64,000 nt of DNA from Megasphaera paucivorans. Lineage in GTDB: Bacteria > Bacillota > Negativicutes > Veillonellales > Megasphaeraceae. Of this stretch, positions 1-64,000 are shown piece by piece; the first letter of the stretch is position 1, and each line of letters begins with the position of its first letter. The stretch spans positions 1 to 64,000 of the forward strand of contig NZ_FNHQ01000009.1 of NCBI RefSeq assembly GCF_900103535.1, written 5' to 3'. The notes beneath the pieces are model-generated. The model made no database searches and was not told the origin of the DNA. It was given only the letters and a program-made list of their open reading frames with translations. Both the position numbers and the translations under genes were made by a program.

Positions 1-287
1 AGAATACTTGGTGTATGTATACCTAGCGAAAGAGCTAACTCGTTGTAAGATGACTCTGTACTTAGATATAACTCTACCGCATATTGCTTAAATTGAAAAG
101 AGTATGTTTTCTTCTGGCGTGACCGTTGAAGAGCTTGTGAACCGTTCTCACGATACACGGCAACCCATTCTTTGAGAACGTTGTCGCTAGGAATATGATA
201 CTTCTTTGATAATAGCCTATACCCTAACTTCCCTTGCAAATACTCGTTAACAACTTTCATCTTAAATTCATAACTATATTTTGCCAT
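1..287 (-). CDS. IS3-family transposase OrfA (helix-turn-helix), partial
   Basis: The first 95 residues are visible, beginning MAKYSYEFKMKVVNEYLQG. The YxxEFKxxVVxEYLxGKxGYRxLSKKYxI pattern followed by W-V-x-x-Y-R-E-x-G is the first helix-turn-helix of IS150-type OrfA proteins. A second HTH begins around residue 63 (YSFQFKQYAVELYL). The protein binds the IS ends and works with the OrfB DDE transposase, which would be encoded beyond the window edge. The start is the ATG at 287; no strong ribosome binding site is visible in front of it. Confidence 0.8.
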   Translation of the reverse strand, partial: MAKYSYEFKMKVVNEYLQGKLGYRLLSKKYHIPSDNVLKEWVAVYRENGSQALQRSRQKKTYSFQFKQYAVELYLSTESSYNELALSLGIHTPSI

Positions 288-343
288 AAAAAGCTGACCC
301 CCATAAGCTAGATTTCTAGGTCTAACTTATGGGGGGCAGTACA
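1..343 (-). mobile_element. IS3-family insertion sequence, right-hand portion (cut by window edge)
   Basis: The terminal sequence read on the minus strand begins TGTACTGCCCCCCATAAG at position 343 and runs inward to an OrfA-type transposase start at 287. The TG...CA style terminus and the IS150-like OrfA protein place it in the IS3 family. A second copy of the CCCCCATAAG motif (297-306) forms an imperfect inverted repeat with the terminus, so the first 50 bp could fold as a hairpin. The element ends inside the 3' part of a serine recombinase gene, which it has truncated. The rest of the IS lies outside the window. Confidence 0.75.
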
Positions 344-496
344 AAATTACTGCAGTATACTTGTAAGGCGAAAATGCTAACGGTCTTTGACGGGGCAATA
401 TTCCAGCAATTTGTAGAACAAATTTTGGTCTACTCTCGAGCAGAAATTGGTTTTAAGCTAAAATGCGGCATTACGCTATGGGAAAGGTTGGTATGA
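344..496 (+). pseudogene. C-terminal remnant of a serine recombinase, truncated by the IS
   Basis: An open frame of 50 codons runs from the IS terminus to a TGA at 494-496. Its product (LTVFDGAIFQQFVEQILVYS... ending in WERLV) matches the usual last 40 residues of large serine recombinases, where the pattern is F-D-x-x-x-F-x-x-x-V-E-x-I-x-V followed by a short beta strand. The catalytic N-terminal domain is missing because the IS3-family element replaces it. The stop lies 3 bp before the next recombinase start, as in multi-recombinase cassettes. It is very likely non-functional. Confidence 0.7.
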
Positions 497-499
497 GTT

Positions 500-985
500 A
501 TGAGCCATACACCTTTTGGTTATCGGATTAAAAATGGCAAAGCAATAGTTGATATGGAGGAAGCCGAAAAAATACGAGTGCTGTTCCAATCTTATCTTGC
601 CGGGGCTGCACTGACTACGGCTGCGAAAGAGGCAGCGATCCACGCCTTCCACAGTGGTATCCGCCATATCCTGCAAACGACGCATTATATCGGTGATGAT
701 TATTATCCGGCTATTATTGATGCCGATACGTTTACTGCGGCACAAAAGGAAATCACCAGCCGGGCCAAAAAACTGGGGCGCATCCGGGAACCTAAAAAAG
801 CGTCACCGGTTCTATACCCCACCACCTTCTCCCTTGCAGAAAAAACGCAAACCTATACTGATCCATTTCAGCAAGCTGAATATGCCTACAGTTTAATAGA
901 AAGTGAGGAATCCATATATGGAATTACAGACGCGGAATGTCACGATCATTCCGGCACGAACTTATCTACACCGAAACCATACTGA
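500..985 (+). CDS. Short recombinase-domain protein lacking the catalytic resolvase domain
   Basis: This 161-residue protein begins [21 protein letters not shown], which is the start of the Recombinase domain of large serine recombinases (FGYxxxNGKxxxxxxEAxxIRxLFxxYL). The pattern continues to [20 protein letters not shown]. There is no N-terminal resolvase fold and no catalytic YCRVS motif, and the protein ends before any zinc ribbon. Short members like this are known as the middle gene of three-recombinase cassettes in Firmicute elements and probably act as partner subunits. The 3' end overlaps the start of the next recombinase by 68 bp, indicating a shared transcript. Confidence 0.7.
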
Positions 986-2483
986 AGAAAAGCCAAAATG
1001 CCGTGTGGCTGCTTATTGCCGGGTTTCTACCGACAGCGACGAGCAGGCCACCAGTTATGAAACACAAATTGAGCACTACACCACCTACATCCACAATCAT
1101 CCAGACTGGAAATTAGCCGGGATCTACGCTGATGATGGGATATCCGGTACCAATACCAAAAAGCGGGATGAATTTAATCGCATGATCGAAGATTGCATGG
1201 CAGGTACGATTGATATGATTATTACCAAATCCATCAGTCGATTTGCCCGCAACACGCTGGACTGCCTAAAATACATCCGGCAGTTAAAGGACAAGCACAT
1301 TCCCGTCTTTTTTGAGAAGGAAAATATTAATACGATGGACTCTAAAGGCGAGGTGCTGCTTACTATTATGGCATCCCTAGCCCAGCAAGAAAGCCAATCC
1401 CTAAGCCAGAATGTGAAGCTGGGCCTGCAGTACCGCTACCAACGGGGTGAAGTACAAATCAACTGCAATCATTTTCTCGGTTATGCCAAGGATGAAAATA
1501 AACACATGGTCATAGTTCCGGAGGAAGCAGAAATCGTAAAACGCATTTACCGGGAATACCTTGAAGGTGCCAGTATGCTAAAAATCGCCCGCAATTTAAC
1601 AGCGGACGGGTTAAAAAACGGTGCTGGTCACACCAAATGGCGAGACAGTAATATCAGACAGATTTTGCAAAATGAAAAATATATGGGTGATGCCCTCTTG
1701 CAAAAAACCTATACGGTGGATTTCCTTACCAAAAAGCGCGTCAAGAATACTGGCATCATGCCACAGTATTATGTAAAAGATAACCATGAAGCCATTATCC
1801 CCCGCGACATATTTCTGCAGGTGCAGGAAGAAATGGTACGGCGAAGTTCTATTCACTTGAAAAACGGGAGGAAGTTGACCTACAGCAGCAACCATTGTTT
1901 TTCCCAACGGATACGCTGTGGTAAATGTGGCGAGATATTCCGCCGGATACACTGGAACAATCGAGGAAAGAAATCCATCGTCTGGCGCTGTGTCAATCGA
2001 GTAGACCATACGTGCAAATGCGATGCCCGTACCATATCTGAGCCAGCACTTGCGCAGGTCTGCCTAACGGCCATCAACCAGGTACTATGCGAGAAGAAAG
2101 ATTTTCTTACCATGCTGCAGCATAATATTGAAACCGTTCTCAACCATAACAATGATGAAACGCTGGCAGCTATCGATACCCGACTGGAAGAACTGCAAAC
2201 ACAGCTTGTAAAGCTGGCAAGTTCCAAGGCTGGTTATGACGATGTTGCCGAAGAAATCTACCACCTGCGCGAACAAAAGCAACAAGCACTGGCGAAAAGT
2301 GCCAATCAGGATGAGATCCGCTGCCGCATAGAGGATATGGCTGCATTCCTAAAAACAACATCCACTGCCATCACCCAGTTCGATGAGCACCTCGTCCGGC
2401 AGTTAATTGAAACCATAACTGTGTTTGAGGATAGCTGTACCGTAGAATTCAAATCAGGTGTGACAGTGGATGTAAATAAGTAA
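918..2483 (+). CDS. Large serine recombinase (site-specific integrase/resolvase)
   Basis: The 521-residue product has the full large-serine-recombinase architecture. The resolvase domain is at about 20-170, with the catalytic serine in YCRVST and the conserved SRFARNTLD segment. The Recombinase DNA-binding domain follows at about 180-290. A zinc ribbon ([10 protein letters not shown]...WRC...C) sits at about 325-370, and a coiled-coil and beta C-terminus completes the protein. The ATG at 918 is chosen because AGTGAGG lies 9 bp upstream; a GTG at 903 is an alternative. It is the only complete catalytic recombinase of the 5' cassette and faces away from the IS. Its att site is unknown. Confidence 0.88.
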
Positions 2484-2511
2484 TATATAATATACTCTTA
2501 ATTATATTTCA

Positions 2512-3336
2512 TCAATCGTCAAAAATACTAGAGATAGCACTACCAATGAGACACGCAGCTCCAAAACCTATTGCAACCGGAGCAAAGGCCACCGCTAAGG
2601 CTCCGGCGCCTGTAGCTGCTACTGCACCACCGATACTAGTTGCAACCAAGACACTAGTAGCAGTACCTGCAACACCCGCAGCAGCACTACCTGCAACTGC
2701 ACTAGCTGCGCCTATCGCACCACCTTTTACACCTGCAGCTGCAACATCTACCACAGCATCGCTTACCTCCTTTTTTCCATTCACTACGTCCACAACTGAA
2801 CTAACGGCTTCACAACCAGCTCCAATGGCAGCCCCCCAAGCGCCGCCACTTTTCGCAGCAACTCCCAGCATACTTGTAGTTGGCATCTTTCCCAATGCCT
2901 TGCTAGCAATACGAGAAGTTGTATTAGAAGAAATTCCTGAGTCATGAACCTTTTGAGCTACTTTTCCACCAACCTTAGCAGTAGTCTCCGTTGTACCATA
3001 CACTGCCGTCTTACCATATTTACCCTCAGCAATTTGTTGAACAGTTTTTCTAACACCACTATTGCTAACTGTATCCTTTAGCTGCATATGTCCAACAACT
3101 TTTCCACCTTTGGTAATCACTATATCCTTCATCGTAGCAATATTAGATTTAGTCAATGCAGCATGCTCACCATTAATAATATGACTTAGATTAAATCCAT
3201 CTTTAAAAAGGATCTCATGCACATGCCCTTTTAACTGAGGGCATCGACCTGCACGCTCCAATGCTTCAATAGCGACCTTCCCTTCATAAGCTTCACGTGC
3301 TTGAACTGCTACATTAGTATCCTTTGCATTTTCCAT
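2512..3336 (-). CDS. Predicted PD-(D/E)xK-like (QxK variant) protein with C-terminal glycine-zipper membrane domain
   Basis: The protein has 274 residues and the family is not recognised with certainty. The N-terminal part (about 20-110) shows GHVHEIL, then KDIVIT, then VVGHMQLK. That E...D...QxK order resembles restriction-endonuclease-fold nucleases and polymorphic-toxin nucleases; this is an inference. The C-terminal third (about 155-270) is very rich in Gly, Ala and Val (GAAIGAG, GGAIGAAS, GAGALAV) and could insert in a membrane as glycine-zipper helices. The ATG at 3336 is chosen because AGGAG lies 10 bp upstream; the upstream ATG at 3345 abuts that site. It is the last gene of the operon with the YaaW-like and GTPase genes, 36 bp behind the former. 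Confidence 0.5.
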   Translation of the reverse strand: MENAKDTNVAVQAREAYEGKVAIEALERAGRCPQLKGHVHEILFKDGFNLSHIINGEHAALTKSNIATMKDIVITKGGKVVGHMQLKDTVSNSGVRKTVQQIAEGKYGKTAVYGTTETTAKVGGKVAQKVHDSGISSNTTSRIASKALGKMPTTSMLGVAAKSGGAWGAAIGAGCEAVSSVVDVVNGKKEVSDAVVDVAAAGVKGGAIGAASAVAGSAAAGVAGTATSVLVATSIGGAVAATGAGALAVAFAPVAIGFGAACLIGSAISSIFDD

Positions 3337-3372
3337 GACAATCATCTCCTTTCTTTTCTATGAGTTTGTAAG

Positions 3373-4095
3373 TCATAACCTAAAATTTTGAAGCGCTTCT
3401 TGATTCTTTGAATATCTTAAAGCCGCGATATAAATTGTCGCTGGAATAGTCACGCGATAAGCAGGCCCTGCTATATCACTAATCATCCAAATAGCACTTA
3501 AAGCAATTCCGATCGGTCCACTAAAAATAGACAAAGCCCTGGCTAATGTAGCATTGGCCGCTAAAGATAATCCACGATTTACAATAAGTTTTGCAATTCC
3601 GTTAGTAATAATAAGTGCTAACTGATAAGAAGCAAAACCACCTGCCCTAAAAATGCTAATTAACACTCCTGAAGCCAATGCACCTTGAGCATTAAAATTT
3701 CCACCTAAACTTTTCATCAATTCTTCTTTTTCAACATCAGACATCTCTTCCCATGTTTTTTCTAATACTTTTTCCAACAGACACTGCTCAATTCTCGATA
3801 AATCTGCGTTTTTATTGAATGGAACCTTTAGTTTATCACATACATCTCTGAGTATTTCATGATAAGGTATGCCTTCACCACCCCTTAATAGATTGGCAAA
3901 TGTATTCCCTCCCATCAAATTAATTTCTTCCTTAATTTTATCTAAATATTGCTTGTGATCCGGAGCATATCTTTTATACCTTTCATCTATAGACAGCATT
4001 TCAGAAATTGTTCCTTTGTCTATTAACAATTGAACCAAAACATTTAATTCCTCATTACTCATTTTATCTAAAACATCCATGTCCTGATCATACAT
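3373..4095 (-). CDS. YaaW/UPF0174 family protein (DUF3944-type)
   Basis: The 240-residue protein matches the pattern of E. coli YaaW from memory. It has an N-terminal helical region (LDKMSNEELNVLVQLLI), then GGNTFANLLRGGEGIPYHEILRD (YaaW has GGDSIANKLRG), and near the C-terminus GPAYRVTIPATIYIAALR (YaaW has GSAYRVTIPAVLQIACLR). Hydrophobic segments at about 140-165 and 170-210 suggest membrane association. The biochemical role of the family is unknown. It is sandwiched between an HTH-dynamin-like GTPase (74 bp upstream) and a glycine-zipper protein (36 bp downstream), which suggests one functional unit at a membrane. A GAGGG site lies 11 bp before the ATG. Confidence 0.75.
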   Translation of the reverse strand: MYDQDMDVLDKMSNEELNVLVQLLIDKGTISEMLSIDERYKRYAPDHKQYLDKIKEEINLMGGNTFANLLRGGEGIPYHEILRDVCDKLKVPFNKNADLSRIEQCLLEKVLEKTWEEMSDVEKEELMKSLGGNFNAQGALASGVLISIFRAGGFASYQLALIITNGIAKLIVNRGLSLAANATLARALSIFSGPIGIALSAIWMISDIAGPAYRVTIPATIYIAALRYSKNQEALQNFRL

Positions 4096-4169
4096 AATTT
4101 TTATTCCCTCACTTTATAAAATATTTTTGAATTATAGCTCCCTATTGTAAAAACACTTGAGCCAAAGTT

Positions 4170-6374
4170 TCACAACGGGATATGGTCGAAAAAACTTTTT
4201 AAACTCCTTGCAACTTCAAGTTTATGTTTTATATCTTCAATGTCATAATTATTTATTAACTCTGAAAGGTTGTCAATATATTTACCCCAATCAACTTCAA
4301 GTTTATCTGCAGAAGCATTGAATGCAATTTCAGTATCCTGCCAATAATTCGAAATAACTGTGCAATATTTGTCCAACACATTATTTTTAACATATTCTGC
4401 TACAATCTTTTTTGCAATTGATTTTTTCCATCCTCCAGAGAAAAATGCAAATACAGAAATTCCAACTATAACTGCTAAAGAAATTCCCAACACAATGGGA
4501 CCGCCTATAGAAGCAATCGCTGCTGTGGCAGTTGCCGTACCACCACCTATGGAAATGCCTAGTGCCGAAAGAACACTCACCCCTTTTGTAACTAGAATAT
4601 ATGCCCCTAAATTACCAAAGGTTGATGCCCAAAAAGTCAACGCACCAAACGTAGCCAACCCAGCAAGGCCAGAAGCAAATGCACGTGTAACATCAAATGG
4701 TGGCATATTAACTGATATCCCTGGAATTTCGGAGTATGCAACACTTTTTTTGTATGCAGCAATATATTCATTAATTTTATTATTAAAAATTTTTGTATTA
4801 CTTTCTATTGTATCTTGTAAAACTGTTTGAAGCTGGGAATTCAAATAACTGCCCAATGCCTGTCTATCGTCTTTCTTATTTTTAAAATCACATTGTTCAA
4901 TTACAGAAACAATGTGCTCTATATTAATTATTTCTTTATATTTATCTTGAAATTTTGTAATGGATTCCCTTTTCAAAATAGATATATTATCCTGCAAGTC
5001 TTTGCGCCGGTTTTGGTTATCATACGTACGTTTAGGTTCATTTTCTTTAATTTTGGCTAATAACTGAATATACTTTTCTCTTTCATTAGTTAACTGAACA
5101 AATCCTTTTATTTTATTCTTTAAATTATCACTAGCCGATTCTGCAAATGAAGAAATATCTGTTTTCATTTGCTCATTGATTATTAAAGGCAAGGATTCCA
5201 CTATACTACATAAATCTTGATTAAAATTTTGACGTAAATCGTCAATATCCGTAGTATACGTAAAAAATCTCTTACGTATATCCGATTTTGTATATTCATG
5301 TTTAGTAATTAAACTGCGCCTTTTCCAAAAATCATTTGGCATTGTTCGAACAAGTCTTTCACATCCTTCATCCATGATTTTATTCAGTGTCTGTTTATTT
5401 CCAGCATTCACTATATGTGCTTGAGAAGCAACAATAAATAAATTAGATAGTGGTTTTATATTATCATGATCATTCTCAAGTATGGTTAAATTTTGAATGC
5501 TTTCTTTTATATATTCAATATCCTCGCTCCGCATAAACCCGTTAGAAATTGACATATAAACAAGAATATCCGCCATACGCTTTACCTTCAATGTCATTAA
5601 GTCATCATCTATTCGATCACCTGTTCCAAAACCAGGCAAATCGATTATTTCACAGACATCCAATAATGATGATTCGACAAAAACGACCGCTGAACCGGCT
5701 TCATTTTTATCAAAACATTCTCCCTGACGTGTTCCATAGCTATATAAAATATCCGCACTTCCACTAGCCAATTTCCACGTACGACAATATTCTTCATCTT
5801 CAAGTCTTTGATAGTCCCAACCTTTTTCTTTTCCTACGGAATCCTTAAATATCCAAACATCTTCTTCGATATATTTAGGTCGATCTGAAATGTTAGTAAT
5901 ATAAACAACAATTGATGTAGTTGGAGTCCAAGAGGTTGGCATTTTCTCAGTACCAATAAGTGCATTAATTAGAGCACTTTTCCCAACATCCGATCTACCT
6001 ATAATTGCTATTTTAGGCTTAGAAATATTTTTAACTCTCTTTTGTAAATCGGATATAATAGAATTATCTTCAAGAGAATTATTCGTCTTAAGCAGATAAT
6101 GATCAATGTAATCAATAATGGCGTTTTTAGTAAAAGCAGGAATTCTCCAAGTATTTTTTACATTTAAAGGTGTTGGAACATTTTTTTTGAACTTTACTAA
6201 TTGGTCAATCGTGATACCGCATTTCTCCGCTATAATTCTTAAGTTATCAAGAGAAATTTGTTCCGGATTTTTTTCCCACCTTGATACCACATCCTGTCTA
6301 GTACCAACCATTTTTGCAAAATCATCTTGAGTCATTTTTAAATTATTTTCACGAAAATTTTTTAAGCTAAACAT
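4170..6374 (-). CDS. XRE-type HTH fused to a dynamin-like large GTPase with membrane segments
   Basis: The protein has 734 residues. Residues 1-62 form a Cro/CI-type HTH (MTQDDFAKMVGTRQDVVSRWE). Residues 120-330 form a GTPase domain with P-loop GRSDVGKS (126-133), a switch-I threonine in TPTTS (about 150) and G3 DLPGFG (245-250). The G4 position looks degenerate (FIVASQA). A long coiled-coil stalk follows. A hydrophobic hairpin of two or three segments (about 535-640, Gly/Ala rich, GGGTATATAAIASIGG) precedes a helical C-terminus. This is the layout of bacterial dynamin-like proteins, with an unusual N-terminal DNA-binding domain. The ATG at 6374 has AAGGAGGG 8 bp upstream and a consensus promoter embedded in a long inverted repeat, which suggests autoregulation by its own HTH. 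Confidence 0.8.
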   Translation of the reverse strand: MFSLKNFRENNLKMTQDDFAKMVGTRQDVVSRWEKNPEQISLDNLRIIAEKCGITIDQLVKFKKNVPTPLNVKNTWRIPAFTKNAIIDYIDHYLLKTNNSLEDNSIISDLQKRVKNISKPKIAIIGRSDVGKSALINALIGTEKMPTSWTPTTSIVVYITNISDRPKYIEEDVWIFKDSVGKEKGWDYQRLEDEEYCRTWKLASGSADILYSYGTRQGECFDKNEAGSAVVFVESSLLDVCEIIDLPGFGTGDRIDDDLMTLKVKRMADILVYMSISNGFMRSEDIEYIKESIQNLTILENDHDNIKPLSNLFIVASQAHIVNAGNKQTLNKIMDEGCERLVRTMPNDFWKRRSLITKHEYTKSDIRKRFFTYTTDIDDLRQNFNQDLCSIVESLPLIINEQMKTDISSFAESASDNLKNKIKGFVQLTNEREKYIQLLAKIKENEPKRTYDNQNRRKDLQDNISILKRESITKFQDKYKEIINIEHIVSVIEQCDFKNKKDDRQALGSYLNSQLQTVLQDTIESNTKIFNNKINEYIAAYKKSVAYSEIPGISVNMPPFDVTRAFASGLAGLATFGALTFWASTFGNLGAYILVTKGVSVLSALGISIGGGTATATAAIASIGGPIVLGISLAVIVGISVFAFFSGGWKKSIAKKIVAEYVKNNVLDKYCTVISNYWQDTEIAFNASADKLEVDWGKYIDNLSELINNYDIEDIKHKLEVARSLKSFFDHIPL

Positions 6375-6407
6375 AGTGACTACCCTCCTTCTAAAATTTA
6401 TATTCAC

Positions 6408-6436
6408 ATTATAAACCGCCAAACGCATAAAGTCAA
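6408..6436 (-). promoter_or_regulatory. Sigma-70 promoter of the GTPase operon
   Basis: On the minus strand a TTGACT -35 (6431-6436) and a perfect TATAAT -10 (6408-6413) are separated by exactly 17 bp. The transcript would start near 6401, about 27 bp before the GTPase ATG. The -35 and part of the spacer lie inside the left arm of the long inverted repeat (6419-6484), so a protein bound there would block transcription. Confidence 0.75.
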
Positions 6437-6484
6437 ATGTAAATATGCATATTTGCATATTTACATTTGACTTTATGCGTTTGG
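6419..6484. repeat. Perfect 31-bp inverted repeat over the GTPase promoter
   Basis: Arms 6419-6449 and 6454-6484 are exact reverse complements, separated by 4 bp. The outer end of each arm starts CCAAACGCATAAAGTCAA. Because both arms contain TTGACT, a second -35 points to the plus strand, where no gene follows. This is most simply an operator for the HTH of the downstream GTPase; it could also be extruded as a cruciform. Its AT-rich core contains nested ATATGCATAT-like steps. Confidence 0.85.
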
Positions 6485-6732
6485 TAACTAAAAATAATTT
6501 TTATGCTACTACATCCAATCTACTCACTCATCAAGCCATTTTCCCGCAAAACATCCAACTTATACACTCATGAACCCCTTATCCAACCCACCGTCTAAAC
6601 TATCAAAAAATGGATTGCGTTGATATGTTCCCATGGGGTGATGAAAATTCGATTTTAAGTTTCTCATTTTTAATCTCAAAATCGTGAGGATAGCTTATTT
6701 ACTACACTTCCCAGCGTTTTTACTTCCCAGTC

Positions 6733-8607
6733 CTAGACATCAATACTACCGTTTCCACGTGTGATGTCGCGGCTCTGTGAACACATTTGCTTATCGTCAT
6801 TATGGCTAAAGGAACACAATTCTCCTTCTCCCAATTTAACAAGAGATTTATCATCTACACAAATAATACTAGACGATTCCGATTCAGAGCTCAAGGCTTT
6901 AACTCCTTGCTCCTTACGATTCGTATCTGTTTTCTTATCTTTTACATTTTTTCTTTCAGGCTTAAAATTCCTACCATTTAACTGATTTGAAATTCCAGTT
7001 TTATAAACAAAGGTAAGCTGCGCTGGATCTTTATTGCCCTCTTCATCAATCCCACCGACAATAACCTTTTCAATTATGCTTTCAAAAACACTTGGATCAA
7101 ACTCATCTAAAATACTATTTTTCTCTAAGACCTGTTTAAATTTCATCAACCGTTTCTCTGTATCTTTCTTTTTACTTACAGCAACAGCCATCTTATCCCG
7201 GTAATCTTTTTTTGTTTCCAGCTGGTTTGAAAGCTTTTCATATTTCTCATCATATATCGCCTTATCAATCCCCCCTTCAAGCCGCAAATCAACTAGTTTA
7301 TTAATTTTCCCTTCAATAGCTTTAACATCTTTTTGTGCTTTTTCATGCTCTTTGTCAAAAGTATCATCATTTAAGCTATCTCTTGCTCGTTCAATAAATT
7401 CATCTAATATATCCTTATTATCACCACAAGTTAAGCGATAGCTTTCGACAAAAGCTCTTTCTATTGCTTCTTCAGTAATGCCTTTACTGTCCGGACAATA
7501 TTTTTTTCCCTTTTTGGTAGATACAACACACTGCCATATAGTTTTATGATAATCCGATCCACTGTGCCAACTTCTGCGAGTTAATGTTCCACCACAAAAA
7601 CCACATTCAATCATACAGCTAAAAGTAAATCGATGACTAACTCTCAGACGAACACCTTCAGGAAACGGCCCCTTATTTCTTCCAACATTTCTTTCATGTC
7701 GTATTTCTTGTGCTTTTGCGAAAACTTCTGCACTAATAATAGGCTCATGGTGTTCCCGAATATAAAACTTATCTTCTTCGCCAAAATTATATAATCTTTT
7801 CTTCGTAATGGGACTAACGGTAAAGGTTTTTCCCATTAAAATATCACCTTTATATTTTTCATTTTTGATGATACCTAAAATAGCACTGCTTGTCCATTTT
7901 GAATGACCGCGCTTCGTTTTAACCCCCATATTTTCTAATTCTTGCCCTATCATGCTGCCACCAGCACCTTCAAGATACCGTTTAAAGATATACTGAACCA
8001 CTTTTGATTCTTCTTCATTTACAGTAATCGTTTTTGTATCTGCATGATAATCATATCCCATACACCCTTGAAATCCTACCAGTTCTCCACGCTGCATTTT
8101 CATCTTTAAGCCTTTTTTTACATTAGCCGAAGTATTTTCCACCTCTTGCTGATATACTGCACTGAGAATTGATAAGAGTAATTCACCATCCATAGTCAAA
8201 GTATTGATATTTTCTTCTTCAAATTGAATAGCAATGTTTTTATCTTTCAACATCCTAACATACTTTAAAACATCTAATGTATTTCGGGCAAACCTTGAAA
8301 TAGATTTCGTGATAATCATATCTATGCTTCCACTCATGCAATCGTTAATCATACGAATAAAATTGTCACGTCTATCCACCATTGTTCCAGTAATGGCTTC
8401 ATCTGCATAAATATCTACCAAAGCCCATTCTCTTTTTGATTTGATTAAGTCTGTATAATATTGAACTTGAGAATTATAGCTTTCAATTTGCTCATCTCCA
8501 TCTGTACTAACCCTACAGTAGGCTGCTACCCGCAACTGTTCGACTCGATTTCCTCTTATGTGAACAATTGCGGTCTCTTTAGCCTTAATAATTTCAACAT
8601 CGGCCAT
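6733..8607 (-). CDS. Large serine recombinase of a conjugative/mobilizable element
   Basis: This 624-residue protein carries the resolvase domain with catalytic Ser in YCRVST (about residue 34) and SRFARNTLD, then the Recombinase domain (about 175-290). A zinc ribbon follows (CGFCGGTLTRR...WQC...C, about 345-385), then a long coiled coil (about 420-500) and a C-terminal beta region. The last 80 residues are a low-complexity, Ser/Glu/Lys-rich tail beyond the usual family end. AGAGGTG lies 8 bp before the ATG. The order sigma, HTH, polyvalent protein, SHOCT-like protein, recombinase is typical of the integration end of Firmicute elements. Its 3' end resembles the rumA 3' end at 55.07 kb. Confidence 0.9.
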   Translation of the reverse strand: MADVEIIKAKETAIVHIRGNRVEQLRVAAYCRVSTDGDEQIESYNSQVQYYTDLIKSKREWALVDIYADEAITGTMVDRRDNFIRMINDCMSGSIDMIITKSISRFARNTLDVLKYVRMLKDKNIAIQFEEENINTLTMDGELLLSILSAVYQQEVENTSANVKKGLKMKMQRGELVGFQGCMGYDYHADTKTITVNEEESKVVQYIFKRYLEGAGGSMIGQELENMGVKTKRGHSKWTSSAILGIIKNEKYKGDILMGKTFTVSPITKKRLYNFGEEDKFYIREHHEPIISAEVFAKAQEIRHERNVGRNKGPFPEGVRLRVSHRFTFSCMIECGFCGGTLTRRSWHSGSDYHKTIWQCVVSTKKGKKYCPDSKGITEEAIERAFVESYRLTCGDNKDILDEFIERARDSLNDDTFDKEHEKAQKDVKAIEGKINKLVDLRLEGGIDKAIYDEKYEKLSNQLETKKDYRDKMAVAVSKKKDTEKRLMKFKQVLEKNSILDEFDPSVFESIIEKVIVGGIDEEGNKDPAQLTFVYKTGISNQLNGRNFKPERKNVKDKKTDTNRKEQGVKALSSESESSSIICVDDKSLVKLGEGELCSFSHNDDKQMCSQSRDITRGNGSIDV

Positions 8608-8670
8608 ATTTGTGCACCTCTAACTTTATCCACTTTATATCTTATATTATATACACACAAGGAACACAAT

Positions 8671-8817
8671 TCAAGGCGCAAAATGAGAAAGTATTTGATA
8701 ATCTTTCATCAACCTTTTTTTTATTGCATTATATTCAGACTCCGTAATCAACTTACGAGCCAGGATCTGCTTCAGCATAGCAAGCTGCATACTATACCTA
8801 ACTAAGTCCTTAGTCAT
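8671..8817 (-). CDS. Small SHOCT-like protein
   Basis: A 48-residue protein (MTKDLVRYSMQLAMLKQILA, then KLITESEYNAIKKRLMKDY). The pattern of an amphipathic helix followed by LIxxxEYxxIKxxL is that of SHOCT (short C-terminal) proteins, which commonly sit directly upstream of serine recombinase genes in Firmicute mobile elements. GGGAGG lies 8 bp before the ATG. It is 23 bp downstream of the polyvalent-domain gene and 63 bp upstream of the recombinase. Its role is unknown; cooperation with the recombinase is an inference from context. Confidence 0.7.
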   Translation of the reverse strand: MTKDLVRYSMQLAMLKQILARKLITESEYNAIKKRLMKDYQILSHFAP

Positions 8818-8840
8818 AATAAATCCTCCCAAATCTCAAC

Positions 8841-11105
8841 TCACATACTCATTTCACAATTTTTGCTGTTTCCTTTCCTTTCATCGACCTGTAGCTTGCG
8901 CTTTTTAACTTTAGAAAGACTGTCTTGATTTGTTAGCATAGTCACATCAAAATGTCTATTCGTTTTAATGATATTTGCAATTTTTTGATTACTCAGGCCA
9001 TCCTGTTTCATTTCCTGTATCATGGCTTTCATAACCTTAACGGGTGTATCCGTCTTAAAATCCAAAGTAGCCAATTCAGCATAATATGCAAATTGCTTAC
9101 TGTTAATCGTCCTTAAATCTGGCTTATTTTCCATCACCTTACTTCTTACAATATTAATATCTGGAAGTCTGATTTCATTTCTTTGATTCAGATCATGGAT
9201 ACCATTCTCCCTATAAATCCCTTGATATTTCATATGCGTATAAACGGCCTGCTGCAATTCTTTATTTATTGCATTTTTTTCTTCATTGTATATAGGTAGT
9301 CCTGATGGAATTGCTTGATTAAGAGTCCCACTACCAATTTCATACTTCAACTTATAAAATTCTTTGCCATCGTACAAAAATGTCATCTGTTGTTGTGGGT
9401 GGCGTATTATTTTTTGTTCATAATTCATGCTACGTACAGCATCAACTTCATAATTTTTTTCATAGATAAACCGCTGCACAGCTTGCTTTCCTTTATACAC
9501 TTGAGTTGTAGGAAATTCGAAAGGTTCCATAACAGTACCGTAGTTCTCTATTTTTATAGAGAATTTTTCTAAATTTTCCATAGCCACTTGACTTTCTATA
9601 GAAAATGCTGCTTTAACAGGAATATTCCCTTTGATTTCATCATTCGATATTGCTGATTCAAAAACAATATCGTTAGGCTCTGGCTTAGCAAATTTGCTCT
9701 CTGTAGAAACTAAGGCTCTGCCAGGATCTTGCTGTTCGAAAACAATCCCATCATATTCTTCAGCCTTATGCCGCGTTAGCACCATATTATTCGGCACGTT
9801 GCTAAAATCTTGCTCTTTGCAGTAATACAAAAAAACATCCGCTTTTTGTTCATTAAGCCGTTTTATTTCCGGATATTTTTCCAAATACTGCTTTTCTTCT
9901 TTGGCAAACTGTTGCATGGCCTTTTCACACTGCGCATTTTCCTTTTCACATTCAGCAATAACTTGCTCTCTGGTAACTTCCTCACCTTGGGACTTTTGAA
10001 AACTGATATGCGAATCCATGGCCTGATCATTCGTCATCAAATAATGTCGATACTCATTAAATCGCACTACCAGAGCATCTGATATTAAAGTCTTATTCGA
10101 TAGTTCTAAGTCGCCAAGATCAATGCGCATTTCCCCATGATCATAATTCCCATATCTAATAGAAAGTTTTGTTTTATCATAATTGCCAAATCCCTGTAAT
10201 TTACTATTGAACTGCTCTTTATCCGCTGCATTAAGCTGGACTAAAAACTGATAAGCAGTTTCTCCTTGAAGATGCTGTCCATCTTGGTACTCTTTCCCTT
10301 GTAGATCTTTCAAACAACGTTCACTCCAAAAGAAGTCAATAGATAAATCTTTAAACGGCTGATCCCACTCATTCTGAATTTTATCTGCCATATTTTTCAG
10401 TTCTCGTTCTTGACTCATCTGCATAGATTTGACTATTTCTTGCGCTTTTTTCATGGCATGAAATAGAATCTTCGGATTTTCCGCAAGCTTATTAATTTGC
10501 TCTTCTGTATAAAGTGGATACTGTCCATAATCATAGCTAAGATGGCTTGTCTTAAAAAACAATTGTGATGTTAACGGCGCAGCAAATTCATCTGCACCAT
10601 TTTTTGACGCGTACTCTTTGACAGTTGAAAAAATTTCGTTATTCGAATTGAAGTTTTCATCCATATCTATTCCATTTGCGTGCAGAATATCCAAGGCATA
10701 TTCCACATCAGTTTCTTCATTTCCATAAACATTCTTTTTCGTTCCATCCAACTCCGCAATATCTGCTGCATTATAAAACTTTCGAAGATTACCTTCATAA
10801 CTTTGCCCATTATCAATGCCTTCCCAATATTCGATTTTTACAGGTTTTGCATTAGCTTTTACAGTGAATTTTTTATCTGCAATTGCCTGTTCACTTAACC
10901 AGCGAATATCCGGATAGCTATATTCACGTTGAGCTGCAGCAATACGCAGATAATTTGCTGCACTAAATTGATATTTCGTTCGTGTCCCCGCATTATAATG
11001 TCTTCCATATAAAGCGGGTGGCTCAATATCACCATACTCTCGCAAATTGTCAACAATAGTCTTGTTGACGATATCTCGACTTTCAAAAACTTTTTCATTT
11101 GACAT
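8841..11105 (-). CDS. ArdC-like / large polyvalent protein of a conjugative element
   Basis: This 754-residue protein has an N-terminal segment (about 40-120: YQFSAANYLRIAAAQ, then YPDIRWLS, then KPVKIEYWE) laid out like the ssDNA-binding N domain of ArdC proteins, where R-M-x-x-A, W-x-x-x-Q and x-I-E-Y-W recur. The middle is helical and charged. The C-terminal 100 residues (AYYAELATLDFK...MIQEMKQDGLSNQKIANIIK) resemble domains of large polyvalent proteins that conjugative elements bring into recipients. No zinc-metallopeptidase HExxH is present. It probably protects or processes incoming element DNA. It overlaps the preceding 52-aa gene by 11 bp. Confidence 0.55.
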   Translation of the reverse strand: MSNEKVFESRDIVNKTIVDNLREYGDIEPPALYGRHYNAGTRTKYQFSAANYLRIAAAQREYSYPDIRWLSEQAIADKKFTVKANAKPVKIEYWEGIDNGQSYEGNLRKFYNAADIAELDGTKKNVYGNEETDVEYALDILHANGIDMDENFNSNNEIFSTVKEYASKNGADEFAAPLTSQLFFKTSHLSYDYGQYPLYTEEQINKLAENPKILFHAMKKAQEIVKSMQMSQERELKNMADKIQNEWDQPFKDLSIDFFWSERCLKDLQGKEYQDGQHLQGETAYQFLVQLNAADKEQFNSKLQGFGNYDKTKLSIRYGNYDHGEMRIDLGDLELSNKTLISDALVVRFNEYRHYLMTNDQAMDSHISFQKSQGEEVTREQVIAECEKENAQCEKAMQQFAKEEKQYLEKYPEIKRLNEQKADVFLYYCKEQDFSNVPNNMVLTRHKAEEYDGIVFEQQDPGRALVSTESKFAKPEPNDIVFESAISNDEIKGNIPVKAAFSIESQVAMENLEKFSIKIENYGTVMEPFEFPTTQVYKGKQAVQRFIYEKNYEVDAVRSMNYEQKIIRHPQQQMTFLYDGKEFYKLKYEIGSGTLNQAIPSGLPIYNEEKNAINKELQQAVYTHMKYQGIYRENGIHDLNQRNEIRLPDINIVRSKVMENKPDLRTINSKQFAYYAELATLDFKTDTPVKVMKAMIQEMKQDGLSNQKIANIIKTNRHFDVTMLTNQDSLSKVKKRKLQVDERKGNSKNCEMSM

Positions 11106-11253
11106 CTGGCATAGTCTCCTTTCTTTGATGGCATTTCTTACTAGAAAGCTCTGCTACTAAAAGCTGATTTTCATCATAATCAATAGCTAGAATTTCTGCT
11201 GTTTTCTGACCAATATAAAATTCTTGTAAATACTCGCTCTTTCTTGATTCCAT
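11095..11253 (-). CDS. Small hypothetical protein, translationally coupled to the polyvalent protein
   Basis: A 52-residue protein (MESRKSEYLQEFYIGQKTAE, then ILAIDYDENQLLVAELS). An AAGGGG site lies about 10 bp upstream of its ATG at 11253, and its stop overlaps the next gene's start in ATGTCAAATGA, which supports translation. The family is not recognised. It is the first gene after the conserved terminator-promoter unit at 11326-11417, so it opens the operon that leads to the serine recombinase. Confidence 0.55.
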   Translation of the reverse strand: MESRKSEYLQEFYIGQKTAEILAIDYDENQLLVAELSSKKCHQRKETMPDVK

Positions 11254-11325
11254 ATATTCCAGCCCCTTTCTACCCCAATCACATCTGCTACGATTCTCTT
11301 TTTATACTCCATATATTTGTTGCCC

Positions 11326-11364
11326 TCATATAACTAAAACAATCAAAATTAACATTTTGGCAAA
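11326..11364 (-). promoter_or_regulatory. Conserved promoter-like unit, copy 1
   Basis: On the minus strand this reads TTTGCCAAAA, 11 bp, then ATTGTTTTAGTTATATGA. The same blocks with identical spacing occur at 12277-12315. Each copy sits 40 to 75 bp upstream of an operon start and directly follows a rho-independent terminator. The element encodes its own ORF7-like sigma factor, so these may be its target promoters; that is inference. A standard sigma-70 spacing does not fit well (about 23 bp between TTGCCA and GTTATA). Confidence 0.5.
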
Positions 11365-11381
11365 TCGAAAAAATTTTAAAT

Positions 11382-11417
11382 AAAAAATGAGCACATCGAT
11401 TATTAATTGATGCGCCC
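11382..11417 (-). terminator. Rho-independent terminator after the sigma/HTH operon
   Basis: On the minus strand GGGCGCATCAATTA pairs with TAATCGATGTGCTC (11 Watson-Crick pairs plus G-U pairs) and is followed by ATTTTTTA. It lies about 110 bp beyond the stop of the 88-aa HTH gene. Confidence 0.6.
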
Positions 11418-11525
11418 ATAGAAGTACAAATTCAAGAACTTTTCTCCAGAGGATAAATTTTTAAATTACATTTTTAACCACTAAAATGTTCACAAATCAC
11501 TTATGTTAAATTATATTTTAAATCA

Positions 11526-11792
11526 TTATCTACTAATGCGAAATTTCAAAATTCCTGCAATAAGTTTATTTTGTAATTCAGTCTTTAAAACGGGGTCGTG
11601 AAAAATATAAATATTTCCATAACGATCATATAATTCACGCGAAGATAATTGATCAATATAGCGCTCATAATGACGAATTACCTCTTGAAGAGCTTTTTCT
11701 TCGCCTCGCACCGCAGCAAAAATTACCTGCTTCGACAATGGTACATATCTCTTTTTATAAGTTGTTTTTTCACCATATTCTTTCTTATTCAT
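11526..11792 (-). CDS. Helix-turn-helix protein of Tn916 Orf8-like type
   Basis: An 88-residue protein with the pattern V-P-L-S-x-Q-V-I-F-A-A-V-R-G-E-E-K-A-L-Q-E-V-I-R-H-Y-E-x-Y-I. Small HTH-domain proteins of this type are encoded immediately after an ORF7-like sigma factor in Tn916/Tn1549-type elements. Its ATG overlaps the 3' end of the sigma gene by 8 bp, so the two are probably translationally coupled. The likely role is a regulator or anti-sigma partner in element gene control. Confidence 0.75.
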   Translation of the reverse strand: MNKKEYGEKTTYKKRYVPLSKQVIFAAVRGEEKALQEVIRHYERYIDQLSSRELYDRYGNIYIFHDPVLKTELQNKLIAGILKFRISR

Positions 11793-12237
11793 CTGCGCGT
11801 GCCTCCAAAGTTTTTTTTAGCTGCTTTAATATCGAAGTTCTGCGATAAGATACTGTACGACGAATCAAATTGAGGTACTCAGCAATTTCCTTATCTGTCA
11901 TTTCAAAAAAATAAGACAATAAGACAATGTCTCGTTGATCATCATCTAATTTTTCCAAAGCTGCTCCTAAAAAAAAATCATTTACCATGACCTCCATATT
12001 CATTACTTTAAAAATATAAGCTTCTTGATGCGGCGTAACAGAAAAATACTGACGTAATCTGTAATCTTTATAAACATCTTCATAAAAACATTCCCTACTC
12101 TGATTTCTGCGCAATTTTTTCTCATAATTACGAACGTGATTCTTTAAGATCTTTTTGCAAAAACTATCAAATTGCTCTTGGCAGCCCAATACAGTAGCCC
12201 CCTTTTTTTTAAAAGAGACTCTGCTCACGCTGCCCAT
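11785..12237 (-). CDS. RNA polymerase sigma-70-like factor (Tn916 ORF7-like)
   Basis: This 150-residue protein has a region-2-like N-terminal half (FDSFCKKILKNHVRNYEKK). Its region 4 is clear (LEKLDDDQRDIVLLSYFFEM, then TDKEIAEYLNLIRRTVSYRR), matching the pattern of conjugative-transposon sigma-like proteins. AAGGG lies about 10 bp upstream of the ATG at 12237. A promoter-like unit sits 40 bp upstream and recurs before the next operon, consistent with autoregulation. It is expected to direct transcription of element genes. Confidence 0.8.
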   Translation of the reverse strand: MGSVSRVSFKKKGATVLGCQEQFDSFCKKILKNHVRNYEKKLRRNQSRECFYEDVYKDYRLRQYFSVTPHQEAYIFKVMNMEVMVNDFFLGAALEKLDDDQRDIVLLSYFFEMTDKEIAEYLNLIRRTVSYRRTSILKQLKKTLEARADE

Positions 12238-12276
12238 ATTAAATTTTCCCTTGCAAAGACTCCTTATAAATCCCTT

Positions 12277-12315
12277 TCATATAACTAAAACAATTCGAAT
12301 TTCTTTTTTGGCAAA
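12277..12315 (-). promoter_or_regulatory. Conserved promoter-like unit, copy 2
   Basis: Same two blocks as at 11326-11364: minus-strand TTTGCCAAAA, 11 bp, ATTGTTTTAGTTATATGA. It lies 40 bp upstream of the sigma-factor start and directly after a terminator (12332-12383). The 11-bp spacer differs between the copies while both blocks are identical, which points to selection on the blocks. Confidence 0.5.
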
Positions 12316-12331
12316 CTTGATAAAATTTTTC

Positions 12332-12383
12332 AAAAAAAAACACCACACTAAATTCGTCACTCAATCCAACGAATTCAATGTGG
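12332..12383 (-). terminator. Rho-independent terminator between cargo and sigma operon
   Basis: CCACATTGAATTCGT pairs with ACGAATTTAGTGTGG (15-bp stem with two wobble or mismatch positions) around an 11-nt loop, followed on the minus strand by a T9 tract. It isolates the sigma operon from transcription coming from the MFS cargo genes. The 12384-12650 stretch upstream of it holds no gene I can support; it is AT-rich and probably contains an element junction. Confidence 0.7.
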
Positions 12384-12650
12384 GCAAATAATACTAAAGC
12401 ATACTTTTAATAATCGTTAAATTTTTCCTAACAGCATTCTACTTAAATCGCCATCGCCTAAAATAAACTATCTAACAGAATTACTCACACTTATTGCGCC
12501 ATTAGAAAATGAGTCAAATTAAAACTTTCTCCATCACCTATCCTTGAAAATAAATCATCTAACTCATTACATCATATTTTGCGATATAGCAATCGCATCA
12601 GACCATTATGATGATGAATCCAAGCGTAAGTGATAGTGTAGTCCTGTACT

Positions 12651-12731
12651 CTAGCCCACGACAACCTTTTTGGTTATGCTCCCTGTCAAAGAATCAGTTC
12701 GCGGATAGACCGTTACGACAAGTGTTTTCAT
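12651..12731 (-). pseudogene. N-terminal fragment of a flavodoxin-fold NAD(P)H oxidoreductase
   Basis: An ATG at 12731 with AGGTGG 9 bp upstream opens 26 codons (MKTLVVTVYPRTDSLTGSIT...) ending in TAG at 12651-12653. The start M-K-T-L-V-V-x-x-x-P-R-x-D-S-L-T is the first beta strand and phosphate-binding loop of MdaB/YwrO-type quinone reductases (normally about 190 residues). Homology does not visibly continue after the stop. It overlaps the intergenic end of the MFS gene and probably was the last gene of that operon, cut by a later rearrangement. Confidence 0.45.
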
Positions 12732-12743
12732 ACGATTTTCCAC

Positions 12744-13961
12744 CTATTTATTGTTTAGTTCCAATTTCCTGCAATACATTCCGGCAGCGAATACAATGCC
12801 AGATGCCAAGCAGTATACAAATAGCAGAGAAGTATGCTTCATCAATACTCCGGCCATCGAAGAGCCCATCAAGGTTCCCGTAACTACAAGTGTTGAAATG
12901 GTACCATTGATAATACCAATGTAACGTTCAGCGGTAAATCGCATCAAAAATGCTTCGATCATGACTTGTAAGAAAGCGGCGACAATTCCAGCCATAAAAC
13001 GTATGCTGCCTGTGAATAGAAACCAAATTGATAATGCTTCGCTAAAAATGAGCAGCGCCAGTACACAAAAGCCTACACTTGTCAAGTTCGTTGCTTGAAA
13101 TTTATGAATCATTCTGGCGGCAAGCACGCCGCCGGCAAACATACCGGTTCCATACAGTCCATAAAGCCACTGGATGGCTTCTTTTTCTAAACCCAGTCGG
13201 TCCATGACAATATAGACTTCTAATGGCTGGATTATTCCCAGACCAAGCTCTAACAAGGTTAACCCCACCACCAAAACCCGAAGGTTTTTATTGCTTAGTA
13301 GATAGGAGTAGCCTTTTTTGAACTGGTGGATCAGAGTAACTGCATCGTAGGAGGTTCGTTGGTTGACCTTAGGTAAAGCTGTTTGCATGGCGGCCGAGCA
13401 AAGAAATAGGATGACTAATACAGTCAGTGAAGCATAAATGCCCAACCATGTAAAAATAAGCGTGCCGATAATCGGACCGATAATCACAAACAAGGAGGCT
13501 AACGCTGCTGATATGCTGATCGCGGTAGTGACTTGCTGTTCAGGGATGTGCCGCTTAAACATAACGCTGGAAGAAGGCCAAGAAAATTGGGTAATCACAG
13601 CGGAGATAAATACGGCAACAAATATCGTTTTTCCATAACCAGCCTGCATTGATAAAATAATGCAGGCAATTGAGACGGCGCTTAACAGATCGCCCATGAT
13701 CATTGTCCGTTTTGGTTCCCATCGGTCAGCCAAAGCGCCGCCAACCAAAGAAAATAAGAGTATCGGCAGATATTCTAATACGGTCAATAACGAAACGGCA
13801 ACAGGATCATTCGCAGTGAGCTCCATGATATAAAATAGCAGGGCCATGTTGCGTATCCAAATACCCATTTGCTGAATCAAGTCCGCGGTAGTAACAATAA
13901 TAAACACTTTATTGCGTAATAATGTATGCAGCATATCACTACTTCTTTCTACGTTTCTCAT
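12744..13961 (-). CDS. MFS efflux transporter (DHA3/MefA-like)
   Basis: A 405-residue protein with about 12 hydrophobic segments. The family's signature lies between helices 2 and 3 (GGALADRWEPKRTMIMGDL), and the LLEYLPILLFSLVGG start is typical of macrolide-efflux-type MFS pumps. It would export drugs by proton antiport in the inner membrane. The first ATG (13961) has no clear ribosome binding site, so the ATG at 13934 (MLHTLLRNK) is an alternative. It lies 25 bp behind a GNAT gene in an operon headed by a MerR-type promoter at 14581-14611, so it is probably induced by the same signal as the RND pump. Confidence 0.85.
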   Translation of the reverse strand: MRNVERSSDMLHTLLRNKVFIIVTTADLIQQMGIWIRNMALLFYIMELTANDPVAVSLLTVLEYLPILLFSLVGGALADRWEPKRTMIMGDLLSAVSIACIILSMQAGYGKTIFVAVFISAVITQFSWPSSSVMFKRHIPEQQVTTAISISAALASLFVIIGPIIGTLIFTWLGIYASLTVLVILFLCSAAMQTALPKVNQRTSYDAVTLIHQFKKGYSYLLSNKNLRVLVVGLTLLELGLGIIQPLEVYIVMDRLGLEKEAIQWLYGLYGTGMFAGGVLAARMIHKFQATNLTSVGFCVLALLIFSEALSIWFLFTGSIRFMAGIVAAFLQVMIEAFLMRFTAERYIGIINGTISTLVVTGTLMGSSMAGVLMKHTSLLFVYCLASGIVFAAGMYCRKLELNNK

Positions 13962-13986
13962 GCTCGCGGTTCGGCGGGATTCTTAT

Positions 13987-14445
13987 TTAATGTAGATGTG
14001 ATTCTCTTACCATTACTTTTTCATTGTTAATATCCAATTCCCCATTAAAAACAAAGCCGAATTTTTGAAACAGATACAAGGCGTGTTGATTCTCTTCGTA
14101 GACACTCAAAAATATCTTGTTGCAATGATATAAAGCGGTAAGATGCCGGATTAAAGCCTCTAACAATACGCTTCCTAAGCTGTGTCCCTGATATTTTTCA
14201 TCAATAAAGAACCGGTCTAACCATACTCGACCGCCGATTCCCTCTCTGGGGAAATATCCATACATGGCAAAACCAATTAAAATACCATCCTTATAGAGTC
14301 CGGCAGGTTTATAGTGGCTGCACTCCAACGCATCTGTCAGACATTGCCGGGTTGATTCAATATAAGCTTTTTGCTTTGTGCTTACCTGCAATTGCAAAAT
14401 ACTGTTGGCAGTTTCTTTAGTTACTTCTTTAATTTCTATATTCAT
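13987..14445 (-). CDS. GNAT family N-acetyltransferase
   Basis: A 152-residue protein with the spermidine/spermine-acetyltransferase-like GNAT layout: an N-terminal IEIKEVTKETANSILQLQV, then KDGILIGFAMYGYFP, then the acetyl-CoA loop in YQGHSLGSVLLEALI (Q-x-x-S-L-G-S), and a C-terminal ALYLFQKFGFVFNGEL. The ATG at 14445 is chosen because the homology begins at MNIEIKEV and AAGGA lies 11 bp upstream; the frame is open further but is not conserved-looking. Substrate unknown, perhaps a polyamine. Co-transcribed with the MFS pump. Confidence 0.8.
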   Translation of the reverse strand: MNIEIKEVTKETANSILQLQVSTKQKAYIESTRQCLTDALECSHYKPAGLYKDGILIGFAMYGYFPREGIGGRVWLDRFFIDEKYQGHSLGSVLLEALIRHLTALYHCNKIFLSVYEENQHALYLFQKFGFVFNGELDINNEKVMVRESHLH

Positions 14446-14580
14446 ATTGGGTTCTTTCCTTCGTTTTAACCCGTAGCCGTTCACTTGCGTAAGACGCATG
14501 GCGTCTCGCCTCCACTTCCAAGGCGCTATTTTATAAATCATGCTGCATAACACTCCATTGACTTTATAGTGACAACATTT

Positions 14581-14611
14581 AGTGTAAACTATATTGTTAG
14601 AATATAGTCAA
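14581..14611 (-). promoter_or_regulatory. MerR-type promoter of the GNAT-MFS operon
   Basis: Minus-strand TTGACT (14606-14611) and TACACT (14581-14586) are separated by 19 bp, the overlong spacer typical of MerR-activated promoters. The spacer holds a near-perfect dyad (ACTATATTGT and AGAATATAGT around one base). The same dyad lies in the RND/merR intergenic region at 24059-24079. Confidence 0.75.
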
Positions 14612-14693
14612 TACATTGCTAATGAAGTAGTGGCAATTACGGAGTTACTCAATTTGATCTTGACAACTTATTTTGAATCTACTATAGAGCTAC

Positions 14694-14749
14694 AAAAGAA
14701 AGAGCATTTTCCCCAATGACGAATCACTGTAGAAAATGCTCTTTCTTTT
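14694..14749. terminator. Strong bidirectional terminator
   Basis: A perfect 18-bp stem (14694-14711 with 14732-14749; ...GAAAGAGCATTTTC) encloses a 20-nt loop and has T-rich flanks on both strands. It ends the secreted stalk-domain gene on the minus strand and shields the MerR-type promoter. No gene is seen between 14446 and 14823. Confidence 0.85.
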
Positions 14750-14823
14750 TGGACGGGATTGCGTATAGAGCCCCTGGTGAATAACAATAAAGCCATTCCC
14801 CTTAACGTACATTAAAGCCAAAC

Positions 14824-15741
14824 TTATTCTTTGATACTTTTAATGATTGTTGACAATGCTTTCTCATTAACGGCTTCGTCAAAGGATAAGGAGAAGCTTG
14901 CTCCGTCCTTTCTCCATGTAGCAAGCTTGATACTGTCGCTTTTACCTTTTACGGTAATTTTGGCATTTCCAACAGTAACAGTCTTGACTTTATCATAACC
15001 ATTATAATCGCCACTGATATCAGCATTTCCTTTGGCAGTACGATATATAATCTGGCTATCACCTTTCAAGTAGAATATTTCAACCAGGTTGTTATTTATC
15101 ACAATAATATCTTTCATTTGATAACCATCTGGCAGGATTGTAGGTACTGCAAATGTAAATCCTATTGCTTTTCTCGCTTCATCCAAGGTACTGTAATTTA
15201 TCAAAGGGTTAGGTATTTCATCCCGTTTTGTCGAACCAGTTGATATGCTTATAACGCTATCTTTTATACTGACACAATTCGGATCAGTTACTAATATTTT
15301 AAAGAAATCAAGCGGCACATAGATAGATCCTTTTATGATAGTGGGAGCCACTCCTAGTCTTTGTGGTGCTGTCATTCCTATAGCTTTACTGCTGTATGCG
15401 AAATAGTTGTCTTCACCCAGGGTTAAGTCGGTTTTCATGGTACCATTATCCATGTTGACGGCTCGCCTCTCTCCATCCCACGTCACGGTGAATCCAAGTG
15501 CCTCCGCTGTGATTCTGAGCGGAACCATGATTTGTTCTTTCATTTCCACAATTCTTAGTGTTCCAAGGTCAACATTCTGGCAATTGATTTTAAGAGTATA
15601 CTGCACTGCGGGAGATTTCAGCGTCATAGCAACCGTGGTATTCGGAGAAATGAGCGCATTGGATGTCTCAGCGGCAAATGCAAGCGCTACTGAAAACATC
15701 ATAGTTATAGCACATAAGAAACCAACAAGTATTTTCTTCAT
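14824..15741 (-). CDS. Secreted copper-amine-oxidase-like stalk protein with DUF4367-like C-terminus
   Basis: This 305-residue protein starts with a signal peptide (MKKILVGFLCAITMMFSVAL...AFA). Residues about 50-165 form a copper amine oxidase N-terminal-like domain (VPLRITAEALGFTVTWDGERRAV ... IYVPLDFFKIL), a noncatalytic module used by Firmicutes at the cell surface. The rest (about 185-305: FAVPTILPDGYQMKDIIVIN ... GASFSLSFDEAVNEKALSTI) resembles DUF4367. It is expected in the periplasm or envelope. Gaps of about 120 bp on the 5' side and a terminator downstream make it a single-gene unit. Confidence 0.75.
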   Translation of the reverse strand: MKKILVGFLCAITMMFSVALAFAAETSNALISPNTTVAMTLKSPAVQYTLKINCQNVDLGTLRIVEMKEQIMVPLRITAEALGFTVTWDGERRAVNMDNGTMKTDLTLGEDNYFAYSSKAIGMTAPQRLGVAPTIIKGSIYVPLDFFKILVTDPNCVSIKDSVISISTGSTKRDEIPNPLINYSTLDEARKAIGFTFAVPTILPDGYQMKDIIVINNNLVEIFYLKGDSQIIYRTAKGNADISGDYNGYDKVKTVTVGNAKITVKGKSDSIKLATWRKDGASFSLSFDEAVNEKALSTIIKSIKE

Positions 15742-15862
15742 TGTTAAACCATTCCTCTTTTTGTATGTTTTATTTTGAAATTGAGCCTCTACCTATATAA
15801 CGGATATTTATTATATAATGTGTAATCTGCGTTAACTGTCCCCCTGAGGGAAAACAATACAT

Positions 15863-17347
15863 TCACCCTCGATAGACCCATACGTCAAAATAAATTAACT
15901 CTTCAACTAAGGAATAATGCTCTTTAAAAGTATCACAAAAAGATTTCTCAAATAAGGCGTGTGAAGAGTCATAATAACTGTGTAATAAAAATGGTTCATC
16001 ACCTTTAGGAATTAACCATATCTTGATTTTTCCGTTAGTAAGATCAGAAATAGTAGTTTGGGGTATTGGTAAACCTGCCAATTGCATATCCATTAGTGCC
16101 GCACCATCAACAAGATATGGATTGCCGTCAAAAACAAGCAAGGGATTAAACTGCCGGTAAAAACTGTAGTTTTTGTCCTCACCATATCCAATTTCAATGG
16201 TGTTCCCATTATAATTAGACTCTACCGCTCTTATTTCTTCAATCACATTAGCCGCATAAGAATATTTATGTATTTTCTCTAGCAACCGTTTCTGGCTATT
16301 GATTGCATTTCCAGATACAACTAGTAAAACGATTACAGCTAGCACTACGCCGGCATGCATTTTCTTTTTGGATGTATTTACCAAATTCACTTTTATTATT
16401 AACGCAACAAAATATAACAGTATTGGTACAAGCGGGATCAAATGATAATTACCGCTTCCTAATTTCGCACCTATTATATTAATCATAAGTGTTGAAATAG
16501 CACTTGTAATAATAAGCGTACGGTGCTCCTGATAAAAGCTATTCCAATTTACCCCATACAATAATCCCATCGCTACTATTAAAAATACAAGCAGTAGTGT
16601 ATAGCTTAAATTCCCAACGAAAATTTTGATAGATATTCCGTGTGCAGTAGATTGCAACAACCACTGCAGATAATTTACCAATGATATTTCCGGCAATAAA
16701 AACGGAATAAGTGCAATTGCAAAAGCCAACAAGATTCCCCAAACAACCTTTTTCCAGCCATCGTATTTATAGGCTAATACTAATATCGGCAAGAAGTAGA
16801 TAAATCCATGAATTTTTAGATTCACTAGTATCCCCAGCGAAATACCGATACCAATAAAATTTTTATTACTACGGGTCATTACGGATAAAAGACCCATTGC
16901 CATACACAATAACATAAATGAATCATCACGGTTCATAAAAATAAATGACCATTTTAATAAAATCCATGTTTCCAGGCCAATCAAGAAAATTGCCTTTTTT
17001 ACACCAACAAGCCGATAAAAACAAATTGCGGAGATTATTATGGACAGCACCAGTGCAACATACCCAGGAACTTTCGCTGTTAATAGACTCGGCTCCATAA
17101 ATCTCATAATCCCCGCGGTTACTAAATAAATAATCGGTCCATGCTGCAAACTATAACGCTCGTTGGCATTTAAATCAGTATATACCGGTTTTCCTTCAGC
17201 CAACAGCCACGAAACGGCACTCATATTTACTTCCCCATGATCAATAAAACCTACCCAGCAGACATAAGTAACACCAATAAAAATGATCGCAGCAAGACCA
17301 ATAAAAGAATATAAAGTAACTGCTTTATGAATATTTTCCTTAATCAT
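15863..17347 (-). CDS. GT-C fold membrane glycosyltransferase-like protein
   Basis: A 494-residue polytopic protein with about 11 hydrophobic helices in the first 350 residues and a soluble periplasmic C-terminal domain of about 130 residues. Between the first helices it has FIDHGEVNMSAVSWLLAEGK, then PVYTD, then RYSLQHGPIIYLVTAG, matching the first-loop acidic residue and PxY/GP pattern of GT-C (ArnT/PMT/GT39-83-like) enzymes that use polyprenyl-phosphate sugars. Donor and acceptor are unknown. The ATG at 17347 is preceded by GGAGGT at 12 bp. No glycan locus surrounds it. Confidence 0.65.
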   Translation of the reverse strand: MIKENIHKAVTLYSFIGLAAIIFIGVTYVCWVGFIDHGEVNMSAVSWLLAEGKPVYTDLNANERYSLQHGPIIYLVTAGIMRFMEPSLLTAKVPGYVALVLSIIISAICFYRLVGVKKAIFLIGLETWILLKWSFIFMNRDDSFMLLCMAMGLLSVMTRSNKNFIGIGISLGILVNLKIHGFIYFLPILVLAYKYDGWKKVVWGILLAFAIALIPFLLPEISLVNYLQWLLQSTAHGISIKIFVGNLSYTLLLVFLIVAMGLLYGVNWNSFYQEHRTLIITSAISTLMINIIGAKLGSGNYHLIPLVPILLYFVALIIKVNLVNTSKKKMHAGVVLAVIVLLVVSGNAINSQKRLLEKIHKYSYAANVIEEIRAVESNYNGNTIEIGYGEDKNYSFYRQFNPLLVFDGNPYLVDGAALMDMQLAGLPIPQTTISDLTNGKIKIWLIPKGDEPFLLHSYYDSSHALFEKSFCDTFKEHYSLVEELIYFDVWVYRG

Positions 17348-17507
17348 TGAAACTGAAATACCTCCAGCATATATAATAAATACGGCATTCAAATGATTTT
17401 AAAATTAACATGACCATACAATTAGGAAGATTTGAGCAGTAGCTTTGCTAGATAAATGATATTTGAAATGATTGAGTAGATGATCGGTACGCTACATTGA
17501 GACAGCT

Positions 17508-18401
17508 TTAGCTTTTACAATACAATTCAAGGGACTGTACAATTGTTTTCCTAATTTCATCAAGTAAAGTGTATCGCTTTCGATAAAGATTGCGTTTATG
17601 AGATACCACATCTTCTATGTTTTTTCGCGGTGAGGTTATTGGAATATCAAAAAAACGTGGATCATTACAAACCATCCCTCCTGTTTCATTCCAAAATTCG
17701 TCTAAAGATGTTTTTAACTTTCTGTTAATGCGTATGTGATTATTGGCATAATGACCATAATTAGACACTGCATAAATCTGTTTAATTGTTAGTTGAGCGG
17801 AACATGTACGTAACCCAAAAAGAATAAAGTCCTTAGGGCGAAATCCGAAGAAATATTTTGTTAGAGCTCGGTTAATATCTAATCCGTTCCGTTTGCCTTG
17901 AAGCGCACCAATTTTTAAAATCGGTTCATTTATATTATTTAGCTCAATCCAAAATATTATCGCGTTAACTGGTTTTCCCTCGATTTTTAAAATAAGCCCC
18001 ATCAAGCCTTCTCTATGATAATTATCATGCATGCCTAATTCCAAAGATATGGTTTCATTGTGAAAATTGCTATTCCACAGAGTGATACCATTGCCAAGAT
18101 ATATCTGCCGTAATGCCTCTTGTGTTAAGCTATTTTCCAAAAAAGATAGATGATCTGTAATTAATTGTAATCTCTTGCCAAATGTAGATCCGCGATAAAA
18201 AATACACCGCGTTACCTGTTCGAAAATCGCTGGCTCTGCTACAGTGACATCGCGCCGCAGAGAATTTTCGTCAAGGAATTCTTTCAATTTCTGCATCTTT
18301 TTATAATTAAGTATGGCGCGAACTACAAATACCAAGGAACGGCGATAAGCGCTAAAGTTATTATCATCATATATTTTCCTGCTAATTTTTATAAAGAACA
18401 T
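17508..18401 (-). CDS. VirK/YbjX family protein (DUF535)
   Basis: A 297-residue protein with the full DUF535 pattern: GKRLQLITDHLSFLENSLT, then WNSNFHNETISLELGMHDNY, then REGLMGLIL, then IGALQGKRNG, then YAVSNYGHYANNHIRINRKLK, then YDEFWxExGG-like FWNETGG. Relatives (Shigella VirK, Salmonella/E. coli YbjX) are linked to envelope or antimicrobial-peptide resistance phenotypes. No signal peptide is seen. It follows the RND operon by 65 bp and is probably read through from it. Confidence 0.85.
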   Translation of the reverse strand: MFFIKISRKIYDDNNFSAYRRSLVFVVRAILNYKKMQKLKEFLDENSLRRDVTVAEPAIFEQVTRCIFYRGSTFGKRLQLITDHLSFLENSLTQEALRQIYLGNGITLWNSNFHNETISLELGMHDNYHREGLMGLILKIEGKPVNAIIFWIELNNINEPILKIGALQGKRNGLDINRALTKYFFGFRPKDFILFGLRTCSAQLTIKQIYAVSNYGHYANNHIRINRKLKTSLDEFWNETGGMVCNDPRFFDIPITSPRKNIEDVVSHKRNLYRKRYTLLDEIRKTIVQSLELYCKS

Positions 18402-18466
18402 TACTATCCCCCATTAGCGTATCTGCCCATTACCACAAATGGACAGATAACGCTAAATTTTTATAT

Positions 18467-21400
18467 TTACCTACTCCGATTGAGAAAATTAGATTTACGC
18501 GCTTTCCAGTCATGAATGAGTGAATAGACGACAGGTACGACTACTAGTGTAAGCAATGTCGAAGTAAGCAGGCCGCCGATGATTGCATGCGCCATGGGTG
18601 CGCGTGTTTCAGCACCAGGACCGATGGATAATGCGATGGGGAGCATACCGAAAATCATGGCTATACTGGTCATTAAAATAGGGCGCAACCTGGTACGAGC
18701 TGCATCCACTAGGGCGTCATTGCAAGGGACAGCTTGCTGCATGCGCTGTTTTGCAAAGTCAATCAAGAGAATCGCGTTTTTGGTGACAAGTCCCATGAGC
18801 ATCATGATGCCGATGAGTGAAATCACACTGAGATCGCTGCCAGCTAAAAACAGCCCAAACAGTGCACCGATAATGGCTAATGGCAAAGAGAGCATTATGG
18901 CAAACGGTTCGGTATAGCTTTCAAACTGTGCTGCCAGTATCATGAAGATGAAGGCAACTGCCAAGCTCAAGGCAACTGCCATACTAGAGAAAGACTCCTC
19001 CATATCTTCTGATTGACCGACAGCGCTTACCTGATAGCCTACCGGCATTTGTATAGCTTTAAGGCTGGGGTAAAATTGATCATTAAAATCCCCTAGAGTA
19101 GTTTTTTCCAAATTGGCAGTCAGACGAATTTCTTTTTGCCGATCATAGCGGCTAATTTCCGCCGGGCTTGTTGTATATTGCCACTCGGTCACCTGAGACA
19201 GCGGGAGCAGCATTTTTTGTCCATCAGATCTTGTCTTTTCACTGGGTACATAGATAGCATTCAGACTTTCAGGGCGGTTGCGGTCTGTAACTGTCAGGCG
19301 CGTACGGATATCGACACGTTCGTCACTGTCGTTGTATTTGCCGATGACTGTTCCATTTAGTAGAGTTTGAAGGGTGTTGCCAATGGTGGCGGTGGAAACG
19401 GCCAAATCGTTGGCACGCTCTGTTTTGATTTTAATATCCAGGTTCGGTGCGCCTGGACGATAACTGGAAACAATATCTTGCACACCGGCAATGCTCTCAA
19501 TTTTTTGCCGCAATTGTTCAGTGATTTCTCCCAATTTTTCTACAGAATCACCTGTTATTGAAACGGCAACAGGTTTGCCGTCACCTTGTTCAATATCAAT
19601 TCGGACGCCAGGAATACGGTTGAGTTTATTGCGTACTTCAATGATTACTTCATTTTGACTGCGCTGTCGTTCTTTTTTGGGCACCAATGTTACAAATAGG
19701 GTTTGTTCTTTAGCAGACGAGGTGCTGTAGACATATTTAATTGCAGGAATCGACCTGAGTTCTTGGATCATTTTTTGGGTAGTATTGTCCAATGCTTCTA
19801 CAGTCTGGCCAGCCTGTGTTGTAACTTTTACGGTGAATTGTGCCTGATCAGTAGTGGGAATAAAGGATGATCCCAGGTACGGAAACAGCATCATGCTGAA
19901 AACAAATAAGGTGATTGAGGCCCCCAATACCTTTTTGCGATGCTGTCCAAGCAATTTTCTCAATATAACAGCGTAGGCATCAGCCATCTTGTCAAACCAG
20001 CGATTCCACTTGGACCACCACTGCCCCATGCGGCCTGCTGCGTCATAGTGCTGCCCAACCGGCAGATACAAGGCCGCCATCATCGGCGTCAAGGTAAAGG
20101 CAATGAAAAGAGAGACCAAGACGGCAAAAGCGATGGTCAGTCCAAATTCTTTAAAATATTGTCCGACTACACCAGACATAAAGCCGACAGGAATAAATAC
20201 GGCGACTACGGTAAAGGTAGTGGCCATAACCGCTAGGGCAATTTCTTTGGTTCCATCCGCAGCGGCTTCCATGGCTGGTTTCCCCATTTGCCGGTGGCGG
20301 ATAATATTTTCAATGACTACGATGGCATCATCGATGAGGAGGCCGACCGACAACGAAAGACCCAAGAGCGACATGGTGTTTATGGAAAAATTGGCTAATT
20401 TCATAAAGAAAAAAGTGGCTATAATAGAGGCGGGAATGGCTATTGCGCTGATGAGAGTGCTACGCCAGTCACCAAGAAACCATAGCACGACAATTACAGC
20501 AAACAAACCGCCGATTATGAGGTCGAACCAAACTTCATGCATCGAGTCTTCAATTCGCTGAGCATCATCGCGAACCATATACAAAGTGACGCCCGATGGC
20601 AGACCCTGTTGGATATTTTTCAGTTCGGCTTTCACTTGTTTGGCTACGTTTACAGCATTGGCGCCAGACTGTTTACCGACTTCGATGCCGATGGCCTGCT
20701 GATTGTCGTAACGGGCAAGTGTCTCAACATCTTTGATTGTGTCCTTCACGCTGCCGATCTGCCGGTAATAGACCGGTGCGCCATTTTTGGTACCTATGAT
20801 GATAGAGAGAAAATCCTGCGGGTTTTTAAAATTACCTGCTGTACGTACCGATAATTCCTGACTGGCCTCTGTCAGTTTACCGGCGGGAATATCCATGTTT
20901 TCCTGCTGCAGGCGCTGGGTGATTTCCGGTATAGAAAAACCGAAGGCAGCCATTTTGTCCCGGTCCAGCAGCAGTTGGATTTCCCGTTTCTGCAAACCGG
21001 ATATTTTTAACTGACCAACGCCGCCAATTTTCTGCAGGCGAGGTTTAATCACATCTTCCACCAGAATGCTTAGTTCGCGGAGATTCGCTGTTTCACTGGT
21101 AAGGGCAACAGCGACAACGGGTGCTGCTTTCATGTCGTAGCGGGCGATGACGGGCTCTTTGATGTTATCCGGCAGTTCACTGCGGATAGCGCTGATTTTA
21201 TCCCGGACATCCTGTGCAGCCACGGACGGATCGATATCCAGATTAAACTGAACGCCGATTTCCGCTTCACCTTCGCGGGATGTAGACTGAATATGTTTAA
21301 CTCCTTTGGCCTCGCCGACCGCTTCTTCTACTTTTTTTGTGACTTGCGTGTCAATTTGTTCCGGCAGCGCGCCTTCGTAGGTAATGCTGACTGTTACATA

Positions 21401-21529
21401 TGGATAGGATACATCCGGCATTTCGTCCACATTCATGCGCAAGTAACTGACAATCCCCAGTAATATGAGGGCAAGCAGGGTAACGGTGGCAAAAACCGGG
21501 CGTTTGATGCTGATTTCCGGCAAACTCAT
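18467..21529 (-). CDS. RND efflux pump inner-membrane transporter (AcrB/HAE1 family)
   Basis: The 1020-residue protein starts MSLPEISIKRPVFATVTLLA and has the twelve-helix, two-large-periplasmic-loop layout of HAE1 transporters. The proton-relay Asp pair in helix 4 is present (GLLIDDAIVVIENI). Conserved family blocks such as GLLIGDAIVV-like, PLALxGA-like (LPLAIIGALFGLFLAG) and TKNAILLIDFAK are clear. It extrudes drugs across two membranes with the adaptor and TolC proteins of the same operon. Its start overlaps the adaptor stop by 4 bp (ATGA). Confidence 0.95.
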   Translation of the reverse strand: MSLPEISIKRPVFATVTLLALILLGIVSYLRMNVDEMPDVSYPYVTVSITYEGALPEQIDTQVTKKVEEAVGEAKGVKHIQSTSREGEAEIGVQFNLDIDPSVAAQDVRDKISAIRSELPDNIKEPVIARYDMKAAPVVAVALTSETANLRELSILVEDVIKPRLQKIGGVGQLKISGLQKREIQLLLDRDKMAAFGFSIPEITQRLQQENMDIPAGKLTEASQELSVRTAGNFKNPQDFLSIIIGTKNGAPVYYRQIGSVKDTIKDVETLARYDNQQAIGIEVGKQSGANAVNVAKQVKAELKNIQQGLPSGVTLYMVRDDAQRIEDSMHEVWFDLIIGGLFAVIVVLWFLGDWRSTLISAIAIPASIIATFFFMKLANFSINTMSLLGLSLSVGLLIDDAIVVIENIIRHRQMGKPAMEAAADGTKEIALAVMATTFTVVAVFIPVGFMSGVVGQYFKEFGLTIAFAVLVSLFIAFTLTPMMAALYLPVGQHYDAAGRMGQWWSKWNRWFDKMADAYAVILRKLLGQHRKKVLGASITLFVFSMMLFPYLGSSFIPTTDQAQFTVKVTTQAGQTVEALDNTTQKMIQELRSIPAIKYVYSTSSAKEQTLFVTLVPKKERQRSQNEVIIEVRNKLNRIPGVRIDIEQGDGKPVAVSITGDSVEKLGEITEQLRQKIESIAGVQDIVSSYRPGAPNLDIKIKTERANDLAVSTATIGNTLQTLLNGTVIGKYNDSDERVDIRTRLTVTDRNRPESLNAIYVPSEKTRSDGQKMLLPLSQVTEWQYTTSPAEISRYDRQKEIRLTANLEKTTLGDFNDQFYPSLKAIQMPVGYQVSAVGQSEDMEESFSSMAVALSLAVAFIFMILAAQFESYTEPFAIMLSLPLAIIGALFGLFLAGSDLSVISLIGIMMLMGLVTKNAILLIDFAKQRMQQAVPCNDALVDAARTRLRPILMTSIAMIFGMLPIALSIGPGAETRAPMAHAIIGGLLTSTLLTLVVVPVVYSLIHDWKARKSNFLNRSR

Positions 21530-22635
21530 TGGCTTATGCCTCCTTCAATCAGTAAAGCATCACCGTCTTTGATTTTATCAAGATTATCGATGACCACGGA
21601 CATACCTGGCCGAAGCCCGGCTTTGACTTCCATCAGGTTATCAATTAAATCACCGGTTTCCACCAAAGTTTTTTTCGCTTGATGGTTAGTTGCGACGTAG
21701 ACATAGTGCAAACCCTTTTGGGTCAGTATCGCTGACCGCGGTATCGCCAAAGTAGTCACAGGTTCGCCCGCTGTTAAGGTTGTTTGCGCAAACATGCCTG
21801 GTTTTAACAATTGATTAGCATTATCCACTTTGATTTTTACTCGGAACATACGGCTTTCATTGCCTGCCACTGGATTTATGACCGCTATTGTTCCGGTAAA
21901 AGTTTGATCAGGATAGGCATCCACGTTAACGGTTACAGCGGCTCCCATCTTGGCTAGGGCAATATCCTTTTGCTCAACATTTACCACAACGTACACCTGA
22001 TCAATTTGTTCTACACTAAGGAGCGCAGCACCGGGTGAAACGACCTGTCCAATGGTGGCCGCTTTATTGGCGATTACGCCGGTTACTGGACTTAAAATGC
22101 TGCCGTCTTCAATTTGTTTTTGAGAATTGTTCAAATTGGCATAAGCGTTATCAACCTCGGTACGGCTGGTAATTAAACGGGCTTCTGCACTCTCGAGTTG
22201 TTGTTTGGTCACAGCGTTTTTGGCATACAGAGTATTATAGCGCTGATAATCGGCCTGGGCGGTATTCAAATTGGCCTCAGTCTGACGAACATTGTTTTGA
22301 GCAATGCGAACAGCATTTGCCATCTCTATGGTATCCAGTGTCAGTAGTGTTGCTCCTTTTTGGACAGCTTGCCCGTCTTCAACAAGTATTTGATCAATTT
22401 TACCGGCAAAACGACTACTGATAATAGCCGATGTCATTCCTTCGACCGTACCGGTTAATTTAAGTGTGTTTGGCTTTTGCGTTGTTCTTGCTTCTGCGGT
22501 AGTAACGGCCAGAGGCTGAATACTTAGAGCGGCCTGCTGCTGAGCATTATAGATCCTCCAAGTGGCAGTACCAGCAAGCAACGCCAGAATCAGTATAATC
22601 ATTACAGTTCTAGTGCGGGGTTTATTCTTTATCAT
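21526..22635 (-). CDS. RND efflux periplasmic adaptor (membrane fusion protein)
   Basis: A 369-residue adaptor with one N-terminal membrane anchor (residues 10-28). It has a biotinyl-lipoyl domain (AGKIDQILVEDGQAVQKGATLLTLDT), a coiled-coil hairpin (about 100-165, with the KNAVTKQQLESAEARL pattern), then the second lipoyl half (GVIANKAATIGQVVSPG) and beta-barrel domains. It bridges the AcrB-type pump and the TolC-type channel in the periplasm. The start overlaps the TolC-like gene stop by 14 bp. Confidence 0.93.
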   Translation of the reverse strand: MIKNKPRTRTVMIILILALLAGTATWRIYNAQQQAALSIQPLAVTTAEARTTQKPNTLKLTGTVEGMTSAIISSRFAGKIDQILVEDGQAVQKGATLLTLDTIEMANAVRIAQNNVRQTEANLNTAQADYQRYNTLYAKNAVTKQQLESAEARLITSRTEVDNAYANLNNSQKQIEDGSILSPVTGVIANKAATIGQVVSPGAALLSVEQIDQVYVVVNVEQKDIALAKMGAAVTVNVDAYPDQTFTGTIAVINPVAGNESRMFRVKIKVDNANQLLKPGMFAQTTLTAGEPVTTLAIPRSAILTQKGLHYVYVATNHQAKKTLVETGDLIDNLMEVKAGLRPGMSVVIDNLDKIKDGDALLIEGGISQ

Positions 22636-23911
22636 GGGTATCCTCCTCCGTAATAGTTCCCATTGCCTGTGCTAATTGCACGCTGTATTTGTTATAGTCA
22701 TAGCGGGCATTGGTGTAGTTGAGCTTGGCGGAAGTAAGTGCCCCTTGGGAATCAATGACATCCAGGTTGGTGCCGAGACCAGACTGGTAGCGTACCTGGG
22801 CAATTGCATAATCTTCTTCCGCTTTGGCAACCACCTGAGAGGCGATGTCCAAAGCCGTACGAGCATTTTGTAAATTGAAATAAGCTTCTTTGGTTTCTAA
22901 TGTAATTTGCTCCCTCTTTTGCTCCAGCAGTTCATGAGTTTTCGTAATTTCCCACTCGGCTTGTTTGATTTTGGATTTGGTTCTGCTGCCGTCAAATAGA
23001 TTGAAACCGACTGTCAATTGAGTAGACCATGGATTAGGGACACTATCCTGGTTCTGCCATTCTTTCTTGATCGATAGGCTCACAGTTGGTAAATAGCCGC
23101 TTTTCGCGATCTGCGTACCGTACTGGGCGGCTTTTTCTTCCTGACAGATTTGTTTGAAATCTGACCGCTGGGTTAATGCTGTTTGAATGGCCTGATCGAT
23201 CGAGCCATCATAGGCTACCGTTTCTCTGATGTCGGCTAAAGCAATATTCTGATCAGCGGGAAGTCCGAGCAAGGTTGCGAACTGGCTGCTGGCCAATCTG
23301 CAAGTGTTTTTTGCTTTGCTATGGTTTTGCTTGGCCTGAGCCAGTTCGACTTCGGTTCGCAGCACATCGCTTTTAATCACTGTCCCCTCAGAATATTGCG
23401 CCTGTACGATGGACAAGTGCTGTGTCAGACGTTGAACAGCTTCGTCAGCAAGGGCCACATTTTTTTCTGCTTGCAGGACGTTGTAATAGGCCAAATAAGT
23501 ATTGGTGATAACTTGCTGTTTGGTATACGCAACGTTATGCTGTGCACCAGTGTAAAGTTTCTTAGCTTGGCCCACAAGGCCTTCAGTTAGTCCGCCGCTG
23601 TATAATATTGTTTTTGCTTCTAGAGAAGAAGAGCGATAATTAGATGGATAATTGATTGTGTCCGGATTATTATATGCTTGTAAATGATTTGCACTGAGAG
23701 TGGGCAGATAAGCTGAATGATTTTCCTTCACTAACCAGGATGCTTTTTCTGTTTCCGCTTTGGCAGCTTTTAACGCCGGGCTATGCGTAATTGCCAGCCG
23801 AATACTGTCGGCTATCGTCAGTTGAGCAGGCTGGGATGCGTACACTGGACCGAGCATGCTGCAAACCATTAGAGCTATGCCACATAAAAGTAAAGTTTTT
23901 TTTAGGTTCAT
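22622..23911 (-). CDS. TolC-family outer-membrane efflux protein
   Basis: A 429-residue protein with a signal peptide (MNLKKTLLLCGIALMVCSML...VYA) and two repeated outer-membrane-efflux halves (SIRLAITHSPALKAAKAETE ... AIQTALTQRSDFKQICQEE). The long helices contain the usual AQAxYxxGxxxxxDVLxxE motif twice (AQYSEGTVIKSDVLRTEVEL and VRYQSGLGTNLDVIDSQGAL). It forms the outer-membrane channel of the pump, direct evidence that the host is diderm. It is the first gene after the MerR-type promoter at 24052-24082. Confidence 0.94.
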   Translation of the reverse strand: MNLKKTLLLCGIALMVCSMLGPVYASQPAQLTIADSIRLAITHSPALKAAKAETEKASWLVKENHSAYLPTLSANHLQAYNNPDTINYPSNYRSSSLEAKTILYSGGLTEGLVGQAKKLYTGAQHNVAYTKQQVITNTYLAYYNVLQAEKNVALADEAVQRLTQHLSIVQAQYSEGTVIKSDVLRTEVELAQAKQNHSKAKNTCRLASSQFATLLGLPADQNIALADIRETVAYDGSIDQAIQTALTQRSDFKQICQEEKAAQYGTQIAKSGYLPTVSLSIKKEWQNQDSVPNPWSTQLTVGFNLFDGSRTKSKIKQAEWEITKTHELLEQKREQITLETKEAYFNLQNARTALDIASQVVAKAEEDYAIAQVRYQSGLGTNLDVIDSQGALTSAKLNYTNARYDYNKYSVQLAQAMGTITEEDTHDKE

Positions 23912-24039
23912 GATTCTCTCCTTTTTTAAGATTTCAATTAATTCTTACTGATTTTGGCCTATAATTAAGCAGAAAACTAAAATAAAAAAGTAAATTCTTG
24001 ATTTGAGTAAGGCAATTGGATTACGACCTTCACATTATA

Positions 24040-24082
24040 TTGACAAAATCCAGCATAAACTATATTCTTAGAATATAGTCAA
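24040..24082. promoter_or_regulatory. Divergent RND/merR regulatory region with MerR dyad operator
   Basis: Minus strand: TTGACT (24077-24082), 19 bp, TATGCT (24052-24057), the MerR-activated form, drives the RND operon. Plus strand: TTGACA (24040-24045), 17 bp, TATTCT (24063-24068) drives the regulator itself. A perfect dyad, ACTATATTCT and AGAATATAGT around one base (24059-24079), overlaps both. Binding would therefore activate the pump operon on induction and repress the regulator gene. Confidence 0.8.
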
Positions 24083-24113
24083 GCACACTAGTATAACTTT
24101 AGGAGAAACAATT

Positions 24114-24926
24114 ATGGATTTACAATTTACTTCAGGACAGGTATGCAAAATATTCGGCATTACCAAACAGACGCTGCTTTTTTACGATAAGACCGGCATT
24201 CTGAAGCCCAAATATAAAGACCCTAACAACGGATACCGTTACTATACGTTAGCTCAATTTGACCTGTTGTATTTAATTCTCTCGCTTCGGGAAACGGGGA
24301 TACCCTTAAGTAAAATTAAAAGCCTTCTGGCGCAGAGGACGGTAAATGAAACCAGTACTATACTGAAAAATCAAATTTCTGAAATTCAAAACAAAATTGA
24401 GAATCTCCAAACAGCCAAAAGCAGGTTATATAAAAATCTCATTCAAATCAAGCAGATTGAAGAAATGAAAGACTATGAGTTTAGGGTAAAGGCTGTAGCC
24501 GAACAGCACCTTTTGGCAATGCCTGTACAGTATGTCAATGGATTTCCTGATTATTACTTGACCCTATTGAAAATCACAGAGCGTATGACCAGCTATTCTA
24601 TTCCGTTTTATTGGAATGTAGGATGTATCACAACACTTGAACCTTTAGAAGATGTTAAGGAGTCAATGTTTGTTGCATTAGACAACGCTATAGTGGATCA
24701 ATATGTTAGGTTGAAACCGGCCGGCAACTACCTGTGTACTTATCATAATGGGCCTTATGACACGCTTGACGATACCTACGATAAACTACTAACATATATA
24801 AAATCAAACCAGTTAATGATGTTAGGAGATCTCTATGAAAATTATATTATCAACAACCTCGCCACAGAGGATGAGACTAGCTATATTACAGAAATTTCAG
24901 TAGCAATCAGTAATGGAGTGAAGTAA
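24114..24926 (+). CDS. MerR-family regulator with GyrI-like effector domain
   Basis: A 270-residue regulator. The MerR HTH is at residues 6-75 (SGQVCKIFGITKQTLLFYDK, then GYRYYTLAQFDLLYLILSLR), followed by a coiled coil (about 85-120). The C-terminal domain (about 125-270; VKAVAEQHLLAMP ... AGNYLCTYHNGPYD) matches BmrR/TipAL-type multidrug-binding domains. It probably senses hydrophobic drugs and activates the RND and MFS/GNAT operons through the shared dyad. AGGAG lies 8 bp before the ATG. Confidence 0.9.
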   Translation: MDLQFTSGQVCKIFGITKQTLLFYDKTGILKPKYKDPNNGYRYYTLAQFDLLYLILSLRETGIPLSKIKSLLAQRTVNETSTILKNQISEIQNKIENLQTAKSRLYKNLIQIKQIEEMKDYEFRVKAVAEQHLLAMPVQYVNGFPDYYLTLLKITERMTSYSIPFYWNVGCITTLEPLEDVKESMFVALDNAIVDQYVRLKPAGNYLCTYHNGPYDTLDDTYDKLLTYIKSNQLMMLGDLYENYIINNLATEDETSYITEISVAISNGVK

Positions 24927-25001
24927 CCGCTTGCCTTATGCAGAAATACTAAGCAAAACCGGGACAAATATTTGCAAAATATACCGGAAGTCGAATAAAC
25001 A

Positions 25002-25062
25002 AAAAACCGTTCCTTTGCTGTAATAATATGCAACACATTATTACAGCAAAGGAACGGTTTTT
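25002..25062 (+). terminator. Terminator of the merR gene (26-bp perfect stem)
   Basis: Arms 25002-25027 and 25037-25062 are exact reverse complements around a 9-nt loop and end in a T5 run on the plus strand. AAAAA flanks the other side, so it can work for both strands. Such a long perfect stem is stronger than most terminators in the window. Confidence 0.85.
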
Positions 25063-25094
25063 CTATAAGTTCTCTATTTTTCAGCCAAATTACA

Positions 25095-25115
25095 AACGCA
25101 ACACTCCACGTGCTT
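25095..25115 (-). other. rumA-3'-end-like sequence, candidate attachment site
   Basis: On the minus strand this reads AGCACGTGGAGTGTTGCGTT, which in frame encodes H-V-E-C-C-V, the form of the conserved C-terminus of RumA/RlmD proteins (H-V-E-C-V-A in the gene at 55.08 kb). It lies between the efflux cargo and the conjugative backbone. It may be a hybrid att site left by tandem insertion of elements at the rumA 3' end. The shared core with the 55.08 kb site is short, so this rests on context. Confidence 0.4.
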
Positions 25116-25338
25116 AGATCGTCCCAAAAAAGTCGTATGATTTTCTATTGGAATATCTGAAAATTGCAGAAGAACGAAAGTAATAGGCCTCGGCAATAGT
25201 ATTTACTGCTATATCAAGCAGTGCACCAGAATGAGCCAAAGCTATGGATGGATTAGCCATCAAAGCTACAAACATCCGAAAACAAAAATGTTCTTTATCT
25301 AAAGCCTCCGCTAATTTTAGAGAATATGTAATACAGTA
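25114..25338 (-). pseudogene. Open-frame fragment without a start
   Basis: A stop-bounded frame of 74 codons encodes a plausible protein piece (KLAEALDKEHFCFRMFVALM, later SGALLDIAVNTIAEAYYFRS) ending TAA at 25114-25116. There is no good start codon with a ribosome binding site, and an in-frame TGA lies at 25339-25341. It is not recognised. It may be the 3' remnant of a gene broken when elements joined here. Confidence 0.3.
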
Positions 25339-25400
25339 TCATTCTTAGTAGGTTTCACTACATTTTATGATAAGCAATTTAAAAAGTTACAAGTATATTT

Positions 25401-25868
25401 CTATTTAAGGCTTATTAACAAAATCAGTAATACAGGCGTCACTATTGCTGAAATAGTAATTATTTCAAATCGCTTCTCTTGCTTTTTATCTAAAGATTTT
25501 TGCCACCTATCAGATGCTTTTTGCATCTGATTATAATTTTTCACCGCATTACCAAGGATTTTTTTATATTCCTCTAAACACTGCTCACGAACTATAGTAG
25601 GCAATTCGTTAGAAATACACTGTACTGCTTCTGTTGTTGTTCTTAAGGCAGCTACTGTTTCCGGTAAACTCTTTGTCACTTCATTTAGGCGTATCATCTG
25701 CTCACTTAAAAGCCGCAGAATTTCACTAATATCTATTAATAAAGCAGATACTTCTATATCTGTTTTTTTCTCATTTTCCCCATTTATTTCTATAGTTTGA
25801 ATATGCGATACGCCTTCCTGTTGCGCCGCATATTCATCTTCTATTAATTCATCTATTGTCCTACTCAT
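25401..25868 (-). CDS. Tail-anchored coiled-coil protein, unknown function
   Basis: A 155-residue protein with an acidic N-terminus (MSRTIDELIEDEYAAQQEGV), heptad-like helices at about 40-130 (ISEILRLLSEQMIRLNEVTK), and a single C-terminal transmembrane helix (IITISAIVTPVLLILLISL) with two residues after it. AGGAGG lies 6 bp before the ATG. It follows topoisomerase III by 12 bp in the same operon and is presumably an element-specific membrane protein. The family is not recognised. Confidence 0.7.
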   Translation of the reverse strand: MSRTIDELIEDEYAAQQEGVSHIQTIEINGENEKKTDIEVSALLIDISEILRLLSEQMIRLNEVTKSLPETVAALRTTTEAVQCISNELPTIVREQCLEEYKKILGNAVKNYNQMQKASDRWQKSLDKKQEKRFEIITISAIVTPVLLILLISLK

Positions 25869-25880
25869 AATGACCTCCTG

Positions 25881-28022
25881 TTATTTCTTCTTTAATGAAA
25901 AATCCGGCTTACCAGCTTTATCATTAAAGGTTTTATTGCATTTACTGCAAAGCCAAAACGTTCCATTCTTCAAAATACGAACAAGAATTGTTCCACAGTC
26001 TGGACATTTTACAACAACAGGTTTTCCATTGTCATCCTCATAAAAAAGCTTTCTACCCGTTACTGGGGAAACACAATCCGTATTACTGCAAATATGAAAA
26101 TGTTTTTTTGCTTTTGTCGAATAACGTCGGATAAGTTCCCCTTTGCTGCAGACTGGACACTCGTGAAGCGCTTTGCCTTTTGGCAGCGGAAACGTCCTAT
26201 TTTCAGCAAACTGGATATTCCGATGCACCATAGCAGTCATATCATCCATATATTCCGATAAACTTTTTTGTCCTGCTGCAATTTCAGATAAGACATATTC
26301 CATTTCTGCTGTTGCATCTGGTAGCGTAAGAGATTGATCCACATTTTCTATCAAGCTGGTACCGAATTCTGTAGGTACCAGTTCTTTTTTTATTTTCGTC
26401 ATACACGGGTCTACAGGTTTTCCATTCATCGTATCTGCCTGTAATTCTGCGATAATCGTATCCCGTGTTGCCGGAGTGCCGATACCCTTAACTTCTTTTA
26501 GCTTTTCCCTATTAGGATTTTTCGCGTCTACAAAGCGCCAGATATTTGCCATGGCTGCCAATAAAGTACCTTCCGTAAAGCGTTTTGGTGGCACTGTCAC
26601 TTTATCGGCAATAGAATAGTTGGCTTTTTCTACTATATCACCTATCTTAAGCGTCGGAAGTTTCACGTTATCTTCGGCTGATTCCAGCTCCTGCCCTTCT
26701 AATTCATACGCCTTATATCCTTGCTTCAAGATAACTTTTCCGCTGCCCGTAAAAATCTCATCGGCAACAACCAAAGTGAACGTGATTTTTTTATATTCAT
26801 GAGCAGGAAAGAACTGGAGCACATATCGTTTCGCTATAAGTTCATAGATTTTCTGCTCTATTTCACTCAACTTTTCCAGCTGAATACCAGTAGGAATAAT
26901 GGCATGATGGGCAGTTATCTTTTGATCGTTGAATGCCTTACTTGTAATCTCAATATCAGCGGTATTGGCACCAGCGATTCCAAGTGCTGAAAGTACAGGC
27001 AAAATTCTTACAGCATCCGCTTTTTGAGATACCGGAATGTAGTTACAATCACTACGCGGATAGGAAACATATTTCTTTTCATAAAGATCCTGTACCGCAA
27101 CCAATACTTCTTTTGGCGAAAAGCCATATTTCTTATTTGCTTCTACCTGTAATGTATCCAATGAATGCGGCAATGGCGGATGTTGCACCATATCTTTTCC
27201 CTGCACATCCCGGATGATAACCTCTGCTTTTTCAAGCTTCAACTTAATGGCCTGCAGAATATTTTTGTCTTTGACACGGTTTTCTTCATCCAGCAGCAAA
27301 TTTTCTGCTGGTTTCAAAGTTGCCTTAAACGGAATACCATCTTTTTCAAAGATTCCTTTTAGTTCATAGTATTTCGCTGATTTAAATCCCTTGATTTCTT
27401 TTTCCCGATTTACAACCAATGCTAATGTTGGCACTTTCACCCGGCCAATGCGAAAGGTATTTTCATAGCCATATTTTCTTGCATTTACGGTATAGGCGCG
27501 AGTAAGATTCATCCCAATCAGCCAATCTGCTTGTTCTCTCCCCAATCCGGCATAATACAAATTTTCATATCTTTTATTATCCGTAATCTGCGCAAAAGCC
27601 CGTTTCAAGCTTTCATCGTCTTTTGCATTAATAAGAATACGCTGCACTTTCCCCTTAAACTGTAAATAATGAAGGATTTCATCAATGAGCAATTGGCCCT
27701 CACGATCAGGGTCACCCGCATGAACAACAATATCAGCTTCCATTAAAAGCTTTTTTATCACGGCTAGTTGTGCAACGGCAGCAGCTGCCGGTTTCAGTTT
27801 CCATACTTTCGGAAGTATCGGATAATTGGCCCAAGCCTTATATTCTTCGCCATACTCTTCCGGTGAAGCAAGCCCTAGAATATGTCCAAACGCCCATGTC
27901 ACGGTCGTATCTCCCTGCTGGATAAAGCCTTTTTCCTTATGACAATTTCCATCCGGCCATAAATAGGTCGCCAAGGCCTTTCCTATATCCGGCTTTTCTG
28001 CTATATACGTAACTTTACTCAA
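25881..28022 (-). CDS. topB: DNA topoisomerase III (element-encoded TopB)
   Basis: A 713-residue type IA topoisomerase. The Toprim domain starts at residue 4 (VTYIAEKPDIGKALA) and has the DxD-E metal site (HAGDPDREGQLL). The catalytic tyrosine lies in KYVSYPRSDCNYIP. The C-terminus carries zinc-ribbon-like pairs (CPVCSKG...C and CPDCGTILV...CSKC). The TTG at 28022 is chosen because AGGAAG lies 7 bp upstream and homology begins at SKVTYIAEKP; the open frame extends upstream without conservation. Such TopB proteins are typical of conjugative elements, where they resolve transfer and replication intermediates. Confidence 0.92.
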   Translation of the reverse strand: MSKVTYIAEKPDIGKALATYLWPDGNCHKEKGFIQQGDTTVTWAFGHILGLASPEEYGEEYKAWANYPILPKVWKLKPAAAAVAQLAVIKKLLMEADIVVHAGDPDREGQLLIDEILHYLQFKGKVQRILINAKDDESLKRAFAQITDNKRYENLYYAGLGREQADWLIGMNLTRAYTVNARKYGYENTFRIGRVKVPTLALVVNREKEIKGFKSAKYYELKGIFEKDGIPFKATLKPAENLLLDEENRVKDKNILQAIKLKLEKAEVIIRDVQGKDMVQHPPLPHSLDTLQVEANKKYGFSPKEVLVAVQDLYEKKYVSYPRSDCNYIPVSQKADAVRILPVLSALGIAGANTADIEITSKAFNDQKITAHHAIIPTGIQLEKLSEIEQKIYELIAKRYVLQFFPAHEYKKITFTLVVADEIFTGSGKVILKQGYKAYELEGQELESAEDNVKLPTLKIGDIVEKANYSIADKVTVPPKRFTEGTLLAAMANIWRFVDAKNPNREKLKEVKGIGTPATRDTIIAELQADTMNGKPVDPCMTKIKKELVPTEFGTSLIENVDQSLTLPDATAEMEYVLSEIAAGQKSLSEYMDDMTAMVHRNIQFAENRTFPLPKGKALHECPVCSKGELIRRYSTKAKKHFHICSNTDCVSPVTGRKLFYEDDNGKPVVVKCPDCGTILVRILKNGTFWLCSKCNKTFNDKAGKPDFSLKKK

Positions 28023-28108
28023 AAGAAACACTTCCTTTTTATTTTTATTGTGATAAAATATAATATATATTATTTGTTTTATGGTAAATATATAAGTAGG
28101 TGATTGGG

Positions 28109-28687
28109 TTGAGTGAATTTGCAAAACGACTGAAAGAAATACGAAAAGGTAAAATGACGCAAGGCGAACTGGCGGATCTTTTAAATACCTCCCAAGTACA
28201 AATTTCTTTGTATGAGACTGGAAAAGATGAGCCAACACCAGAGCTTCTTGAAAAAGTCGCGGAAATTTTTGATGTGACAACGGATTATCTTTCTGGAAAA
28301 ACCCCTGCCAAGGATGCTACTGTAGATACAGAAGCAGATACCTTAGCGCAGCGCATCAAAGTTATTCGTGTGTATTACGACAAGTCACAAGAAGAATTCG
28401 CTAAAGATTTATCTATCAGTCAATCAGCCCTTTCCTCGATTGAACACGGCACAATCCCTTCTGCAGAAGTCATACAAAAGCTTGGTAAAATGGGGTTTTC
28501 CCTTGAATGGTTACTCTATGGAGAAAACAATCAGCCAACTTCGCCAAAACAAGTCTTGGAAGATACTGCAACAGATTGGGAACGGACACGCATCAACAAG
28601 CTCTTAAATGCCCTTTCCCATGATAAGCTCAAACTTTGCCGTCAATGTTTAGAGCTCTTTGTCTCATCATTTACCAAAGAAAAATAG
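28109..28687 (+). CDS. Regulator with two tandem XRE-type HTH domains
   Basis: A 192-residue protein with two Cro/CI HTH units, at about 3-60 (MTQGELADLLNTSQVQISLY) and about 80-140 (KSQEEFAKDLSISQSALSSI), followed by a helical C-terminus. The TTG at 28109 has AGTAGGTG 6 bp upstream; a GTG at 28100 overlaps that site and is less likely. It is transcribed divergently from topB across an AT-rich 86-bp gap. It probably controls element excision or transfer genes. Duplicated HTH domains suggest binding to paired operators. Confidence 0.8.
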   Translation: MSEFAKRLKEIRKGKMTQGELADLLNTSQVQISLYETGKDEPTPELLEKVAEIFDVTTDYLSGKTPAKDATVDTEADTLAQRIKVIRVYYDKSQEEFAKDLSISQSALSSIEHGTIPSAEVIQKLGKMGFSLEWLLYGENNQPTSPKQVLEDTATDWERTRINKLLNALSHDKLKLCRQCLELFVSSFTKEK

Positions 28688-28700
28688 AATGTATACCTTT

Positions 28701-28729
28701 AGAGCAGGGCAAACGCCCTGCTCTTTTTC
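28701..28729 (+). terminator. Terminator of the XRE regulator
   Basis: A 10-bp perfect stem, AGAGCAGGGC with GCCCTGCTCT around AAAC, is followed by TTTTC on the plus strand, 14 bp beyond the regulator stop. It also closes the gap to the last T4SS gene, which converges from the minus strand. Confidence 0.85.
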
Positions 28730-29468
28730 ATTCTCCATACTGCATAAAACCAAGGCTTTTCGTCTGCGCTACCCGTTTTTGCATATCATATTCGTTTGGA
28801 TGATAGGGATCATAACCATAAAACTCCCCAGCTCTAGCTTTTTCTCTCTCTATGCGATTGGCCGTAAATTCAGCTTCTTGCATAGTCACTTGCTTCATAA
28901 ATTCCGAACCCTTGACCTCTGCCTGATCAATACTCTCTAAAGCTCCCAAAACTTCTGTCGCATTCTTTTTTTGCTGTTCTCCTAAAATACCGTCTGTTTT
29001 TGTTTGTAAAACCTCTTCTTGCGCATTTTTTCTAAGCTGCTGATTTTGAAAAGCTTTTTGTGCAGCATTGGCCGCATCCTGATTCGCATTTTCCAAGCTG
29101 GTATAGAGAAGAATTTCATACGCTTCATTATTGTCCGCTTTTTCTTTGATCTCCCGAAAAGCTGCACCCAGCTCTGCTGCACTTTTTCCTGTTGGCATAT
29201 CGCCAACTCCCTGCACAGCCTTGAAAGCACTTTGCAAGTCAGAATTCAGACCCGTAATCATCAAGATTCTGTTATTGAGATTTTCCAACGTGTTCTGCAC
29301 CGCAACAATAGCCTGTTCTGTTTCCTTTACACTGTCGGCAAAGCGCTTGGCATCAAAGACATACGATCCCGGATATAAAAGATCTCCCCACCATGCCTGT
29401 GCAATCATAGAAGATCCACTAAGTACTGCCAAAGTGAAAACAACAACAGCGGTTTTACGAATTTTCAT
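28728..29468 (-). CDS. TrbJ/VirB5-like conjugal transfer protein (second copy)
   Basis: A 246-residue exported protein with a signal peptide (MKIRKTAVVVFTLAVLSGSS...AQA) and mostly helical, Gln/Glu/Lys-rich sequence. It has the VirB5/TrbJ style of starting with W-G-D-x-x-x-P-G-S-Y-V-F-D and long amphipathic helices. VirB5 proteins sit at the pilus tip and help contact recipients. It overlaps the TraF-like peptidase by 14 bp and is the last gene of the T4SS operon. A second, distinct VirB5-like protein is encoded at 32940-33725. Confidence 0.6.
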   Translation of the reverse strand: MKIRKTAVVVFTLAVLSGSSMIAQAWWGDLLYPGSYVFDAKRFADSVKETEQAIVAVQNTLENLNNRILMITGLNSDLQSAFKAVQGVGDMPTGKSAAELGAAFREIKEKADNNEAYEILLYTSLENANQDAANAAQKAFQNQQLRKNAQEEVLQTKTDGILGEQQKKNATEVLGALESIDQAEVKGSEFMKQVTMQEAEFTANRIEREKARAGEFYGYDPYHPNEYDMQKRVAQTKSLGFMQYGE

Positions 29469-29997
29469 TTGGTATCACCTGCTTTATAAAACAAGTAAAT
29501 GGTTCATAGGGCAGCACCAGATTTACTTTCTTTACAATCAAAGTTTTGGGAATCGGGCCCAAATACCGGGAATCAAAGGACAGCTCCACATCGTTTAACA
29601 ATAGCATTTCATCTTCTGGCACTTTCCGTTCTCCAACTGCTAATTCTGGCAAGCCATCCTGATGAAAAATCTTATACTCTTCCCCTCTAATCTCTAAAGA
29701 ATCATTAAAAATCGTATATTCATCGTCCGGAAATCCCCGAACTTGCTTTAACAGCAAAAAGCCTTTTTCTACATGAAGCTTTGGCACATCTACCGGGAGC
29801 GATACAATGACATAATCTCCATAGTGCAGCTTCTGGCTAAAAGACACCATGTAAATTCCCTTTGGCGCAGAATCCGTATCATTGATATAAAATAGTTTTC
29901 CGACAAGCATATTTGCCAAAGCTATAAAACCAATTGCCAAAAACGTACATACCACGAAAATTTTAAGTTTTTTCTGCCTACCTTTAAGAAAGTTCAT
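29455..29997 (-). CDS. TraF-type signal peptidase (S26 family), pilin maturation
   Basis: A 180-residue inner-membrane protease with one N-terminal helix. The catalytic serine is in SAPKGIYMV (about residue 42) and the catalytic lysine in LLLKQVRGFPDD (about residue 82), the order of TraF proteins of RP4-type systems, which cleave and cyclise the TrbC pilin. GGGAGG lies 5 bp before the ATG at 29997. Its start overlaps the 3' end of the large hydrolase-VirB6 gene. With the VirB2/TrbC protein at 36614 it indicates a cyclic-pilin P-type system. Confidence 0.85.
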   Translation of the reverse strand: MNFLKGRQKKLKIFVVCTFLAIGFIALANMLVGKLFYINDTDSAPKGIYMVSFSQKLHYGDYVIVSLPVDVPKLHVEKGFLLLKQVRGFPDDEYTIFNDSLEIRGEEYKIFHQDGLPELAVGERKVPEDEMLLLNDVELSFDSRYLGPIPKTLIVKKVNLVLPYEPFTCFIKQVIPNENS

Positions 29998-31792
29998 AAC
30001 GACCTCCCAAGGCATTCATAATGGACTTCGGCACTCGGAAAGTTAATATCGCTAAACCAATTAAAGATAAACAAAGCAGCACATATTTTGACATAGCTTC
30101 TGCCGTAATTCCGTTATTTACAGTATAGGTTCCTGATAAGTTCCGATTGACTTGATTCACATAATCCTGCGCCCATCCGGGAAGTGGTTCATTCTTTGAA
30201 AGACTATTCGGGCCGCCGTTATAGGCTGCCAAGGCATAGTTCCAATCACCAAATTGCTCATAGAGTCCCTGCATATATTTTGCCGAAGCTTCTAAATTCT
30301 GTTCCGGATTAAAGGGATCATAACAACCAAGCCCGGCTGCGGTAGAAGGCATGAGCTGTCCTAGCCCTTCGGCACCAACTTCACTAACAGCCTGCGGATT
30401 CCAGCTACTTTCTGCCTGAATCTGTGCCAAGAAAAGCGTAACGGGAATGTTATATTTTTGTGCTTTTTCTGTAGCTATGCTCACTAAGTCTGCCGGTCCG
30501 GAAACGCTGCCTGATCCAGTCTGTGTGACTGCCGGTGTTTTCATGGTAAAAAGATCCTGCGGCTTGGCATCCTTGATGCAAAAAACGCAAAGCCCAACCA
30601 TCACGGACAAAATCATGAGCTTTATGGTTGTAGATACCAGATGTCCCAGACTACCTTCCGCCACGAATTTCGTAAAACCTAAAGCTGCAAAGGGCCCCGT
30701 GCAAAGCGCCACGGAAGCAGAAAGATAAAATTCGATATATACAAGCATGATATAGCAGGACAAAAAGAAAAATACGCCCATCGTCAAAAAGGTAATAAGA
30801 TAAATCGGCAGGATCGTTCCAAAATTCCGGACAAAATCCATCGAACCAAACGATGCAATTTTATTAAGTCCTGGCGTAATCATATACACGCATTTTTGCA
30901 TCAAAAGCTGTGGCTGTGACACATTATTGGCAATTACCGTTGGATCTTGGATAAAGGTTCCCGATACCGAACTGACAAAGCTCAGAAAAAAATTGTTGAT
31001 AATATTTTGCCAGTTGGTAAAAATCAAGAACAAAAATCCATATTTAAAGGCTTTCGTAATCACTTGATTTAGTGAAGTTTCAAGCCCAGCAACAAGGATT
31101 GGTAGCGTCAAATCAATGACCGCCAAAACAAATAACAGAGCCAGTCCTGCCGTCTGCAGACCGCTATACCCTTTGGATAAAGCCTTCACCATTTGTTCCA
31201 TCAGTTGATTTAAAGAATCGCCCAGCTGATACATGGCTTCTACGCCCCAAGGCAGCGAAAGATTGTCGCTTCCTCGTTGTCCGGTCCCCGGATTTACACT
31301 TCCATCACCGCTAAGATTGACGCCCAGCGCTAAAAGTCTGGAATATGGATCAATTACGGGCCCCGTATAATAACCAGACGGCCAATATTCTATATGGCAA
31401 TGCGCCCCGGTCGATGTGCCAAGATCTCCATCATAAGCATCGCCGCCGGTATAACCAATGACAGTACCTTCGGATGTGCTTCCATCCAGACAAATCAAGG
31501 TATCTGGATTGCAATCGCCAAAAAGAAGGGATTCTCCATTTTCTCCGGTAATCAGTACCCAATAAATAAAACCATTGCCTGCGCCATGTTCGACAGTGCC
31601 ATTAAACGGTGCCAAGATAGGTGTTCCAGACGAAGTTCCGATATCGATTCCTTTATGTGTATGCCCCATATGATTTTCTTCACCAAAAGGAGCCGTTACT
31701 TCGCCGCCACTAAACGGCGCTGCCGCAAAGACTGAAGCTATATTGATGCACAACAATATACTAATTAGCATACAAAGTCGTTTTATCCTCAT
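29984..31792 (-). CDS. Trimodular protein: M23 endopeptidase, VirB6/TrbL membrane core, SLT lytic transglycosylase
   Basis: The 602-residue protein begins with a signal sequence (to about residue 23). An M23/LytM domain follows (about 28-150), with zinc ligands in HTHKGIDIG and GAHCHIEYW. Residues about 190-400 contain five or six transmembrane helices of VirB6/TrbL type (LLFVLAVIDLTLPILVAGLE). Residues about 435-560 form a transglycosylase SLT domain with catalytic Glu in QAESSWNPQ and the downstream GLGQLMPSTA and LAAYNGGP motifs. A last helix (about 578-595) anchors the C-terminus. It couples peptidoglycan opening to the translocation channel and replaces a separate VirB1. Confidence 0.85.
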   Translation of the reverse strand: MRIKRLCMLISILLCINIASVFAAAPFSGGEVTAPFGEENHMGHTHKGIDIGTSSGTPILAPFNGTVEHGAGNGFIYWVLITGENGESLLFGDCNPDTLICLDGSTSEGTVIGYTGGDAYDGDLGTSTGAHCHIEYWPSGYYTGPVIDPYSRLLALGVNLSGDGSVNPGTGQRGSDNLSLPWGVEAMYQLGDSLNQLMEQMVKALSKGYSGLQTAGLALLFVLAVIDLTLPILVAGLETSLNQVITKAFKYGFLFLIFTNWQNIINNFFLSFVSSVSGTFIQDPTVIANNVSQPQLLMQKCVYMITPGLNKIASFGSMDFVRNFGTILPIYLITFLTMGVFFFLSCYIMLVYIEFYLSASVALCTGPFAALGFTKFVAEGSLGHLVSTTIKLMILSVMVGLCVFCIKDAKPQDLFTMKTPAVTQTGSGSVSGPADLVSIATEKAQKYNIPVTLFLAQIQAESSWNPQAVSEVGAEGLGQLMPSTAAGLGCYDPFNPEQNLEASAKYMQGLYEQFGDWNYALAAYNGGPNSLSKNEPLPGWAQDYVNQVNRNLSGTYTVNNGITAEAMSKYVLLCLSLIGLAILTFRVPKSIMNALGGRYELS

Positions 31793-31801
31793 AAGAACAC
31801 C

Positions 31802-32935
31802 TTACTTCTTGCCATAGTCATTGCGATTTCGCTGTGGTTCTTCAAAAGCTTTGCCGGACCGAATGTTTTTATAGTCTTCATGATGGTTAATAGCGTTATT
31901 TGCACCGTGCATCAAAGATCTGCCAATTGTGCTGTTGGCGAATTTTTGCCGCATCATGGTTTTGGCAAAGTTGCCAGAAAGAGATCCACCATGATCTGCC
32001 TGACTGGTTCGAGCTGCATTCATGGTCGCTCTTGCGTTACCATACGTAGACGCCGCTTTTGTTACCGCACCGCCTACGCCGCCACTCACTGCAGCAACGG
32101 CAGCAGTGCCGACAGATCTTGCCCCACCAATCGCAGTTCCAGCATCCATAGAAGGCTGCCCATTCATCATACTGGCTGCCAGATTGGGAAGCTGCCAAGT
32201 AAGAAAAGCCATAGCGGCATAAGATAAGGACATGCGAAGCATCGTTGCAAAAGATTCCGTTGCCGGAATTGCTTTTACATCTCCAGCCAGCGAATTAAAT
32301 AATCCCAGCAGAAAATACATCACCATCAGTTTTATGCCAAAGCTGAAAACGGCAGATACGACTCGTTGAAACAAAAAGGACGTATAGCGAATGGCTCCAA
32401 AAGGCAATAAAATCACGCCAATAGAAGCAAACACATTAAATTCAATCTTTGTTAGCAGAATCTGCAGTGTAATAAAAAAGAAAGCGCCTAATGTAATGAC
32501 CGTAGACAGTAAGTACATAAAGCATTTTCCAAGCCCACCATTACTCATAATGCTTGTCTCATTAAACGCTTTTAATAGACCGCCAACAACCTCAAAGCCT
32601 TGTTCTAACACTTTACTCGGTGCCATCCAATCCCCTGATGGTGCCACTCCGGCAGCCGTTAATCCGGCATACTGAAAGGAAACTAAGATAGCTGAATTGA
32701 TTTTATCCCATTGCAAAATGAGGAAAAGAAAAAAGCCTACCTTCATCACCCGGCTAATCACAGCAGACATCCGAAGTTCTGCGCTATAAAGCGCCCATGT
32801 CGTACAAATATCAATTACGGCTAAAACAGAAACGAGCTGCCACGCATAGGGCTGCAAAGCTAAGAAACCCGTAATGCTGTGCAGCTCAAAAAACTTCAGT
32901 AATTCCGTCAAAAAGTCACTGCTTGAAAAATCCAT
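31802..32935 (-). CDS. VirB6/TrbL-like polytopic T4SS protein
   Basis: A 377-residue inner-membrane protein with six to seven hydrophobic helices in the first 260 residues (WQLVSVLAVIDICTTWALYS, FFFITLQILLTKIEFNVFAS), then an Ala/Gly-rich, charged cytoplasmic tail (GGVGGAVTKAASTYGNARAT) typical of TrbL. It forms part of the inner-membrane translocation pore. It is 9 bp upstream of the trimodular protein and shares the A-V-I-D-x-x-x-x-W/L membrane pattern with it, so two VirB6-like proteins are encoded side by side, perhaps by duplication. Confidence 0.8.
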   Translation of the reverse strand: MDFSSSDFLTELLKFFELHSITGFLALQPYAWQLVSVLAVIDICTTWALYSAELRMSAVISRVMKVGFFLFLILQWDKINSAILVSFQYAGLTAAGVAPSGDWMAPSKVLEQGFEVVGGLLKAFNETSIMSNGGLGKCFMYLLSTVITLGAFFFITLQILLTKIEFNVFASIGVILLPFGAIRYTSFLFQRVVSAVFSFGIKLMVMYFLLGLFNSLAGDVKAIPATESFATMLRMSLSYAAMAFLTWQLPNLAASMMNGQPSMDAGTAIGGARSVGTAAVAAVSGGVGGAVTKAASTYGNARATMNAARTSQADHGGSLSGNFAKTMMRQKFANSTIGRSLMHGANNAINHHEDYKNIRSGKAFEEPQRNRNDYGKK

Positions 32936-32939
32936 GCAT

Positions 32940-33725
32940 TCACCACCTTACATTGCCATACGTTTGCCATGGATCATCAAGTGCAGGTACAGTTTTCGTT
33001 ACTTCCTGTTTCATTTTTGTAAGTGCTGCATCTTCTGCTTGTATCGCAGCATTTACAACGGCTTGATGATTCTGCTTTTCTAGCACCTCCGCCTGATTTT
33101 TCATTACCTGATTTTGTGCCGTTAATGCTTGAAGTGTTGTATGAATACTATCTATATGTGCTTTTTCTGCCGCAATTTCGTTGGCAAGCTGCTGCACCTG
33201 TTTGCTGCCTGTTGGCGCTTTATTTTGCTCCAAAAGATCCGACAGGCGCTTTTTAGATACATCCAGCTCCGTCATGAGCTGATGGTATGCCGTTACGTCA
33301 TCCCGATTTCGCATGGATAAAACTTCTTGCAAAGTCGTTTTCACATTTTGCTCAGCCAAAGAAGTTTGCGCATAGGCATCTACTGCGATCTTAGGAAATG
33401 TATTTTGCCAATATTGATTCCATGCAGCAGTTTCCGTAAAAAAGCCAGACTTTTTCATGGCTGTATTGATAGAGGCCACGCTGCTATTCAAAGCATCTTT
33501 GTAACGATCTAAAACCGTTTCCGGAAGTGCCTCCAGCTCTTTTAATTGCAGGGTAATTTGCTGAGTTGTATTTGTCACCACCTGAAGTGTTTCGGTATAG
33601 GTTTTTATCTGCTGCAGAATATTTTCCGTATCAATGACCGGAATAGACGCATGTGCTGTCATGGGCAATACCAACAAAAAGATCCCAACAAGTCCCATCG
33701 TAAAGTTTTTACGAACATCCACCAT
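32940..33725 (-). CDS. TrbJ/VirB5-like conjugal transfer protein
   Basis: A 261-residue exported protein with a signal peptide (MTMGLVGIFLLVLPMTAHA-like; cleavage after residue 26). The start of the mature part, IPVIDTENILQQIKTYTETL, is the classical TrbJ N-terminus, followed by long coiled-coil helices to about residue 240. It is predicted to be periplasmic and part of the pilus base or tip. The gene directly follows the triple palindrome region 33748-33843, and GGAGAGGGGG lies in front of the ATG. Confidence 0.8.
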   Translation of the reverse strand: MVDVRKNFTMGLVGIFLLVLPMTAHASIPVIDTENILQQIKTYTETLQVVTNTTQQITLQLKELEALPETVLDRYKDALNSSVASINTAMKKSGFFTETAAWNQYWQNTFPKIAVDAYAQTSLAEQNVKTTLQEVLSMRNRDDVTAYHQLMTELDVSKKRLSDLLEQNKAPTGSKQVQQLANEIAAEKAHIDSIHTTLQALTAQNQVMKNQAEVLEKQNHQAVVNAAIQAEDAALTKMKQEVTKTVPALDDPWQTYGNVRW

Positions 33726-33747
33726 CTGAAATCCCCCTCTCCTCCGC

Positions 33748-33843
33748 GGGGGTCCATAATGGACCCCCTATGTTTTCTGTAACAAGGTGTCCATTATGGA
33801 CCCCCTGTATTTTTTCTGCAGCATGGTGTCCATAATGGACACC
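33748..33843. repeat. Three tandem copies of the element palindrome
   Basis: Copies at 33748-33768, 33786-33805 and 33825-33843 share the core TGTCCATWATGGAC or its GGTCCATWATGGACC variant; the third copy reads GGTGTCCATAATGGACACC. They fill the 120-bp gap between the virB4-like and virB5-like genes, spaced by about 39 bp centre to centre (close to four helical turns). Three further copies lie at 49381, 50854 and 50976. They may be operators, ParB sites, or RNA hairpins. Confidence 0.85.
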
Positions 33844-33845
33844 TT

Positions 33846-36335
33846 TTACGCCTTTTGCAAATAGCAATCCCGATAATCCCGCCATTCTTCTGCATAGCCT
33901 TTATATTCGAACCATCTTTGGATAAAGTTCTCCCGGCCATGCTCTGCTAAGATCCGATTCATGGCCTGCTGATCCTGCTTGGCGGTGGCTGTAACAAACG
34001 GAATTTCTGCAGGCTGCAACGCCAGTCGAAAAATACGATTTCCTTTTTCTGAGGAATAGTAATAATCTTGCTTTGGTGTCATGCTGGCAATGATATCGAT
34101 CTGCTTGTCGTTGCAGTCAAAAACCTTATAGAGTTCCCTGTTTTGCGCAGTTCTGGCATTCTTATTTGCCAGATAAATCCTATTCGGGCAGTTATCCATA
34201 ACTGTATTTAAAAGCTCTGGCTTATTGGCTAAATCCGAAAGATTTTGTGTTGCAAAAATGATTGAGGTATTCTTTTTCCGCATATCCTTGAAATACTCCC
34301 GAAGCTTTTGTTTAAAAGCTTCATTGTCAAAAAACAACCAACTTTCATCCAACAGAATCATGGATGGCCCGACTGCCTCTTTTAGCTGGGCTTCAATTCG
34401 GTGAAACAAATAATCCAGCGTTGCTGGCACTATGGCAGGTGTGCTCATGAGCGTTTCCATTTCATACACCTGCCAACGCCCTTTGCCAGAAACATCCTTG
34501 GTATTATCAAAAAGCTTACCGTAGCTTCCTTTCATAGTAAGAGGAAGTAATGCCTGCCGAATTTCCTGATCTTGTACCATTTCGCAAAAGGTAGAGATGG
34601 AACGCTGTTCTTCTGGAAATTCTTTTAATGAGCGGAGTGCTTTCCACACAAAATTGTCTTTGGCCGGAGTAATCTCTATATTTTTTTGCTTTAAATACGT
34701 CAAGATCCACTCTTTCGCCCATTTGATTTCCTGTTCATCATCGATTCGTGCCAATGGCTGAAAAGATAACTCTCCTTCGCTTTCAGCAGCAATGTTATAG
34801 AAATTACCACCAACGGCCAAGGTCAGCGCTCGGCTGGAGGCTGCTTTATCAAAGATGAAGACATTGCTCTCTGGATATTTCAAAAAATGCGCTTCCAAGG
34901 TATTCAGCAGTACAGACTTTCCGCTGCCGGAAGGTCCACAAATTAGCGTGTGCCCTACATCGCCTACGTGAAGAGATAACCGAAACGGTGTAAATCCATT
35001 CGTATCCGTATAGAGCAGCACAGGCCCCTTTAAGTATTCATTCCTTCTGTCTCCAGGCCATATCGATGTGACCGGGGCAAGGTGACAAAAATTTAAGCTG
35101 TTGACGATGGGACGGCGGATATTCGCCCGGTAGCAGCCCGGAATCGAGCCCCACCATGCTTCCATGCTATTATCCGTTTCGATATATCCGCAATAGCCTA
35201 GAGAATTTACAGCTTCTAGTATTCTGTTTGCTTTATCTGTACAACGATCTTTGTTAGTATCAGAAACCATCATTGTCATGGTGTAATAGCCGTAACTTAC
35301 AGCATCTTGCCCCAGTTCCTGCATGGCAACACTGACATCGTCTTTATTCATAACTGCTGTTTCATCAATGGCATCATTGAGCTTTTCCTTTAAAACCGCC
35401 TCCCGAACCTGCGTCCAAAAGCTCTTAATCTGCTGATTCCAGCGCATTAAGAAGTTCTTCAGTTCTTCCATAGCATCCATTTTGGATAAGCAAATATAGC
35501 GAGATACCCAGCGATATTCAATGTCCATGTTGTTGAATACATCAAAAACACCCGGTGTAGACATTGGTGGAAAATCTAAGATGCTAACAAGCTTAATGTG
35601 TTTTTCCCCAAGCTTCATTTCTCTGCCACCAAGCACATCCGTATCACAAATGTAATCTGTGATGTATTTATCATGATTTACTTTCACCGGGAACCGTTTA
35701 TCTGAAATATTAGAGTGCAAATAGCTGAGTGCTCCTGATGCATCGAGCGGCTTAATATCCGGGAACCAATTCTGCAGCATATTTCCAATGAGATTTACGT
35801 TGCTGATAAACTTTTCAACGGTTTCGCAATACACCCGCATATCGGCCTTATTCTGTCCTTTGTTTTTGGCATCGGCAATAAACGCATCTGTAATACGTGA
35901 CTTTAAAAGTTGCGGTGGTTCACAGTAAACGATGAAGTAATAACTGGTTTCAAAGTGCTTCTGACCGGCATAATAACCGGCTCTTTCATCCTCCATTTTT
36001 TGCACAATGGGAATATCGATCTTTGCCGCATTATACTTACTGGCAAGATGACGCTGGGCCTCAAAATATAGGACATAGCCTGTTGGCAGAGTTTTGATAA
36101 CGTTATTAACAGCAGCGTTATACTGCATGAGCTCTAGCGGTGTAGAGCTGTCCATATCTGGTCCGCGAAACTCATAAACGGCCATCATGGAATGATCTTT
36201 TCCATGAACGATTCCTGTTTTCTCATCCACAAAAGCCCACGGCAAAAGATAGGGAAGCCGTGCTTTTTCATGAAAAACACCGACTTGTTGTGAAAATTTT
36301 GCTGTGATTTTTTTCTTTAAAAATGACAACAACAC
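33846..36335 (-). CDS. VirB4/TrbE-type T4SS ATPase
   Basis: A 829-residue ATPase. The N-terminal CagE/TrbE-like domain (about 20-400) is followed by the AAA+ domain with Walker A GPSGSGKSVLLNTL (about residue 470) and Walker B MILLDESWLFFDN (about 660). It also has the family's late motif FATQNLSDLANK. It energises pilus assembly and substrate transfer at the inner membrane. It lies 12 bp after the virB3-like gene and before the palindrome cluster. Confidence 0.93.
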   Translation of the reverse strand: MLLSFLKKKITAKFSQQVGVFHEKARLPYLLPWAFVDEKTGIVHGKDHSMMAVYEFRGPDMDSSTPLELMQYNAAVNNVIKTLPTGYVLYFEAQRHLASKYNAAKIDIPIVQKMEDERAGYYAGQKHFETSYYFIVYCEPPQLLKSRITDAFIADAKNKGQNKADMRVYCETVEKFISNVNLIGNMLQNWFPDIKPLDASGALSYLHSNISDKRFPVKVNHDKYITDYICDTDVLGGREMKLGEKHIKLVSILDFPPMSTPGVFDVFNNMDIEYRWVSRYICLSKMDAMEELKNFLMRWNQQIKSFWTQVREAVLKEKLNDAIDETAVMNKDDVSVAMQELGQDAVSYGYYTMTMMVSDTNKDRCTDKANRILEAVNSLGYCGYIETDNSMEAWWGSIPGCYRANIRRPIVNSLNFCHLAPVTSIWPGDRRNEYLKGPVLLYTDTNGFTPFRLSLHVGDVGHTLICGPSGSGKSVLLNTLEAHFLKYPESNVFIFDKAASSRALTLAVGGNFYNIAAESEGELSFQPLARIDDEQEIKWAKEWILTYLKQKNIEITPAKDNFVWKALRSLKEFPEEQRSISTFCEMVQDQEIRQALLPLTMKGSYGKLFDNTKDVSGKGRWQVYEMETLMSTPAIVPATLDYLFHRIEAQLKEAVGPSMILLDESWLFFDNEAFKQKLREYFKDMRKKNTSIIFATQNLSDLANKPELLNTVMDNCPNRIYLANKNARTAQNRELYKVFDCNDKQIDIIASMTPKQDYYYSSEKGNRIFRLALQPAEIPFVTATAKQDQQAMNRILAEHGRENFIQRWFEYKGYAEEWRDYRDCYLQKA

Positions 36336-36347
36336 GCTTCACCTCCT

Positions 36348-36617
36348 TTAGCGATAATAATAAGATTTATGACCTTTTCCCTGCCAAAACACCTGATGGA
36401 ACTGCGGGTCCTGCTGCCCCAAATGGCGGAATAAATAATGGGCTGCTACTGCCACAAAAAGTACGGTCCATGTTTTCATGAAGATCCCGCCTAATACAGC
36501 AAACAAGATTTCTGCGATAAACAAGTTCCGGGGTACCCCCATCCAGTACAATGGCTTTACCAAGGAGCGATGAATCGGAATTTCATACCCTTCCGGCAAT
36601 TCTTCTTTTTGACTCAT
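36348..36617 (-). CDS. VirB3/TrbD-like T4SS protein
   Basis: An 89-residue protein with the VirB3 pattern: a polar N-terminus with PIHRSLVKPLYWMGVPR, then two close hydrophobic helices (LFIAEILFAVLGGIFM and WTVLFVAVAAHYLFRHLG) and a basic tail. It works with VirB4 in the inner membrane. Its ATG at 36617 overlaps the TGA of the virB2-like gene (ATGA) and has GGAG 7 bp upstream. Confidence 0.88.
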   Translation of the reverse strand: MSQKEELPEGYEIPIHRSLVKPLYWMGVPRNLFIAEILFAVLGGIFMKTWTVLFVAVAAHYLFRHLGQQDPQFHQVFWQGKGHKSYYYR

Positions 36618-37000
36618 GGCGTAACTCCTGCAATAGTAAGCCCACCTGCCGAAGTCTGCAGATAGGTCATAAAGTTTGGTGCAAACAGGCAAATAGAAAC
36701 TGCTAAAATAAGCACAATAAACTTCTGGGTTCCGCCTCCGGCATGACCAGAAAAAAGCGCTATAGCAGCTCCGGCAATTCCCATGGCTCCCAAAGTCATC
36801 GGCAAAGGTCCTGTCAATTGATCCGCTAGCGAATTAAAAAATTTCATCCAAGGCCAAGTAATACCTTCGACACGATCACCACTGACCGTACTGGCAAAGG
36901 CCTTGGTGGATAGGCTGCTCAAAAATAACGTAGCAGCTATAGACTTTTCCAATGTTTTGTTCCTGATTTTTTCAAACAAACGATTTTTCTTTAGATTCAT
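36614..37000 (-). CDS. VirB2/TrbC-like pilin subunit
   Basis: A 128-residue pilin precursor with a long N-terminal leader (NLKKNRLFEKIRNKTLEKSI ... SSLSTKAFA), then two hydrophobic helices separated by a short loop (LTGPLPMTLGAMGIAGAAIALF-like and FIVLILAVSICLFAPNFMTY). It is probably trimmed and cyclised by the TraF-like peptidase. The start at 37000 is supported by GAGGAGG 9 bp upstream; the preceding virB11-like stop lies within that site. Confidence 0.87.
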   Translation of the reverse strand: MNLKKNRLFEKIRNKTLEKSIAATLFLSSLSTKAFASTVSGDRVEGITWPWMKFFNSLADQLTGPLPMTLGAMGIAGAAIALFSGHAGGGTQKFIVLILAVSICLFAPNFMTYLQTSAGGLTIAGVTP

Positions 37001-37014
37001 AGGAAATCGCCTCC

Positions 37015-37995
37015 TCAATTCTTCTCTACATGATGCAAAATATATTGATCTTTCAAACTGTCATACGCCTTAACTTCAATGATGTCATGGACTACCCGGC
37101 TTTTCTTGCCGTCACCAAGTTCCACATGCGAAATGAAGATTACTACATCAATGGCTTCCCCAATGAGCTCTTTTATGTCTCCTGCCGCATCCGAATCTTC
37201 CTGCGCTAATGACTTAATGCGCGTCAGCCCTTCTTCGGCACCATTGGCATGTACAGTACAAACACCGCCTTCATGGCCCGTATTCCAAGCTTTGAGCATG
37301 GTATAGGCCGCACCATCGCGAACCTCTCCGACAACAATCCGGTCTGGGGAGCGGCGCATGCAATCGGCTAAAAGGCGCGTCATGTTATATTTGATCCCGC
37401 CTTGTCCGGTATCTTGTTTAGTAAACATCGGACTATAATCGTCTGCAGGGCATTGCAGTTCTGGTAAATCTTCCAGACTAATAATCCGATGATACGGGGA
37501 TATTTGAGCAATGGCTGCTAAGATGGCATTAAGAAAGGTTGTCTTTCCGGTTCCTGTACCACCGACAATTAAGATATTCTTTCTTCCGGTGATGGCTTTT
37601 TCAATATAATTTTTATAACTCTGGCACAGCACGTTATTTACAACATAGTCCTCCAGATAAAAGATTTTCAGGGCCTTTTTCCGGATATTCATCTGCGGGT
37701 TGCGCACAATTGGCGGAATTTCGCCTTGAAATCTTGCTCCATAACCTGCAATTTCTGCAGAAATCGAGGGAATGTCTTCATTGACAATTTTGCCGACCTG
37801 ACCGGCAACTAGTTCAATAATGGCCTGAATCTTTTCCGGTTCCAAAAATATATTGGATTTTACTTTTCCCTCCTCATTTGACTGATAGCGAATAAAACCA
37901 TCGTCATTGTTATAAATTTCCGTAATGTCAGGCCGCTTCATCAGATCTACCACAGCAGCGCCTAGCATGACATCTAGATTTTTATTCTCCACCAT
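37015..37995 (-). CDS. VirB11/TrbB-type T4SS ATPase
   Basis: The 326-residue protein contains Walker A GGTGTGKTTFLNA (about 143-155), an Asp box (ISLEDLPELQC), Walker B-like RIVVGEVRDGAAY, and the His box CTVHANGAEEGLTR. This is the hexameric traffic ATPase that switches the channel between pilus assembly and DNA transfer. It overlaps the small TraD-like gene by 14 bp and precedes the pilin gene by 14 bp. Confidence 0.94.
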   Translation of the reverse strand: MVENKNLDVMLGAAVVDLMKRPDITEIYNNDDGFIRYQSNEEGKVKSNIFLEPEKIQAIIELVAGQVGKIVNEDIPSISAEIAGYGARFQGEIPPIVRNPQMNIRKKALKIFYLEDYVVNNVLCQSYKNYIEKAITGRKNILIVGGTGTGKTTFLNAILAAIAQISPYHRIISLEDLPELQCPADDYSPMFTKQDTGQGGIKYNMTRLLADCMRRSPDRIVVGEVRDGAAYTMLKAWNTGHEGGVCTVHANGAEEGLTRIKSLAQEDSDAAGDIKELIGEAIDVVIFISHVELGDGKKSRVVHDIIEVKAYDSLKDQYILHHVEKN

Positions 37996-38365
37996 AACTA
38001 TTCACTTCCGTATTCTGTTCATCTATAACCTCTGTGTTTTCTTCTTCGGTTTCCTCAAACTCTTGAATCCCATGCTTTGTCGCAAAATCATTATAGAGTT
38101 CAATATAGCGATTAATGGCAGAGGTACTTTCCGTTCCTTCAATTTTGTCTTTGGCATCTAAAACAGCGCCAATCAAAAGAACAGTCTTATCTACTGGAAA
38201 ACCTGTTTTTTTGATGGTCTGTGCAATAAAATCCAGCCGCTGTGCCTCAATCTCCTTTTTTGTCCGCTTCATCTCCTGCCGAATTTTTGCCATCGTCTGC
38301 TCTTGCTTTTGCTGCAGAAAACTGAACTTTTTCTCTAAACGATGAAGGGTTTTTGTTCCTGCCAT
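37982..38365 (-). CDS. Small TraD/MobC-like relaxosome accessory protein
   Basis: A 127-residue protein with a charged coiled-coil N-terminus (RLEKKFSFLQQKQEQTMAKI), then IKKTGFPVDKTVLLIGAVLDAKDKI and an acidic C-terminal tail rich in Glu (EETEEENTEVIDEQ). The K-T-x-L-L-x-G-A-x-L segment resembles the small TraD/MobC proteins encoded beside TraG coupling proteins. The assignment is tentative. It sits between the VirD4-like and VirB11-like genes with short or overlapping junctions. Confidence 0.5.
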   Translation of the reverse strand: MAGTKTLHRLEKKFSFLQQKQEQTMAKIRQEMKRTKKEIEAQRLDFIAQTIKKTGFPVDKTVLLIGAVLDAKDKIEGTESTSAINRYIELYNDFATKHGIQEFEETEEENTEVIDEQNTEVNSYGGE

Positions 38366-38383
38366 GTTTCACTTCCTTCCTGC

Positions 38384-40699
38384 TCATGGCTCTTGATATT
38401 CATAAGAAAAGTCCTTGGCTTTTTCCTTTTGGCGTTTTTCTTCGGCTGTAGCTGCCAATAAACGATCTCGCTCTGGATATGGATTATCCCTAATGAGATC
38501 ACTAGCTACGGGAGCAGCTACTAGTTTTTTTAAGAAAAAACCATTTTCATAATACTTGACCTTATCCGTCAGCACCGGCGGACTACCACTTGCCACAATG
38601 ATTTCCCGATCCCCAAGACGCTTAATTTCATCTGCCGTCATAAGCGCTCTGGCCGTTTCTGACTTTGAATAATTCTTATTCGAAAACCAGCCGCTACTTG
38701 AAACACTTTCCACGGTAATAGTTTTATTGCCAAGAAGTGACTCCGTATATTTTCCGGTATCGTTATCATTTGGTGCATAAAAAATCTGCAAATGACAGTT
38801 CATCAAAATCTGATTGTCTTTCCCGTAAATCCCGTTAATCTGTGGCAATCCCTGATTGATCAAAAATACCTTCATACCATAACCGGCAATATAGGAAAGC
38901 GTTGCGGCAAAGGACTGCAAATTTCCCAAGGATGAGAATTCATCCATCAAAAAGAGGCATTTATGCTTATACAAGGTTTTGGCTTGTCCGTTTTCATAGG
39001 TACCGATTTTCTTGGCATGATGCTTTACCATCATTTCAAAAAACAAGCGGAAAATTGGGGCCAGCCTCAAAAGATCAGAAGGTGGCGTTACCAAGTAAAG
39101 GGATACTGGATTTTTGTAATTCATAAGGTCATCGATACAGAAATCGCTGACCGATGTGTTCTTTGCAAGTGTCGGATCAAGATATTCCTTCAGTGCTGTA
39201 TTTGCTGTGGAAACAATGCTGCCGCACTCATTATCTGGTTTTGACAGGATCTCCACAAAGTTCTGGTAAATGATTGGATGGACGTTTGGCATGTAGTCCA
39301 ATGACATTGCATCTGGATAAAGATCCTTCATATCTTCTGGCGTAAAATGCCGTTTCACATACGATTCACTACCTTTATCCCACTCCACCAGCTCAATGCC
39401 TTCATCCGGAACATGATCAAAGGTCTGCAGCGCTTTCAGTGTATCTAAAAATCCCTTTGCATTTACTTTTTGTACCAACTGCCCGTCCAAATTTTCCATG
39501 ACCGGATTGCCGTCTTGATCAAATTCTGGAACGATATTCGCTTTCATAAAAGCGGCCACCGTATAAAGGTTCGGCACATGCGGATAATGCTCTGGATCAC
39601 CATAATGCGCATACATCAAGTGCAAAATAACAACTGTGATCACTGTTGCAGCATTGGCTCCCCAATGATCAAGACTTGCTTTTCCTTCGTAATTTGCCAA
39701 GATATACGCCAAGTTCTGTGCTGCCGGAACTTCAGCTGCCGTTCCAATCGGAATTTCCTCTAATGGATTCCACCGGGCAGAGCTTCCGTCCAGGGCTGTT
39801 GGTTCAAACTTGATAACCGTATGCCCCATTCGCTTTCGATACCCTGCTGTAACACCCCAGTTTTCACTTTTAATGTCATTGACGATGACACTTGACCTCC
39901 AACCGCCAAGGAGTGTCGGAATAATCAGCCCTACGCCCTTACCAGAACGTGTTGGCGCGATGACCGCCAAGTGTTTATTGGAATTATCCCGCAGGTAAAA
40001 ATGCGGACAGGAAATATAGAACTGCAGCAGTTTTTTGTATAGGCATACCCAAGGATATACCGTATAAAAGTCATATTTTTGTGGCTCATATTTCGGTGGA
40101 TGCTCGATCTTATGTTGCAAGCCCCGCAGCCGTTTTTCTAGCTGCTGCCTCGATACAGTTGCATCTCCCGGTATTTCTTCCAATTCACTCTGCACGATAA
40201 CCAATTGATTGCTTATGCGATCCATCTTTTTATCTAATCGCTTATCAAAATCCATCTCAGCAAAAGAAACTTTCTCCTGCTTAATTTTTTCTACCGAACG
40301 AAGAAGGTCCGTAAACTTTCGCGTAAGTGCATTATCATAGAGCCCTACGACTACGCCACTAGCTGAAATCAGATCCATGCCTAAAATATCCTTGTACTCC
40401 CCCCAATACGCACTGCCATGAGAATCTAAGCGTCGCGGTGGCTGCAAAACAAATAAGAATAGAAGCCCGACAAGAAATCCCCCATAAATATATACATAGG
40501 TTTGTTTGAATAAATCTGGTATATAGGAATGGAAATGTTGAAACCAGCTGAAATATTTCCATGGATAATAGTAAAACTGCCCATTCATTTGAAATGGCGT
40601 TCCGAGTAGAGGATCATACTGCACCAGTGCAGCCAGTTTTTGTGTCGCTGTCCACAAACCAGCAAAGGCTGGCATGAAAAAGAAAAATACCCTAATCAC
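38384..40699 (-). CDS. VirD4/TraG-type coupling protein
   Basis: A 771-residue protein with two N-terminal helices (residues 4-20 and 65-85). The ATPase domain has Walker A APTRSGKGVGLIIPTLL (about 248-264), Walker B KCLFLMDEFSSLG (about 555-567), and the arginine-finger-like FLINQGLPQI region. It delivers the relaxase-DNA complex to the T4SS. The GTG at 40699 has AGGAG 7 bp upstream and overlaps the virB10-like stop. Confidence 0.94.
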   Translation of the reverse strand: MIRVFFFFMPAFAGLWTATQKLAALVQYDPLLGTPFQMNGQFYYYPWKYFSWFQHFHSYIPDLFKQTYVYIYGGFLVGLLFLFVLQPPRRLDSHGSAYWGEYKDILGMDLISASGVVVGLYDNALTRKFTDLLRSVEKIKQEKVSFAEMDFDKRLDKKMDRISNQLVIVQSELEEIPGDATVSRQQLEKRLRGLQHKIEHPPKYEPQKYDFYTVYPWVCLYKKLLQFYISCPHFYLRDNSNKHLAVIAPTRSGKGVGLIIPTLLGGWRSSVIVNDIKSENWGVTAGYRKRMGHTVIKFEPTALDGSSARWNPLEEIPIGTAAEVPAAQNLAYILANYEGKASLDHWGANAATVITVVILHLMYAHYGDPEHYPHVPNLYTVAAFMKANIVPEFDQDGNPVMENLDGQLVQKVNAKGFLDTLKALQTFDHVPDEGIELVEWDKGSESYVKRHFTPEDMKDLYPDAMSLDYMPNVHPIIYQNFVEILSKPDNECGSIVSTANTALKEYLDPTLAKNTSVSDFCIDDLMNYKNPVSLYLVTPPSDLLRLAPIFRLFFEMMVKHHAKKIGTYENGQAKTLYKHKCLFLMDEFSSLGNLQSFAATLSYIAGYGMKVFLINQGLPQINGIYGKDNQILMNCHLQIFYAPNDNDTGKYTESLLGNKTITVESVSSSGWFSNKNYSKSETARALMTADEIKRLGDREIIVASGSPPVLTDKVKYYENGFFLKKLVAAPVASDLIRDNPYPERDRLLAATAEEKRQKEKAKDFSYEYQEP

Positions 40700-41999
40700 G
40701 GTATGCTCCTATCGCTAAATCCTGATTGACGAAAACACTAAACTGAAAACCCGGTTCAATCTCAATTGTCGGATTCACATTGGCATCCTTATCCATCAGC
40801 TTTTGCCCTGTTTGAAGGATAGATGCAACCGCTCCGGAAACAGCTTCTTGCCCAGGACTTCGACTATCACTGCCGGAGGTATTTCCTGTTAAACTTTGCG
40901 CTGCTGCGCTAAGGAGTGTACTGAAAAAGGCAGTTTGATACAACTTACCTCGATGCTCATTGTATTTATCCATCAAACCCGGATAACCGGTACCGTCAAT
41001 TGCCTGTTGATTGGGAAGCGTAAGTGATGCACCATTAGGTAAAATAATACGTTTAAAAACCACACTAATTCTCTGATTACCAAGACCGCCAGCAACACCC
41101 GTTGTCCCAATAATCCGACTGCCCTGAGGAATCAATAAATGCGTTCCAGTAAGGCTGTCGTAAATATTTTGCCGAACCTGCGCTACAACATCACCATTTG
41201 GGACATCACTTGTTACACCCGTGAGAAGCGTTGCCTGAATCACTGCCCCGGCATTTAAAACATAACTTCCTGTGTCTTGCGGTTCATCATCGGAAAAGGA
41301 GTACGCAGTTGGTATCGCTTGTATTTTTGATGTACCTGCCACTGCTGTAGAAATTGGTGTAACTTCTGGCGTTTGCCCTTGCGAAACAGCTGCTGCAATT
41401 TTGAAAGCCAATGCACTGCTATTAATAGCCGGTTGTACTTTTGCTGCTTTTTCCTCTTCCGCTGCTGCATTGTCCCGGTAACTACTATTCGAGGATGCTG
41501 CTACAGGCGTTGTTGGAACATATGTTACTGCGGCTGGTCGACTGGTTGCTGTACTGGCTGGTTGATATGAATTCTGCGCTCTATTTGGTGAATTTGTCAC
41601 CTGCCCACCTTGTCCCCCATTGCTATTCAGGTCATTCCCTTTATTTTTCTGATACTTACCGATCTCTGAATACTTATCTGGAAGCTGCTCTGCCGGTGTT
41701 GCGGCAGTTGCAACACTTTGACTAGAAAGCGGTTTATCCGCTTTCTCTTTTGTCCCGAAAAACGTATTGCTGGCAGCTGCCGTGATCGCACAAAGAAGGA
41801 CGGCTCCACCCGTGACCATAATGGCTTTTTTCTTTAAGGTTTTCGCCCGACTTTCCGGATCATCGTCATCCGAAAAATCTATTTCACCACTCTCCCCTAT
41901 CTCTTTTTCTGCCTTTTCATCAAGTGTTTCAGTTTCCTCTTCTTCAAAATCTTCATCCCGCTTTTTATGAAACAGGCCTTTCACCTTGTCAAAAATCAC
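40692..41999 (-). CDS. VirB10/TrbI-type T4SS protein
   Basis: A 435-residue protein with a highly acidic cytoplasmic N-terminus (DEDFEEEETETLDEKAEKEI), one helix (about 58-76) and a long low-complexity Ala/Pro/Ser linker. The C-terminal TrbI/VirB10 beta-barrel domain begins at about 240 (LNAGAVIQATLLTGVTSDVP ... LLIPQGSRIIGT). It spans from the inner to the outer membrane and gates the channel, implying a diderm host. GTG start overlapping the virB9-like stop. Confidence 0.92.
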   Translation of the reverse strand: MIFDKVKGLFHKKRDEDFEEEETETLDEKAEKEIGESGEIDFSDDDDPESRAKTLKKKAIMVTGGAVLLCAITAAASNTFFGTKEKADKPLSSQSVATAATPAEQLPDKYSEIGKYQKNKGNDLNSNGGQGGQVTNSPNRAQNSYQPASTATSRPAAVTYVPTTPVAASSNSSYRDNAAAEEEKAAKVQPAINSSALAFKIAAAVSQGQTPEVTPISTAVAGTSKIQAIPTAYSFSDDEPQDTGSYVLNAGAVIQATLLTGVTSDVPNGDVVAQVRQNIYDSLTGTHLLIPQGSRIIGTTGVAGGLGNQRISVVFKRIILPNGASLTLPNQQAIDGTGYPGLMDKYNEHRGKLYQTAFFSTLLSAAAQSLTGNTSGSDSRSPGQEAVSGAVASILQTGQKLMDKDANVNPTIEIEPGFQFSVFVNQDLAIGAYRD

Positions 42000-42844
42000 T
42001 GTGCATCACCACCCGCTGAAATTTTTGGCAGACTAGATTCTTCTTTTTTCGGATAAATATCTACATAAACATTGGCCGAATAATACAGTCTGGCATGCGT
42101 AAACACACGATCTGCAATGAAATAGGCCCCATGAATCCGGTAATTTACGAGGGTCAGTTTCTCTTTGTCGGTGCTTTCGATATTGTAAAGGACCGGCAGA
42201 TCATACTTATTGGACTTTGGCATCCGAATATAGGTCCGTGTTCCATCATCAAAAACCTTGCGTGGAAATAAAGCTGCATCCGCTTTTTTGCTGCCCTTGG
42301 TTTCATAGGAATAGTTCATTGTTTTAGCTACATAACGCCCATCAACTTTTTCTGTGAAAATATCTAGAAATTCTTTTTCTTCGCGATTTTGATAAACTTC
42401 CGCATTTGCCAGTTTTCGATACATTTCTTCTGGATAGTCCCATGAAATGACGGGATTATATGTATCCGCTGATGATACCGCTAAACGATAAGAACGCTTA
42501 TCCGTATTGATGATAAAATTTGTGCCAATATCCGCAAACTTTGGTTTTACATAAACATGAACGGTACTATCTACACTAGCCGTCTCAATGTTCCAGCGCT
42601 CTGTATCTCCGGCTAAGACCCCCACTAACTTTTCATTCGGATGCAAAGAAATATCCGTCACGTGTCCAAGCTGTACATATACTTGATACACACTGCCCTC
42701 GTTATAGTCATACATCAGTTTAGATGCAGAAACATAGGCATCTTCTGTTGTGTAAAAGGCTTTTTGCTCAGCAAGGGCAATCAGGCTGGATGAATACATC
42801 GAAACCGCTACAGCTACCGCGATAAAAATTTTACGATGGTTCAA
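41996..42844 (-). CDS. VirB9/TrbG-type T4SS protein
   Basis: A 282-residue secreted protein with a signal sequence (FIAVAVAVSMYSSSLIALAE). The N-terminal beta domain has the VirB9 signature YNEGSVYQVYVQLGHVTDIS, then LHPNEKLVGVLAGD. The C-terminal domain shows YxPxxVFDDGTxTYIxMP (FPRKVFDDGTRTYIRMPKSN). It builds the outer-membrane core with VirB10. The TTG at 42844 has AAGGAG 8 bp upstream and is preferred over the GTG at 42853, which overlaps that site. Confidence 0.92.
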   Translation of the reverse strand: MNHRKIFIAVAVAVSMYSSSLIALAEQKAFYTTEDAYVSASKLMYDYNEGSVYQVYVQLGHVTDISLHPNEKLVGVLAGDTERWNIETASVDSTVHVYVKPKFADIGTNFIINTDKRSYRLAVSSADTYNPVISWDYPEEMYRKLANAEVYQNREEKEFLDIFTEKVDGRYVAKTMNYSYETKGSKKADAALFPRKVFDDGTRTYIRMPKSNKYDLPVLYNIESTDKEKLTLVNYRIHGAYFIADRVFTHARLYYSANVYVDIYPKKEESSLPKISAGGDAQ

Positions 42845-42849
42845 AGCGA

Positions 42850-43554
42850 TCACTCCTTGCTTTCATTTTCTTTACTTATGGCTAAATCCTTAATTTTCAG
42901 GCCCAACGGATTAATGAGTAATTCTTCTTCTTTGCTCTGCGGTTCAATAGCAACAGAAAAGAGTGCGACATAGCTGACTTTTTTTCCCGTTATATTGCCG
43001 CTAATGGCGTATTCTTCTTCTACCCAGCGAACTTGATATGTTGAATTTGATCCCGGCTGCAATTGAATCGAACGGATCTGCGGCTGCACCGTCATGCGAC
43101 CAAGGAGCCCCACCGGATTATCTTTTGATACGATTGCATTTATTTTCTGTGCCGCTTCCTGCGTCATAAAATGCCGGGAGCGATTCCAATTGTTTTTATA
43201 TTGGACCGGATCGAGCGGAATCGTTCTTGTGTCAGCAATGAATTGCGCCAAAAAGGTTTTGATTTCGGCCTCCTGTGGTTTATAGTTGGTTGCCTTTAAT
43301 TGACCGCCAGTTTCTACCTGCCCCGTGGCATTGTCCACGCGAACGACATACGTCTTATAATTTGCTGTTGTCGCAATGAAAATAATGGAAAGCACACAGA
43401 TGATCAAAAGCACGAGATACAGCAAGTTCCTTTTTTTCGCCACATCTTTATCTAAGGCCAAATTATATAAGTCACTCTGAAATGTTCCTGCAGCTTTTCG
43501 GTCAAATACCTCTGTTGGTTCTCCTTTTGGGAAAAATTTAGTTTGCGGTTCCAT
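42850..43554 (-). CDS. VirB8/TrbF-type T4SS protein
   Basis: A 234-residue bitopic inner-membrane protein with a cytoplasmic N-terminus and one helix (about 45-65, LLYLVLLIICVLSIIFIATT). The periplasmic NTF2-like domain shows FIADTRTIPLDPVQYKNNWN, as in TrbF. It nucleates the inner-membrane complex. It is the first gene of the T4SS operon; ATG at 43554 with AGGAGG 8 bp upstream and a promoter at 43579-43607. Confidence 0.92.
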   Translation of the reverse strand: MEPQTKFFPKGEPTEVFDRKAAGTFQSDLYNLALDKDVAKKRNLLYLVLLIICVLSIIFIATTANYKTYVVRVDNATGQVETGGQLKATNYKPQEAEIKTFLAQFIADTRTIPLDPVQYKNNWNRSRHFMTQEAAQKINAIVSKDNPVGLLGRMTVQPQIRSIQLQPGSNSTYQVRWVEEEYAISGNITGKKVSYVALFSVAIEPQSKEEELLINPLGLKIKDLAISKENESKE

Positions 43555-43578
43555 ATATTCCACCTCCTTTACGGTGAA

Positions 43579-43607
43579 ATATTATCATTATTTTAATAAA
43601 AAGTAAA
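43579..43607 (-). promoter_or_regulatory. Candidate promoter of the T4SS operon
   Basis: Minus-strand TTTACT (43602-43607) and TAATAT (43579-43584) are 17 bp apart, about 25 bp upstream of the virB8-like start. The surrounding AT-rich sequence contains overlapping ATTATT/AATAAT repeats that could be operator half-sites. Confidence 0.55.
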
Positions 43608-43734
43608 TAATAATATTTGTGCAAAATAGTCGTAAATAAAGCATTTGTAGTAACAATTTAACCTAAATTCAAATAAAATATATTTTACATTCACAAATAA
43701 AAACCATATAATATAAGTAGAAAAATGAATCAAC

Positions 43735-43860
43735 GGCGAGAGCTAAAACCCATAATGCGCATTTACACAAAACTCTAACGAGCTTTGTAGCGCCACCCTC
43801 CAGCTGGACCGGATTGCTGCCTCCGGCAGACGGCTTTGCCGTGCTTTGTTTTCCTGCGGA
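43735..43860. other. Candidate origin of transfer (oriT)
   Basis: This GC-rich island in an otherwise AT-rich gap lies directly upstream of the relaxase gene. It contains two small perfect hairpins, CTGCC-TCC-GGCAG (43817-43829) and ACGGC-TTT-GCCGT (43830-43842). The minus strand at 43754-43765 reads TAAATGCGCATT, which matches the RSF1010-type nick region TAAGTGCGCCCT at 9 of 12 positions (nick sequence recalled from memory). Position, hairpins and relaxase class agree, but the nick site is inferred. Confidence 0.45.
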
Positions 43861-43940
43861 AAAACGAACCGAAAAATTTTTACAAATTTTAAAAAGAAAA
43901 AGCAGCCCTGAAAGATTCGGAGCTGCCAAAGGAAAGAACT

Positions 43941-46016
43941 ATGGCCCATTACTATTTTGAAAATACACCTCATGGCACGCGAAAAAACGGCACCAAACTA
44001 AATACCAAAACCCATTACGACTATATCTTCCGCGAAAGCGAATATGCTCATATGGATAATCGCGAGGAAGATTTAGCTTTTACTTCTTATGGGAATATGC
44101 CGAGCTGGGCCGATCATCCGGGGATGTTTTGGGAAGAAGCAGAAGCCCACCGTGACAAGCCTGATGGCCGCGCTTATCGGGAATTTCGATTTGCCCTGCA
44201 AGAAGAATTTACCCTTGCTGAAAACATGGAAATTATTGAGCAACTTTTAAAAGAAACCGGCATCAAGGATCGCCATGCCTATTCCTATGCCATCCATGAT
44301 AAAACTGCCACCTTTGACAAGGAGCATCGAAACATTCACTGCCATCTGATGTTCAATGAAAAAATTATTGAACGCGACCGGCCACTTCCACCTGACAAAT
44401 TCTTCAATCATTATGCGGTCAATCGCTCTGGTGAACCAACGCAGGGTTATCGCTCATCTAGAGAATTCATTACCAAAGAAATGACGCTTCATTTACGTAA
44501 ACGCTGGGCTGAAATGGTTAATGAAAAGTTTCAAGAAAAAGGCCTTTCCACTTCTATCAGTGAAAAGACCTTACAGACCCAACGTGAAGAACTGGTTTTA
44601 TCTGGAAGAAATGAGGAGGCAGAACTTCTCAACCGAACTCCTGCCCCACACCTTGGCAGTGCTTACCGAAATCCAGTTGTGATGCAAAAAATTATGAATC
44701 AAATTGAGCAAATCGATCACGAATCAGATTTCCCTGAAACTAGTGAAGAAACAGACATATCTGCTCTTTCTTCCAAAGAGCAAAACGTCTTAATTTTTGC
44801 CAATGATGCTTTGCTCCGCCAAGTTGCCCGACAAATACAGCAAGAACGCCTACGTCTGCAAAAGGCTCAGGATATAGAAATAGCAAAGATTGAAGCAGCA
44901 GAAATCATGGAAGAACCGCTCATTATAACCATTGGCGATGTATATTCTTATCTCAAAGAAAAAGCCTCTAATTACCAAACACTAGCTGATGATAAATTAG
45001 CTGCCTATAAAGCCTTGAAACCACATATTCTTAACGATCAACAATTGCGACTTGCTACACAGGATAAGGCCTTGAATCATCAGTACGATAAAACACGCAA
45101 AGCCTATGCAAAAACGGCTAAGGAATTGCAACGTACAAAAGAGCTGGCTACTTCCCTTTATGGCATTCCTGATAAAACGCATGAACTGGCCGAATGCAGC
45201 AAAAAAATAAAGCTGCTTACCGAGGAACGCAATGTTCTTGGTAAACAACTCAATGCTTATCGCCGCGCTATTGATGGCGACGCCAAAGAAAAAATTAATG
45301 ATATTTTTAAAACGTTACAGCATGAAAATGCTGAAAAACAGCTTCAGAACAACCGGCTTTATGCCGAATATCTTTCTTTGAAAAAACAGACCGATAGATA
45401 TGCTGATGCTGCGAAAAAACTAAGCACGGAGAACATGGACATGGTACTTTTCACCGATAGGCTCCCGGCAACACTAAACCGCAAGTGTAAAATTGACGGT
45501 ATCCAGCCTATTTCTAAGCTCAAAATCTTGGTTTATAATGGTGATTCTTATGCCCTTTTAGCACAACTTCGGGCTCAAGAAAATATAGATAAGAGCATAG
45601 ATAATCGCTGTACAGTGACAGCCGTAAAGCTTGGTGATAATATAAGCCGTGGCACCGTTCCAAAATATGAAATTCAGGTGATGACGAACAACAACAATAA
45701 GTGGAAAATCCATAGTGCTTCTATTCCGATCAAAAATGATGCTACACCTGAAATTATCCGACTCTATACTCTTCATGAATCACGGCAGCAAAATGCAACT
45801 TTACAAAATAATTTAGTAAGGCATTCTCATCCTATTTTACAGACTGCCCGCAATGATCAGAAGCAGGCAATTTCATCTCATGTTGCTTCACTCGCTGAAA
45901 AGCTTATTTCAAAAGAAAAGGACATCCATTTGGACGCCCATTGGAATAATGAATCTGAAGTTAAAGACAAAACAAAAATTGCTGAAGAAAAAATGTATCA
46001 GGGATGGAGTTTATAA
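43941..46016 (+). CDS. MobA/MobL-family (MOBQ) relaxase
   Basis: A 691-residue protein. The N-terminal relaxase domain (about 1-220) contains an early Tyr (HYYFEN or THYDYIFRE), AYSYAIHDKTA and the metal-binding HxH motif EHRNIHCHLMFN. A coiled-coil region (about 290-480) and a C-terminal domain of unknown type follow (NGDSYALLAQLRAQE). It nicks oriT and pilots the strand through the T4SS. It is transcribed away from the T4SS operon, with GGAAAG 9 bp before the ATG. A similarity of the C-terminal part to a primase or helicase is not visible. Confidence 0.88.
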   Translation: MAHYYFENTPHGTRKNGTKLNTKTHYDYIFRESEYAHMDNREEDLAFTSYGNMPSWADHPGMFWEEAEAHRDKPDGRAYREFRFALQEEFTLAENMEIIEQLLKETGIKDRHAYSYAIHDKTATFDKEHRNIHCHLMFNEKIIERDRPLPPDKFFNHYAVNRSGEPTQGYRSSREFITKEMTLHLRKRWAEMVNEKFQEKGLSTSISEKTLQTQREELVLSGRNEEAELLNRTPAPHLGSAYRNPVVMQKIMNQIEQIDHESDFPETSEETDISALSSKEQNVLIFANDALLRQVARQIQQERLRLQKAQDIEIAKIEAAEIMEEPLIITIGDVYSYLKEKASNYQTLADDKLAAYKALKPHILNDQQLRLATQDKALNHQYDKTRKAYAKTAKELQRTKELATSLYGIPDKTHELAECSKKIKLLTEERNVLGKQLNAYRRAIDGDAKEKINDIFKTLQHENAEKQLQNNRLYAEYLSLKKQTDRYADAAKKLSTENMDMVLFTDRLPATLNRKCKIDGIQPISKLKILVYNGDSYALLAQLRAQENIDKSIDNRCTVTAVKLGDNISRGTVPKYEIQVMTNNNNKWKIHSASIPIKNDATPEIIRLYTLHESRQQNATLQNNLVRHSHPILQTARNDQKQAISSHVASLAEKLISKEKDIHLDAHWNNESEVKDKTKIAEEKMYQGWSL

Positions 46017-46066
46017 CCTATAACTTTCAAAAAATCATAGACTTTTTAGTTTTTACCAATTACATC

Positions 46067-46900
46067 TTACAACAATCGATCTAATAATTCGCCAATTTGT
46101 TCAAATGCATCTCGTTTAACAATCTCTATTTCTTCCATATCAACCAACTCTTGAAAATCAGCAACATCTTTAGGCCCTGCATGATTAGGTGTTGCGAACT
46201 TTTCTTTGAGCTTCCTAATCATCTCTTTAACTAAACCATGATCTTTATATGGTAAAAAGTCTTTCACCAATTCCTCGACACCGCCTGGAAAATGTTTGAT
46301 GCAAAAATAAATATCATACGCATCCTTAGCTTTCCCCCGTCCCAGCGCTGCAGCTTTCATAGCTAAAAAAGGAACTATAGATACAACTTTTATTCGTCCA
46401 GTATCAAATGCCCCATCAGGTCTCCTTGCTTCAATTGTTATTTCTACTGCAGGTATTTCAAACGCAAAATTACCCCCAGTAGCTTTTAGTGCTTTAAGGC
46501 CTTGAATATGTTGACTCTGCTTTCGTTCTGAAGTACCTCCGTACTTTCCCGCCAAAATATCTAAATCAACGTCATATTTAATCTCATCCACTACAACACT
46601 TTTAACAAAAGTAAAATACTTTTCTTTATCTTTCCGATAGCCATTATCTATCAGAATCTTTTCGATTGTAAAATACGCAGCCTCTTCAAGATTTAAATGA
46701 TTTAAAAGTATATCTACATCAATACTTCCGATATGATCTTCCCCTGGAAAATATAAATCAGGTACCCAACCACCGACAACTAATATATCGTCCTTATAGG
46801 CATTTAATATATTCATTATTTCAATAAGAACCCTATGTGCAGCCTCTCTTTGCCCACCAGAATAATCAGTTTGTGAATGCAAATCTTCGTCTTTAATCAA
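46067..46900 (-). CDS. AbiEii-like nucleotidyltransferase (putative toxin)
   Basis: A 277-residue protein with a nucleotidyltransferase core: LVVGGWVPDLYF (the GG motif, here GGW), then SIDVDILL (the two catalytic Asp residues as D-V-D), then KYDVDLDILAG (the third acidic site), and later MKAAALGRGKAKDAYDIYF as in AbiEii proteins. The TTG at 46900 is chosen because GGGAG lies 7 bp upstream and it starts 3 bp after the antitoxin stop. AbiEii toxins block growth by modifying tRNA or other RNA; here this is family knowledge. Confidence 0.75.
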   Translation of the reverse strand: MIKDEDLHSQTDYSGGQREAAHRVLIEIMNILNAYKDDILVVGGWVPDLYFPGEDHIGSIDVDILLNHLNLEEAAYFTIEKILIDNGYRKDKEKYFTFVKSVVVDEIKYDVDLDILAGKYGGTSERKQSQHIQGLKALKATGGNFAFEIPAVEITIEARRPDGAFDTGRIKVVSIVPFLAMKAAALGRGKAKDAYDIYFCIKHFPGGVEELVKDFLPYKDHGLVKEMIRKLKEKFATPNHAGPKDVADFQELVDMEEIEIVKRDAFEQIGELLDRLL

Positions 46901-46902
46901 AT

Positions 46903-47991
46903 TTAGAACTCCCTCTCCATAATTGCATTTGCAGCTTCTTCCCCACGTCCTTTTAAGGCCAATAAATCCAAACAAACTTGAATTGGTGATGCCACTATAA
47001 GTTGATTTATATTACGCACATTCAACATTGTACATGGGTCATAAGGCACAATTATTGAAACATTTGAACCGCTAGTGACCTGCTTGCAATCCAATGACAA
47101 AACTGCTTCTTGTAAATCCTGATAAGGTATATACACATGAACTTTATTATATCTGACCGTAGGAGAATATCTCACCGCTCCAGAAAATCCTGTAACTGCA
47201 TACTCTATCCCCGTCTTTTCTTTCAACTGAATGAGCTTTTGTTCAAATTCTTGAACAGAGTATTTAGTATAGTATTCATAAGTCATATTAGGTTTCGAAT
47301 TATAAATTTGTGCCCACTCAGTAATTATCTCTTTAGGTTTAGCAACAAAAAAACCATCTTCATCGCTTGCTATATATTCTTTTTCTTCCAAATATCTTTT
47401 AATATTAGCAACCTGTCCAATACTTGACTTGGAATAATCTGACAATTCCTTCATTTTCCACCTTCTATTAGGCGTCTGGAGTAACTGTCTTAAAATTACA
47501 CTCGACTTTACAGCTCGCCTTTCAAAAATTGACGTATTTTTCCCTTTACTCTCTCTATATTTATTGGGTTTTCCTTCTACACGAATATATATCCCATCAT
47601 ATATTATCAGACAATTTCCAGATAGATCAATGAAGCCCATCCCAAACTCCTCGCATATCTTACTAGATGCTGGAGAAATATAGGGAGCTGCAAGTAAATA
47701 ATAAGGCTTTTCATCTTCATTATTTACTTGCATTTGCTCCTTTAATGAAAGTAATTGCGCTGCGGCCTTCCTAATATATTTAGGCTCTCCATTGCTTTTT
47801 ACTTCGCATATTATCCTTAAGCTTCTAACGTCATTAACATTAGCAATAGCCTGAATATCATAAGCTTGATGTTGGCTAGTAAATACTTGTACATCGTTTA
47901 AAATAGGTACACACTCTAGCACTCTGAGCAATTCTTCCTGAATTAAGAATTCAATTTGCATACCATCTAATCTATTTATTTCATTTTTCAT
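46903..47991 (-). CDS. AbiEi-like antitoxin/regulator with nuclease-fold N-terminus
   Basis: A 362-residue protein. Residues 1-140 look like a restriction-endonuclease fold (AYDIQAIANVNDVRSLRIIC then EVKSNG, giving D...ExK). A winged helix follows at about 165-225 (RRWKMKELSDYSKSSIGQVA), then an AbiEi-like C-terminal domain (PSxVxVYIPYQD, LIVASPIQVCLDLLALKGRG). It sits immediately upstream of the nucleotidyltransferase, the usual antitoxin-toxin order. Its promoter region is packed with TTTCACC/GGTGAAA inverted repeats, consistent with autorepression. ATG at 47991 with AAAGG 11 bp upstream. Confidence 0.7.
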   Translation of the reverse strand: MKNEINRLDGMQIEFLIQEELLRVLECVPILNDVQVFTSQHQAYDIQAIANVNDVRSLRIICEVKSNGEPKYIRKAAAQLLSLKEQMQVNNEDEKPYYLLAAPYISPASSKICEEFGMGFIDLSGNCLIIYDGIYIRVEGKPNKYRESKGKNTSIFERRAVKSSVILRQLLQTPNRRWKMKELSDYSKSSIGQVANIKRYLEEKEYIASDEDGFFVAKPKEIITEWAQIYNSKPNMTYEYYTKYSVQEFEQKLIQLKEKTGIEYAVTGFSGAVRYSPTVRYNKVHVYIPYQDLQEAVLSLDCKQVTSGSNVSIIVPYDPCTMLNVRNINQLIVASPIQVCLDLLALKGRGEEAANAIMEREF

Positions 47992-48007
47992 CCAAATCAC
48001 GCCTTTC

Positions 48008-48113
48008 ACCATTCCGGTGAAATAATTATATCAAGTGAAATTGTTTTTTGCAAGACAATTTCACCTATAAGTCTATTTTCACCATTGCGATGAAAATAGA
48101 CTTATAGGTGAAA
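48008..48113 (-). promoter_or_regulatory. Promoter and nested operators of the AbiE-like operon
   Basis: Minus-strand TTGCAA (48048-48053), 17 bp, TATAAT (48025-48030). Three inverted repeats built on TTTCACC/GGTGAAA surround it: one around 48004-48020 (TTTCACC-N5-GGTGAAA), one spanning 48034-48065, and a perfect 23-bp-arm repeat (48059-48081 with 48091-48113, 9-bp loop). AbiEi-type antitoxins bind such repeats to repress their own operon. Confidence 0.75.
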
Positions 48114-48280
48114 ATTATACCCTATCACCAAAATATACAGTTTCCCCTTCAAAGGTAAAACAGCCGAGTAATATTTTTTAGAAAATATTACTAAACCACA
48201 CCTGCAGTGCCAGCTTGTTATGGGTTAACCTTTTTAAAACTCAGATTCAGGTTTTAATCCAAAGTTTTGAAGCAAATAAA

Positions 48281-48306
48281 AAGATCTGTCATATGCGGCA
48301 GATCTT
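48281..48306 (-). terminator. Terminator after the rep/antirestriction operon
   Basis: AAGATCTG (48281-48288) pairs with CAGATCTT (48299-48306) and the minus strand continues into TTTTTATTTG. It lies 30 bp beyond the stop of the 338-aa coiled-coil gene. The rest of 48114-48280 shows another AT-rich dyad (TAATATTTT with AAAATATTA) but no gene. Confidence 0.65.
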
Positions 48307-48336
48307 CTTTCTGCATTTATTTGAAATATCTATCCA

Positions 48337-49353
48337 TCACAAAGATCGTTCCCGTTCATGTTCCTGACTACGCACATTCCCCTTTGATTCAATACGGAGA
48401 AGTACTTTCCTTGGCTTTTTAATATTACTTTCATTATCAGAAACCTTATCTTGGACGGATGCCACGGTTCTTCCTTTCTCTGGCTCATTTATGCGTTGAA
48501 CAGCCGACTGCTGTTGTTCTGCGGTCTGCAATTTTTCCTGCTGCTCCTTTTCTACAGCCTGCCGTCTCTTTTCTAATGGTGAAAGATTTAAAACTTCTTC
48601 TTTCTTCGACTGAAGATATTGGATTCCCTTGTCAAAAATGGATGAAGTCTTTTGAATCGCCTGATCCATCATGCTATAGGCTTTATCCCGAACTGCCGTT
48701 TTTATTTTGTCTGGCATTTCCTGAATACCAGTATAAACCTGCTTTACCTGTTCACGTGCCTCTTTCCACAGAGCAGCCGCGATAACCGGCTTTTGCCAAT
48801 GAATACTTTCACGAAGGTTTTCTGTATCAGAAATAAACGTTTTGCCTTTTGCCATTAAATCTCGCAGATTCTCTGGCGAACTACCTTTTGTCTGTTCCTG
48901 CATCCGCTCAATAATATGCTTGATTTGCTCCATTTCCCGCTGCACTTGCCGCTCACGCTCCACGAGTTTTTCATATTCCGTTTGCAGAAAAATACTGGCT
49001 TGCTGAAAGGAATCTACTGTTTTATCCGAGGCAGTCATAATATCCTGCTCAGAGCTTGTTTTCTCCTGTACGATCTGTAAATTCTGGAGATTTTCCTTAA
49101 TAACCTCATGTTTCGGCTCATATTCTAGCCAAGTTTCCGGCGATGGTGCATATTCCTGTTCTGCCTGCGAAAACTGATCCATCTTTTCATACAAAGTATC
49201 AGAGGCCTTACCAATATCACGGCGCACGGGTTCCGGGGATTTATCCACCGTAGCCTGTACGCTTTTTTCCATATCCTGTTTTAGGTGAGTAGCAAGATTA
49301 CCATAATTCTGCGCATCAGCTTCATCAATCATCTGCCACAAATCCTTTTCCAT
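48337..49353 (-). CDS. Long coiled-coil protein of the conjugative element
   Basis: A 338-residue, charged, helical protein without membrane segments or signal peptide. Strong coiled-coil stretches lie at about 120-165 (EYEKLVERERQVQREMEQIK) and 245-285 (EKRRQAVEKEQQEKLQTAEQ). The tail is basic and disordered (KKPRKVLLRIESKGNVRSQE). It is the last gene of the parA-parB-rep-antirestriction operon, with GGGAG 11 bp before the ATG and one element palindrome (49381-49400) in its leader. Not recognised; possibly a relaxosome or partition accessory. Confidence 0.65.
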   Translation of the reverse strand: MEKDLWQMIDEADAQNYGNLATHLKQDMEKSVQATVDKSPEPVRRDIGKASDTLYEKMDQFSQAEQEYAPSPETWLEYEPKHEVIKENLQNLQIVQEKTSSEQDIMTASDKTVDSFQQASIFLQTEYEKLVERERQVQREMEQIKHIIERMQEQTKGSSPENLRDLMAKGKTFISDTENLRESIHWQKPVIAAALWKEAREQVKQVYTGIQEMPDKIKTAVRDKAYSMMDQAIQKTSSIFDKGIQYLQSKKEEVLNLSPLEKRRQAVEKEQQEKLQTAEQQQSAVQRINEPEKGRTVASVQDKVSDNESNIKKPRKVLLRIESKGNVRSQEHERERSL

Positions 49354-49380
49354 AACAATTTTCTCCCTTCAAGTCCAAAA

Positions 49381-49400
49381 GGTGTCCATTATGGACCCCC
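49381..49400. repeat. Element palindrome copy (GGTGTCCATTATGGACCCCC)
   Basis: One of six copies. It lies between the ArdC-like stop (49404) and the 338-aa gene start, 28 bp upstream of that start. The orientation places the G-rich side 5' on the transcribed (minus) strand, as in the copies at 33786 and 50854. Confidence 0.85.
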
Positions 49401-49403
49401 TAA

Positions 49404-50489
49404 TCATCGTGCCAATTCTGCCTGTTTTGATTTATCCTTTATCGAAACTTGCAATTTTTGTTTCCGTTGCTGCCGTTTTTTCTTCTCCATTGCCCGATCC
49501 GCAATCTCCTGAAACGGCGATACCTTTGTCGATTTCTTGACCTCTTTACTAAGCAGTACTTCCTTGCCATTTTCCACCGCTTTTGATGCTACTTGTTCAA
49601 TGCCTTTCAAAAGCATGTTCTTCTCAATGTAATCGGCCATTTCTTGTGCCTTAGAAGCTGCCCTATATAATTCATTGGGATCATCTTTTAAAACCTTTGC
49701 CCAAGACTGTAGATATGCGGCATGATTCTCATAATGCTTTTCATCAAATTTAATCCCATATTGCTGCTGCAAAAACGTAGAAGCAAGCTCTGCCCGTAAT
49801 TCCTCTTTGGCATATTCACTTTTTTCAAAATTGAACATGTCACGGTTCATCCGGGTAGAATGTCCTGTACTATGAGCGATTTCATGCGCACAAGTCGCAT
49901 GAAAGCCATCCAGTGTCTTAAATTTTTCTCGCGGCAATACATGGATTTCATCTGTCGTAGGACTATAAAAATTCCGATTGTTCTGGTCAAATAAAATTTT
50001 TGCCTCACTGTTTTTTAGCATATTTTCCATGTATTTATTCTTCTCATTCTCATCAATGGTCACAGAATATTCCGGAGGAACCCCTTCCATTTGCTGTGCA
50101 TTAAATACCGTATAGTATTTAACTATGGGACAATCTAAATCTTTCAATTTCTTCTCTTCTTCACCGGTTTCTTGATTTACTTCTTTGACCGTGACCGATT
50201 TCGACCAAAATTCAATATGTGTCCCTTTTTCGCCTTTTTTGACCTGCCAGCCTTTATCCTGCGCCTGTTTATACGTGCACCAGCGACTATCTGTATAACC
50301 TTTGTCCTCTGCTGCGATCATCAGGCGCATGCGATTGAGCCCTCGATAGGATGAACCAAGGGCCATATTATGCGCTGGTTTGCCAAAGTGTTCAGAATCC
50401 CAAAAGAATGGCTTTCCTGCCTCAATATCTTTTATTACTTTTTCCACAAGAGCATTCCGCTGCTCTTGCACATGCTCTGGTAACGCCAT
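49404..50489 (-). CDS. ArdC-type antirestriction protein (ssDNA-binding plus zincin)
   Basis: A 361-residue protein. The N domain has SSYRGLNRMRLMIAAEDKGY, then DSRWCTYKQAQDKGWQVKKG, then EKGTHIEFW, the hallmark of ArdC ssDNA-binding domains. The metallopeptidase domain follows with HATCAHEIAHSTGH (HExxH, about residue 205) and a downstream E-L-R-A-E-L-A-S-T-F. ArdC proteins protect incoming single-stranded DNA during conjugation. The last 60 residues are basic and Gln/Lys rich. It lies 11 bp after a 38-aa gene. Confidence 0.9.
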   Translation of the reverse strand: MALPEHVQEQRNALVEKVIKDIEAGKPFFWDSEHFGKPAHNMALGSSYRGLNRMRLMIAAEDKGYTDSRWCTYKQAQDKGWQVKKGEKGTHIEFWSKSVTVKEVNQETGEEEKKLKDLDCPIVKYYTVFNAQQMEGVPPEYSVTIDENEKNKYMENMLKNSEAKILFDQNNRNFYSPTTDEIHVLPREKFKTLDGFHATCAHEIAHSTGHSTRMNRDMFNFEKSEYAKEELRAELASTFLQQQYGIKFDEKHYENHAAYLQSWAKVLKDDPNELYRAASKAQEMADYIEKNMLLKGIEQVASKAVENGKEVLLSKEVKKSTKVSPFQEIADRAMEKKKRQQRKQKLQVSIKDKSKQAELAR

Positions 50490-50500
50490 ATCCTCATCCC

Positions 50501-50617
50501 CTAACGTTTTGCGTTTTCCTCATCGGATTCTTGCGCCAATTCTGCTTGCTCTTCCTCGGTCAACACTTGTTCATTTAGCTCCATTCCGTAATCTTCCATC
50601 GATTTTTCCGCCTTCAT
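50501..50617 (-). CDS. Small acidic hypothetical protein
   Basis: A 38-residue acidic protein (MKAEKSMEDYGMELNEQVLT, EEEQAELAQESDEEN...). It has one of the best ribosome binding sites in the window (AGGAGGTGAAGTGCG before ATG), and its start overlaps the stop of the 58-aa gene (ATGA). Not recognised. Its acidity and position before ArdC could suit a DNA-mimic or regulator, but that is speculation. Confidence 0.6.
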   Translation of the reverse strand: MKAEKSMEDYGMELNEQVLTEEEQAELAQESDEENAKR

Positions 50618-50790
50618 CGCACTTCACCTCCTGCTTTTGGTATCTTTTTTATTACAATTTCGACCTTTTCCTCATCAAATTTCAAACTCAAAACATAGGC
50701 ATTATCATACCAAATAAGTTCGTTATCCTTGAATACGCCTCGATTGGTCGATATAATTCTTCTCCCATTTTCAATAAACTCCACCCTCAT
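50614..50790 (-). CDS. Small hypothetical protein upstream of ArdC
   Basis: A 58-residue protein (MRVEFIENGRRIISTNRGVF, then KDNELIWYDNAYVLSLKFDE) with a predicted all-beta start and a basic end. AAGGA lies 10 bp before the ATG at 50790. The stop overlaps the next start, so the two small genes are translationally coupled. Not recognised. Confidence 0.6.
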   Translation of the reverse strand: MRVEFIENGRRIISTNRGVFKDNELIWYDNAYVLSLKFDEEKVEIVIKKIPKAGGEVR

Positions 50791-50853
50791 TCAATCCACA
50801 TCCTTGACCAGCACATTGATTTTCCCCATAAAAAATTATTACAAGCCGAATCG

Positions 50854-50998
50854 GGTGTCCATTATGGACCCCCAAACGAATCGACGTATCCTAAGAAGCA
50901 GGGGCAAAATCGGTCGTTTTTATACGACAATGCTGGCCCCACCTACCCCAAGATTAAATTTGCCTACAGTCAGTCAAGGTGTCCATAATGGACACCTT
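50854..50998. repeat. Two element palindromes in the 221-bp leader before the small genes
   Basis: Copies lie at 50854-50873 (GGTGTCCATTATGGACCCCC) and 50976-50998 (core GGTGTCCATAATGGACACC with flanking AA/TT, a 23-bp palindrome with a one-base centre). On the minus strand the latter runs straight into TTGACT, a possible -35, so it could act as an operator. No protein-coding frame I would support lies between 50791 and 51011, apart from a 12-codon leader (MGKINVLVKDVD) ending at the 58-aa gene start. Confidence 0.8.
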
Positions 50999-51011
50999 AA
51001 ATTCCAGACAT

Positions 51012-52211
51012 TCACACCGGACTCTTTTCATCCTGCTCTTTTTTATATTTTGCAAGAAAAGCGTGAAATGGACTATTTTCAGGAATTTCAAATTGATTGG
51101 CTTCCTCTTCTGCTTCTCGTTCCAGAGCAGCTATTTGTTGCCGTTCTATCTCCGCCATTTTTTCTCGCATAGCAGCTTTCTTTTCCTCCTGAAGCTGTTT
51201 AAACGCAGCTGGAGCATCAACATATCCTTCCCGCAACGCCATATGCAGCCAACCTGCAGGATTATTTATCTTCCCCTTTTGCAATGCCTTTTTCAAAAGT
51301 TCCCATTGCTGTTCAACTGCCTCAAGACCGTATTCAGCAATAAATTTCTTTGCAGTAGCAAGCGTAATACCATAACTTGGCATTACAAAAAGTAAGCGAT
51401 CCAGTGAATTTTTTATGTTAACCATATCTCCAACAACAGTTTCCTCATTCCTGTTTGTTGTTGTTTTTTCTGAGAATTCTCTGTTGTTATTCTCTGGTAT
51501 TGGTGAGGACAGATTGTTCGATTCCATAGGGACAAAATGACCGGATGGATTTGGACAACTTGTCCCTATGAAACGGTCATTTTGGGCATTCTCCGCCAAA
51601 GGACCCGACAAGCCTTGAATTTCCTCATAAGGACAATTTGTCTCTATGGATTGGTCACCAACGGAAGCATCTCCCACAGTATCCGCGAGCCCTTGATTTT
51701 CCTCATGTGGACATTTTGTCCCTATGGACTGGTCACTAACAGCAGCATCGCCCATAGTACCTGCGAACCCTTGATTTTCTTCATGTGGACATTTTGTCCC
51801 TATGGACTGGTCACTAACGGCAGCATCATTTTCTCCTGATACATCTGGCTCTGATTCTTCATGATTTTTCGTTTCCGGCTCCTCCTTTTCTAGCCCTTCC
51901 AACGCAAGATAATCAATCGTGTACCACTTTGTGCGATCATAGCCTTTTTGATTGTAGTTGCCAGAAATAACCAATTTTTGCTTCTCTAAGTTGGAAATCG
52001 TCCGCGATAAAGTCTTCTGTGACCAAAACGGAAATTGCTTTGACCAGTCCGCCATGGTGTTATACACCCATTGCCGACCATCGATAATATTTTTACTGCG
52101 GTCCACCCAATAATGCAGTTGCTGTATAAAAAGCGCTTCATTCAAGCCGATTTTTACTGCAAGGCTGGGCAGGCACATCAAAGGAACCTCATTGATCAAT
52201 AATTTACTCAT
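51012..52211 (-). CDS. Replication-initiator-like winged-helix protein with internal 26-aa repeats
   Basis: A 399-residue protein. The N-terminal winged-helix domain (1-105: LPSLAVKIGLNEALFIQQLH, then SQKTLSRTISNLEKQKLVIS) resembles replisome-organiser and replication proteins of Firmicute phages and plasmids. The middle (about 125-230) consists of four 26-residue repeats around SDQSIGTKCPHEENQG. The C-terminal half (about 260-330: SYGITLATAKKFIAEYGLEA, PAGWLHMALREGYV) is a DnaD-like helical region, then a coiled coil. It sits directly after parA-parB, as in plasmids. The repeats probably contain the origin. Confidence 0.65.
   Translation of the reverse strand: MSKLLINEVPLMCLPSLAVKIGLNEALFIQQLHYWVDRSKNIIDGRQWVYNTMADWSKQFPFWSQKTLSRTISNLEKQKLVISGNYNQKGYDRTKWYTIDYLALEGLEKEEPETKNHEESEPDVSGENDAAVSDQSIGTKCPHEENQGFAGTMGDAAVSDQSIGTKCPHEENQGLADTVGDASVGDQSIETNCPYEEIQGLSGPLAENAQNDRFIGTSCPNPSGHFVPMESNNLSSPIPENNNREFSEKTTTNRNEETVVGDMVNIKNSLDRLLFVMPSYGITLATAKKFIAEYGLEAVEQQWELLKKALQKGKINNPAGWLHMALREGYVDAPAAFKQLQEEKKAAMREKMAEIERQQIAALEREAEEEANQFEIPENSPFHAFLAKYKKEQDEKSPV
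51545..51835. repeat. Four 78-bp tandem repeats inside the rep gene, iteron-like
   Basis: The motif GGACANNTTGTCYCTATG begins at 51553, 51631, 51709 and 51787, an exact 78-bp period. The last two copies carry the longer identical stretch GTGGACATTTTGTCCCTATG followed by GACTGGTCAC. An inverted half-copy (CCATAGGGACA) lies near 51523. GGACA/TGTCC forms a small dyad in each unit. Repeats within the rep coding sequence recall plasmids whose origin lies inside the initiator gene. Confidence 0.75.
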
Positions 52212-52238
52212 TTTCTTCGCTCTCCCAACTGCAGATCA

Positions 52239-53456
52239 TTAATTTTTCATGGTATTTGCGACTTGAAAGTTTTTCGAATGCTCACAGGGCCGATCACAAT
52301 CATCACAACATTCTTTGCATCGTTCCGGGCAATGAGATTCATCTAAATAAGCCAAAACATCTTTTATAACCTTGATACGTGCCTGCCACTCCTGACACTC
52401 TTCTTCTGTTTTATCAGCAGTTTCTACGGAAAACCGTTGCTCGGCGTCTTTTAATTTTTCAACGATTTCTTTCTGAAACCACATTTTCGCAGCAGTATCT
52501 TTATCTGTCGCTTCTTGCTTTTGCACAGGTGGTACAACCTCATCAGTAGAATTAACACCGTCATTGCTTATATTTTTATCTGTATTATTTTTTCGCGTTT
52601 GATCGAACAGTTTTGTCTGCCCCTCATCCTCTAATTCACATTCTGTCGGGCTCTCTTTTACAACAGGAATAGTGTCATTTTTAGGCACAACGATTTTTTT
52701 CTTTTCCTCTTTTACCGCCTGTACCGTAACTTCTTCGCCCCGATCCTTAATTGCCTCAATTACTAAATTTTGTTCTTCTTTATCCATGCTTGCGAGTTCT
52801 GCTGCAGCCGTGGCTGTAATATTTCCTGAATCAATCTCCACCTTAACTTCCTCTGAAACCTTCCGAATCGCTTCTTTACGCTGCAAGGAAGTCTCCGAAA
52901 TGCCAAGGATATTGGCAAAATAAGGCCTAAACTTACCATCAATATTTCCAGCCGCTTTCTGATAATCATAAAGTTTCTTGATAATGGGTTTAATCAATGC
53001 AATTTCATCCGCTTCCTGCGAAGGTGTCAGATTTCTGCGCTGCCCTTTATTCGGAAACACGATATTCAACGTTTCCATTTCATCATCTGTTATGGCATCC
53101 TCAAAATCATTGATGATTTCCCGTGTAATGGTCGGAACCATCGGATCATCTATCAGTCCCTGTTCCAAGCGATACAGCTGTGCCAAGCGGCGGCGATGGC
53201 CGCTGGTAATCATAAATCGGCCATCCTCCATCGTCTTTAAAATAATGGGCTCTATATTATGAGTAAGCTGGATCATCATCGCCAGTTCTTCAATATTATC
53301 CAAACTATACTTTTCATTTTTAGGATTCGGCACCAATTCATGAACGTCTCGCATGATGATTTCTTCCGTAGTGTTAAGTTCCTTACCGCTGCTCTGTCCT
53401 GGCTGAGAATTTTTATTTAAAAGCTTGGCAATTAAGCTTGCTGACTGTTTTTTCAT
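52239..53456 (-). CDS. ParB/Spo0J-family partition protein
   Basis: A 405-residue protein. The N-terminal ParB domain (about 35-130) has the V-P-N-P-x-N start and the CTP-binding box TSGHRRRLAQL. A central HTH follows (FANILGISETSLQRKEAIRK, about 190). A long acidic linker leads to a Cys-rich tail (CPERCKECCDDCDRPC) that may bind a metal and is unusual for ParB. It is 4 bp downstream of parA. It should load at centromere-like sites; the repeated element palindrome is a candidate. Confidence 0.88.
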   Translation of the reverse strand: MKKQSASLIAKLLNKNSQPGQSSGKELNTTEEIIMRDVHELVPNPKNEKYSLDNIEELAMMIQLTHNIEPIILKTMEDGRFMITSGHRRRLAQLYRLEQGLIDDPMVPTITREIINDFEDAITDDEMETLNIVFPNKGQRRNLTPSQEADEIALIKPIIKKLYDYQKAAGNIDGKFRPYFANILGISETSLQRKEAIRKVSEEVKVEIDSGNITATAAAELASMDKEEQNLVIEAIKDRGEEVTVQAVKEEKKKIVVPKNDTIPVVKESPTECELEDEGQTKLFDQTRKNNTDKNISNDGVNSTDEVVPPVQKQEATDKDTAAKMWFQKEIVEKLKDAEQRFSVETADKTEEECQEWQARIKVIKDVLAYLDESHCPERCKECCDDCDRPCEHSKNFQVANTMKN

Positions 53457-53460
53457 GATT

Positions 53461-54210
53461 TTATTCCCCCGCTAAAAGTTCTTTGAAAAACTGTACAAGA
53501 TCCCGCGCAAAGCCACAATTAGGCGAATACTCAAAAATAGATTTTTTTTCTTCTGCCGATGCTTCCAGCTTATCTTTTGTGTAACGAATTCTGGTGCGAA
53601 ATAAGGGAAACTGACTTCCTAATAGCTCAATGCAACGGAACCCATGCGGGGTAGAAGAAAATTTATTGAGAAGGCAACCACGAAACCGCAGGGCAGGATT
53701 ATATTCTTTAATTGCTTCTATATAGTCGGCCATCTGCGCAACGCCGCGAATGCCATAAATATCCGGTGTTGTCACAATAATGACTTCATCACTGGCTACC
53801 AAAGCATTGATAACGGAGGCATTAATTGTCGGAGGATTATCGATAAGACATACATCATAATTTGCAGCAACCTTTTCCAATGATTCTTTTAAAATAGTCT
53901 GTTGCACAATCTCCTCATCTTTTATGACGGCCACATTGGCATCTAGTAAAGCAGCACCGCTGGCAACAATGTCAATGTTCGAATAGCGCGTAGGCTGGAT
54001 AACATCCTGAATCTCTGCCTTACCTAGCAAGATATCTGCTAATGATTTTTCTGGATCTGCATCAAAGAACTGTGAATCATTCCCCTGATCGTCATTATCT
54101 ATGACCAATACTCTTAAATCGCAGCTTTCTGCTATGGCATACGCCATATTAACGGTAATCGTTGTTTTGCCAACGCCGCCTTTTTTGTTGATGAACGAAA
54201 ATGTTTTCAT
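53461..54210 (-). CDS. ParA-family partition ATPase
   Basis: A 249-residue protein with the deviant Walker A motif KKGGVGKTTITVNMA at residues 9-23, the A' motif VLVIDNDDQGNDS and Walker B VCLIDNPPTINA. It partitions the element when replicating or supports its circular form. AAAGGACTTG lies before the ATG. The upstream region carries an 8-bp-arm repeat TTTCGCTT/AAGCGAAA that could be an operator. Confidence 0.9.
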   Translation of the reverse strand: MKTFSFINKKGGVGKTTITVNMAYAIAESCDLRVLVIDNDDQGNDSQFFDADPEKSLADILLGKAEIQDVIQPTRYSNIDIVASGAALLDANVAVIKDEEIVQQTILKESLEKVAANYDVCLIDNPPTINASVINALVASDEVIIVTTPDIYGIRGVAQMADYIEAIKEYNPALRFRGCLLNKFSSTPHGFRCIELLGSQFPLFRTRIRYTKDKLEASAEEKKSIFEYSPNCGFARDLVQFFKELLAGE

Positions 54211-54270
54211 AAATTTTCAAGTCCTTTCGCTTAACTTTTCTATACAAATCAAGCGAAAATCTGCTATAAT

Positions 54271-54347
54271 GAATCTTAAGAAACGAAATTTGTTTACAGC
54301 AAATTTTCACTGGAGCACTATCAGTTAGCCGCTGATAGTGCTTTTTT
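54271..54347 (+). ncRNA. Candidate small RNA divergent from parA
   Basis: A plus-strand promoter (TACAAA at 54243-54248, 16 bp, TATAAT at 54265-54270) is followed only 45 bp later by a strong terminator. The stem is AGCACTATCAG with CTGATAGTGCT, and TTTTTT ends at 54347. No reading frame lies between, so an RNA of about 70 nt is predicted. It is complementary to the parA upstream region on the minus strand and could regulate the parA-parB-rep operon like a plasmid antisense RNA. Confidence 0.4.
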
Positions 54348-54359
54348 CATACCCCAACT

Positions 54360-54797
54360 TCATCTTCCTTTGATCCTTACCAAAGTCCCACCCAGCTTCA
54401 TATCGGGACGTGCCGTAAAATAATAGTCGCCACTATATTCGATAGACGTTGGAAGCCAGGTCATCCATTCTTCTTCATCTGAGAAATACGGTGCATAAAC
54501 TTCACAACTACTACCACACGTGAATTCAATGTCTGTGCCTTCCATTTCGAACCTACCGGCTGAATTTCGGACTAAGCGCCCTGTTCTGCTTATGGCCGCA
54601 TACATGCGCTTTAAACGCCAGTCACTTTCATCGAATGCATTACTACCTAGCCCCAATAAATGCTTTACATAGGTTCTCTCTTCTTCTGTTGCCTTTTCTG
54701 GATTGAATTCGTTCTGAATCCATGCTAAATCATCAACCAACGCTCTGATGATTGGAGCAGCCTTTTTAAATCGTTCAATCATGCCTTGTCTCAACAT
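54360..54797 (-). CDS. Hypothetical protein at the element end
   Basis: A 145-residue protein (MLRQGMIERFKKAAPIIRAL ... ending TARPDMKLGGTLVRIKGR). The helical N-terminal half and beta C-terminal half recall DUF5348-type proteins of Firmicute elements, but the assignment is weak. The ATG at 54797 has GGGAGG 8 bp upstream. It is the last gene of the element before the chromosomal junction and is followed by the parA leader. Confidence 0.65.
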   Translation of the reverse strand: MLRQGMIERFKKAAPIIRALVDDLAWIQNEFNPEKATEEERTYVKHLLGLGSNAFDESDWRLKRMYAAISRTGRLVRNSAGRFEMEGTDIEFTCGSSCEVYAPYFSDEEEWMTWLPTSIEYSGDYYFTARPDMKLGGTLVRIKGR

Positions 54798-54825
54798 TTC
54801 TTTTCCTCCCTTTTGCAAATAAAAA

Positions 54826-54853
54826 AGACGCCCAATACGAATATTGAACGTCT
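54826..54853 (-). terminator. Terminator between chromosome and element
   Basis: AGACG and CGTCT (outer) with CAATA and TATTG (inner) form an interrupted stem around CGAA, and the minus strand runs on into TTTTTTATTTG. It would stop transcription from the rlmD operon before it enters the element. The rest of 54854-55045 shows no gene; it probably carries the element's right end. Confidence 0.65.
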
Positions 54854-55045
54854 AATAATAAACTCATTATTTTATTGTAGAATCAAATTCTCTTGACTGA
54901 CGAAATAAGCAATTTCTTGTGTCTACTCATACTAGGTTGATAACTACCGAGACATTGATGTAGTCCTTAACTACTTTTTTGCGCTCAAAACCATCTTTTT
55001 TTACAAAGATGCAATGGCGGTAAAAGTACCGGAAATTAAGGATTT

Positions 55046-56432
55046 CTACATAGTATGGCGTTGTATCAACGCTACACACTCGACGTGGTGCGTTCTACTA
55101 AACAGGTCTACGGGTTGAGCTTTTACTGCGGTGTAGCCGTGTTGCGTCAGGTATTCCAGATCTCGTGCGAGGGTTGCCGGATTACAGGATACATAGACGA
55201 CTCGTTTAGGTTTTACTCTTGCAATGGCTGCTAATACTTTTTCTTCACAGCCTGCTCTCGGCGGGTCAAGAATAATGACATCGGGATGGATGCCGCTTCC
55301 AATGAGTTCCGGCAGTTTATAGGCGGCATCCCCCAGAATGAATTCGGCATTGTGTATTTTATTTTCCCTGGCATTTTTTATGGCGTCGTGAATCGCCGGG
55401 GCTACGATTTCTATCCCATATACTTGTTTTGCCCGTTGGGCTAAAAACAGGGTGATCGTACCAGTACCACAGTAGACATCAGCTACGGTTTCATTTCCTG
55501 AGAGGTTGGCAAATTCCAAGGCTGTTTCATATAGCTTTTGTGCTTGTTCACTGTTCACCTGGAAGAAAGACTGCGCAGAAATGTTGAATTTCAGGGTTCC
55601 AATGGAATCATGAATCGTTTCACTGCCATAAATTTTCTTTGTTTTTTCGCCCAATATAACATTCGTATGACGTTTATTAATATTTTGTACGACACTGGCA
55701 AGTCCTGGGATGGCCGTTTTCAGCATGCGTACCAATTCCTTCATATGCGGTACCATATCGCCTGCTGTCACGAGGCATACCATGACTTCTCCCGTATGTA
55801 CGCCAACGCGGCCCATAATATGACGGACAATACCCGTTTCTTTATCTTCATTATAGGCAGGAATTTTATATTGTTTCATCCATTCCCGCACTACTGCGAC
55901 AATTTGATTGTTTTGTTCTTTTTGTATGGCACAATTTTCCACATTGATAACACGATGTGTCGAAGCAGCAAAACAGCCTATATCTAACTTTCCTTTTGCT
56001 TTGGAGGATACTGGAAATTGCATTTTATTGCGATAGGCCCATGGATCTGCCGCCCCCCAACGTCGGCAGCACCGTTAAATTCTTCAGGTGCCCGATCCGT
56101 TCCAATGCATCCTTGACCTGCTGCTGTTTTTCCATCAGTTCTGCCGAATAGCTCAGATGCTGGAGCTGACAGCCCCCGCAGCGATTATAGACAGGACATA
56201 ACGGTTTAACGCGGTCCTTAGCTGGTTCAAGAATTTTGAGCAGCGTTCCTGTGGCATATTGCTTTTTTACAAATTCGATTCGTGCTTCCACCGTTTCCTT
56301 CGGCAGAGCAAACGGAACAAAAACTGTAAAATCTTCATATCTTCCAATGCCTTCGCCATTAGAGCCAAGGCTTTTTATTTCTATTGTATAGGTTTTCCCT
56401 TTTTCTACGGGAACTTGACGATTCATTTTCAT
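55046..56432 (-). pseudogene. 23S rRNA (uracil-5-)-methyltransferase RlmD/RumA-like, single-base frameshift
   Basis: Two abutting frames form one gene of about 460 codons. The first (56025-56432) holds the TRAM domain and Fe-S cysteines (CPVYNRCGGCQLQHL). The second (55046-56023) holds the methyltransferase with VADVYCGTGTITLFLA, the DPPRAGCEEK loop and SCNPATLARDL. In frame, VLPTLGAADPWAYRNKMQFP would be continuous if the C6 run at 56053-56058 had five Cs. As read, the first frame ends prematurely at SQ. The enzyme methylates U in 23S rRNA. This may be a real mutation or a homopolymer sequencing error. The C-terminus (HVECVALI) is intact. Confidence 0.85.
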
Positions 56433-56445
56433 ACATATATCCTCA

Positions 56446-57753
56446 TTACTCTGTAATTATTTCACTTACAACGGGTTTCTGATCCCTGCAAGGTGTTGCT
56501 TCTACAATAATCTGGTCCGCACATTGCTGTGCCAGCGTCTGCATATCGGCGCGTGCATTGCCGTACAAGGTAAACAAGACTTCTCCGGCGTGTATTTCAT
56601 CATATACTTCTTTGAACAACCGGATACCTACTACGGGATCCACGGTGTCCTCCTTGCGGGCACGGCCGGCTCCCATGGTCATCGCGACAGCACCCAGTGC
56701 CCGGCCATGAATCGCCGTAATATATCCGCTTTCCGTGGAGACTGCCGTAAATACCTTCGGCGCTTTTGTCAGTGGACGCTTCCCGATCCAGGATACGCTT
56801 CCGTGCTGTGCTCCTACAAACTGCTTAAATTTTGCAAGCCCGGCGCCGGAGGCTACCAACTGCTGTATACGTTTACGTCCTTCTGCTTCTGTTTTTGCTT
56901 TTTGTCCCATGACGAGCATCTGCGTCCCAATCGCTTCCACGACTGTCATGAGCCGCTTGCCGCCATGTCCTGACAAGGCTTCTACTGCTTCATCTACTTC
57001 AAGACTGTTGCCGATAGCAGTTCCCAGAGGAGCTTCCATCGAGGTAATAACCGCGGTCGTAGGCCGGTGTGCCAGTTTTCCTATCTGTACCATCGTATGA
57101 GCCAGTTTCCGTGCTTCTTCACAGGTCTTCATGAATGCGCCATCACCATATTTGACATCCAGAACGATAGCATCTGCTCCGGATGCTATTTTTTTGCTCA
57201 TTATGGAACTGGCAATAAGGGGAATACTTGCAACAGTTCCTGTTGCGTCACGCAATGCATACAAAAGTTTATCAGCCGGTGCTATTTTTGCAGATTGGCC
57301 GATAACGGAAATACCGATCCGTCGAACTTGCTCCAGAAACTCTGTTTGTGTCAGTTCCGTGCGAAATCCGGGAATCGATTCCAGTTTATCGATCGTACCT
57401 CCCGTAAAGCCCAAGCCGCGCCCGCTCATTTTAGCTACGGGTACACCTGCTGCCGCAACCAAAGGTGCCACAATAAGGGTTGTCGTATCCGCAATGCCTC
57501 CGGTACTATGTTTATCTACTTTGATTCCGGAAACAGAGGACAAATCCACGACATCCCCGGAATGAGACATCGCCTTCGTAAGTTCTGTCGTTTCTTCGGC
57601 TGTCATTCCGTTGAGATATACCGCCATCAGCCACGCTGCTGCTTGATAATCTGTGATTTTTCCCTGTGTATAGTCATGAATAAAGCGATCAATTTCTGAT
57701 GCTGTCAGTACTAATCCATCTCGTTTATGTTCAATACAATCAATAGGCCACAC
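56446..57753 (-). CDS. pdp: Pyrimidine-nucleoside phosphorylase (thymidine phosphorylase family)
   Basis: A 435-residue enzyme with the family signature SGRGLGFTGGTIDKLESIPG, phosphate-binding KVDKHSTGGIADT, and the C-terminal PYNP domain (GYITAIHGRALGAVAMTMGA). It splits thymidine, deoxyuridine and uridine with phosphate. The GTG at 57753 (MWPIDCIEHKRDG) is chosen because GAGGTG lies 6 bp upstream and the start matches the family start; the frame is open to 57777. It follows deoB by 24 bp, so the two act together in deoxyribonucleoside salvage. Confidence 0.93.
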   Translation of the reverse strand: MWPIDCIEHKRDGLVLTASEIDRFIHDYTQGKITDYQAAAWLMAVYLNGMTAEETTELTKAMSHSGDVVDLSSVSGIKVDKHSTGGIADTTTLIVAPLVAAAGVPVAKMSGRGLGFTGGTIDKLESIPGFRTELTQTEFLEQVRRIGISVIGQSAKIAPADKLLYALRDATGTVASIPLIASSIMSKKIASGADAIVLDVKYGDGAFMKTCEEARKLAHTMVQIGKLAHRPTTAVITSMEAPLGTAIGNSLEVDEAVEALSGHGGKRLMTVVEAIGTQMLVMGQKAKTEAEGRKRIQQLVASGAGLAKFKQFVGAQHGSVSWIGKRPLTKAPKVFTAVSTESGYITAIHGRALGAVAMTMGAGRARKEDTVDPVVGIRLFKEVYDEIHAGEVLFTLYGNARADMQTLAQQCADQIIVEATPCRDQKPVVSEIITE

Positions 57754-57777
57754 CGTATTCACCTCACTATGAAACAA

Positions 57778-58953
57778 TTATTTCAGGTGCTGCAGGAAAC
57801 TTGTCCCGAAGGTTAATTTTTGCAATTTGAAATTTTCCATGATCGTTTGTCCCAAATCCGCATACGTAGTACGTACTCCCAGGTCTGCCGTCTGCTGTAA
57901 TGCCGGGCTGTATACGAGCAGCGGAACTTGTTCTCTTGTATGGTCCGTTCCCGTCCACGTAGGATCATTTCCATGATCTGCTGTAATCAATACGACATCT
58001 TCCTCATTTAACTGCGGCAGCAAAGCACCTAATGCTTGGTCAAATTCCTCAATACACCGCCCGTAGCCTGCCGGATTGCGTCGATGTCCGTACATACTGT
58101 CAAAATCAACCAAGTTTACCATAATGATTCCTGCATCCCTATGGTGTCTTTGCAGCTGTTGACTCAAAATCTGCATTCCTTCCTTGTTGTCAGCCGTATG
58201 ATACGATTCCGTAAGTCCTATATGGGCATAAATATCACCGATTTTCCCAATACCAACGGCCATAAGGCCCGCTTCGGAGGCATAAGAAAACACCATTTTT
58301 CGTTCAGGCATACGACTGTAATCGCGGCGGTCTCCCGTCCGAATAAAATTTCCCTGAACGCCAATAAAAGGCCGTGCAATAATTCGTCCGCATTCATACG
58401 GACCTACACACACCTGCCTGCGAGTAATTTCACAAATACGGTAGAGTTCCTCCAGCGGTATGACATCTGTGTGTGCCGCTATTTGGAATACACTATCCGC
58501 TGATGTATACACGATGGGGGCCTTGGTACGAAAATGTTCCGGTCCCAGTCGTTCAATAATTTCTGTTCCTGACGCTATTTCATTCCCGATATAAGAATGT
58601 CCGGTCTTTTCCGTAAAAGTCTGCAGCAACTCCGCAGGAAATGCATGATAAAAAACGGGGAATGGTCTTTCGACCGGATTCCCCATCATTTCCCAATGAC
58701 CACTGGTCGTATCCTTACCGGCAGAGATTTCCCTCATTACACCGTAAGAACCGACCACATGATCCGTATGTTGCTGTAATTTCACTATATTTCCCAGACC
58801 CAGGCGAAGTAGATTCGGTATATGCATTCCTTCTACGGCTGCATCGATATGTTCCAACGTATTCGCTCCTTCGTCGCCGAAAGCTGCCGCATCCGGAGCA
58901 TGGCCTGCTCCCACACTGTCCATAACAATAACAATCATCCGTTTGAAGTTCAT
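57778..58953 (-). CDS. deoB: Phosphopentomutase
   Basis: A 391-residue alkaline-phosphatase-superfamily enzyme starting MNFKRMIVIVMDSVGAGHAP. It carries metal-binding residues in DSVGAG, NLVDFDSMYGHRR and ITADHGNDPTWTGTDHTRE. It interconverts (deoxy)ribose 1- and 5-phosphates from the phosphorylase reaction. GGAGG lies 8 bp before the ATG at 58953; the frame is open upstream, but no homology is expected there. Confidence 0.96.
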   Translation of the reverse strand: MNFKRMIVIVMDSVGAGHAPDAAAFGDEGANTLEHIDAAVEGMHIPNLLRLGLGNIVKLQQHTDHVVGSYGVMREISAGKDTTSGHWEMMGNPVERPFPVFYHAFPAELLQTFTEKTGHSYIGNEIASGTEIIERLGPEHFRTKAPIVYTSADSVFQIAAHTDVIPLEELYRICEITRRQVCVGPYECGRIIARPFIGVQGNFIRTGDRRDYSRMPERKMVFSYASEAGLMAVGIGKIGDIYAHIGLTESYHTADNKEGMQILSQQLQRHHRDAGIIMVNLVDFDSMYGHRRNPAGYGRCIEEFDQALGALLPQLNEEDVVLITADHGNDPTWTGTDHTREQVPLLVYSPALQQTADLGVRTTYADLGQTIMENFKLQKLTFGTSFLQHLK

Positions 58954-58972
58954 CAGAATCGCCTCCTGGAAA

Positions 58973-59521
58973 TCATACTCCCCGCAGATAGGGCCGAGCT
59001 TTTGCAAAACAAGCAATCGTTTTAGCATCAATAATGCCGCCGTCAAGAATAAGCTGTTCCATTTCTTTTGGCGTATACCGTTCCAGATTTACAAACTCAT
59101 CCTCATCGAGATGCTGTTTGCTTTGCTTTAATTGCCTTGCCAGATATAAATAAATCTTTTCATCACAAAACCCCGGTGATGTATATACAAACCCCAAAGA
59201 AATCAGTTCATCGCATGTGACGCCGGCCTCTTCTTCCAATTCACGGGACGCACAAATATCAGGATTTTCACCATCCATCTCGATTTTCCCGGCCGGAACT
59301 TCAAGCATCGGCTGCGAAGCCGCATACCGATACTGTCGAACAAGGATGATCCTGCCATCATCGGTAAGCGGCAGGATAGCGCTGGCACCATGATGCCAGA
59401 CCGCTTCCCGCGTAGAGGTAATATCACTGTCGTTGATCCGGACCGTGTCCACGGTTACATGAAGGACGCGGCCAGTCATAATTTCTTTGCGGTCAATCAT
59501 TTTTTCAACACTGATACTCAT
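58973..59521 (-). CDS. ADP-ribose pyrophosphatase (Nudix family)
   Basis: A 182-residue protein with the full Nudix box G-K-I-E-x7-A-S-R-E-L-E-E-E-A-G (AGKIEMDGENPDICASRELE...) and the NudF-like proline-rich YTSPGFCDEKIYLYLA segment. It hydrolyses ADP-ribose to AMP and ribose 5-phosphate, linking to the pentose steps of deoB. It lies 19 bp upstream of deoB and 12 bp after dut in the same operon. Confidence 0.92.
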   Translation of the reverse strand: MSISVEKMIDRKEIMTGRVLHVTVDTVRINDSDITSTREAVWHHGASAILPLTDDGRIILVRQYRYAASQPMLEVPAGKIEMDGENPDICASRELEEEAGVTCDELISLGFVYTSPGFCDEKIYLYLARQLKQSKQHLDEDEFVNLERYTPKEMEQLILDGGIIDAKTIACFAKARPYLRGV

Positions 59522-59533
59522 GCTATTTGCTCC

Positions 59534-59983
59534 TTACCGCAATCCAGTACTGCCAAAACCGCCAATACGGCTGCCTTGTGCCTGATCATCGCGCGTAATC
59601 AAATATTTTACAAATATTCCCTGTCCAATACGTTCGCCCTTTGCAATAGAAAAGGGTTCAGACTGGGTATTGTAATAGGCGATCATAATATGACCTTCAT
59701 TATCGGGATTATTGTAATAGTCGCTGTCGATGACACCCACGCTGTTGACAAGCATCAGTCCGTTCTTAATAGAAATACCCGAGCGGATATGAATTGCCAA
59801 ATATTCATCGGCTTCCATGTAGGCTTTCAATCCTGTCGGCACAATAGTTACAGCCTGCGGAGCAAGGACCGTATCCTCCGCTGCTTCTATATCGTAGCCC
59901 GCACTTGCCGCTGTCTTGCGGACAGGCAGATGAATATGTTTCCCGGCATATGTCGTTACAATTTCAAAGCCTCTTCCTTCCAT
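59534..59983 (-). CDS. dut: dUTP diphosphatase
   Basis: A 149-residue trimeric dUTPase with the five motifs in order: AGYDIEAAED, IRSGISIKNG, GVIDSDYYNN, KGERIGQGIF and RIGGFGSTGL. It hydrolyses dUTP to dUMP. The ATG at 59983 has GGAAGG in the preceding sequence; the gene lies 10 bp after pnp. Confidence 0.94.
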   Translation of the reverse strand: MEGRGFEIVTTYAGKHIHLPVRKTAASAGYDIEAAEDTVLAPQAVTIVPTGLKAYMEADEYLAIHIRSGISIKNGLMLVNSVGVIDSDYYNNPDNEGHIMIAYYNTQSEPFSIAKGERIGQGIFVKYLITRDDQAQGSRIGGFGSTGLR

Positions 59984-59993
59984 AACTCACACC

Positions 59994-62171
59994 TTACTTT
60001 CTGTCACGGTATTCCCGATTGCCGCGGGGACTATGATTACTGCGGGGACCGCGGTCGCGATCACGGTGAAAAGAAGAAGTATCTTCATTTTCACATCCCG
60101 GCAGCAATGCCTTGCGCGACAAATTGATACGGCCCTGTCCATCAATTTCCACACATTTGACCATGATTTCATCACCGATATTTACTACATCTTCAACTTT
60201 TTCTACCCGTTCTTTGGCAAGCTGGGAGATATGGACTAACCCTTCTTTTCCCGGCAGTACTTCAACAAAAGCACCAAAAGCCATGATTCGAGTTACTTTC
60301 CCTACATATGTTTTGCCTACTTCGACATCCTGGGTCAGACGTTTCACCCAATCCTGTGCCTTTAAACCGCCTTCTGCATCGACTGATGCGATATATATAA
60401 CGCCCGTATCATCAATGTCAATCTTAGCACCTGTTTCCTCGGTGATCTTTTTAATGATCTTGCCGCCAGGTCCAATGACATCGCGGATTTTATCCGGATT
60501 AATATGCATGGTGATAATACGCGGTGCATACGGTGACATTTCTTTTCTTGATTCCGGAATCGCTTCAAGCATTTTTCCCATAATAAAGATACGGCCTTCA
60601 TGAGCCTGTTTTAATGCCTGCTGCAATATTTCACGGCTGAGACCTTTGATTTTGATATCCATCTGAATCGCGGTAACACCTTGCAGGGTCCCCGCTACTT
60701 TAAAGTCCATATCGCCCAGTGCATCTTCCATCCCTTGAATATCCGTCAGGATAGTAAAGTCATTTCCCTTGGTAACAAGCCCCATAGCTACACCGGCAAC
60801 GGGAGCTTGAATAGGCACTCCTGCATCCATCAGTGCCAGCGTACTGCCGCACACACTGCCCATCGAACTGGAACCATTCGATTCAAGAACTTCCGATACA
60901 ACGCGGATAGCATACGGAAATTCTTCTTCTGTTGGCATAACCTGTGTCAGTGCCCGTTCAGCTAATTTGCCATGACCGATTTCCCGGCGTCCCGGTCCAC
61001 GGGAGGATTTGGTTTCTCCCACGCAGAACGACGGAAAATTATAATGATGCATATAACGGCGTTCTGTTTCCGTACCCACTCCATCGATGTGCTGTGCTTC
61101 GGACAGCGGTGCCACCGTAGCAATACTCAATACCTGTGTCTGTCCGCGCGTAAACAATCCCGTACCATGAGTCCGTTTGAAAAGACCCACTTCGCAACTG
61201 ACAGGACGAACTTCATCGACACGCCGGCCATCCGGACGAATCTTATCTACAGCAATCATATGACGAACGATTTCCTTGATCATTTTCTGGGTAATTTCAG
61301 CAACTTCCTTTTCATTATCCGGATAGATATCTGCAAAGTGTTCATAAATATCAGCTTCTACAGCATTCATTTTTTCTTCACGAGCCATTTTATCAGCATC
61401 ACAGATAGCTTCCTTCATAGCCGCTTCACCATATGCATGGACAGCTTCTACAATATCTGCATCCGGTTCTGCTTCCACAAATTCCTGCTTAGGCACGCTG
61501 ATTTCATCAAGAAAACTATTTTGGAATTCAACAACCTTTTTGATTTCTTCATGAGCAAACATGATAGCATCCAGAATATCGGCTTCCGGAACTTGTTTGG
61601 CTCCCCCTTCTACCATAAGGATAGCATCTTTTGTACCGGCTACCACAATATCCATATCACTGACTTCATTCTGTGCCACTGTCGGATTGGCTACAAACTG
61701 ACCATCCACACGGCCTACACGGACGCCGGCAATCGGACCAGCCCAAGGCAACTGGGACATCGCCAATGATACGGAAGCCCCGATCATGGCGGCTACTTCC
61801 GGCGCATTGTCCGGGTCTACACACATATCATAAGCAACTACATGGACATCATGACGATACGTTTTAGGGAACAGCGGGCGAATCGGACGATCAATAAGAC
61901 GAGCAAATAATGTAGCCGATTCAGGTGGTTTCCCTTCTCGTTTAATAAAACCGCCGGGAATTTTCCCTACGGAATACATTTTTTCTTCATAATCAACGGT
62001 TAACGGGAAAAAATCCGCATCCGGTCTTGCATCCTTTGAGCCAGTAGCCGTAACAAGTACTGCTGTATCACCATATCGTACCAATGCAGCACCGCTGGCC
62101 TGCTTTGCCAACTTACCCGTTTCAATAATCAGCGGGCGGCCGGCGAAATCCATTTGGAATACTTTTTCCAT
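59994..62171 (-). CDS. pnp: Polyribonucleotide nucleotidyltransferase (PNPase)
   Basis: A 725-residue enzyme with two RNase PH cores (first begins [20 protein letters not shown]; second contains [20 protein letters not shown] and the [19 protein letters not shown] region). A KH domain ([19 protein letters not shown], about 565-585) and an S1 domain ([20 protein letters not shown], about 625-690) follow. It degrades RNA 3' to 5' with phosphate. The C-terminus ends in a charged Arg/Asp-rich tail. GAGGAGG lies 8 bp before the ATG. The rpsO-pnp order is conserved in bacteria. Confidence 0.97.
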
Positions 62172-62304
62172 TCCAATTCCTCCTCTAATCCATTCAAAAT
62201 TTTAATCTTAACATTATAATTTTACCATTAAATAAGTTTATATGAAAGTAAATTATAGGCCTTTTATCTTTTCTCCGGTAATAAAATTTTTTTTATCAGC
62301 GAAA

Positions 62305-62330
62305 AAGGCCGATGCATACGCATCGGCCTT
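62305..62330 (-). terminator. rpsO terminator
   Basis: AAGGCCGATGC pairs with GCATCGGCCTT around ATAC (11-bp stem), and the minus strand continues CCTTTTTCGC. It lies 13 bp after the rpsO stop and 134 bp before pnp, so pnp expression depends on read-through or its own promoter. Confidence 0.8.
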
Positions 62331-62342
62331 AAATGGGCAAGA

Positions 62343-62609
62343 TTATTTACGCAAGTTCAGTTTTTCGATAATTGCACGATACCGGTTCAAATCATGCTTT
62401 TTCAAGTATTCCAGCAAGTTGCGGCGCTGACCTACAAGCTTCAGCAAACCGCGGCGGGATGCATGATCCTTTTTGTGGCTGCGAAGATGTTCCGTTAAAT
62501 AGATAATGCGGCTGGTCAAAAGAGCTACCTGCACTTCCGGAGATCCCGTATCATTTTCATTTGCGCCGTATTTGGCAATAAGTTCTTTCTTTTCTTCTAC
62601 ATTTAACAT
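62343..62609 (-). CDS. rpsO: 30S ribosomal protein S15
   Basis: An 88-residue protein with the S15 signature ([58 protein letters not shown]). It binds 16S rRNA helices 20-22. The ATG at 62609 has GGAGG 8 bp upstream; an upstream in-frame ATG at 62624 lies before that site and is rejected. The family's usual length is 88 or 89 residues. No gene is seen between it and the divergent oxidoreductase at 62893. Confidence 0.97.
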
Positions 62610-62892
62610 AGTTGTTTCCTCCAATAAAATAGTATTCGCAAAATGCTAAGTGAGCGTCGGAGTCTTCGACACACCTGGCACCCGTACGACATATGTATTA
62701 TACACTATCCCGCTGCTGATGTAAAGCACTCCGGTCCGGCAGCTGCGTCCCTATATAATTCACTTTATATGTCAAAAAAGCAGGTCCATCGTTCCTGTTC
62801 CTTGCTAAAAGAGTATAATAAATCGCTATGGATGCCTTGTAAAATCTCCCCCCATTAAGGTATACTAAAATCGTATGGAAAGGAGAATCACT

Positions 62893-64000
62893 ATGAAAAA
62901 TTATGATGTCATCATCATCGGCACAGGGGCTGCCAACATCGTCGCTGATGCTGCCGCCCGCCAAGGCTTAAAAATCGCAATCATTGAAAGAGGACGCTTC
63001 GGCGGTACCTGTCTCAACCGCGGCTGCATTCCCACAAAAATCATGGTAACAGCGGCTAATTATATACGAGAATTTCGCGAAGCTTCGCAAATCGGCGTTC
63101 TTTCTGAGCATGTCCGTATGGACTGGCAGGTTGTTTCCAAACGTTTATGGAAAAAGGTAGACGAAAGTCATGCCGTCAAAGAGTATTATGCAGCTATGCC
63201 TACCATCGATATTTATGAAGGAACGGCTTCTTTTATTGATAAAAAGTCTCTCCATATTGAAATGAATGATGGTTCAGCAGCTGAAATCAGCGGCAGCAAA
63301 ATCATTCTCGGCATTGGTGCCCGCACCAACGTACCGGCTCTTCCCGGCTTAGAGGAAACAGGTTACATTACATCCGAATCCTTATTCGGCACCAACTATC
63401 CACCGCAGCCTTATAAAAGCCTTATCATCGTAGGGGGCGGCCCTATCGGCTGTGAATTTGCTCATGTATTTGATGCTGCCGGAACAAAAGTAACTATCGT
63501 GCAGCACAATGTCCGCCTGTTGCCAAAAGAAGATGAATCTATATCGCAATATGTCCTGGATGCTTTTCATCGTTATGGAATTCAAGTCTTTCTCAATCAA
63601 GATACGGTGTCTGTACATATGGAAAAAGATAAAAAAGTTCTCTCCTTCCGCAATCGTACTACCGGAGAAGAACAAGAAGTATCGGCTCAGGAAATTCTTA
63701 TTGCTCCCGGCATTGTGCCTATGACCGATCTGCTTCACCTGGAACATACGGATATCTCACTGGATAAGCGCGGATATATAAACACCAATGAATTCCTTGA
63801 AACGAGTGCCGAAGATATTTGGGCGCTTGGCGATGTAAACGGTCTGGCCCCCTTCCGTCACAAAGCCAATTACGAAGCAGAAATTATTGCGCACAATATT
63901 TTTTCGGGAAACGAACCGGATACCTGGCGCTGGGCTCAGTACGAAACAGTTCCGGCTGTAACCTATACCTACCCGGAAGCTGCTCACGTAGGACTGACGG
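62893..64000 (+). CDS. Class I pyridine nucleotide-disulfide oxidoreductase, partial
   Basis: An open frame of 369 codons, cut by the window end (family usually about 460). The FAD-binding motif is IIGTGAANIVADAAARQGLK (a G-x-G-x-x-N/A variant), and the redox-active cysteines lie in GGTCLNRGCIPTK. The NAD(P)-binding motif is IIVGGGPIGCEFAHVF, and the second FAD motif is WALGDVNG. It is closest in style to mycothione/mercuric reductase or dihydrolipoamide dehydrogenase-like enzymes. GGAAAGGAG lies 6 bp before the ATG. The substrate cannot be assigned because the C-terminal interface is missing. Confidence 0.85.
   Translation, partial: MKNYDVIIIGTGAANIVADAAARQGLKIAIIERGRFGGTCLNRGCIPTKIMVTAANYIREFREASQIGVLSEHVRMDWQVVSKRLWKKVDESHAVKEYYAAMPTIDIYEGTASFIDKKSLHIEMNDGSAAEISGSKIILGIGARTNVPALPGLEETGYITSESLFGTNYPPQPYKSLIIVGGGPIGCEFAHVFDAAGTKVTIVQHNVRLLPKEDESISQYVLDAFHRYGIQVFLNQDTVSVHMEKDKKVLSFRNRTTGEEQEVSAQEILIAPGIVPMTDLLHLEHTDISLDKRGYINTNEFLETSAEDIWALGDVNGLAPFRHKANYEAEIIAHNIFSGNEPDTWRWAQYETVPAVTYTYPEAAHVGLT

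Follow-up and report, generated by a model that had tools for sequence, protein, structure and literature searches.

How conjugation machines get through the peptidoglycan without causing lysis, and how their hydrolases are positioned, are questions that have been answered only loosely. VirB1 is a soluble enzyme and is often dispensable. A 2025 review treats it as a separate protein, describes R388 VirB6 as mostly periplasmic, and leaves the extra domains of 'extended VirB6' proteins without a known role (PMC12857230). In Agrobacterium and Brucella, the N-terminus of VirB6 has been reported to lie in the periplasm and its C-terminus in the cytosol (PMC6536674, PMC7648143).

Here we analyze a gene of Megasphaera paucivorans in which a VirB6 core is combined with two putative peptidoglycan hydrolases. 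The window (the whole stretch of DNA analyzed) covers 64,000 nucleotides at the start of contig NZ_FNHQ01000009.1. In the open-licence literature we found no description of a hydrolase-VirB6 fusion. The host belongs to the Negativicutes, which are diderm Firmicutes.

Gene neighbourhood and domain architecture

The fusion is encoded by one uninterrupted reading frame of 602 codons on the minus strand (Table 1). From N- to C-terminus the protein consists of a signal peptide, an M23 peptidase, a VirB6/TrbL core, an SLT lytic transglycosylase and a last helix. Pfam matches, each exceeding the curated cut-off, were obtained for SLT (residues 440-539, E 1.8e-26), TrbL/VirB6 (PF04610, residues 223-406, E 9.9e-12, 45.5 bits against a cut-off of 25.9) and Peptidase_M23 (residues 45-140, E 1.1e-8); the first of these delimits the SLT domain proper within a larger inserted block, with Glu461 as the catalytic residue. 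Hydropathy indicates hydrophobic segments at about 6-24 (the signal peptide), 217-235, 244-262 (weaker), 333-351 (possibly two), 388-406 and, lastly, 565-588. The single reading frame and the Pfam matches bear out the preliminary description, which had proposed exactly this combination of an M23 domain, VirB6/TrbL helices, an SLT domain with catalytic Glu and a final helix in one protein.

Table 1. Features of the fusion gene and its surroundings in the window.
Feature	Coordinates	Strand	Basis or remark
Hydrolase-VirB6 fusion gene, 602 aa	29984..31792	-	single ORF, domains, relatives
Predicted signal peptide, residues 1-23	31724..31792	-	hydropathy; A23 conserved (alignment A1)
M23 (LytM-type) peptidase domain, residues 25-157	31322..31720	-	Pfam; fold; residue survey
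VirB6/TrbL core, residues 185-415	30548..31240	-	Pfam; hhalign 99.5% to plain TrbL profile; R388 VirB6 fold
Inserted SLT (GH23) block, residues ~416-560	30113..30547	-	Pfam; SLT/MltF fold; boundaries from empty-site relatives
Last VirB6 helix and short basic C-terminal tail, residues 561-602	29987..30112	-	in all paralogues
Conserved helical partner protein	28728..29468	-	in 9/9 fusion loci aligned
TraF-type S26 signal peptidase, 32-nt overlap with fusion	29455..30015	-	Pfam/NCBIfam-type domain search
Plain TrbL/VirB6, first copy	31802..32935	-	Pfam (E 3.3e-25) and NCBIfam TrbL_P
TrbJ/VirB5-like	32940..33725	-	Pfam T4SS 7e-6; NCBIfam TrbJ_Ti 1.7e-6
TrbE/VirB4 ATPase	33846..36335	-	
TrbD/VirB3 and TrbC/VirB2	36348..37018	-	
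TrbB/VirB11 ATPase	37015..37995	-	
TraG/VirD4 coupling protein	38384..40699	-	
TrbI/VirB10, TrbG/VirB9, TrbF/VirB8	40692..43563	-	Pfam
MobA/MobL relaxase	43941..46016	+	Pfam; divergent from trb operon

The trb-type operon is complete and runs in the order TrbF, TrbG, TrbI, TraG, TrbB, TrbC, TrbD, TrbE, TrbJ, TrbL, fusion, TraF-type S26 peptidase and helical protein. With equivalents of VirB2-VirB6, VirB8-VirB11 and VirD4 as well as a relaxase, the system is of the MPF_T type. A search by sequence gave no useful solved-structure match for the plain TrbL. The helical protein encoded after traF carries an N-terminal motif (PGxxVxDxKRxADSVKETxQ) that resembles PVIDTENIxQQxKTYxET of TrbJ. Its hhalign probability against TrbJ is 36, and its model, of low confidence (pLDDT 51), matches TrwJ with Z 8.3 amid unrelated helical matches. 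Possibly it is a second VirB5 that is paired with the second VirB6.

Two further observations concern other parts of the window. Adjoining the relaxase gene, two minus-strand ORFs (46067-48012) look by eye like an AbiE-type nucleotidyltransferase/antitoxin pair, and an rlmD/rumA-like 23S rRNA methyltransferase gene (55046-56432, minus strand) is seemingly split over two frames near 56024, through a frameshift or a sequencing error.

Position of the SLT domain and membrane topology

To place the domains we compared an AlphaFold2 model of the fusion, built with the sequences of 10 relatives and of moderate confidence (pLDDT 66), with solved structures. R388 VirB6 (7o3v_G) matches the model at 187-596 over 244 residues with Z 12.9, a score that helical bundles can reach by chance, though here the sequence profile agrees. 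SLT enzymes match at 422-559, with Z reaching 17.1, and M23 enzymes at 23-156 (9gy1, Z 14.6). Since the VirB6 match brackets the SLT match, the modelled VirB6 fold opens before the SLT domain and closes after it.

Profiles and relatives lead to the same position. The profile match of the fusion to plain TrbL ends where the SLT domain starts (hhalign 99.5%); the match of relatives without an insert runs through the last helix, and via these proteins the last helix of the fusion is homologous to the last helix of plain TrbL. One relative (L062, in genome G150) presents an exact empty site: it reads ...SIVKDANPNEVFQ...IVAKHILMCINLIGLAL...GNLLGGSVEL where the window fusion has ...CIKDAKPQDLFT[SLT]...AMSKYVLLCLSLIGLAI...MNALGGRYELS. 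Judged from sequence and model, the SLT domain is an insertion in the VirB6 fold, in the loop that precedes the last helix. The alternative of a C-terminal add-on is rejected on the model-fold, profile and empty-site comparisons. The preliminary description was thus right that an SLT domain had been joined to the channel protein, but its placement has to be corrected: the domain is internal to the VirB6 fold and not attached at an end.

A periplasmic location accounts best for both hydrolase positions. The M23 domain is expected there because it comes after the signal peptide, and the SLT insert because a single helix separates it from the C-terminus, which is cytosolic in VirB6 and in the fusion has a basic tail. 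The nature of the enzymes that are exchanged in relatives points the same way. Hydropathy alone permits an extra helix near 355-373, which would flip the SLT domain. By homology, the fusion would have its N-terminus in the periplasm and its C-terminus in the cytosol, and would share the location and stoichiometry of the stalk pentamer.

Relatives, selection and exchange of domains

The preliminary description had suggested a survey of VirB6 homologues in Negativicutes for the same fusion. A VirB6-core profile was run over 380 Negativicutes genomes, matches were obtained in 57 of them and the ORFs were extracted. The fusion turned out to be widespread, with about fifty long or variant hydrolase-VirB6 copies (53 listed).

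Full-length relatives of the fusion occur in independent assemblies at 34-96% identity, among them Pectinatus haikarae (96%), Megasphaera cerevisiae (95%), Pectinatus frisingensis (90%) and Propionispira raffinosivorans (89%), and further Selenomonas artemidis, Megasphaera massiliensis, Veillonella sp. and a complete Megamonas funiformis plasmid. The gene has an equivalent position in about ten other Negativicutes elements: in the loci whose flanks were read it directly follows trbL and precedes traF. Against four close relatives dN/dS amounts to 0.00-0.12 in every domain (lowest in the SLT domain and the last helix), and all domains are under purifying selection. An artefact of assembly or annotation that fused separate genes is ruled out by the independent copies, the complete plasmid included, together with these ratios; we assign it a negligible probability, even though relatives without an insert exist. 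Homologues with the domains in separate genes had been put forward beforehand as a sign of such an artefact. Some relatives have no glycan-cleaving domain, but with the exact empty site they form an evolutionary series.

Some individual copies deserve mention. In Megasphaera sp. NM10 (L044, 7941-9769) an in-frame stop lies between the M23 domain and the remainder. Pectinatus, Propionispira and Megasphaera cerevisiae, all of beer-spoilage genera, share near-identical fusions (L038, L039, L040 and L043; 89-96%), which suggests, from sequence identity, recent transfer between Negativicutes families. A contig binned as Candidatus Atopostipes (Bacilli; L041) carries a Megamonas-type element almost unchanged and has probably been mis-binned.

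The N-terminal domain of the family is M23 in nearly all copies. One copy (L071) has an NlpC/P60-like domain instead (E 5.8e-4, just under the cut-off), and L057 has a domain that we leave unassigned. For the N-terminus of the latter protein (L012/L057, genome G059) an M15 peptidase was considered and rejected, the resemblance being merely motif-like and Pfam empty up to E 1; a PDB sequence search with this domain gave no relative. The slot before the last helix is more variable: it contains SLT, a second lysozyme-like domain that we call LT2 (motifs ETGG...GYGAYQI...WNGG), a glucosaminidase (PF01832 in L067, E 2.2e-9) or a phage-tail lysozyme (PF18013 in L096, E 2.1e-16), or it is empty (L028, L032, L033, L062 and L071). 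A PDB sequence search with LT2 gave no match, and its kinship to SLT rests on weak HMM cross-matches and motifs in common. Whatever the insert, a similar last hydrophobic helix follows the slot in every copy.

In a tree of the core only, the hydrolase-VirB6 proteins are separated from plain TrbL as a single group (support 100), and the distribution of insert types implies 6 changes or more; L081, for instance, has an SLT insert yet lies inside the LT2/glucosaminidase group. Another VirB6 is encoded on the same strand at most 5 kb upstream of 40 of the 53 copies, and several of the remaining copies are near contig ends. The earlier suggestion that the fusion is a duplicate of the adjacent TrbL therefore holds in the sense of a paralogue in a separate clade. 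On the plasmid of Selenomonas oral taxon 920 (L027, 4448-6362), HipA/HicB-like genes are located between TrbL and the hydrolase-VirB6 gene.

Outside the Negativicutes, 398 genomes drawn across the phylum yielded hydrolase-VirB6 solely in relatives of the family of the window. Among plasmids the combination of M23 and VirB6 was matched only in Negativicutes, and the viral contigs gave a single match, with SLT alone. Foldseek against viral proteins mainly returned phage LT and M23 proteins.

The 101.7-kb contig that holds the window has no SLT domain besides that of the fusion, and the two other SLT domains of the same genome are both on another contig. Among systems with readable surroundings, a separate SLT gene was found within about 30 kb on the contig for 0 of the 15 with an SLT insert against 16 of the 27 with a different insert or none (Fisher p 1.3e-4), which is to be read as a pattern and not as an independent test because the tally was made manually, from listed coordinates, and counts related systems (those with an SLT insert being one clade plus L081). 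The separate genes of these 16 are typically located 3-9 kb upstream; the nearest one to any SLT-insert system lies at 31 kb (in G003). Several LT2, glucosaminidase or no-insert systems likewise have no SLT gene nearby. This distribution would fit a fusion that replaces VirB1.

Proposed role and comparison with known systems

We consider it likely that the fusion serves a Negativicutes trb-type system as a specialised second VirB6, which mounts periplasmic M23 and SLT domains at the stalk and takes over the job of VirB1/TrbN. The VirB6 core would anchor the protein in the inner membrane, at or beside the conjugation stalk, and present both domains to the periplasm. There the SLT domain would cut glycan and the M23 domain, if active, peptide cross-links, opening the peptidoglycan only where stalk and pilus cross the wall. 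The fusion would thus stand in for a separate VirB1/TrbN, the ordinary upstream TrbL would retain the standard channel and pilus-platform job, and the two slots would tolerate the exchange of enzymes. With the hydrolase being part of a channel subunit, the architecture of the machine would set both where the enzyme sits and how much of it there is. Given that relatives swap wall-cutting domains in the same two places, the opening of the wall seems to be an integral function of the transfer machine.

How the labour is divided between the two domains is less certain. In the SLT domain Glu461 is invariant, and there is no defect in the motifs GLGQLMP and AYNGG. The M23 domain has the zinc motifs H46xxxD50 and H131xH133; of the 50 aligned M23 copies, all retain the ligands H46, D50 and H133, and 46 retain H131. 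LytM His260 belongs to the pair of histidines that lie close to the active water of M23 enzymes (PMC9662197, PMC5519744). Its position is taken by Asp93 in the window fusion, by Asp in 13 of the 14 distinct copies of the SLT group and by His in most non-SLT copies, so that loss of the residue tracks the insert type. Because of this replacement the M23 domain may be weak, altered, regulatory or non-catalytic. SLT may also be the sole working enzyme, and M23 a regulatory or peptidoglycan-binding module which positions or activates it, as has been proposed for the accessory domains of PrgK in pCF10. Besides the nearly general Asp of the SLT group, this reading is favoured by the faster evolution of M23 (dN/dS 0.07-0.12 against 0.00-0.045 for SLT), by the proposal that the accessory domains of PrgK (LytM and CHAP) are regulatory (PMC12857230) and by the observation that degenerate M23 folds often work via protein contacts (PMC9662197). 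Nonetheless, the zinc ligands are kept, and the N-terminal slot is once NlpC/P60-like, suggesting that peptidase chemistry is wanted; we put the chances of SLT acting alone somewhat short of even.

Other readings concern where the enzymes are placed and what they cut. The fusion and TrbL could form a mixed ring in one stalk, making the fusion a channel subunit that is interchangeable with TrbL and carries enzymes on a tether, and not a separate accessory complex. The core is kept full-length and encoded beside TrbL, in line with this idea, but has strongly diverged from it (22% identity in alignment A2; branch 0.94 either side of the root), and we hold a mixed ring to be conceivable rather than probable. 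That the hydrolases target the recipient wall or the mating contact instead of the donor's own wall is improbable: although one relative has a phage-tail-type lysozyme in the slot and there is a resemblance between the SLT domain and lytic tail proteins of phages, an inner-membrane subunit keeps the domains tethered (SLT at both ends) and VirB1-type enzymes work in the donor (PMC12857230). More speculatively, Negativicutes conjugation systems may possess a duplicated stalk module (second VirB6 and VirB5-like partner) that has become an exchangeable wall-cutting cassette, with two fixed slots for varying peptidases and glycan-cleaving enzymes, and that physically couples wall opening to channel assembly. 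Returning to the second VirB6 with mounted hydrolases that we prefer, the fact that enzymes were replaced repeatedly at the same site suggests that VirB6 has a general mount point, and the exchange amounts to an experiment of nature that matches hydrolases to walls.

Compared with known systems, the fusion resembles VirB6/TrbL (Agrobacterium VirB6, RP4 TrbL, R388 TrwI) in core sequence, fold and operon position (PF04610, 7o3v), but adds an N-terminal peptidase and a transglycosylase before the last helix and occurs as an additional copy next to a plain TrbL. PrgK, TraG(pIP501) and CwlT/Orf14 also unite two to three hydrolase domains (SLT or muramidase plus peptidase) in one membrane-anchored protein, and PrgK has a LytM domain like the LytM-type M23 of the fusion; these proteins are however without a VirB6 core and belong to a Gram-positive envelope. 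With 'extended VirB6' proteins (such as the Rickettsiales paralogues) the fusion shares a VirB6 core with large hydrophilic domains and adjacent paralogues, whereas its added domains are recognisable as peptidoglycan hydrolases, which offers a function for some members of that group. The SLT domain and the expected local opening of the wall are in common with VirB1/TrbN of diderm conjugation, but VirB1 is a soluble protein of its own in the periplasm and the SLT domain of the fusion sits within a polytopic VirB6. Summarizing, the fusion is in our reading a VirB6 that merges the role of VirB1, and the exchange of enzymes at a fixed site is its most unusual part.
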